Shown here: positions 1 to 32,875 of the stretch, one piece after another
How positions within the stretch are numbered: the first letter of the stretch is position 1
How the letters are laid out: every line of letters starts with the position of its first letter
Program-made: the position numbers and the translations under genes
The notes under the pieces: model-generated
Seen by the model: only the letters and a program-made list of their open reading frames with translations
The model's database searches: none
Told to the model about the DNA's origin: nothing
NCBI GenBank assembly: GCA_028692745.1
Contig: JAQUWR010000003.1
Coordinates: 7,742-40,616 of the forward strand
Direction: 5' to 3'
DNA: 32,875 bases
Source of the DNA: Minisyncoccota bacterium
GTDB taxonomy: Bacteria > Patescibacteriota > Minisyncoccia > Minisyncoccales > Minisyncoccaceae

Positions 1-296
1 ATCTCAACAACAGGCTCTTCTTCTTTTACAGGCTCTGGTGTGGGTTCTGGCATCTCAACAACAGGCTCTTCTTCTTTTTGAGGAACAGGAATTTCAATTT
101 CTTCTTCTTCTGGTTCAGGAATAGAAACTTCCTCAAGGGGTAATTTTTCTGTTATATTTTGAGGAACAGGAATTTCAATTTCTTCTTCGTTTTCGTCAGG
201 AGAATTGTTTTCTTTGTCATCAAGAGGAGACAATAAATCTTTTTTCATTGTCCTTATTTTATTCATGTTAAGCTTGAAAACGTTTTCTTCTGCCAT
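1..296 (-). CDS. Pro/Glu-rich low-complexity protein, N-terminal part, truncated by the window edge
   Basis: Open frame from ATG (rev. comp. of cat at 294-296): MAEENVFKLNMNKIRTMKKDLLSPLDDKENNSPDENEEEIEIPVPQ...EEEEIEIPVPQKEEEPVVEMPEPTPEPVKEEEPVVE; runs off position 1; absent from ORF track because incomplete. Confidence 0.7.
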   Translation of the reverse strand, partial: MAEENVFKLNMNKIRTMKKDLLSPLDDKENNSPDENEEEIEIPVPQNITEKLPLEEVSIPEPEEEEIEIPVPQKEEEPVVEMPEPTPEPVKEEEPVVE

Positions 297-307
297 ATTA
301 TTTAAAA

Positions 308-2431
308 TTATTGATTATTTTTTCTCGCTTCTTTTAATGATAAATTAATTCTTCCCTGTTCGTCAATAGAGATGACCTTAACAGGAATTATATCTCCTGT
401 TTTCACAACATCCCCTACTTTTTCTACTCTTTTTTCTGATAGCTGTGAAATGTGAACTAATCCTTCTTGTCCTGGTAGTATTTCTACAAAAGCACCGAAG
501 TCAAGAATTCTTTTAACGTTACCTTGAAATATTTCTCCAACAGTTACTTCTCTGGTAATGTTGTTAATCCATTCTAATGCTTTTTTAGCAGAATCTTCTT
601 TTTCAGCGGTAATAAATATTTCCCCGGTTTCTTCTATGTCAATTAAAACATTACACTCGTCAATAATTTCATTAATAACTTTTCCTCCTGTTCCAATAAC
701 TTCACCAATTTTTTCAGGATTAATTTTAATAATATATATTCTTGGAGCAAAAGGAGAAAGACTGTTTCTTGGCTCTGGAATAATAGCTAACATTTTATCA
801 AGAATTTCTAATCTTGCTTTTTTTGATTGTGTTAATGTTTCTACAATTATTTTATCAGTAATTCCTCTTACTTTCAAGTCCATTTGTAAAGCATTGATTC
901 CATCTTTTGTCCCAGCAACCTTAAAGTCCATATCTCCGTAATGATCTTCTTCTCCTTGAACATCAGTTAATACTTTATATTTTTTTTCTTCTGTGCTTTT
1001 TGATTCGCTTGTTTCCATCATTAACCCCATCGCTATCCCAGAAACAGGTTTTTTAATTGGAACACCCCCATCCATTAAAGCTAAACAAGCAGCACAGGTT
1101 GATGCCATTGAACTTGAACCATTAGAGCATAAAACTTCAGAAACTAATCTTATTGTATATGGAAAATCTTGAGATTCTGGAATAACTGATCTTAATGCTT
1201 TTTCAGCAAGCATACCATGACCAATTTCTCTTCTACCTGGTCCTCTTAATGGACCTGTTTCTCCAACACAAGATGGTGGGAAATTGTAATGATGCATAAA
1301 TCTTTTCTTTCCATTTATTTCCATTTCTTCCATTATTTTTTGATCTCCAGGAGAGCCTAGGGTTAAAAATGATAATACTTTTGTTTGGCCCCTGCAAAAC
1401 AAGCCAGAGCCATGAGTTCTTTCAAAAAGATTAACTTTACATTCAATTTCTCTTAATTGTTGGCTATTTCTTCCATCAATTCTAATATCTTTATCTATGC
1501 CCATTTCATGAAGTAATTCTTCTCCTTGTTTTTCGAAAAAAGACAAACCATAATGTAGAGCATCTTTTTCTTCGTATTTTTCAGTTAAATATACCTTTAA
1601 TTCTTCTTTAATTTCTTCAAAAGTGCAATCTTTTTTTAAAAAAGAATTTTTAAGTCGATCCCCTAGGAATTCTTTTAAGTCTTTTTCTAAGTCTTCATTT
1701 TTAATAAATTCTTTTAGTTGTTGTTTTTCTTTACCAATTTTTTTAGTTATTTCTTTTTGGAAATTAATTAATTTTTCTTGAACATCTTTTGTTTCTTTGA
1801 TTGCTTCAATAATTTCATCTTCTTTTGCTTCTTTGAATTCAGCTTCAATCATATTAATGATTAATTCTTTTTCTGATTCTGATTTTAAAGAAGATATAGT
1901 TAAATCAAAACCATTTTCTTGTCTTTCGTTTGGTGTTGTAAAGATATTAAATTTATTGTCTTTTTTTCCAATTCTTAAAGGAGCAATTGGCCCATTCCAT
2001 GGAATATCAGATATTGAAAGAGCTAAAGAAGCAGCAAATAATGATAAAATAGAAGGATCGTTTTCTTTGTCCCAAGAAACACAAGTAGTAATAACTTGAA
2101 CTTCTCTTTTTAAGTTGCTAGGAAACAATGGTCTGATTGCCCTATCGATTAATCTAGAATTTAATATTGCTTTTTCGCTTGGACGAGATTCTCTTTTTAA
2201 AAACCTTGAACCAAGTATTTTTCCTACAGCATAATATTTTTCTTCATAGGCTACGCTTAAAGGAAAAAAATCGATTCCCTCGATTTCTTTTTTAGACATT
2301 ACGCAGGTAGCAATAATAACAGTATTGTCTAGTTTTACCCAAACAGAAGCATTAGCTCTTTCAGCTAAATTATTTATTTCTACTTCTAGAGTTTTTCCTT
2401 CAATTTCTAGTTTAAATGATTCGCTTTTCAT
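308..2431 (-). CDS. pnp: Polyribonucleotide nucleotidyltransferase (PNPase)
   Basis: 707 aa; two RNase PH-like domains, KH (KIGEVIGTGGKVINEI) and C-terminal S1 (GEIFQGNVKRILDFGAFVEILPGQEGLVHISQL). Confidence 0.98.
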   Translation of the reverse strand: MKSESFKLEIEGKTLEVEINNLAERANASVWVKLDNTVIIATCVMSKKEIEGIDFFPLSVAYEEKYYAVGKILGSRFLKRESRPSEKAILNSRLIDRAIRPLFPSNLKREVQVITTCVSWDKENDPSILSLFAASLALSISDIPWNGPIAPLRIGKKDNKFNIFTTPNERQENGFDLTISSLKSESEKELIINMIEAEFKEAKEDEIIEAIKETKDVQEKLINFQKEITKKIGKEKQQLKEFIKNEDLEKDLKEFLGDRLKNSFLKKDCTFEEIKEELKVYLTEKYEEKDALHYGLSFFEKQGEELLHEMGIDKDIRIDGRNSQQLREIECKVNLFERTHGSGLFCRGQTKVLSFLTLGSPGDQKIMEEMEINGKKRFMHHYNFPPSCVGETGPLRGPGRREIGHGMLAEKALRSVIPESQDFPYTIRLVSEVLCSNGSSSMASTCAACLALMDGGVPIKKPVSGIAMGLMMETSESKSTEEKKYKVLTDVQGEEDHYGDMDFKVAGTKDGINALQMDLKVRGITDKIIVETLTQSKKARLEILDKMLAIIPEPRNSLSPFAPRIYIIKINPEKIGEVIGTGGKVINEIIDECNVLIDIEETGEIFITAEKEDSAKKALEWINNITREVTVGEIFQGNVKRILDFGAFVEILPGQEGLVHISQLSEKRVEKVGDVVKTGDIIPVKVISIDEQGRINLSLKEARKNNQ

Positions 2432-2694
2432 GACTTAAGGCCGATCTTTTTAGTCAGCTCTTTATATTTTTTAGGATTAGTTTTTTCTAAGTATTTTAAA
2501 AGTTTTCTTCTTTTAGCAATCATTTTTAATAATCCTTTTTTAGAGTGAAAATCTTTTTTGTTTTTTTGTAAGTGAGAAAGAAGAGATCCTATTTCTTCTG
2601 ATAATAAAGCAACCTGGACTTCTGCAGAGCCAGTATCTTTTTCGTGTAATTTATGCTTACTTATTATTTTTTCTTTTTCTGTTGTTGAAATCAT
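2428..2694 (-). CDS. rpsO: 30S ribosomal protein S15
   Basis: 88 aa; HEKDTGSAEVQVALLSEEI...H..KKDFHSKKGLLKMIAKRRKLLKYL; overlaps pnp start by 4 nt. Confidence 0.98.
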   Translation of the reverse strand: MISTTEKEKIISKHKLHEKDTGSAEVQVALLSEEIGSLLSHLQKNKKDFHSKKGLLKMIAKRRKLLKYLEKTNPKKYKELTKKIGLKS

Positions 2695-2719
2695 ATTTTT
2701 TAATTAATTTATCTTTTAT

Positions 2720-2795
2720 TGGTGCCCCGTGAGGGACTCGAACCCACGACCTTGAAGTTAAGAGCTTCCTGCTCTACCAGCTGAGCTAACGGGGC
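2720..2795 (-). tRNA. tRNA-Lys(CTT), 3' CCA encoded
   Basis: Rev. comp. GCCCCGTTAGCTCAGCTGGTAGAGCAGGAAGCTCTTAACTTCAAGGTCGTGGGTTCGAGTCCCTCACGGGGCACCA; cloverleaf, anticodon CTT. Confidence 0.95.
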
Positions 2796-3233
2796 TTAAG
2801 GGTTGTTTGGATTTTGGAAAAAATTAAGTGGCCAAGGGTCTCCTCCACCGGTTAAAAAGGATACAAATCCATAAACAATTAACCAGGCCGCGTAAACTAC
2901 TAATACGCCGATTATTCCATAAGTTATCATTTTTTTCCCTGTCTGTATTTTTGAAGGATCTCCTCCTGCTGTCATCATTGTTATTCCGCCAAAAGCAAAC
3001 CATATGATTGCTAGAGGAGGAACAACATTGAACATTATAAAGGTAATAACTCTGTTTATTAAGCAAAACAAATCATCGAAAGTACAAGGATCTTGTCCTT
3101 CATTTCCACAAAAAACAATAGGGTCTCCTGCTTTATATTCTGGACAATCAGCAACTGCAGTTGTTGTTATTGAAAATAAAAAAAATAGAACCAAGACTAA
3201 AACTATTTTTTTTGGTATGATGTTTGGATTCAT
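2796..3233 (-). CDS. Small secreted/membrane protein resembling TrbC/VirB2-type pilin
   Basis: 145 aa; N-terminal signal-like segment, Cys-containing linker, two hydrophobic helices with GGDPSKIQTGKKMITYGIIGVLVVYAAWLIV. Confidence 0.75.
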   Translation of the reverse strand: MNPNIIPKKIVLVLVLFFLFSITTTAVADCPEYKAGDPIVFCGNEGQDPCTFDDLFCLINRVITFIMFNVVPPLAIIWFAFGGITMMTAGGDPSKIQTGKKMITYGIIGVLVVYAAWLIVYGFVSFLTGGGDPWPLNFFQNPNNP

Positions 3234-3279
3234 CTTGTTGTAACTATAGTATTTTTTTAATAAAAAATCAAGGTCTCTG

Positions 3280-3351
3280 TGCCCCTGGCAAGATTCGAAC
3301 TCACATCATTGGTTCCGAAGACCAGTGCTCTATCCGTTGAGCTACAGGGGC
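3280..3351 (-). tRNA. tRNA-Arg(TCG)
   Basis: Rev. comp. GCCCCTGTAGCTCAACGGATAGAGCACTGGTCTTCGGAACCAATGATGTGAGTTCGAATCTTGCCAGGGGCA; anticodon TCG; CCA not encoded. Confidence 0.93.
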
Positions 3352-4022
3352 TTTTTGTTTTTTAAGAACTTAAGTCTAAAAGGAGGAACAGTATCTTGAT
3401 CAAAAATTAGTCGATTTTCTATTAATTCTTTTTTCTTTTCTCCTTTTGTCTCAAATAATTCCTTTATAGGGCTTAATCTTTTAATAAAAATAGGGATTAA
3501 GGATAGAATAAATAAGTACCCTACTGGTTCAAAGATAAATCCCCCTTTAAAAGAAATAAAAATACCTAGAATTAAAGAAATAATTGTTCCAATTGAAGCT
3601 GTCCAGATAATAGCAAAGAAAATAGTAGGAATTAAAACAATAAAAAGAGTTATGGGTGATAAAGCTAATACAGCGCCTATTAAACTAGCCAAACCTCTTC
3701 CTCCTTGAAAATTCATGAATATTGACCAATTGTGTCCAATTATTGTCATTAATCCACAAAATACTTGCATTGTATCGCTTAAACCAAAGTATTTTGCTAA
3801 ATAAATTGCTAAAAAAGCTTTGCCAATATCTAGAAACATTGTTAATCCTCCTTCTAAGATACCAATGTTTTTAGTTACATTTGATCCAGAGCTTTTTTTC
3901 CAGCCAATATCATAGATATTTTTACCAGAGCTTATTTTAGTAACAATATAAGCAAAGGGAATTGATCCTAAAACATAGGATAAAAATAAAAAGACAAAAT
4001 TAATTAAACATTGATTAATCAT
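3342..4022 (-). CDS. Divergent PlsY-family (acyl-phosphate:glycerol-3-phosphate acyltransferase-like) membrane protein, copy 1
   Basis: 226 aa; LGSIPFAYIVTKI, GHNWSIFMNFQGGRGLASLIG; motif 1 altered (GWKKSSGSNVTKN). Confidence 0.8.
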   Translation of the reverse strand: MINQCLINFVFLFLSYVLGSIPFAYIVTKISSGKNIYDIGWKKSSGSNVTKNIGILEGGLTMFLDIGKAFLAIYLAKYFGLSDTMQVFCGLMTIIGHNWSIFMNFQGGRGLASLIGAVLALSPITLFIVLIPTIFFAIIWTASIGTIISLILGIFISFKGGFIFEPVGYLFILSLIPIFIKRLSPIKELFETKGEKKKELIENRLIFDQDTVPPFRLKFLKNKKPL

Positions 4023-4680
4023 TTAAATAAGTCTTATTTTTTATTTTTTCAAGCTGTTCTTTTAGCCTGTCTTTATGAGCAATTAAAATTAATGGTGTAA
4101 CAAACAAGGCTGGAAAGAACAATATAGTATTATATGCATAAAACCATAAAACAGCAATTGTTTCTCCGGTTAATCTTCCCAATACTTGATCAGAAACAGC
4201 ATGTTTTAAGAATTTTTTATTTATTTTTCTTTTAGCCATTAATTCAAATAAAACCATAAAAAATACAATAATTAATATCCAAACTAAAAATGATTTCCAG
4301 TCAAGATATAATAATATTCCTAAAAAACTAGCTGCTCCTCTTCCCCCTTTTAGCTTTAAAAATATTGAATAATTATGCCCCAAAATAACAAAGAATGAAG
4401 CTAAGGTAATTGCAAGAATACTATTGGGAAATAATATTTGAGCAATTATAATTGATAATATTGCCTTGCCCATATCTAGAGCAGTAACAGCGATAAAAGA
4501 AATCAAACCAATTAACTTCCCTTTTTCTTTAGAAGCTGTTCTTAGGGTGTTAAGAGCACCCATGTTTTTTGAGCCAAAAGTTCTAATATCTTGTTTAAAA
4601 AATAATTTATTTACAACTAAAGCAAAAGGAATTGAACCTAATAAATAAGAAAATAAAATAATAAAAATATAGTTTATCAT
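4015..4680 (-). CDS. Divergent PlsY-family membrane protein, copy 2
   Basis: 221 aa; LGSIPFALVVNKL, FGSKNMGALNTLR, GHNYSIFLKLKGGRGAASFLG. Confidence 0.83.
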   Translation of the reverse strand: MINYIFIILFSYLLGSIPFALVVNKLFFKQDIRTFGSKNMGALNTLRTASKEKGKLIGLISFIAVTALDMGKAILSIIIAQILFPNSILAITLASFFVILGHNYSIFLKLKGGRGAASFLGILLYLDWKSFLVWILIIVFFMVLFELMAKRKINKKFLKHAVSDQVLGRLTGETIAVLWFYAYNTILFFPALFVTPLILIAHKDRLKEQLEKIKNKTYLND

Positions 4681-4692
4681 AATTAAAAATTA

Positions 4693-5547
4693 TTAATCTT
4701 CTAATGTACAAACAAGTAAAGAGCCTGGACCAACATGAGCGCCAATAACAAGACTAATTAAGCTGATGAATTCAATTGTTGATTCAGGAAAATTATCTTC
4801 AATTAATGTTTTTAACTTTAATGCTTCTTCTAAATTATCAGCATGAGTTATAGCTATTTTTAGTTTTGGGTTTTTTAGCCCTTGCACTTCTTTTAATAAT
4901 GCTTCAGCAGTATCTTTAGCTTTCATTTTAACAGTAGTTGGTTTAATTAGGCCGTCTTTAATTCCAAGTATTGGTCTTAATCCTAATTTTTGTGCATTTT
5001 CTAAAATACTAGCAATAGTAGAGTTTATTCTTCCTCCTGTTTCTAGCCACCTTGGGCTTTCTATCATTCCGAAGACATGAATTTTAGAATTATCTAAAGA
5101 ATTATATATTTCTTCAGCTGTTTTTCCTTGAGCGACTAATTCAGCAGCTTTTATTCCTAACAATGCTTCAGTTGCATCTGCGTTCATTGTGTCAAAAATA
5201 AAAACCTTGTTTTGCAATTCTTCTTTAAGCATTTTTCTAGCTTGAAAAGCAGAATTATATGTACCAGATATTTTTGAACTAATGGTTAAGCATAATACTT
5301 CTTGACCAGTAGATAATATTTCTTCAAATATTTTTTTGTACACTCCTATTGATGGTTGAGATGTTTTGGGGTAAGTTTTTAAACCATTTTTTTTAGCATT
5401 TCGCATTTTTTCAAATATGGTTTTTCCTTCAATGTTTGCTTCTTCTTTCCATTCCATAACAAAAGGAACTAGGTGCATATTATATTTTTCTGCTATTTCT
5501 AAGGGGATGGAAGAACTTTCTCCTATTACAATAGTTGTTTTTTTCAT
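4693..5547 (-). CDS. DegV-family / FakB-type fatty-acid-binding protein (copy 1)
   Basis: 284 aa; KTSQPS motif, SSKISGTYNSA, C-terminal IGAHVGPGSL. Confidence 0.92.
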   Translation of the reverse strand: MKKTTIVIGESSSIPLEIAEKYNMHLVPFVMEWKEEANIEGKTIFEKMRNAKKNGLKTYPKTSQPSIGVYKKIFEEILSTGQEVLCLTISSKISGTYNSAFQARKMLKEELQNKVFIFDTMNADATEALLGIKAAELVAQGKTAEEIYNSLDNSKIHVFGMIESPRWLETGGRINSTIASILENAQKLGLRPILGIKDGLIKPTTVKMKAKDTAEALLKEVQGLKNPKLKIAITHADNLEEALKLKTLIEDNFPESTIEFISLISLVIGAHVGPGSLLVCTLED

Positions 5548-5566
5548 ATATATTATTAATTAATAA

Positions 5567-6427
5567 TTATTCGTTCCATGACAACACTAAAGCTCCTGGA
5601 CCAATATGACTTCCAATAGGAAGACAAACAAAGCTAGAAAAAATTACTTCAACGTTAATTTTTGAAAGAAGGTCTTTTAATTTTTTTGCTTCTTCTAAAT
5701 TATCAGCATGAGTAATGCCAGCTATTATTTTTTTTCCAGATTGTCTTATTTTTTGAGTATTTTTTTCAAATTCTTCAAATAAAATTTTAGACATTTCTTT
5801 TACTCTTTTTATTCCAGCGATAGCTAATTTTCCATCTTTAAAACCAAACAAAGGTTTTATTTTCATTCTTTCTGCGCCTTTGTTTATGAAACGAGGAATT
5901 CTTCCGCTGGCTTCAAGCCATTTTCCATTTTCATAAAGACCAAGTAGTTTTATTTTTTTTGTTTCTTGTTCTAATTTTTCAATTATTTCTTTTATATTAT
6001 AATTATTTTTTATAAGCTCTAATGTTTTTAATACAAATAATCCTTCCCCAGCACTTCCGTTTAATGTGTCAAAAATATGAACCCTTTCTTTTAATTCTTG
6101 AGCTAGAAATTTTTTAGCCTGAAGCGCAGAATTATATGTACCAGAAACTTTTGAGCTTATGGTAATACAAATTATTTCTTTATAATTTTTTAATTTTTCT
6201 TGAAAAGCTTTAGCAAAATCATTAATAGAGGGTTGAGATGTTTTAGCGAAAGTTATTTTATTTTCTTTTTCCGCTTGTCTCATTTTTTCATAAATATTTC
6301 CAGGATATTTTTCTAATTCTTGTAAATCTAATTTAAATTTAACAAGAGAAATATCATTATTATTGATAATTTCTTCTGGTAAATCAATTGCTTCGTCAGC
6401 AACAATACCAATATTTTTTTCTTCCAT
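5567..6427 (-). CDS. DegV-family / FakB-type fatty-acid-binding protein (copy 2)
   Basis: 286 aa; KTSQPS, SSKVSGTYNSA, IGSHIGPGALVL. Confidence 0.92.
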   Translation of the reverse strand: MEEKNIGIVADEAIDLPEEIINNNDISLVKFKLDLQELEKYPGNIYEKMRQAEKENKITFAKTSQPSINDFAKAFQEKLKNYKEIICITISSKVSGTYNSALQAKKFLAQELKERVHIFDTLNGSAGEGLFVLKTLELIKNNYNIKEIIEKLEQETKKIKLLGLYENGKWLEASGRIPRFINKGAERMKIKPLFGFKDGKLAIAGIKRVKEMSKILFEEFEKNTQKIRQSGKKIIAGITHADNLEEAKKLKDLLSKINVEVIFSSFVCLPIGSHIGPGALVLSWNE

Positions 6428-6428
6428 A

Positions 6429-8210
6429 TTATTTTACTATCCATCCCACTATTAAGCTTTCTGGGCAAGCATTAATACTGGTTACTGGATCAGTAATTGT
6501 TACAAAAGAGATATCAGCTCTTTTATATTTTTTAAGACTGCTTTTGAGCTGTTCGGCCTGCTCTTGATTGTCACCATGAGCAATAACAGCTCTTATTCTT
6601 CCTCCTTTTTTAATTTCTTTAGCTGTAATGTGGTCTATTCTTTTAAATAAGATATTAGCAAAATCTTTACTTCTAGCAGGACCAGTTTTTGTTAATTTTC
6701 CATCTTTAATTTGTGCTAAGACATGAACATAATCTTTTTTTTCTTTAGACCAGAAGTTGCCCTTCCACCATCTTTCTTCTTCTAAGACAAAGCAAACATT
6801 TATTTGAGGAATTATTTTTTCTAAACGTGTTTGTATTTCTTTAATGTTTCGGTGTTCTTTAATTAATTCTATTGCTTCGAGAATTAATAGTGATTGACCA
6901 GCGCTAATATTTTTTGAATCAATAATAAAAACTTTTTCCTGATCTTTTTGGTTTAATAAAGATTTTGCTTTTAAAGCAGCTTTATAGCTTTCTGATAATT
7001 TTGAACTTGAAACAACACATAATACGTTTTTGAATTTTTCTAATTGTTTTTTATATGCTTCAAGAAAAAATTCATGAGAAATAGGCTCTATTTTTGGTTT
7101 TTGTATTAAACCTTGTTTTTTTGCTTCTTTTATTTTTTCGCACACAGTATTGCCTGGTAAACTTTCTCCTTCTGGCCAAGTAATTTTAAATGGAATAACC
7201 TCAATATCATAATGATCAATTATTTTTGCTGTTAAGCCAGCTCTTTCATCAATAATAATTCCAATAGATACGCTTTCAATTGATTTTTCCCCAATTACTT
7301 CTCTAGCCATGTCTTGGATTTTTAGGTTTTCGATATCTCCTATTCCTTTAATAATGTCTCTTACTTCATATGGGCTATCTGTATGAATATGTATTTTTGT
7401 TCTTGATTTTATTTGAATAATGTCTAAACAATTACCAAGATAATTTAATTTATTTTTAATTGATTTTTCGTTTTCTTCTACATTTCTAAGCAAAGCCACT
7501 ACTTCGTAACGATTAGAAATAATTTGAATAAATCTTTTTGGGCTAATAGTTTCTTTTTCAAAAGAGAATGTTTTGGGAGAAGAAATATCTTCTTGTTCTT
7601 TCAAAATATCTAAATATGTTTCTAAAATCATTAAAAAACCGAGGCCACCTGCATCAACAACCCCAGCTTTTTTAAGTATTTCCATTTTATTTGGTGTGTT
7701 TTCTAAAGCTATATGCGCTTGTTCTAAAGATTTATAGAAAACATTAACAATGTCTTTTTCTTTTTTAGATTCTTCCTTGAAAGACAAAGCAAATGCTTCA
7801 ACAATATCTAGAATGGTTCCTTCTCTTGGATTTTGAATAGAGTCTTTAGCTCTTTCGTATCCTTTTTCAAAAGCTTCTCCTAATTGAACAGCATTAATTG
7901 TGTTTTCTTTTCCTAATTCAGGAAGAAACCCAGCTAAAAAACCAGTATAAATAATTCCAGCATTGCCTTGAGCACCAGTTAAAGCTCCTTCTAAAACACT
8001 ATTACTTAATTCTTCAACTGAAGAAAAATCTTTATCTTCAATTTGTTCTTTCATTCCCTTAAGAGTGGCAGCTAAATTATTACCAGTATCTTGATCAGGC
8101 ACAGGAAAAACATTTATTTTATTGATTTGCTCTTTGTCCCTCTCTATTCTTTCACAAGAAAAGAGAATCATTTTTTTAAGTTCATTTTGTGTTATTTCTT
8201 GCATATACAA
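6429..8210 (-). CDS. FakA/YloV-type fatty acid kinase: DAK2 domain plus DegV-like C-terminal domain
   Basis: 593 aa; N-terminal KINVFPVPDQDTGNNLAATLKG and ALTGAQGNAGII (DAK2), GVVDAGGLGF; C-terminus from about aa 313 is DegV-like with altered ligand motifs. Confidence 0.9.
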   Translation of the reverse strand: MYMQEITQNELKKMILFSCERIERDKEQINKINVFPVPDQDTGNNLAATLKGMKEQIEDKDFSSVEELSNSVLEGALTGAQGNAGIIYTGFLAGFLPELGKENTINAVQLGEAFEKGYERAKDSIQNPREGTILDIVEAFALSFKEESKKEKDIVNVFYKSLEQAHIALENTPNKMEILKKAGVVDAGGLGFLMILETYLDILKEQEDISSPKTFSFEKETISPKRFIQIISNRYEVVALLRNVEENEKSIKNKLNYLGNCLDIIQIKSRTKIHIHTDSPYEVRDIIKGIGDIENLKIQDMAREVIGEKSIESVSIGIIIDERAGLTAKIIDHYDIEVIPFKITWPEGESLPGNTVCEKIKEAKKQGLIQKPKIEPISHEFFLEAYKKQLEKFKNVLCVVSSSKLSESYKAALKAKSLLNQKDQEKVFIIDSKNISAGQSLLILEAIELIKEHRNIKEIQTRLEKIIPQINVCFVLEEERWWKGNFWSKEKKDYVHVLAQIKDGKLTKTGPARSKDFANILFKRIDHITAKEIKKGGRIRAVIAHGDNQEQAEQLKSSLKKYKRADISFVTITDPVTSINACPESLIVGWIVK

Positions 8211-8246
8211 AAAAGGAAATAAAAAGTATTTCTTTATTTAAAAAAT

Positions 8247-8897
8247 TTATTTTATCTTTTTTTCTAAGTCTTCAAGGATTTTTGCAGCAAAGTCTTTTCC
8301 GCCGAGACCAAAAGATAGGCCGAAAAATAATACAATAAAAAGAACAAACCCTATAAAGATTGTTAAAATTAAGTCAGGAACTATTTTTAATTGATAAAGT
8401 ATTGCTAGTATTGCCAGTATCCAGGCAACAGAAGAAATAATATCTCCCAATACCCCTGAATATGCAATTTTTTCTTTTTCTAAACTTACAACAACAATTT
8501 TTTTAGAAAAATCAGCTAAAAATACAGTGAATATAAAAATAATAATAGCTATAAAAATATTAGGGAAATAATTTATTATTCCTTGAATAAAAAGATTGAC
8601 TTGGTTTAATCCTAATATATCAAAAGAAATTGTTAGAAACAATAAGATGAAAAAAATACAAACAATGTCTCCCAGGAATTTAGATACATTAATTTGAGCA
8701 TTATAGCGATCAAAGAAATCCTCCCAGCCTAATGTTTTTAACATTTGATTAAGGCGAAATTTTTTTAATAATTCAATAGTATAGTCTTTTATTTTTTTAC
8801 CAACAATTATTCCAACAAATAAAATTAATAAAGACCAAATTAAATTTGGTAAGCTTAAAATTATGTTTTGAATAAAAGCATTTATTAAATTTTGCAT
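8247..8897 (-). CDS. Conserved TM-helix / mechanosensitive-channel-like membrane protein
   Basis: 216 aa; LPNLIWSLLILFVGIIVGKKIKDYTIELLKKFRL... followed by several hydrophobic helices. Confidence 0.65.
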   Translation of the reverse strand: MQNLINAFIQNIILSLPNLIWSLLILFVGIIVGKKIKDYTIELLKKFRLNQMLKTLGWEDFFDRYNAQINVSKFLGDIVCIFFILLFLTISFDILGLNQVNLFIQGIINYFPNIFIAIIIFIFTVFLADFSKKIVVVSLEKEKIAYSGVLGDIISSVAWILAILAILYQLKIVPDLILTIFIGFVLFIVLFFGLSFGLGGKDFAAKILEDLEKKIK

Positions 8898-8932
8898 AAA
8901 ATTAACAATTATTTTTACAAATTAATTCTACC

Positions 8933-9493
8933 CTACCATTTAGCATTATGCAAGCCCATATTATACCCAGCCCTATTAAAGAAAATATGTAAGAAAAATG
9001 TCAAGATAATTAAACAAAGCCAAAATTTAATCTCTAATTTTAAAAATGGTTGAATAAAAATAAAAGCACCAATAACATAATTAGTTTGATCAAAAGGAAT
9101 AAATTTACTGCCTGGTTTTAAATCTAAGCGTCTTTTAATAAAAGCAAAGAATAAATCACCAAAAATAATGCCTATTGATAATAAAAATCCCAATAAAAAA
9201 CCATTTATTTGGGGAAATACATTAAATCCAATGGTTTGATAATGATCTAAACCTAGAAAATTATGGATATAAATAAAAATTGGCATTAATAAGGTGCAAA
9301 TTATTATTTCAGAAATTACCCCTCTCCATGTTTTGTGGTCTCCTAGAATAGGCTTATTGTTAATGGTTTTTCCTCCATCAACTGGTTTTCCTAATGCTTT
9401 TAAAAAATTAAATTTATAAGCTAAGGGTGGTGATGCATTAGCTAAATAAGCTGGACCAAAAAAATATATACAAGATAATAAATAATATAACAT
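8933..9493 (-). CDS. CDP-archaeol synthase (CarS/DUF46)-family CDP-lipid synthase
   Basis: 186 aa; FFGPAYLANASPPL, LGDHKTWRG, GDLFFAFIKRRLDLKPGSKFIPFDQ. Confidence 0.88.
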   Translation of the reverse strand: MLYYLLSCIYFFGPAYLANASPPLAYKFNFLKALGKPVDGGKTINNKPILGDHKTWRGVISEIIICTLLMPIFIYIHNFLGLDHYQTIGFNVFPQINGFLLGFLLSIGIIFGDLFFAFIKRRLDLKPGSKFIPFDQTNYVIGAFIFIQPFLKLEIKFWLCLIILTFFLHIFFNRAGYNMGLHNAKW

Positions 9494-9494
9494 T

Positions 9495-10094
9495 TTACTT
9501 AAATAATTTTGATTCTTTTCCTTGTTTTAATCTTTGTATGTTTTCTCTGTGAGCCCACCATATAATAATAATATATAGGAAGCTTAATATTAAATAAGAA
9601 ACAGAGTGAGTTTTATACCAGAACAATATTGGTAAAGATAAAACTATAATTAAATTAGTTAAACTCATGATATTAATAATTAATAACATGCATATCCATG
9701 AACCAAGAAATATTAATGAATATTTTAATCCTAAGATCATAAATAATGTTGCGGCAACAGTAGAAACTCCTTTGCCTCCTTTAAATTTAAGCCAAACAGG
9801 AAAAACATGCCCAATTACTGGAGATATTGAAACAATAGCCATTTGCCAATCTATAATTAAATATTGACTAGCTATGTATATAGGTAAAATAGCTTTTGAA
9901 ATATCAAGAAGCCCAACCAATATTCCATATTTAAAACCAAGATTTCTTGCTACATTGGTTCCCCCGATATTACCACTTCCCTGTTTTCTAACATCAATAT
10001 TTTTTATTTTTCCTATTAAATATCCAAAAGGGATTGACCCTGACAAGTATCCTAAGATTGTAAATATTATTAATAGTATAATTTGATTTTCCAT
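9495..10094 (-). CDS. plsY: Acyl-phosphate:glycerol-3-phosphate acyltransferase PlsY (canonical copy)
   Basis: 199 aa; GSGNIGGTNVARN, GHVFPVWLKFKGGKGVST, HRENIQRLKQGKE: all three PlsY motifs. Confidence 0.95.
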   Translation of the reverse strand: MENQIILLIIFTILGYLSGSIPFGYLIGKIKNIDVRKQGSGNIGGTNVARNLGFKYGILVGLLDISKAILPIYIASQYLIIDWQMAIVSISPVIGHVFPVWLKFKGGKGVSTVAATLFMILGLKYSLIFLGSWICMLLIINIMSLTNLIIVLSLPILFWYKTHSVSYLILSFLYIIIIWWAHRENIQRLKQGKESKLFK

Positions 10095-10107
10095 ATATTT
10101 ATTTTAA

Positions 10108-10123
10108 TGTTTCATGTGGAACA
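10108..10123. promoter_or_regulatory. parS-like palindrome (degenerate)
   Basis: TGTTTCATGTGGAACA; near match to parS consensus TGTTNCACGTGNAACA. Confidence 0.5.
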
Positions 10124-10209
10124 TGTTGATAAAAAATTTATAATTTTATTGTATCATATTGTGTAAAACATGGGTAATTATTATTAGGTTAATAATAAAT
10201 TTATATTTT

Positions 10210-10225
10210 TGTTTCACGTGAAACC
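10210..10225. promoter_or_regulatory. parS-like palindrome
   Basis: TGTTTCACGTGAAACC; 15/16 to TGTTTCACGTGAAACA. Confidence 0.65.
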
Positions 10226-10226
10226 C

Positions 10227-11717
10227 TTAAGTAATCCAATATTTTTCTTTTGTCATTTTGTCTTTTTTTGTTTCAACTTTTTTTATTTCTATTCTTGCTT
10301 TTTTTGTTAGCAAGTCTAATTCTTTATCATTTAATAAGTTTAATTCTTTTAACATAGAACTTAAATATTTTTTAGTATTGTTTTTGGGATTTTTTAATAC
10401 TTGCTCAAGCATTATGTCAAGATATTGTCCTATTTTTTTACCAGGCTTAATGTTTAGTTGTTTAACAATATCATTGCCATTTATTTTAAGCATTTTAACT
10501 GAAATAGGATCTTTTGATACTTTTTCAATCATGTACTTTAAATGTCTTAATTTGTATGGCTCTGCTTTAGGGCAACCTGACCCTATTCTATCTGCCATTC
10601 TTAGCTTTAGTAAATCATTCATATTTTCAATGCCAGCATTTTTAATTAATCTTCTAACTGAAGATTCTCCCACTTCCTCTACATTGTAATAAAAAAGATG
10701 ATATCTTATTAAATTAACAATTTTATCAATATCTTTTTTAGAAAACTTTAAACGATTTAAAGCTTTTTCAGCCATTTTTGCTCCAACTATTTCATGGTTA
10801 TAAAAAGTAGCATTTTCTCCAAAGCCTTTTTTTGTAGCTGGTTTTCCTATGTCGTGTAATAAAGCAGCCATTTTTATATGAAAATTAAAATCTTTTTTAG
10901 TAGCATAATTTAAACATTCAAGATTGTGCTTATAGCAATCATATATATGATGTTTGTTTTGTTTAACATTAATGCCTAATTCTAGCTCAGGTAAAATGTA
11001 TTGTAATAATTTAGTTTTTCTTAATGCTTCAATGCCAAACCCAGCATTATTACTATTAATGATCTTTATTAATTCATCTCTTATCCTTTCTTTAGCTGAT
11101 TTTTCTAGTAAATAACTGTATTTAATTATTGCTTTTTCTGTTTGTTTTTCTATTTTCCAATCATTTCCTAGTGTTGTTTGAAACCTAATAGCTCTCATCA
11201 TTCTTAAATAGTCTTCAGAAAATCTTTGCTCAGGAGAACCAACAGTTTTAATAATCTTATTTTTTAAGTCTTTTTGGCCTGAAAATAAGTCAATAATTTG
11301 ATAGTCATTTTTAGAAACAGGGGTAATAGCAATAGCATTTATAGTAAAATCTCTTCTATTAAGGTCTTCTTCAATATGTTTTGACCAATTTACTTTATCA
11401 GGGTGCCTAGAGTCAGAATAAGTTGATTCTGAACGATAGGTTGTTATTTCAATAATTTCATTTTTAGGAAAAATAATACCCACGGTTCCAAAGCTATTTT
11501 CATAGAATGTTTTAATGTTTAATTCTTCAAAAACAGCTTGTATTTGCTCAGGAATAGCATTAGTAGTAATATCCCAATCAGCTGGAGTTTTGTCCATAAA
11601 TAAATCTCTAGTGCAACCACCAACTATATAGGCTTCAAATCCTTTTTGCTTTAAAGAATTTATACATAAGAGAACATTTTTAGGGATATTGAATTTTATT
11701 TTTTTTGTTTCAGTCAT
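10227..11717 (-). CDS. cca: CCA tRNA nucleotidyltransferase / poly(A) polymerase family with HD domain
   Basis: 496 aa; AYIVGGCTRDLFMDKTPADWDITTNA, RRDFTINAIA, HD motif LLHDIGKP. Confidence 0.93.
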   Translation of the reverse strand: MTETKKIKFNIPKNVLLCINSLKQKGFEAYIVGGCTRDLFMDKTPADWDITTNAIPEQIQAVFEELNIKTFYENSFGTVGIIFPKNEIIEITTYRSESTYSDSRHPDKVNWSKHIEEDLNRRDFTINAIAITPVSKNDYQIIDLFSGQKDLKNKIIKTVGSPEQRFSEDYLRMMRAIRFQTTLGNDWKIEKQTEKAIIKYSYLLEKSAKERIRDELIKIINSNNAGFGIEALRKTKLLQYILPELELGINVKQNKHHIYDCYKHNLECLNYATKKDFNFHIKMAALLHDIGKPATKKGFGENATFYNHEIVGAKMAEKALNRLKFSKKDIDKIVNLIRYHLFYYNVEEVGESSVRRLIKNAGIENMNDLLKLRMADRIGSGCPKAEPYKLRHLKYMIEKVSKDPISVKMLKINGNDIVKQLNIKPGKKIGQYLDIMLEQVLKNPKNNTKKYLSSMLKELNLLNDKELDLLTKKARIEIKKVETKKDKMTKEKYWIT

Positions 11718-11751
11718 TTTGATAATTGTATTTTATCCTAAAATCCTTCTC

Positions 11752-11780
11752 TTGACAATCCCCTTGTTTTAGAATAGTAT
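11752..11780 (+). promoter_or_regulatory. Sigma70-type promoter for nusA operon
   Basis: TTGACA (11752-11757), 17-nt spacer, TAGTAT (11775-11780). Confidence 0.65.
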
Positions 11781-11807
11781 GAGTACATAAAGATTTGAGT
11801 GATTATT

Positions 11808-11831
11808 GTCGGAGTGATTTCCGATTTTTTT
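11808..11831 (+). terminator. Short hairpin plus T-tract in nusA leader (attenuator-like)
   Basis: TCGGAG-TGAT-TTCCGA followed by T7, between promoter and nusA ATG. Confidence 0.4.
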
Positions 11832-11857
11832 AATAAATATAAAGAAAAAATAAACAT

Positions 11858-13069
11858 ATGGACATGCAAAATTTTCTATTAGCCATAAGTCAGTTAGCAG
11901 AAGAAAAGGGCATACAGCATGAAAAAGTTCTTGAAACAGTAGAGCATGCTTTAGCTTCAGCATACAAAAAAGAATATGGTAAAAAGGGACAAATAATCAA
12001 AGCTAAAATAAACTCTAAAACAGGAGAAACTGAGTTTTGGAGAGAAAAATTAGTTGTTGATCATACAATGGTATATATACCTAAGGCAGAAGAAGGAGAA
12101 GAAGAAATAAAAATTAAAAAATCCTATTTACCTAAAGAAGACGAATTAAGTAATGAAGATATAGGAGAATTAGAAATAGGGACAAAAAGAGTAAGGTATA
12201 ACTCAGAAAGACATATTTTAATTGAAGAATTAGAAGATTCTAAGTTTAAACCAGGACAAGAAATGATTATTCCTTTGGAGAACAAGCAAGGATTTGGAAG
12301 AATAGCCGCCCAAACAGCTAAACAAGTTGTTTTACAAAAAATTAGAGAAGCGGAAAAAGAAAATATTCTTGAAGAATATAAGTCAAAAGAAGGAGAAATA
12401 GTATCAGGTATTGTTCAAAGAATTGAAGGTTCTAATATATATTTTGATATAGGTAAAAGCTTAGGAATATTACCAAAAGAAGAGCAAATAAGAGGCGAAT
12501 TCTATAAAGAAGGACAAAGATTAAAACTATATGTTTTAAAAGTAGATACTACGCCTAAAGGCCCAATAATTATTCTTTCAAGGGCTTATCCTAAATTAAT
12601 TTCTAAATTATTTGAATTAGAAGTACCAGAAATAGCATCAGGTCAAATAGAAATTAAATCAGTAGCTAGAGAGCCAGGTTCTAGAACAAAGATATCTGTT
12701 GAATCTTTGGCAGAAGGCGTTGATCCTATTGGAGCAATGGTTGGACAGCGTGGAGTAAGAGTAGCAGCAGTAATTTCTGAATTAGGAGGTGAAAAAATTG
12801 ATGTTATTGAATATTCTGATGATCCAGTAAAATATATTACTAATGCATTATCTCCAGCTAAAGTAATTGATGTTCAAATATTACCTAAAAATACAGGTTT
12901 AGTTATAGTTCCTCATGATCAATTATCTTTAGCTATTGGAAAAGAAGGTCAAAACGTAAGACTTTCTTCCAAATTAACTGGTTGGAAAATAGATGTTAAG
13001 AGTGATGAACAACTAAAAGCAGAAGATGAAGAAGAGTTAAATATAGAAGACGAAGAAGATAAAGAATAA
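11858..13069 (+). CDS. nusA: Transcription termination/antitermination factor NusA
   Basis: 403 aa; NusA N-terminal domain, S1, KH domains (GAMVGQRGVRVAAVISELGGEKIDVIEYS, LAIGKEGQNVRLSSKLTGWKIDV). Confidence 0.97.
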   Translation: MDMQNFLLAISQLAEEKGIQHEKVLETVEHALASAYKKEYGKKGQIIKAKINSKTGETEFWREKLVVDHTMVYIPKAEEGEEEIKIKKSYLPKEDELSNEDIGELEIGTKRVRYNSERHILIEELEDSKFKPGQEMIIPLENKQGFGRIAAQTAKQVVLQKIREAEKENILEEYKSKEGEIVSGIVQRIEGSNIYFDIGKSLGILPKEEQIRGEFYKEGQRLKLYVLKVDTTPKGPIIILSRAYPKLISKLFELEVPEIASGQIEIKSVAREPGSRTKISVESLAEGVDPIGAMVGQRGVRVAAVISELGGEKIDVIEYSDDPVKYITNALSPAKVIDVQILPKNTGLVIVPHDQLSLAIGKEGQNVRLSSKLTGWKIDVKSDEQLKAEDEEELNIEDEEDKE

Positions 13070-13081
13070 AACAAAAAAACA

Positions 13082-14272
13082 ATGGAAATTAAAGTTAAAG
13101 ATGTTTCTAACACAAAAAAGAAAATAGAAATAGAAATTAATGCAGAAGAATTTAATGTTTTTTATGATAAAGCCTTTAAATTAATGACTAAAGAGCTTGA
13201 AATGCCTGGTTTTAGAAAAGGAATGGTTCCAGAATCAATGGCTAAAGAAAAAATTAATGAAAATAATGTTTTAAATTATGCTGCTGAGCTAATAATTAAT
13301 GAAAAATGGAGCGAATATTTAAAAGAAACAGACTTAGAGATTGTTTCTCAGCCAGTAATAGATGTAATTAAGGTAGCTAAAGACAATCCTTTTGTTTTTT
13401 CAGCAGAAGTAGAAACATTAAAAGATATTGATTTACCTGATTTTAAGGCAATTGCCAAAACAATAAAAAAACAAGAAGTAAAAGTTGAAGAAAAAGAGAT
13501 TAATGACGCTATTACATGGCTTCAACAATCAAGAGCTATATTTAAAGATAAAGAAGGAGCTGTAGAAACAGGTGATTTTGTTGAAATTACTTTATTTGAA
13601 AACGAAAAAGAGCAAAAAGATGGTTTTATTGTTGGAAAAGGGCACGAATTAGATACAGTTTTAATTAATATGAATCCTGGAGAAGAAAAAGAAGCTAAGC
13701 CAGGTCTTAAAATTATACTAAATTCAGTTAAAAAAGTTGAAATACCTGAAATTAATGATGAATTTGTTAAAACATTAGGTCAATTCAACACAATTGAAGA
13801 ATTAAAGAAAAACATTGAACAAGGATTAAAACAAGAGAAAGAAACAGCAATAAAACAAAAACAAAGAGCAGAAGTACTAGAAAAGATTGCCACAAAGATA
13901 AAAATAGACATTCCTCAGTCATTAGTTGAAAGAGAAGCCCAGGGATTAATTAGTAATTTACAAAATAGAGTTAAAAACGAATTAAATATTAGTTTTGAGG
14001 AGTATTTAGATCAAACAAAGAAAACATTAGAACAAGTTCAAAAAGAATTTGAAAAAATAGCTTATGATAGAGTAAGAAACTTCTTGATTATAAGGCAAAT
14101 AATTAAAAATCAAGGAATTGAAGTAAAAAAAGAAGAAATAGAAGATAGGATTAAAGAAATTTTAGCTAATTATCCAGAAGAATCTAAAAAACAAATTGAC
14201 TTAGATAGAATTAAGCTATATATTGAAGATGAAATTAAGAATGAAAAGGCTTTTGCCTTATTAAACCTTTAA
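13082..14272 (+). CDS. tig: Trigger factor (shortened PPIase domain)
   Basis: 396 aa; ribosome-binding N-terminus with MPGFRKGMVPESMAKE; central GDFVEITLF segment; helical C-terminus. Confidence 0.9.
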   Translation: MEIKVKDVSNTKKKIEIEINAEEFNVFYDKAFKLMTKELEMPGFRKGMVPESMAKEKINENNVLNYAAELIINEKWSEYLKETDLEIVSQPVIDVIKVAKDNPFVFSAEVETLKDIDLPDFKAIAKTIKKQEVKVEEKEINDAITWLQQSRAIFKDKEGAVETGDFVEITLFENEKEQKDGFIVGKGHELDTVLINMNPGEEKEAKPGLKIILNSVKKVEIPEINDEFVKTLGQFNTIEELKKNIEQGLKQEKETAIKQKQRAEVLEKIATKIKIDIPQSLVEREAQGLISNLQNRVKNELNISFEEYLDQTKKTLEQVQKEFEKIAYDRVRNFLIIRQIIKNQGIEVKKEEIEDRIKEILANYPEESKKQIDLDRIKLYIEDEIKNEKAFALLNL

Positions 14273-14293
14273 TAATAATTAAGAATCAATAAA

Positions 14294-14878
14294 ATGAACT
14301 TAATTCCAACAGTAATTGAAAAAACACAACAAGGAGAAAGAGCTTATGATATATATTCTAGACTTTTAAAAGACAGAATTATCTTATTAGCAGGTACTTT
14401 TAATGACACAATGGCTAATTCAATAGTTGCTCAGTTACTATTTTTAGCCTCAAAAGACCATGAAAAGGACATAAGACTATATATTAACAGTCCTGGAGGC
14501 TCTGTTACAGCTGGTTTAGCTATTTATGATACTATGCAGTATATAAAACCAGATGTTTCTACTATATCAATAGGTCTTTCAGCGTCAATGGGGGCTTTAA
14601 TATTAGCAGCAGGAGCTAAAGGAAAAAGATATGCATTGCCAAATTCAGAGATATTACTACATCAAGTAGCTGGAGGGGCAAGAGGACAAGCAACGGAAAT
14701 AGAAATTACAGCAAAACAAATTTTAAAAATTAAAGAAAGAATGAATAAAATTTTAGCCAAGCATACTGGTCAGCCATTATCAAAAATTTCTAAAGACACT
14801 GACAGAGATTTTTATCTCACAGCTGATGAAGCAAAAGAATACGGAGTAGTTGATAAAGTACTTTTAGGAAAAAAATAG
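14294..14878 (+). CDS. clpP: ATP-dependent Clp protease proteolytic subunit
   Basis: 194 aa; [31 protein letters not shown] (Ser), ILLHQ (His). Confidence 0.98.
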
Positions 14879-14897
14879 GACGAGAGTCCTGTTTTTT
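14877..14897 (+). terminator. Rho-independent terminator after clpP
   Basis: AGGAC-GAGA-GTCCT then GTTTTTT. Confidence 0.7.
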
Positions 14898-14898
14898 C

Positions 14899-14927
14899 TT
14901 GACAAAAAATAATTTTACAGAGATAAT
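14899..14927 (+). promoter_or_regulatory. Strong sigma70-type promoter
   Basis: TTGACA (14899-14904), 17-nt spacer, GATAAT (14922-14927). Confidence 0.7.
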
Positions 14928-14960
14928 AAAATAAAGTTAATCATAAAAGGTGAGGTGTTT

Positions 14961-15047
14961 ATGAAAAAGCTTTTATTTTGTAGGAATTTTTCCGGTTATT
15001 TAATTAATAAATTTTTTAATATAAAGATGTTCTTTAGCATATGCTAA
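14961..15047 (+). CDS. Putative 28-aa leader peptide / small ORF
   Basis: AAAGGTGAGGTG SD-like sequence 5' of ATG; MKKLLFCRNFSGYLINKFFNIKMFFSIC*; lies between promoter and terminator hairpin. Confidence 0.45.
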   Translation: MKKLLFCRNFSGYLINKFFNIKMFFSIC

Positions 15048-15056
15048 AGATTTTTT
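15031..15056 (+). terminator. Rho-independent terminator overlapping end of small ORF
   Basis: TCTTTAGC-ATAT-GCTAAAGA followed by T6. Confidence 0.7.
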
Positions 15057-15084
15057 AATACAAAAAATATAATAAAAAATAAAC

Positions 15085-18000
15085 ATGAATAATAAAATTT
15101 TTAAAACAATACTTTTCTTTTCAATAATGTCGATGATTTTTGTTGGAGGAAATGTTTTTGCTGCTAGTTGTGGATTAGCCACTGAACAATCATGGGGATA
15201 TTGGGATCCATATCCTTCAGAAAGTTTATTGTGTAGTGATGGTAATTTTGTATCAGGAACGATGATGTATAACTCAACTGATGAAACTTGGTTTTGGGCT
15301 TGTTCTGGCGGAGAAGAAGGATCACCTTATGTTTTTTGTAATGCTTCAATGATAGCGAACAATGGATGGAAAGTGAAAGCTCCTTGGGCTTATCCAAGGA
15401 CGGCTCATACGGTTGCATCCAGTAGTAGTAAGATTTATGCGATTGGAGGATATCGTCTTCCTTTAGAAGGTCCTTATAATGCTATAGAAGAGTATAATCC
15501 GTCTAGCAACGTGTGGACAGCAAAAAGTCATACTAATTCGTATGATCGTGGTATGGCAGCATATGTTGATGGTTATGTATATTTTATGGGCGGGAAAGAA
15601 TCAATATATATTGATTCAAATAAAAGATATCGCATATCAAATGATTCTTGGGCAGCGAGGGCTGATATGCCTACTGCTAGAGAGAGTGCTACCACAGCCG
15701 TGGTAAATAATAAAATTTATGTGATAGGGGGGAGAAATTCTGATGGTGTTTTAAATACAAACGAAGAGTATGATCCAGCTACAAATACCTGGACCACCAA
15801 AGCATCCATGCCTACTAAAAGATATGTGACGGGAGCAGTAACCGTCAATAATAAAATTTATGTGATAGGGGGTTATGTGCCTCATCTTCCTGGGTCAACG
15901 GGAGTAAACGAGGAATACGATCCAGCTACAAATACCTGGACCACCAAAGCATCCATGCCAACGCCTAGGGGACATGTTTTTCCTGTAGTATATAATAATA
16001 AAATTTATGTGATAGGGGGGTATAACACAATTCTTAATTCATGGGTAACCGTTAATGAAGTTTATGACCCAGTCACTGATACTTGGGTCACTGCGGATAG
16101 CTTGCCTCAAGCTGTAAGCGATGCTGTTGTCGCCGTTGCTAACGATAAAATTTATGTTATGGGTGGATATGATGGAAAAATTAATTTAGTATATGACCCA
16201 ACCTCTGTAGCTGTTGATGGTGTTTGCGGTTCTTCTAGCGGAGGAATTTTTTCATCAGAATTAGATATTGTTAATCTTTGTGATAAAGGAGAAAATACAG
16301 AAATTAGTTATAATGGAGGATTAAATAATACATGGACATGGAGTTGTACAGGAATTAATGAAGGAAGTACAGCAAATTGTTCAGCAGGTGCTCCAGCTCC
16401 AGCTGGTACATTTGACAGCGTCGAATATAATGGCTCGGGAATAGGAACAATCTCGGTTAATGTTACAGAGTTATCTGTTGAGCCAACAAAATTACAAATA
16501 AGATGGAGTACAGAAAATAATCCACCAGAGGTTGAAGACATTAAAAAATGGGTTGATGTTTCAAGTACAGGAATTAAAACAGTTTCAATGGAAGATCTTG
16601 TTGATGGTGAAACATATTATGTTTCTGTTTTAATATCAGCAAATAATGTTTTAACTGATTTAGGAACAAAAACTTTAACAACAAACAACAAGCCAGTTAT
16701 TATTAATGGAACATTAAATTATTCAGTTAATGTTTCTGAACAAGTTAATTTTACTGGTTTTTCAGCTTCAGACGCTGACAATGATCTACTATCTTATTTA
16801 TGGTCATGCCTCCCTGAAAATGAAGGAGGAGGCACGTTTATTAATAGTAATTTAGCTAATCCTACATATATTGCGCCAGCTTCTCCAATAGAAGATGAAT
16901 GTTTTTTGTATGTATTTGATGGAAAAGAAGTAACATGGTCTGATATAGTTACAGTTTCAGTTACAGAAGAATCTAATGTCCAATGTGGTTCGTCTCATGG
17001 AGGATCATTTACAACTGCTCCTTCAACTAACCTATGTTTAGCTGGAACTCCAATCTTTATTACTAGTAATGGTTCTTGGTATTGGACATGTTCTTCTTGG
17101 GTACAAAAAGAGGAATATAGACCTTGGTCGGGAATATCAATGTCTTCAACAGGACAATATCAGACAGCGGTTACAAGGTGGACGCCCATTTCAGATTCAG
17201 AAATTTATATTTCAAGCGATTATGGTGCAACATGGACAATGGTAAAAAGCACTAGTGAATTAGGATGGTTTGACGTTGATGTTTCTTCAACAGGACAATA
17301 TCAAACAGCGGTTGGTCTATCAAAGATTCATACATCAAGCGATTATGGTGCAACATGGACTCAAAGAAAAAATGATTCGAATAATTATTATAAAGTTGCA
17401 ATTTCAAATGATGGAAAATATCAAACAGCAGGAACACAAGATTCTTACGATGGAAAAGTTTATACATCAAGTGATTATGGTGCAACATGGACCGCAACAT
17501 TATCTGGTACAGGGGGTCATTTTTTAGGAATAGATATTTCTTCAACAGGACAATATCAAACAGCATCTGAAACAAATAATATTATTTATACATCAAGTGA
17601 TTATGGTGCAACATGGACCGCAACATTATCTGGTACAGGGAGTGATTTTTATGGAATAGGTCTTTCTTCAACAGGACAATATCAAACAATAACGACTGAA
17701 AACGGAGTAATTTTTTCAAGCGATTATGGTGTAACATGGACATCGAATAATCTAGATGCCTATTTACGAGAGGTAGATGTTTCAGATAGTGGTCAAATTC
17801 AGGTTGCGGTTGGTAAAGAAATTTATACATCAAGTGATTATGGTGCAACATGGACCGCAACATTATCTGGTACAGGGAGTGATTTTTATGGAATAGGTCT
17901 TTCTTCAACAGGACAATATCAAACAGCAGTTGCTTATCTTCATAAAGAAGGGTCTGCATGGATATACAATGGACCTATGTATACCTCTAATGATTATGAA

Positions 18001-20061
18001 ACAAATGTTTCTTGCTTTGCTTACAAAACCACTTGTGGCTCTTCAAGCGGAGGAAGTTTTTCTTCTGAATTAGAGATTACTAATCTTTGTGAATTCGGAC
18101 AGCCTTCTTTGATAACAATTAATTCTTCAACATATACGTGGACCTGTACTGGAGACGATTCGTTGCCGATAAGTTGTTCGGCAACTAGGTTAACTTCTGA
18201 ATTTAGTTGTGGCGATAATTTTACAGATTCTCGTGACGGGCAAACATATTCTACTGTTCAAATAGGTGATTATTGTTGGATGAAAGAAAATTTAAATTAT
18301 GCAGCAGAAAACAGCTCTTGTTATGATAATAATCTTGCTAATTGTGATGTATATGGAAGATTGTATCATCATGAAGAGTCTTTAAATGCTTGTCCTTCGG
18401 GTTGGCATTTAGCAAGCAAAGAAGAATTTGATAGCTTGTTTTCTTTGACCGCGGACATTACGAGAGATCTTTTGGCTACTCCTCCTGCTTGGGTCGGTGA
18501 AAATCTTACTGGTTTTTCAGCTCTTCCTGCAGGGGGATGGAATATTCTTGAAACAAATCCATATACATATTTAAACCTTGGTTCTGCTGCTTATTTTTGG
18601 GAATGGTTTTCTCCTTTTTATGTATGGTTTTTTGGTGATATTGGTCCTCTTGAATGTGGTTATTCGTGTATATATCCTCATGATGAGCTTAGCGGGAAAA
18701 TTAGAATCTACTGGGCGCCTCCTTGTTCTTCGAAAGATATCGCTATTTCGGCTCGATGCGTCAAGGATTATAATCAAAAACCAATAATCACTAATGGTGT
18801 TTTAGATTATTCAGTTAATGTTTCTGAACAAGTTAATTTTACTGGTTTTTCAGCCTCAGACCCTGATGAAGACGATTTATTTTATAGATGGACATGTTCT
18901 TGTTCTGAAGGAGCATTTGTTGATGACTCTGTAATCAATCCTACATATATTGCTCCAGCTTCTCCAGTAGAAGATGCATGTTCTTTGTATGTATTTGATG
19001 GTACAGAAATAGTTTTCTCTGATCCAGTTACAGTTTCAGTTACAGAAGAATCTATCGATGGTGTTTGTGCAACTAATTCAGAAATATATTCAGAAATGCC
19101 TGTAAATCGATGTGTTTCAGGAATTTCAATTAATGAAAATATAGGATCAACATCATATACTTGGCAATGTCAAGGAAATAACTCTACAGTTGATTGTTCT
19201 GCTGACAGGATTTCATTTAAAAATCCACTAGATTTTGATGTTGATAATACTGATGAATCTTGTTTCTATTGTGATTATTATTATGATAGTTCTGGAGTAT
19301 TAAGAAAAGGAAGTTTAAGCACTTCAACAGGAAGAGCTCAGCCAATATTAGGATTTATAGTAAATAATACAAAATATATTAACTATAAAGTCAGAGTTGG
19401 AAGTGTAGAGACCACAAGTTGGCTTCCAATAAATAATCAGTCAATAGAATATACTGGTTTAATGGTGGGAGAAGGCGTAACAACAGACATTGCATTAAGT
19501 AATTATACTTTATTAATTTCTTATGGAAACGGAACTATTGGAAAAACATATAATTGGTATGTTAATTTAGAAAAACAAGGAGGGGGTGAAACTGGTTGGA
19601 TTTCAGCTGGAACATTTGACACTCCTAAAAAACCATATCCAATAGTTAGGATTGCTACTGCGTCAACAAATGTATATTTAAATACAGATGTTCAGTACTG
19701 TACAACAACAAATACTTTAAATAGAAATACTGATACAAGTGAATGTTTTGACATTTGCTGGACAGGGGAAGAAGATACAGCAAGCTTAACTTCATCTGAT
19801 TGGAAATGTAGTGTTTGTTATGATTCTTCTGGAAATAGAACGCTTTGTTCTACAAGCAATAGTCAATTCTCTTGGTTTTTACCTTTAACAGTAGGATCTT
19901 ATCAAAGTCAAACAGGAATAGATTCTCCTAATCCAATTTTTAAATATACTTCATTAATTGGAGATGAAAATCCAGGGTTAGCAATTACTGGTTCTGAGTG
20001 TGCTGCTGAAGGAGAGACAGGAACAACCGTTCCTTTACCAACATGGAGAGAAACCAATTAA
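15085..20061 (+). CDS. Giant secreted multidomain surface protein: four-Cys repeats, six Kelch repeats, PKD/Ig-like pair, seven Asp-box (BNR) repeats, FISUMP-like domain, conserved C-terminal module
   Basis: 1658 aa; signal peptide MNNKIFKTILFFSIMSMIFVGGNVFAA; KIYVIGG..EEYDPATNTWTTKASMP; SSDYGATWT; DGQTYSTVQIGDYCWMKENLNY...CPSGWHLASKEEFD; ends TVPLPTWRETN. Confidence 0.9.
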   Translation: MNNKIFKTILFFSIMSMIFVGGNVFAASCGLATEQSWGYWDPYPSESLLCSDGNFVSGTMMYNSTDETWFWACSGGEEGSPYVFCNASMIANNGWKVKAPWAYPRTAHTVASSSSKIYAIGGYRLPLEGPYNAIEEYNPSSNVWTAKSHTNSYDRGMAAYVDGYVYFMGGKESIYIDSNKRYRISNDSWAARADMPTARESATTAVVNNKIYVIGGRNSDGVLNTNEEYDPATNTWTTKASMPTKRYVTGAVTVNNKIYVIGGYVPHLPGSTGVNEEYDPATNTWTTKASMPTPRGHVFPVVYNNKIYVIGGYNTILNSWVTVNEVYDPVTDTWVTADSLPQAVSDAVVAVANDKIYVMGGYDGKINLVYDPTSVAVDGVCGSSSGGIFSSELDIVNLCDKGENTEISYNGGLNNTWTWSCTGINEGSTANCSAGAPAPAGTFDSVEYNGSGIGTISVNVTELSVEPTKLQIRWSTENNPPEVEDIKKWVDVSSTGIKTVSMEDLVDGETYYVSVLISANNVLTDLGTKTLTTNNKPVIINGTLNYSVNVSEQVNFTGFSASDADNDLLSYLWSCLPENEGGGTFINSNLANPTYIAPASPIEDECFLYVFDGKEVTWSDIVTVSVTEESNVQCGSSHGGSFTTAPSTNLCLAGTPIFITSNGSWYWTCSSWVQKEEYRPWSGISMSSTGQYQTAVTRWTPISDSEIYISSDYGATWTMVKSTSELGWFDVDVSSTGQYQTAVGLSKIHTSSDYGATWTQRKNDSNNYYKVAISNDGKYQTAGTQDSYDGKVYTSSDYGATWTATLSGTGGHFLGIDISSTGQYQTASETNNIIYTSSDYGATWTATLSGTGSDFYGIGLSSTGQYQTITTENGVIFSSDYGVTWTSNNLDAYLREVDVSDSGQIQVAVGKEIYTSSDYGATWTATLSGTGSDFYGIGLSSTGQYQTAVAYLHKEGSAWIYNGPMYTSNDYETNVSCFAYKTTCGSSSGGSFSSELEITNLCEFGQPSLITINSSTYTWTCTGDDSLPISCSATRLTSEFSCGDNFTDSRDGQTYSTVQIGDYCWMKENLNYAAENSSCYDNNLANCDVYGRLYHHEESLNACPSGWHLASKEEFDSLFSLTADITRDLLATPPAWVGENLTGFSALPAGGWNILETNPYTYLNLGSAAYFWEWFSPFYVWFFGDIGPLECGYSCIYPHDELSGKIRIYWAPPCSSKDIAISARCVKDYNQKPIITNGVLDYSVNVSEQVNFTGFSASDPDEDDLFYRWTCSCSEGAFVDDSVINPTYIAPASPVEDACSLYVFDGTEIVFSDPVTVSVTEESIDGVCATNSEIYSEMPVNRCVSGISINENIGSTSYTWQCQGNNSTVDCSADRISFKNPLDFDVDNTDESCFYCDYYYDSSGVLRKGSLSTSTGRAQPILGFIVNNTKYINYKVRVGSVETTSWLPINNQSIEYTGLMVGEGVTTDIALSNYTLLISYGNGTIGKTYNWYVNLEKQGGGETGWISAGTFDTPKKPYPIVRIATASTNVYLNTDVQYCTTTNTLNRNTDTSECFDICWTGEEDTASLTSSDWKCSVCYDSSGNRTLCSTSNSQFSWFLPLTVGSYQSQTGIDSPNPIFKYTSLIGDENPGLAITGSECAAEGETGTTVPLPTWRETN
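17584..17688 (+). repeat. 105-nt perfect intragenic direct repeat, copy A
   Basis: Identical to 17821-17925 by reading; encodes an Asp-box blade. Confidence 0.9.
17821..17925 (+). repeat. 105-nt perfect intragenic direct repeat, copy B
   Basis: Identical to 17584-17688 by reading. Confidence 0.9.
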
Positions 20062-20086
20062 TAATTAAATAATAAAAAATAAACTT

Positions 20087-23000
20087 ATGAAAAATCAAAA
20101 ACATCTACAATTAATTATTCTTTCTTTATTTTTGGTTTTTGGTTTTGCTATACAGTCTGTTTTTGCAGCACCTGTTTGTGGAAATGCTACTACTTGTAAC
20201 TGGAAAAGCGAAGCAGATATAGTAAGTTCAAATGGTGGATCAACCCCTTATCCTGGTTTTAAAATGTGTTCTGTTGGAATATCTCATAATTTACATATGA
20301 TAAGGGATGGCCTTACAATACTTGGTTTTGGGTGGGATTGTATAGACAATACAACTGTTCAATGTACTGCTGGTTATGCTTCTACTTCTTATTGCCCGAC
20401 TATAATTAATGGTGTTTGCGGATCGTCTAATGGCGGAACATTTTCAACTGCTCCTTCAACAAATCTTTGTAGCACAGGAACAGCCTCTTCAGTAACAACT
20501 GGATCAACAACCTACACCTGGACTTGTGCTGGTTCTGGTGGTGGAACAACAGCAAGCTGTTCTGCGAATAGAGCTGTTGTTAATGGTGTTTGTGGTTCTG
20601 TTAACAACACCAATGTTACTTCTTTAACTTCTTCTTCTCCTAATCTTTGTTCTTCTGGAACAGTTTCTAATTGGAATGCTCCACCTGTATATAGTTCGTA
20701 TTGGTGGATATGTGATGGTTCAGGAGGAGGAACTAATTCTGATTGGTGTGTTGCTCATATAATAGTTAATGGTGCTTGTGGATCTCAAAGCAGCCCAACA
20801 AGTGGAGGAGTAACTAGTGGTTCTTTAACTTCTTCTTCTCCTAATCTTTGTTCTTTAGGAACAGTTGCCAATTTTCAAATATTTAATGGAGGAGACGGAG
20901 ATGCATATTGGTGGAATTGTAGTGGTGCATATGGAGGAACCAATTCTGATTGGTGTTTAATTCACATCAAACAAAATGGTGTTCTTGGAACTGCTAATGG
21001 TCATACTTATGCATCAACTGATACTTCTTGGGGAAGCTATACTCAATGTAGTGTAGGAAATCCTTCAAATACAACTTTTCCTTCTCAAGGCGGATCAACA
21101 AGTTGGTATTGTTCTGGTTTATGGACTGGAACAAATAGTGGAACAGGAATAGCCTATAGATCAGCCCCTGTAATTAATGGTTCTTGTGGGTCTGCTAAGG
21201 GTCATGGATATCCTTCAACCTCATATATTGATACATCAGCTGAAAGGTGTGCAGTTGGAACATTTACATCTTTTACTGATAATGGTTCTTCTTGGAGTTG
21301 GTCTTGTAGTGGTTCTGGAGGAGGAACAACAGCTTCATGTTCTGCTCCTAAGGTTTCTTGTGGATCATATCATAACACAACAAGAAGAGATCAACCTTCA
21401 ACTAATCTTTGTACATATGGAAGCAACACAACATTAAGTCTTGCAAGTAATAAATGGTCATGGTCTTGTACTAATAATCCAGGTATCAATGCTTCTTGTT
21501 ATACTTACAAAACAAGTTGTGGATCATCTAATGGCGGAACATATACATCTGTTCCAACAAGTCTTTGTACTTATGGTACAGCCTCTAGTGTAACAAGCGG
21601 AACATCAACCTATACCTGGACTTGTACAGGAAACGACTCTTTACCAGTTAGTTGTTCAGCTACGAGAAATTATGTAGTAACCTATACTTCATCAACAGGA
21701 GGTTCTTGTACTCCTTCTAGCCGAACAGTAGCCTATAATGGAACATCAGCTGCACCAGCTTGTACACCAAGCTCAGGATATATTTTGGTTGGCTTTACTA
21801 GAACTAGTGGATCTGGTGGAACCCTTAATACTTCTACTGGAGCAGTCACTGGTGTTACTGGAAGTCAAACCATTAGAGCAGATTTTGGTCTTAATGGTTC
21901 TTGTGGAACTGCTGATGGTCATACTTATGCATCAACTGATTCTTCTTGGACTCCATATACTCAATGTGCCACAGGAACTCCTTCTAGTACAACATTTCCA
22001 GAACCAGGAGCTTCAGCAACCTGGACTTGCTTAGGACAAAACGGAGGAACTGATAGTGGAACTTGTAGTGCATCAAGAACAGTAGGAATTTCTTGCGGAT
22101 CATATCATAACACAACAAGAAAAGATCAACCTTCAACTAATCTTTGTGTTTCTAGTGCTAATACATCATTGGTTTTAAACAATAATACTTGGTATTGGAA
22201 TTGTGAAAGTGAACCAGAAACACCAGCTGCTTGTTATACTTACAAAACAAGTTGTGGATCATCAAACGGAGGAACCTTTGTTTCTGCTCCAGAAACAAAC
22301 CTTTGTACATATGGAGACCCTTCTTCAGTAACAACTGGATCAACAACCTATACTTGGACTTGTACAGGAGATGATTCATTAACTGTTAGTTGTTCAGCAA
22401 CAATAGATAATTCAGTTGATGGTCTTTGTGGATCATCTAATGGTGGATCATTTACAACCGCTCCTTTAACAAATTTATGTGATGCAGGAAATCCTTCTGA
22501 AGTTATTGACAATACAACAACATTTGATTGGACTTGTACTGGAATAAACGGTGGATCAACAGCATCGTGTTCAGCAATTCAATTAGATCAAGCTGCTTGT
22601 GGGTCAGCAGATGGCGGATCCTTTGCAACAACTCCTTCAAGCAATTTATGTAGCGAGGGAATAGCTACAGAAGTTTTAGGAACAGGTCCTTGGACGTGGA
22701 GTTGCGAAACAGAAGGAACAACCTGGCTTGAAGGATATGATTACAGGAAAGAAGTTGAATTTACTAATTCAGGTTCAGTTTTAACAAATTATCAGATGCA
22801 AATAACGGTTTCTTATGATTCAGATATGCAAGTAGATTTTGATGATATACGTTTTACTGATTCTACTGGCATAACAGAATTAAATTATTGGAGAGAGTCA
22901 AAAGTAGATTCATCTACAGCTACTTTTTGGGTAAAGGTTCCATCAATTGCTAGTGGAAGTTCTAGTATATATATGTATTATGGAAATGATTCTGTTTCTA

Positions 23001-24499
23001 CTACATCTAACGAAGCTAATGTTTTTGATTTTGTTGATTATTTTGATGATGGAAGTGTTTCTGATTGGACAGTTTCTTATGCATATAAAGATGGGTCAGA
23101 TGCTGGTAGTATGTCTGCAACAACAGCACAAAAAGTATCAGGAAGTTATAGTTTGTATTTGTACAGTAAGTCTCATTGTAATCATTCTCCTTGGGACGGA
23201 ATATATACTTATGCTAACAAATCATTAAATTTTGAAGCAGGAACATATATTGCTACTTTTTATGTTAAAGCCACAGGAGGACAATATACTTATTGCAGAA
23301 CTGGAACCATTCCAGATGCATCAGCATTAATAGATGGAACTGTTATTAAATCATTAAGCAATATTAGTTATTCAGGATGTAGCACGTCTAATACGGTTAA
23401 TTGGACAAGTCTTACTTCTAATAGTTTTACTTTAACTGAAGGAACCCATACTTTTAAAGTAAGGAGCAGGGCAACTGATTGTGAAGAAGTTAGAACTTAT
23501 TGGGATAACGTTAAGATTAGAAAATATACTGATTCTGTTCCATCCGTGGTATTTAAAGATGAAGAATCAGAAGTAGCAGGTACTGTTGCTTATTGTTCAG
23601 CTAATTTATTAGACGCTCCTTCAGCTACTAGTCTTTCAAATCCATTAGATATAGATAGCAATGCTTCTTGTTGGTATTGCGATAAATATTTAGAAGAAAC
23701 AAGTGTAATTTCAGGAAAGTCAGGAAACTTAGAATTTAAGTTTACTTATACTGATTCAGATTCAGAAGCAAAGATTATTGGTTATGATTTTGCAATATCA
23801 CAAGGATCAGATCCTTTGAATCCAGTATTTTCAGATTCTATTGATTTAAGCATTAATCCTCTTTCTCCTAACACAATAATAACCTATAACAATGCTTCGG
23901 TTAAAAGAAGTGGAGAAAATGAATTATTATTTTTAAAACAAATAGCTTATAATAAAATATATAATTGGTGGGTTAAAGTATATAATGATAAAGGAGCAAG
24001 TTCTGATTGGGTTCAAGCCTCTTCTACATTTACCACTCCTTCCCGTGCTTTTCCATTAGTAAGAGTTGTTCCGCAAAAGTCTAGTCTTGTTTTAGATGAA
24101 AGCACATTAATGTGTTCAACAACAGATAGTGTATATAGAGGAGAAGATCAAAGTGGATGTTTTGATGCTTGTTGGACAGGAGAAGGGGATACAGCTATTT
24201 TAGATCCAAACAATTTAGATAATGGGTGGAATTGTAGTATTTGTTATAACACTAGCCAAAGTCCTGTTCTTTGTTCTTCAGGAAATAATAATACTTTTAC
24301 ATGGTCATTGGTTAATGGTTCAGCAGATTTAACTAACACTACAAACAATAATGTTACAATTACTGCTACAAATACTGGAGAAGAAATAAGGACAAGACTA
24401 TTAATTACTGGTTCTGATGGCTGTGCAGGAGAACAAGGAGAAGGAGAAGGGTCATATCCTAGTTTACCATTGCCAACATGGAAAGAAGTTGGAAATTAG
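20087..24499 (+). CDS. Giant secreted surface protein: about 13 four-Cys repeats, InlB-like repeat, DUF2341-like domain, conserved C-terminal module
   Basis: 1470 aa; signal peptide; repeats such as CGSSNGGTFSTAPSTNLCSTGTASSVTTGSTTYTWTCAGSGGGTTASCSA; YDYRKEVEFTNSGSVLTNYQMQITV...IYMYYGND; ends LPLPTWKEVGN. Confidence 0.9.
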   Translation: MKNQKHLQLIILSLFLVFGFAIQSVFAAPVCGNATTCNWKSEADIVSSNGGSTPYPGFKMCSVGISHNLHMIRDGLTILGFGWDCIDNTTVQCTAGYASTSYCPTIINGVCGSSNGGTFSTAPSTNLCSTGTASSVTTGSTTYTWTCAGSGGGTTASCSANRAVVNGVCGSVNNTNVTSLTSSSPNLCSSGTVSNWNAPPVYSSYWWICDGSGGGTNSDWCVAHIIVNGACGSQSSPTSGGVTSGSLTSSSPNLCSLGTVANFQIFNGGDGDAYWWNCSGAYGGTNSDWCLIHIKQNGVLGTANGHTYASTDTSWGSYTQCSVGNPSNTTFPSQGGSTSWYCSGLWTGTNSGTGIAYRSAPVINGSCGSAKGHGYPSTSYIDTSAERCAVGTFTSFTDNGSSWSWSCSGSGGGTTASCSAPKVSCGSYHNTTRRDQPSTNLCTYGSNTTLSLASNKWSWSCTNNPGINASCYTYKTSCGSSNGGTYTSVPTSLCTYGTASSVTSGTSTYTWTCTGNDSLPVSCSATRNYVVTYTSSTGGSCTPSSRTVAYNGTSAAPACTPSSGYILVGFTRTSGSGGTLNTSTGAVTGVTGSQTIRADFGLNGSCGTADGHTYASTDSSWTPYTQCATGTPSSTTFPEPGASATWTCLGQNGGTDSGTCSASRTVGISCGSYHNTTRKDQPSTNLCVSSANTSLVLNNNTWYWNCESEPETPAACYTYKTSCGSSNGGTFVSAPETNLCTYGDPSSVTTGSTTYTWTCTGDDSLTVSCSATIDNSVDGLCGSSNGGSFTTAPLTNLCDAGNPSEVIDNTTTFDWTCTGINGGSTASCSAIQLDQAACGSADGGSFATTPSSNLCSEGIATEVLGTGPWTWSCETEGTTWLEGYDYRKEVEFTNSGSVLTNYQMQITVSYDSDMQVDFDDIRFTDSTGITELNYWRESKVDSSTATFWVKVPSIASGSSSIYMYYGNDSVSTTSNEANVFDFVDYFDDGSVSDWTVSYAYKDGSDAGSMSATTAQKVSGSYSLYLYSKSHCNHSPWDGIYTYANKSLNFEAGTYIATFYVKATGGQYTYCRTGTIPDASALIDGTVIKSLSNISYSGCSTSNTVNWTSLTSNSFTLTEGTHTFKVRSRATDCEEVRTYWDNVKIRKYTDSVPSVVFKDEESEVAGTVAYCSANLLDAPSATSLSNPLDIDSNASCWYCDKYLEETSVISGKSGNLEFKFTYTDSDSEAKIIGYDFAISQGSDPLNPVFSDSIDLSINPLSPNTIITYNNASVKRSGENELLFLKQIAYNKIYNWWVKVYNDKGASSDWVQASSTFTTPSRAFPLVRVVPQKSSLVLDESTLMCSTTDSVYRGEDQSGCFDACWTGEGDTAILDPNNLDNGWNCSICYNTSQSPVLCSSGNNNTFTWSLVNGSADLTNTTNNNVTITATNTGEEIRTRLLITGSDGCAGEQGEGEGSYPSLPLPTWKEVGN

Positions 24500-24514
24500 C
24501 CTAAAATCATTAAA

Positions 24515-24538
24515 CTCTTGTATTTACAAGGGTTTTTT
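24515..24538 (+). terminator. Rho-independent terminator after surface-protein pair
   Basis: CTCTTG-TATTTA-CAAGGG followed by T6. Confidence 0.6.
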
Positions 24539-24669
24539 GATATACTTAATTTAGATTATTAGATTAATTTGAAATTTTTGGTAAATATATTTTTATTAAA
24601 ATGAATATAGTATTAATGAAATTAACAAAATTATAGGTATTTTTATGTGCCAAATTTTCAACTACATAC

Positions 24670-26202
24670 ATGTTAGAAGAATTAACACCAGTGGTTATAG
24701 TCACGATTTCATTAATCGTGGGATCCATTGTTGGTTATTATGTCCGCCAATCGATTGCCAGAAAGCGTGCAGGAACAATTGAAGCAGAGCTTCAAAAGAA
24801 AATTGTTCAAACAAAACAAAATGCTGAAGAAATAATTAATAAGGCTAAAGAAAAAGCAGAACAAATAGAAAGAAAAACATTTTCTGACTTAGAAGAAAGG
24901 CAAAAAATAATAATCAAGACAGAGGGTCGTATTTTAAAAAAAGAAGAGGAGTTAGAGGAAAAACAAAAAGAAAATCAAAGCAAGGAAAAGGAGGTAGGGG
25001 CAAAGTTAGAAAAATTAAAAGAAATTAAGAAAGATTTAGAAGGACTTAAAGAAGAAACATTAAAAAAGCTTGAGAAAGTATCTGGATTATCAAAAGAACA
25101 AGCAAAAGAAGAATTATTAGAAAAAACAGAAAGAGAGTATAATGCAGAGGTTTTAGAAAGAATAAGAAAGCTGGAAGAAAGGGGGGCAGAACAATATGAA
25201 AAAAAGGCTAAAGAGATTATTAGTACAGTTGTTCAAGCTTATGCATTACCTCAAGTACAAGAGTTAACTACTTCATCAGTTGCTATTCCATCTGATGAAA
25301 TTAAAGGAAGAATTATTGGTAAAGAAGGAAGAAACATTAGAGCATTTGAAAAAGCAACTGGAGTAGAATTAATTGTTGATGAAACACCAGGAATGGTTAT
25401 TCTTTCAAGCTTTAATCCAGTAAGAAGAGAAATAGCTAAGATTGCTTTAGAAAGATTATTGAAAGATGGAAGAATACAACCAGCAAGAGTAGAACAAGAA
25501 ATTGAAAAAGCAGAAGAAGAAATTAATAAAAAAATTAAAGAAGCAGGAGAAGCAGCAGTTTATGAAACAGGAGTGCTTGATTTACCAGATAAGCTCGTTC
25601 AAATATTAGGTAGGTTGCAATACAGGACAAGTTATGGCCAAAATGTATTAAATCATAGTATAGAAGTATCCCTTTTATCAGGAGCTATGGCAGGAGAATT
25701 AGGTCTAGATGTATCATTGTGCAAAAAAGCAGGACTACTTCATGATATTGGTAAAGCTCTTGACTATAAGATAGAAGGGTCTCATACTGATATAGGAGCT
25801 AAAATTTTAGAGAAATTTGAAATAAGCGAGAAAATTATTACAGCAGTAAAGTCTCATCACGAAGAATATCCTTATGAAAGTGTAGAGGCAAGAATTATTC
25901 AAGCTGCTGATCAAATATCAGGGGCAAGACCAGGAGCTAGAAAAGATACTTTAGAAAATTATTTAAAAAGATTGGGAGACTTAGAAGATATTGCAACAGC
26001 TTTTCCAGGAGTTGAGAAAGCATATGCTATACAAGGAGGAAGAGAAATAAGAGTATTTGTTAAGCCAACAGATATTGATGATTTAACAGCTCATAAAATG
26101 GCCAGAGAGATTGCTAAAAAGATTCAAGAAGAATTAAGATTTCCTGGAGAAATTAAAGTAAATTTAATCAGAGAAATGAGGGTGATAGAGTACGCAAAAT
26201 AA
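24670..26202 (+). CDS. rny: Ribonuclease Y
   Basis: 510 aa; N-terminal TM and coiled coil, KH (IKGRIIGKEGRNIRAFEKATGVELIVDETP), HD (LLHDIGKALD). Confidence 0.98.
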   Translation: MLEELTPVVIVTISLIVGSIVGYYVRQSIARKRAGTIEAELQKKIVQTKQNAEEIINKAKEKAEQIERKTFSDLEERQKIIIKTEGRILKKEEELEEKQKENQSKEKEVGAKLEKLKEIKKDLEGLKEETLKKLEKVSGLSKEQAKEELLEKTEREYNAEVLERIRKLEERGAEQYEKKAKEIISTVVQAYALPQVQELTTSSVAIPSDEIKGRIIGKEGRNIRAFEKATGVELIVDETPGMVILSSFNPVRREIAKIALERLLKDGRIQPARVEQEIEKAEEEINKKIKEAGEAAVYETGVLDLPDKLVQILGRLQYRTSYGQNVLNHSIEVSLLSGAMAGELGLDVSLCKKAGLLHDIGKALDYKIEGSHTDIGAKILEKFEISEKIITAVKSHHEEYPYESVEARIIQAADQISGARPGARKDTLENYLKRLGDLEDIATAFPGVEKAYAIQGGREIRVFVKPTDIDDLTAHKMAREIAKKIQEELRFPGEIKVNLIREMRVIEYAK

Positions 26203-26242
26203 TAAAGTAAAAGGTCGACGCTAATTCTAACAGGCTTTTATT

Positions 26243-26271
26243 TTAAAAATTAATCAACAATTAATTTTTAA
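26243..26271. repeat. 12-bp inverted repeat upstream of HU gene
   Basis: TTAAAAATTAAT-CAACA-ATTAATTTTTAA. Confidence 0.7.
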
Positions 26272-26290
26272 TCTGAAAGTTTTTAACAAT

Positions 26291-26572
26291 ATGACAAAAA
26301 TGACAAAAGAAGATATCATTGAATCAATTATTAAAGCAACAGCTATGTCTAAAAAAGACGCAAGCGAAGCTTTAAACGCTATTATTGAAGAAATTACAAA
26401 AACCCTATCAAAGGGAGGTGAGGTTGTTTTAACTGGTTTTGGTACTTTTAAAGTTGGTGCTAGAGCAGCTAGAGAAGGAAGAAATCCTAAAACAGGAGAA
26501 AAGATTAAAATTCCAGCAATGAAGAGTCCTAAATTTAAAGCAGGAAAAGCTTTAAAAGACGCTGTAAGATAA
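26291..26572 (+). CDS. HU-family DNA-binding protein
   Basis: 93 aa; LTGFGTFKVGARAAREGRNPKTGEKIKIPAMKSPKFKAGKALKDAV. Confidence 0.97.
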   Translation: MTKMTKEDIIESIIKATAMSKKDASEALNAIIEEITKTLSKGGEVVLTGFGTFKVGARAAREGRNPKTGEKIKIPAMKSPKFKAGKALKDAVR

Positions 26573-26582
26573 ATTAATTTTT

Positions 26583-26610
26583 AAAACCGTCCTCTTTGAG
26601 GGCGGTTTTT
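26583..26610 (+). terminator. Rho-independent terminator after HU
   Basis: AAAACCGTCCTC-TTT-GAGGGCGGTTTTT. Confidence 0.85.
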
Positions 26611-26613
26611 ATG

Positions 26614-26684
26614 TGGACCCGCGGGGAATTGAACCCCGGACTCATCCATGCCATGGACGCGTGTTACCCCTATACTACGGGCCC
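26614..26684 (-). tRNA. tRNA-Ala(GGC)
   Basis: Rev. comp. GGGCCCGTAGTATAGGGGTAACACGCGTCCATGGCATGGATGAGTCCGGGGTTCAATTCCCCGCGGGTCCA; anticodon GGC; G3:U70 pair in acceptor stem. Confidence 0.85.
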
Positions 26685-26692
26685 CTTGAGTG

Positions 26693-26764
26693 TGTCCCCG
26701 AAAGGAGTTGAACCCTTATCTAGAGATTAGGAATCTCTTGTTCTATCCGTTGAACTACGGGGAC
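26693..26764 (-). tRNA. tRNA-Arg(CCT)
   Basis: Rev. comp. GTCCCCGTAGTTCAACGGATAGAACAAGAGATTCCTAATCTCTAGATAAGGGTTCAACTCCTTTCGGGGACA; anticodon CCT. Confidence 0.93.
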
Positions 26765-26844
26765 TTTTGTATTTATTATCATATTTTTCTATTGTTATCA
26801 ATCTTTTTTTATGATAAAGTTAAATAAAAATAATACATATTATT

Positions 26845-27870
26845 ATGAAAAAATCATCAATAGTTTCTATAGCCAAAAAGGTTTGTCCAGCAGTAATAAC
26901 CATTATTGCTTCCAAAGATTTACCAGAAATAGAAGAGTTTTATTTCCTTCCTTTTAAAGGAGAAAAAATAGCTTTTCCTAAAAAAATAAAAGAAGGTAAT
27001 TGTAAAACAAAAATAGGAGGAGGTTCTGGTTTTATTATTTCTAAAGATGGATATATATTAACCTGTAATCATGTTGTTGAAGACAAAGAAGCTGACTTTA
27101 CAGTAATTATTGATCCTGATCATAAGTACAAGGCAAGGGTAATAGATAAAGATCCTTTGGTTGATATGGCAATTTTAAAAATACAAGGCAATAATTTTCC
27201 ATTTATAAAATTAGGCGATTCAGATAAATTAGATTTAGGAGAAGATGTTTTAGCCGTAGGAAATCCTTTGGGAGAGTTTGAAGACACTCTTTCTAAGGGT
27301 ATAATTTCAGGATTAAGTCGAAAAATTAATGCTCACAATAGTTTTACATCTGATATTACTTTTTTAAGAGGACTTATTCAAACAGATGCTGCTATTAATC
27401 CTGGTAATTCTGGAGGGCCATTGGTTAATATGAAAGGAGAAGCAGTAGGTATTAATACAGCCATGATTATGGGAGCAGAAAACATTGGATTTGCTATACC
27501 AATTAATTACATTAAAGACGAATTAAAAGAGATAAGGAAAAGAGGAAAAGTAAAAAGACCTTATCTTGGAGTAAAGTATGTTATTTTAAATCCTGAAATA
27601 GCTAAAGAAAATAAAATAGAAGTTAATTATGGAGCACTAATTGTAAGAGAAATGTTTGGAGAATCAGCAATAGCTAAAAATTCTAGCGCAGATTTAGCAG
27701 GATTAAAAGAATACGATATTATTTTAGAAATCAATAAAGAAAAAATCAATCAAGACAATCCTTTAGCTGATATTATAGCAAAATATAAAATAGGGGATAG
27801 TATAACTCTTAAAGTTTTAAGATGCTGTCAAGAAATAGAAATAGAAGCTAGTTTAAAAGAAAAGAAATAG
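26845..27870 (+). CDS. HtrA/DegP-like trypsin-family serine protease with PDZ-like C-terminus
   Basis: 341 aa; TCNHVV, DMAIL, NPGNSGGPL catalytic motifs; no obvious signal peptide. Confidence 0.93.
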   Translation: MKKSSIVSIAKKVCPAVITIIASKDLPEIEEFYFLPFKGEKIAFPKKIKEGNCKTKIGGGSGFIISKDGYILTCNHVVEDKEADFTVIIDPDHKYKARVIDKDPLVDMAILKIQGNNFPFIKLGDSDKLDLGEDVLAVGNPLGEFEDTLSKGIISGLSRKINAHNSFTSDITFLRGLIQTDAAINPGNSGGPLVNMKGEAVGINTAMIMGAENIGFAIPINYIKDELKEIRKRGKVKRPYLGVKYVILNPEIAKENKIEVNYGALIVREMFGESAIAKNSSADLAGLKEYDIILEINKEKINQDNPLADIIAKYKIGDSITLKVLRCCQEIEIEASLKEKK

Positions 27871-27934
27871 AATCGCAATTTTTTTAGAGTTATGTAAACA
27901 ATAGGCTCTTTTAAAGATTGTTATCATAAACATA

Positions 27935-29734
27935 ATGAAAAAAGATTTTACATTTTGGAAATTTTTATCAAAACTAAAAGAATTTTATAAACCATTTTTA
28001 GGGGCAATAGTAATAATATTTTTGTTAATGCTTTTACAGGAAGCATTAAGTTTGGTTGCACCGTATATTTATGGAAAAATAATCGATGGTATTTTACAAG
28101 AACAGGAATTTTATCAAGTAATTAATTTGTGTTTGATCTCTTTGGGAATATTGGTTTTAAATAATGTTTTTCTTGCTTATGTGAAGGAAAAATTTGAAAT
28201 TAAAAACTTTGAGTTAGATGTGCCAAGATTTATTTCTGAAAAAACCCTAGAGGGTGTTTTAGATTTTTCTATTGGTCAGCACGAAAATCAAAACTCAGGA
28301 ATGAAAAAAAGTATTATTGACAGAGGACAAAGCGCTTTAATAGAATTAGCTAACCTTTTAATGTATGGAATATTTCCAGTTTTTCTGCAGGTATTTGTGA
28401 CTGTTATTGCTTTGTTTATTGTTTCTCCAATATTAGGATTTATTCTTTTAGGAGGTCTTATAATTTTTATTTTATTTATTCTTTATACTAATAAGATTTT
28501 TTCAAAAGATTTAGAAAAAGTTCAAGACATGTGGGTTGATTCTGATAAAAAACAATCAGAATTTTTAAGAAATGCTTCATTAATTAAGATTAATGCTAAA
28601 GAAGACGAAGTAACTAAAGAATACAATAATAATTTATTAAAGATTAATATTTTTGAGAAAAATATTTGGACTAGATTTATAGCTTTTGCTAAAACAAGAA
28701 ATTTTATTTCAGCCATAACTAGAACCTTAATTTTAATTACAGGAGTTTATTTAATTTATCAAAAAGTTTATACGCCGGGCTTTTTAGTAGTCTTTTTATC
28801 CTGGGCTAATAATGCTTTTGATAGAATAGGGTATTTATCATATATGCAGAGAAGAATTAATCATTTATACTCAGCTATAAAGAATTATTTTACATTAATA
28901 TCTATTAAGTCTAATATAAAAGAGGTTGATGACCCTATTGTCTTAGAGGAATTTAAGGGAAAAATAGAATATAAGAATATATTTTTTAAGTACCCAGAAA
29001 GAGAATTTATTGGAAAAGATATTGATAAAATAAAAAAAGAGGCTGGATTAAAAAATATTAACATTTTAATTGAGCCTGGACAAAGAATAGCAATAGTTGG
29101 ACATAGTGGAGCAGGTAAGTCTACTTTAATTCAATTATTAATTAGAGCATATGATCCTGACAAAGGTAGTATTTTAATTGATAATAATGATTTAAAAGAC
29201 TTATCATTAAAAGATTATAGAAATTCTTTGGGAGTTGTTCCTCAGGAAGTTAGTCTTTTTGATAATACCTTGAGATATAATATTCTTTTTGGAGCAAAAA
29301 AATCAGTTAATGAAGATGAATTAAAAGAAGCAGTTAAAATGGCTCGTATCGATGATTTTGTTAAGACCTTAGAAAAAGGATTAGACACAATAATAGGTGA
29401 AAGAGGGGTTAAACTTTCTGGAGGAGAAAGACAAAGGGTAGGAATAGCAAGAGCTTTAGTTAAAAATCCATTAATCCTTATTTTTGATGAAGCAACTTCT
29501 AGTTTGGATGTAGAAAATGAATCTTTAATTAGAGAGTCTATTGAAAAAGCTTCTCTGGGAAGAACAACAATTATTATTGCTCATAGATTATCAACCATTA
29601 AAGATGCTGATAAGATTATTGTTTTAGAAAAAGGAAAAGTAATAGGGCAGGGGAAACACAAAGAATTAATAAAAAATTGCGAAGTTTATAATAAAATGAT
29701 TAAAATGCAAACAGTTATTTTGGGAGATGATTAA
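27935..29734 (+). CDS. ABC transporter, fused permease and ATPase (MsbA-like exporter type)
   Basis: 599 aa; TM N-terminus; Walker A GHSGAGKST, signature LSGGERQRVGIARAL, Walker B LILIFDEATSSLD. Confidence 0.96.
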   Translation: MKKDFTFWKFLSKLKEFYKPFLGAIVIIFLLMLLQEALSLVAPYIYGKIIDGILQEQEFYQVINLCLISLGILVLNNVFLAYVKEKFEIKNFELDVPRFISEKTLEGVLDFSIGQHENQNSGMKKSIIDRGQSALIELANLLMYGIFPVFLQVFVTVIALFIVSPILGFILLGGLIIFILFILYTNKIFSKDLEKVQDMWVDSDKKQSEFLRNASLIKINAKEDEVTKEYNNNLLKINIFEKNIWTRFIAFAKTRNFISAITRTLILITGVYLIYQKVYTPGFLVVFLSWANNAFDRIGYLSYMQRRINHLYSAIKNYFTLISIKSNIKEVDDPIVLEEFKGKIEYKNIFFKYPEREFIGKDIDKIKKEAGLKNINILIEPGQRIAIVGHSGAGKSTLIQLLIRAYDPDKGSILIDNNDLKDLSLKDYRNSLGVVPQEVSLFDNTLRYNILFGAKKSVNEDELKEAVKMARIDDFVKTLEKGLDTIIGERGVKLSGGERQRVGIARALVKNPLILIFDEATSSLDVENESLIRESIEKASLGRTTIIIAHRLSTIKDADKIIVLEKGKVIGQGKHKELIKNCEVYNKMIKMQTVILGDD

Positions 29735-29745
29735 TAAAAACAAGA

Positions 29746-29871
29746 TTACTGCTTTGTTTTCTTTTTTTTCTTTATATTTTTTATTTGAGCATTTTTAGAT
29801 TTTGCTTTTAGTCGAGGAGGACGAGTTAAATGTTCATCTTGTAATATTTCTTTTTTTGTTTTTTTGATCAT
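29746..29871 (-). CDS. Putative 41-aa Lys-rich small protein
   Basis: ATG...TAA: MIKKTKKEILQDEHLTRPPRLKAKSKNAQIKNIKKKKKTKQ; below ORF-track size cut-off. Confidence 0.35.
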   Translation of the reverse strand: MIKKTKKEILQDEHLTRPPRLKAKSKNAQIKNIKKKKKTKQ

Positions 29872-29940
29872 ATATTATATTTTGATTCATTTATTTAAAA
29901 ATGTCAACGGGATTAAACAAGAAAAAAGATGATCACAATT

Positions 29941-30046
29941 ATTTAATAGAAAAGAAATAAAAAGGGTTTTTGCAGGTGCCCTTATTTTAATTTGTTTATC
30001 TGGGTCAGTTACGTTACGCATTCAGAACTTTTGACTGGGATGAGAT
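29941..30046 (+). repeat. NYN-flanking imperfect direct repeat, copy 1
   Basis: ATTTAATAGAAAAGAAATAAAAAGGG...hairpin...CTGGGTCAGTTACGTTACGCATTCAGAACTTTTGACTGGGATGAGAT. Confidence 0.75.
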
Positions 30047-30115
30047 AAGTAGGGGGATGGAAAAATATAGTACAATTTGATAGAATTATATTAATAATAT
30101 ATTTTTTATGAATTT

Positions 30116-30619
30116 ATGAAAAAAGAAAAAAATTTAGCTTTTATAGATGGACAGAATTTATATAGAGGAACAACAGAAACTAATCCTAAATGGAAAGTTG
30201 ATCTTTCCAAATTTAGAAAATATTTATCTAAAAAGTATAACGTTGAAAAAGTGTATTATTTTTTAGGATTTCTTGATGAAAGTAATCAGAATCTTTATGA
30301 CGAAATACAAGAAGCAGGTTTTATTATTAAGTTTCGTGAGCATAATTCTGTTATGATTGGAAAAAAGAAAGGAAATGTTGATTCTGATATTATTTTTGAC
30401 ATTATGAAAAGAATGTATAAAAAAGAATCATTTGATAAAATAATTTTAGTTTCAGGAGATGGTGATTATAAGATGTTGGTAGATTTTTTAATTGAAGAGA
30501 ATAAATTCAAAAAAATATTATTTCCAAATAAAGATTTTGCATCTTCTTTGTATAAAAAAATAACCAGAGTATATTTTGATTATTTAATCAACGTTAAACA
30601 TTTAATAGGGAAGAAATAA
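30116..30619 (+). CDS. NYN-domain (PIN-like, LabA/DUF88) putative nuclease
   Basis: 167 aa; AFIDGQNLYRG, GNVDSDIIFDIMKRM, ILVSGDGDYKMLVDFL. Confidence 0.88.
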   Translation: MKKEKNLAFIDGQNLYRGTTETNPKWKVDLSKFRKYLSKKYNVEKVYYFLGFLDESNQNLYDEIQEAGFIIKFREHNSVMIGKKKGNVDSDIIFDIMKRMYKKESFDKIILVSGDGDYKMLVDFLIEENKFKKILFPNKDFASSLYKKITRVYFDYLINVKHLIGKK

Positions 30620-30745
30620 AAAAAAGGGGGCCTTTACAGGGACCCTTTTGTCTTGATACTTATTTTATATCATCTTTATATGAATTTTGTCAATATCGCT
30701 GGGTCGGTTATGTGATACATTCAGAACTTTAGATTGGGATGAAAT
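30600..30745 (+). repeat. NYN-flanking imperfect direct repeat, copy 2
   Basis: ATTTAATAGGGAAGAAATAAAAAAAAGGGGG...hairpin...CTGGGTCGGTTATGTGATACATTCAGAACTTTAGATTGGGATGAAAT; last 47 nt 39/47 identical to copy 1. Confidence 0.75.
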
Positions 30746-30771
30746 TAAAGAAAATATAACACAATGTTTTA

Positions 30772-31775
30772 GGCACACACATATGGCGGATTTAATTATT
30801 TATTTTTAAAGCTTCATTGGGCGTTAATCCGTTCAGTGCACAATGTTCTGTATTGTTGTATTCTTCGTTCCACTTTTTCATTTTGTTTTTCAACTCTATC
30901 ACGGTTTTAAATTTAAATCTATCATAGAAATGTTCTTGATCTGTTCTGTGAGACCTCTTTACTTTTCCATTCTGGGCAGGTTTGCCTGGATCAATCAAGT
31001 AATGAATAATATTTCTATCTCTACACACAATATCAAAGTCATGGATTCTTGGATTAAAAGGGTTTGTCGATTTATTATACCCCGTGTATCTGTTTGTAAA
31101 GCACGAACCATTATCTGTTTTGATTGCCCGTATTCTGAATGGAGATATTTTAATTATCTTATTCAATAATTTAATTGCACAATCATTTCCCATTCCATCA
31201 TATATTTCTAAATATCTCCATCTTGATGCACAATCAATAGCCGTGAATTGATAGTATTTAAGCCCATTAATCAAGTCTGGCACGTATTTAATAGCTACTT
31301 CCACTAATTCTCCTTTTAACAAAGGAACCTTGATATATTTGTATTTAATTTTTCTTGTTCTGTATTTCCTAGTTAATCCCCCTGTCTTGATTATTTTTCC
31401 AACAGTTCTTTCTTTTATGGGTATGTTTTCTTTTTCTAGTTTCCATTTCAATTTTTTGGCACAGACACGAGTTTCTTTTCTTAATTCAATTATTCTTTCT
31501 TTAATTCTAATGGGTTTTTCATTAGGACACGTTCTCGGCCTAGTTGATTTAGGAATTAATCCTTCTTCTCCGTATTCCTTGTAGAGAGAAACCCATCGTT
31601 CTAAAGTTTTTTTTCCTTGAGAAAAAAGAATAGCTGCATCCTTTAACCTAACCTCTTTGTTTACAATGGGCAAAACCCATCTTAAACGTTCTTCTAAAGC
31701 ATCTTTTGGTAGTTTTGTACACAATATGTATTGAGTTTTCCATATTTCTTGAAAAACCGCCATGTGTGTGTACAC
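30772..31775 (-). mobile_element. IS481-like insertion sequence (approximate ends at imperfect TIRs)
   Basis: GGCACACACATATGGCGG (30772-30789) and CCGCCATGTGTGTGTACAC (31757-31775) flank transposase. Confidence 0.7.
30792..31775 (-). CDS. IS481-like DDE transposase
   Basis: 327 aa; HTH, TAIDCAS (D), IKTDNGS (D), GKPAQNGKVKRSHRTDQEHFY (Glu position is Lys). Confidence 0.88.
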   Translation of the reverse strand: MYTHMAVFQEIWKTQYILCTKLPKDALEERLRWVLPIVNKEVRLKDAAILFSQGKKTLERWVSLYKEYGEEGLIPKSTRPRTCPNEKPIRIKERIIELRKETRVCAKKLKWKLEKENIPIKERTVGKIIKTGGLTRKYRTRKIKYKYIKVPLLKGELVEVAIKYVPDLINGLKYYQFTAIDCASRWRYLEIYDGMGNDCAIKLLNKIIKISPFRIRAIKTDNGSCFTNRYTGYNKSTNPFNPRIHDFDIVCRDRNIIHYLIDPGKPAQNGKVKRSHRTDQEHFYDRFKFKTVIELKNKMKKWNEEYNNTEHCALNGLTPNEALKINN

Positions 31776-31790
31776 ATTACCTTCCTAAGT

Positions 31791-32866
31791 TCTAATCCAA
31801 AGTGCAACATTAAGAATTAAAGAAAACTTCTTTTGGGGTTAAATAATTAAGTCTTTTTCTAGGGCGGTTGTTAAGCAACCGCTCTACTCTTTTTATATCT
31901 CTTTCCTGTATATTGTCAAAGTTTGTCTTTTTTGGAAAGAACTGCCTTATTAATCCATTCCCGTTTTCATTAGATCCTCTTTCCCATGAATGGTATGGAT
32001 TAGCAAAGAATACATCCATTCCAGTTTCTTTCTCTATTGCCTCATATTCAGCAAATTCTCCTCCATTATCATAAGTCATTGTTTTTCTTTTATGCTTGGG
32101 AATATTCTTGAATCTTTTCTTTGTTTCTTCTAAAACTAATTCAGCTTGTCTTCTTTTAATTTTGCTTATCAATATCAATCCGCTTTTTCTTTCATTGTTA
32201 GTTAAAAGAACAGGGCCAGCTTTTATTCCTCCTAATACAGTGTCTCCTTCCCAGTCTCCTAGTCTTTCCTTTGCTTCAACAATTAGGGGACGGTTAGATA
32301 TGTTTCTTGTATTCTCCATATTTTGCCTTTGTTTAATGCGTTTTCCAGTTCCTTTTCTCCTTCTGTATTTTCCTTTAGAACATCTTAGATATTTAATCAA
32401 AGTTTGATTCTTTTCATAAATGAACTCATAAATACTGTCTTTCCCGATTCTTATTCCTTTTCTTTCAAACCTTCCGCTTATCTGCTCTGGGCTCCAGTAT
32501 TTTCTTATTCCCTTGATTATCTTTTTTTGAAGGTTTGGATTATTATCAATTTTCCTAAACCTGCTATTGGCATTAATTCTTCTCTCCTTAGTTAGTCTTT
32601 TAGCTGTTCTGGCATTATACTTTCCGTTTGAACTACTATTTCTAATTCTTTCTCGATAGATAGTGCTCCGGTGTTTGTTTAAAAGTTCTGCTATTTCTTT
32701 TTGTTTTACTTGAGCTTGGATTAAAACAGATAGCTCATTTCTTTGAATTAGTGTAATATGTTTGTAGGACATCTTTTTATTGATTTAGTTTGTTATCTAG
32801 ACCATAACTACTATACCAGAAAGATGTCCTTTTGTGTTTTCTACAATGTTGCACTTCGGAGTAGAA
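31791..32866 (-). mobile_element. IS30-like insertion sequence with TIRs
   Basis: TCTAATCCAAAGTGCAACATTAAGAA (31791-31816) and rev. comp. of 32840-32866 TCTACTCCGAAGTGCAACATTGTAGAA. Confidence 0.85.
31810..32772 (-). CDS. IS30-family transposase
   Basis: 320 aa; N-terminal HTH (EIAELLNKHRSTIYRE), YWSPEQISGR, GDWEGDTV, TYDNGGEF, SWERGSNENGNGLIRQFFPK. Confidence 0.95.
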   Translation of the reverse strand: MSYKHITLIQRNELSVLIQAQVKQKEIAELLNKHRSTIYRERIRNSSSNGKYNARTAKRLTKERRINANSRFRKIDNNPNLQKKIIKGIRKYWSPEQISGRFERKGIRIGKDSIYEFIYEKNQTLIKYLRCSKGKYRRRKGTGKRIKQRQNMENTRNISNRPLIVEAKERLGDWEGDTVLGGIKAGPVLLTNNERKSGLILISKIKRRQAELVLEETKKRFKNIPKHKRKTMTYDNGGEFAEYEAIEKETGMDVFFANPYHSWERGSNENGNGLIRQFFPKKTNFDNIQERDIKRVERLLNNRPRKRLNYLTPKEVFFNS

Positions 32867-32875
32867 TGTGGGAAT

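Follow-up and report, generated by a model that had tools for sequence, protein, structure and literature searches.

An operon in an ultra-small Parcubacterium that looks able to turn free fatty acids into a phospholipid precursor

We analysed a stretch of 32,875 nucleotides (the window) from the Minisyncoccota assembly GCA_028692745.1, and assigned the domains of its ORFs by Pfam and NCBIfam profile searches. The original prediction had described eight tightly packed minus-strand lipid genes between positions 10094 and 3342, and the coordinates, domains and gaps that we obtained agree with it. In transcription order the genes are separated by 1, 35, 36, 1, 19 and 12 nt, followed by an overlap of 8 nt, and the last gene (PlsY3) shares 10 nt with a tRNA-Arg. 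A scan of the operon for sigma-70 promoters and terminators scored no better than on shuffled sequence. Conservation of the order in relatives had been proposed as a check, and our gene-neighbourhood comparison found the same eight-gene order in other genera of the window's family. Because the order recurs across these genera, we believe that the arrangement is more than chance. From the spacing and the conserved order we infer that the eight genes are co-transcribed. The third ORF (8247..8897, minus strand) encodes an MscS-type conserved-TM-helix protein without the MscS beta domain (PF05552, 3.2e-14), which adjoins CarS or FakA in most relatives. Its AlphaFold model is of low confidence and had no fold match in the PDB.

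The first ORF (9495..10094, minus strand) encodes PlsY1, a canonical acyl-phosphate-dependent glycerol-3-phosphate acyltransferase by profile (PF02660, 5e-48; TIGR00023, 8.9e-51, above the TIGR00023 cut-off). It clusters with Aquifex PlsY in the tree (support 99/95). Residues S35, T41, R45, K104, H177 and N180 are kept in 22/22 orthologs and H92 in 21/22, and the residue comparison finds both the acyl-phosphate site and the glycerol-3-phosphate (G3P) clamp in PlsY1. The two ORFs at the other end, PlsY2 (4015..4680, minus strand; PF02660, 8.5e-34) and PlsY3 (3342..4022, minus strand; PF02660, 1.8e-29), score above the Pfam cut-off and below the TIGR00023 equivalog cut-off. The prediction had listed three genes of the PlsY family, and by the residue tables and the tree these three are not equivalent. 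Judged by sequence, PlsY2 and PlsY3 are divergent paralogs from separate ancient PlsY clades. Of the G3P clamp residues S35, R45, K104, N180 and H177, all five are altered in PlsY3, and K104 and N180 are altered in PlsY2. Across 17 orthologs, PlsY2 has T41 replaced by L, K104 by R and N180 by R. Across 13 orthologs, PlsY3 retains the acyl-phosphate site (H92, GGxG, T41 to S) and has lost the clamp (S35 to W, N37 to K, R45 to K, K104 to R, H177 to R, N180 to P), a signature that is also present in other families. The AlphaFold model of PlsY3, which is of low confidence, matches the PlsY structure 5xj5 with TM scores of 0.66/0.74 and has the PlsY fold.

It may be that neither PlsY2 nor PlsY3 acylates the sn-2 position and that they use a different acceptor (scavenged lysophospholipid, for example), or that PlsY3 acylates glycerol-phosphate through a different clamp; we take this seriously and rate it a little short of an even chance. 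PlsY3 is the only type of PlsY found in three genomes (G026, G032 and G057), so it is able to stand alone, and CPR fractions show an enrichment of lysolipids (PMC7242380). Some genomes also hold PlsY2/PlsY3 paralogs together with PlsC, which counts against our main model. However, other genomes, with neither PlsC nor PlsB, have the whole CarS-Ino1 pathway and three PlsY, and if they make diacyl lipids, some further enzyme must add the second acyl group.

Between the MscS-type gene and PlsY2 lie a putative fatty acid kinase and two DegV-family genes. The FakA-like ORF (6429..8210, minus strand; start codon TTG at 8210 or ATG at 8204) encodes 593 aa with Dak2 (3.7e-32), FakA middle (6.5e-13) and degenerate DegV/FakB-like C-terminal (1.3e-31) domains in Pfam. 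Sequence comparison finds the FakB-type ligand residues of the C-terminal domain to be degenerate, and it appears to be a FakB-like domain that does not bind fatty acids. The two FakB copies (5567..6427 and 4693..5547, minus strand; DegV, 1.2e-49 and 2.8e-50) are predicted to bind fatty acids. Both have the DegV fold with the TSQP, SSxxSGT, GGR Arg and C-terminal His features, and the Thr and Ser of TSQP, the GGR Arg and the C-terminal His are kept in most orthologs of both, although both score under the NCBIfam FakB1 equivalog cut-off. In the FakA alignment, the Dak2 ATP/Mg residues N32, D38, D40, T41, N82 and D185 are kept in 27/27 sequences. From the Cys240-His282-His284 triad, operon-type FakA keeps H282 and H284, and the catalytic Cys240 is missing in all 27. 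A distant Patescibacteria FakA (L174) retains the YCTE motif. We considered whether the Cys had moved to C261 in the same domain, and this was not supported as a general rule (Cys in 19/27, Ser in the rest). Cys240 is essential in S. aureus FakA, where its loss lowers activity more than 100-fold (PMC9136124), so its absence here counts against a FakA-driven model.

The prediction had also proposed searching the genome for fab, plsX, plsC and cdsA. None was found in the window assembly, nor was plsB or acpP, with control searches that did match; "fab" here means type II, and with the assembly at 90.7% completeness a gene that we did not find could fall in a gap. For the present assembly, we reject the idea that the genome encodes the canonical FAS/PlsX/CdsA route at some other locus. 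The relative G005, which is 97% complete and was searched whole, has Fak, three PlsY, CarS, Ino1, a phosphatidylinositol-phosphate-synthase (PIPS)-like protein and gpsA. The same search found no type II FAS, no thiolase/FabZ-K/FabK/PlsC/acyl-CoA-carboxylase proteins and no plsX, plsB or cdsA. In a sample of 60 genomes from the window's order, the FakA kinase domain Dak2 occurs in 32, all 32 of which have PlsY. PlsX was found in 0/60, and a true CdsA and a clear ketoacyl synthase in 1/60 each. With one genome per family, the co-occurrences have p=2e-9 (Dak2-PlsY), p=2e-5 (CarS-Dak2) and p=4e-6 (CarS-Ino1). Across the phylum, Dak2 was found in 3/295 genomes, including the window's own. We identified no fatty-acid uptake protein, which counts against the scavenging model.

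The suggestion that such a cell lacks fatty acid synthesis fits the window genome and fails as a trait of the genus. At a different site from the Fak-PlsY-CarS locus, three genus-mates (G001, G002 and G004) carry an operon of thiolase, FabG, FabZ-K, FabK and acyl-CoA carboxylase that is independent of KS and ACP and also contains PlsC. In other families we looked for the block (thiolase, FabG, FabZ-K, FabK, PlsC, acyl-CoA carboxylase) within contig reach. It lies directly after FakA or between FakA and PlsY2 in G032, G037, G048, G021 and G057, and after CarS in G046, G054 and G025. This contiguity, and the block that the genus-mates still have elsewhere, would fit an ancestral larger locus that held the thiolase-type operon, with Fak-PlsY recycling or channelling self-made fatty acids and scavenging being secondary or partial. 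We consider this unlikely for the window genome, where none of the 12 block proteins had a match even at E 1e-3. A missing PlsC could not be used as a sign that FAS is missing too, since thiolase-type FAS genes occur without a PlsC match in G026 and G031, and for that reason the whole of G005 was searched directly; apart from generic short-chain reductases, a cis-prenyltransferase was all that the block proteins matched there.

Fatty acids might also be activated without Fak. The window genome has a 560-aa long-chain acyl-CoA ligase (FadD-like) homolog beside an acyl-reductase-like gene, a possible second activation route. The pair suggests some other acyl metabolism, which counts against the model. 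Together with the missing Cys240, it could mean that scavenged fatty acids are activated by FadD-type ligation, with FakA/FakB serving signalling or storage. We think this improbable, as FadD at >50% identity is limited to 4/60 genomes (G000, G003, G007 and G013), none of them with a PlsC match, and G005 has no fadD match. FadD as an acyl donor route for PlsC is likewise rejected, the two never occurring together in the 60-genome sample.

The second ORF (8933..9493, minus strand) encodes a CarS-family CTP transferase (PF01864, 9.5e-30), which we propose as a CDP-diacylglycerol synthase in place of CdsA. It matches the CarS profile and has the catalytic residues of A. pernix CarS: D39, K54, D113, K120, R121, D135, Q136 and H169 (window numbering) are common to both and invariant in 34/34 sequences. 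This ORF is the sole CTP-transferase match in the window genome, and CTP_transf_1 (CdsA) matches it over positions 169-238 of 264 alone, short of full length. Its CarS score of 123.6 is under the NCBIfam equivalog cut-off of 148, so an archaeal substrate is not implied. The family takes its name from the archaeal-lipid reaction. The CarS of A. fulgidus showed a preference for the archaeal substrate and failed when tested for complementation of an E. coli cdsA mutant (PMC9385802), and this failure is evidence against our model. An archaeal-type isoprenoid ether lipid, made or taken up by the cell, is nevertheless a very improbable substrate here. The isoprenoid-lipid genes dxs, ispB, ubiA and ispU were not found in the window genome, so CarS is probably not acting on a home-made archaeal lipid; it sits inside an acyltransferase operon; and every CarS-positive genome in the sample of 60 (35/35) has PlsY or PlsC.

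The prediction had called the operon putatively self-contained. It is not fully so, since the window genome carries gpsA and the headgroup genes (for Ino1 and a CDP-alcohol phosphotransferase) at other places. The best NCBIfam match of the phosphotransferase (L026:12529-13095) is archaetidylinositol-phosphate synthase (6e-37, under its cut-off), and it matches PDB 6h53 at 1.3e-15, which makes it a candidate PIPS-like protein. Ino1 (inositol-1-phosphate synthase) is ~1.1 kb from this gene. In other families, a CDP-alcohol phosphotransferase and a PHP phosphoesterase adjoin CarS.

We conclude that the operon likely covers one half of a membrane-lipid pathway fed by scavenged fatty acids, namely acyl supply and CDP activation. 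The predicted route from Fak through PlsY to CarS gains support from the absence of plsX, plsC, cdsA and type II fab genes, the conserved gene order and the residues of FakB, PlsY1 and CarS. Free fatty acids would be bound by the FakB proteins and phosphorylated to acyl-phosphate by the FakA-like kinase. PlsY1 would transfer the acyl group to glycerol-3-phosphate from GpsA, giving lysophosphatidic acid. A further acyl group from acyl-phosphate, for which PlsY3 or PlsY2 is the most plausible transferase, would then yield phosphatidic acid. CarS could convert this to a CDP-lipid, from which the unlinked inositol-phosphate transferase may form phosphatidylinositol phosphate, with myo-inositol-1-phosphate synthase feeding the inositol. 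The analysis shows which genes are present, how far they are conserved and which active-site residues they keep; each enzymatic step is inferred from these, least directly for the inositol headgroup and the second acylation. More tentatively, and with somewhat less than even confidence, we suggest that scavenged acyl-phosphate is the only membrane acyl donor, that PlsY2 or PlsY3 replaces PlsC as lysophosphatidic acid acyltransferase and that the CarS-family enzyme replaces CdsA on fatty-acyl phosphatidic acid. If true, this would be a phosphatidylinositol pathway without ACP, PlsX, PlsC, PlsB or CdsA.

On this sequence evidence, an ultra-small Parcubacterium with apparently no fatty acid synthesis of its own has an operon that looks able to turn free fatty acids into a phospholipid precursor. 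A 2024 review states that the lipid uptake mechanisms of Patescibacteria are not identified (PMC11665869), and for their membrane-lipid source the operon offers candidate enzymes that can be tested by ordinary enzyme assays. Our literature search, whose coverage left out most subscription journals, found no description of this operon in Patescibacteria. It is a conserved unit in one order and rare in the phylum. It suggests that a bacterium with ester lipids can use a CarS-type enzyme, and that work usual for PlsC may be taken on by PlsY paralogs.

Among the closest known systems is Staphylococcus aureus FakAB-PlsY, where a FakA Dak2 kinase and FakB make the acyl-phosphate that is the PlsY donor, as predicted here. 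The domain layout is similar, since FakA ends in a FakB-like domain in both (PMC9136124), and our case has two FakB. Unlike in S. aureus, Fak, PlsY and CarS are in one operon, no PlsX, ACP or type II FAS was found, FakA is without Cys240 and there are three PlsY. Compared with Aquifex aeolicus PlsY (5xj5), PlsY1 has nearly all acyl-phosphate and G3P site residues (S142 is Asn), and PlsY3 preserves the fold and the acyl-phosphate site, whereas the G3P-binding residues of PlsY2 and PlsY3 are altered. Archaeal CarS, CDP-archaeol synthase (5guf), belongs to the same family as our enzyme and has the same catalytic residues; ours is bacterial, comes with no detected isoprenoid-lipid genes, is linked to fatty-acyl transferases and, in 32/34 sequences, carries Asn138 where CarS has an Asp. 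Probst et al. 2020 (PMC7242380) reported that Nealsonbacteria have PlsY and PlsC and no PlsX, and asked for the source of the acyl-phosphate. These are likewise Patescibacteria with PlsY and without PlsX. The main text of that paper is silent on DegV and on any CDP enzyme; the Fak operon described here is a candidate for the missing step.

The eight open reading frames of the original prediction were confirmed on the minus strand (10094-3342), with gaps of 1-36 nt or an 8-nt overlap. Profile searches gave, in order, PlsY (PlsY1, 9495-10094), a CarS-like protein, an MscS-type conserved TM-helix protein that we call MscTM (8247-8897), a Dak2, FakA-middle and DegV fusion, two DegV/FakB proteins and two PlsY-family proteins (PlsY2, 4015-4680, and PlsY3, 3342-4022). 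A tRNA-Arg gene (3279-3351) overlaps the 3' end of the PlsY3 gene on the same strand at 3342-3351. The genome is a draft of 553,530 bases in 30 contigs and is 90.7% complete.

The gene order is conserved, as we found the same PlsY1-CarS-MscTM-FakA-FakB-FakB-PlsY2-PlsY3 series in other genera of the family. Relatives were retrieved by name and are mostly labeled Parcubacteria, Paceibacterota or Patescibacteria bacteria. Their operons are often preceded by cca and followed by a T4SS-type pilin gene, rpsO and pnp. In the window, a tRNA-Lys gene (2720-2795) abuts the end of the T4SS-pilin gene (2796). Further along are two very large predicted secreted proteins of 1658 and 1470 aa (15085-24499), in which CGSSxGGSF-type units recur, and, close to the contig end, two adjacent minus-strand transposase-like ORFs (30792-32772).

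In the comparison set of 60 genomes from the order, CarS was found in 35 (leaving out a 36th match, which is the CdsA of G043), Dak2 in 32 and PlsY in 33, and all 32 genomes with Dak2 have PlsY. When each family was represented by a single genome and relatedness above family level was ignored, Fisher tests gave p=2e-9 for Dak2 with PlsY, 2e-5 for CarS with Dak2 and 4e-6 for CarS with Ino1. Dak2 is rare across the phylum (3/295 genomes, this one among them). MscTM has no channel beta domain and adjoins CarS or FakA in most operon-bearing genomes; perhaps its role is related to lipid or tension.

The pathway had been proposed to use an archaeal-type CDP transferase in place of CdsA, with no PlsC in the cluster, and our search of the window genome for fab, plsX, plsC and cdsA genes found none. 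Tblastn with E. coli PlsX, FabHDGFZI, AcpP, AccBC, CdsA and PlsC gave no significant match there, while the controls ParC and RnhB both matched. By profile search, the genome has no PlsC/PlsB family member, and CarS is the only CTP transferase found. Searches for PlsB, GlpK, ClsA and PssA also found none, and GpsA was found at 38% identity. PlsX is in 0/60 genomes, true CdsA in 1/60 and a clear ketoacyl synthase in 1/60 (G049; a second match, in G010, is weak and partial).

Contig C24 of the same genome carries myo-inositol-1-phosphate synthase, PHP and HAD phosphoesterases and a PIPS-like CDP-alcohol phosphotransferase, most similar to archaetidylinositol-phosphate synthase; phosphatidylinositol phosphate would be the likely pathway product. 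The PHP gene overlaps the PIPS-like gene (11888-13095 of L026, a stretch of C24). Since this pair recurs beside CarS in other families, in divergent orientation in most (G021, G030, G034, G038, G046) and co-oriented in G037, the PHP protein is a candidate phosphatidylinositol-phosphate phosphatase; the HAD enzyme is the other candidate. At 3888-6630 of L026, on the minus strand, a FadD-like long-chain acyl-CoA ligase adjoins an acyl-ACP-reductase-like protein (TIGR04058, 1.8e-21; PDB 6jzu). Fatty aldehydes are a possible product of this pair, which also occurs in G003, a close relative.

The genus-mates G001 and G002 have a PlsC gene within a cluster with FabG, a FabZ-FabK fusion, FabK, biotin carboxylase, BCCP, BirA and carboxyltransferase (L227, G001:C2:1000-14000, at 896-10836; L228, G002:C6:18000-28684). 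A thiolase gene is seen in G001; the G002 stretch stops short of its position. Judged by its genes, the cluster appears to encode a fatty-acid synthesis that needs neither ketoacyl synthase nor ACP. It occurs in most PlsC-bearing genomes of the order. In several families it directly adjoins CarS-MscTM or sits between FakA and the genes for PlsY2 and FakB. Most of the lipid pathway is at one locus in G021 (C1, ~76000-107000; L137 and L151, together covering ~76000-89000 and 94000-107000): PlsY1, HAD, FakB, PIPS-like, PHP, CarS, MscTM, FakA, the synthesis block, PlsC, carboxylase, PlsY2, FakB and PlsY3.

At an E cut-off of 1e-3, none of the 12 block proteins matched the window genome. G003, the nearest relative of that genome, is 83% complete and has no PlsC. 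The chance of one locus falling in the gaps of both genomes is ~1.6%, if these are independent. We also searched the whole of G005 (18 contigs, 97% complete), which has the complete operon, Ino1, a PIPS-like gene and GpsA. The search found no thiolase, FabZ-K, FabK, PlsC or acyl-CoA carboxylase proteins and no FadD, PlsX, PlsB or CdsA; the block queries matched two generic short-chain reductases and one cis-prenyltransferase. By its gene content, a near-complete genome thus carries a version of the pathway that would depend on scavenging alone. Most simply read, the operon in the window would be a remnant after loss of the block.

The literature gives S35, T41, R45, H92, K104, S142, H177 and N180 as PlsY active-site residues (PMC5700162). 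PlsY1 keeps all except S142 (Asn) in nearly all of 22 orthologs. PlsY2 carries the substitutions T41->L, K104->R and N180->R. In PlsY3 the GGxG loop and H92 are retained and Ser at position 41 preserves a hydroxyl; its substitutions are S35->W, N37->K, R45->K, K104->R, H177->R and N180->P. The PlsY3 signature is also seen in G021, G026, G030, G032, G037, G038 and G057. The predicted PlsY3 model, of low confidence, has the PlsY fold. The tree has three old groups, and Aquifex PlsY falls with PlsY1 (99/95). We infer that PlsY3 binds acyl-phosphate and uses an acceptor other than that of canonical PlsY; where PlsC is absent, lysophosphatidic acid is the natural guess.

On sequence evidence, the proposed logic from fatty acid through acyl-phosphate and PlsY to CarS is well supported. 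Calling the operon self-contained overstates it, because the headgroup and glycerol-phosphate genes are located elsewhere. The inferred Fak-PlsY-CarS pathway would answer a question that Probst et al. (PMC7242380) left open. The weakest parts of the model are the lack of Cys240 in FakA, the acceptor of PlsY2 and PlsY3, the lipid substrate of CarS and the gaps in the draft genome.

CarS keeps the residues in common with A. pernix CarS in 34/34 sequences. The kinase has its ATP/Mg residues and the two catalytic His intact. Its defining residue, Cys240, is absent in 27/27 sequences, and for this reason we use the name FakA-like; in S. aureus FakA, C240A lowers activity by more than two orders of magnitude (PMC9136124). 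Both FakB copies retain the ligand residues, which are lost from the C-terminal DegV domain of the FakA-like protein, in agreement with the docking role of S. aureus FakA_C.
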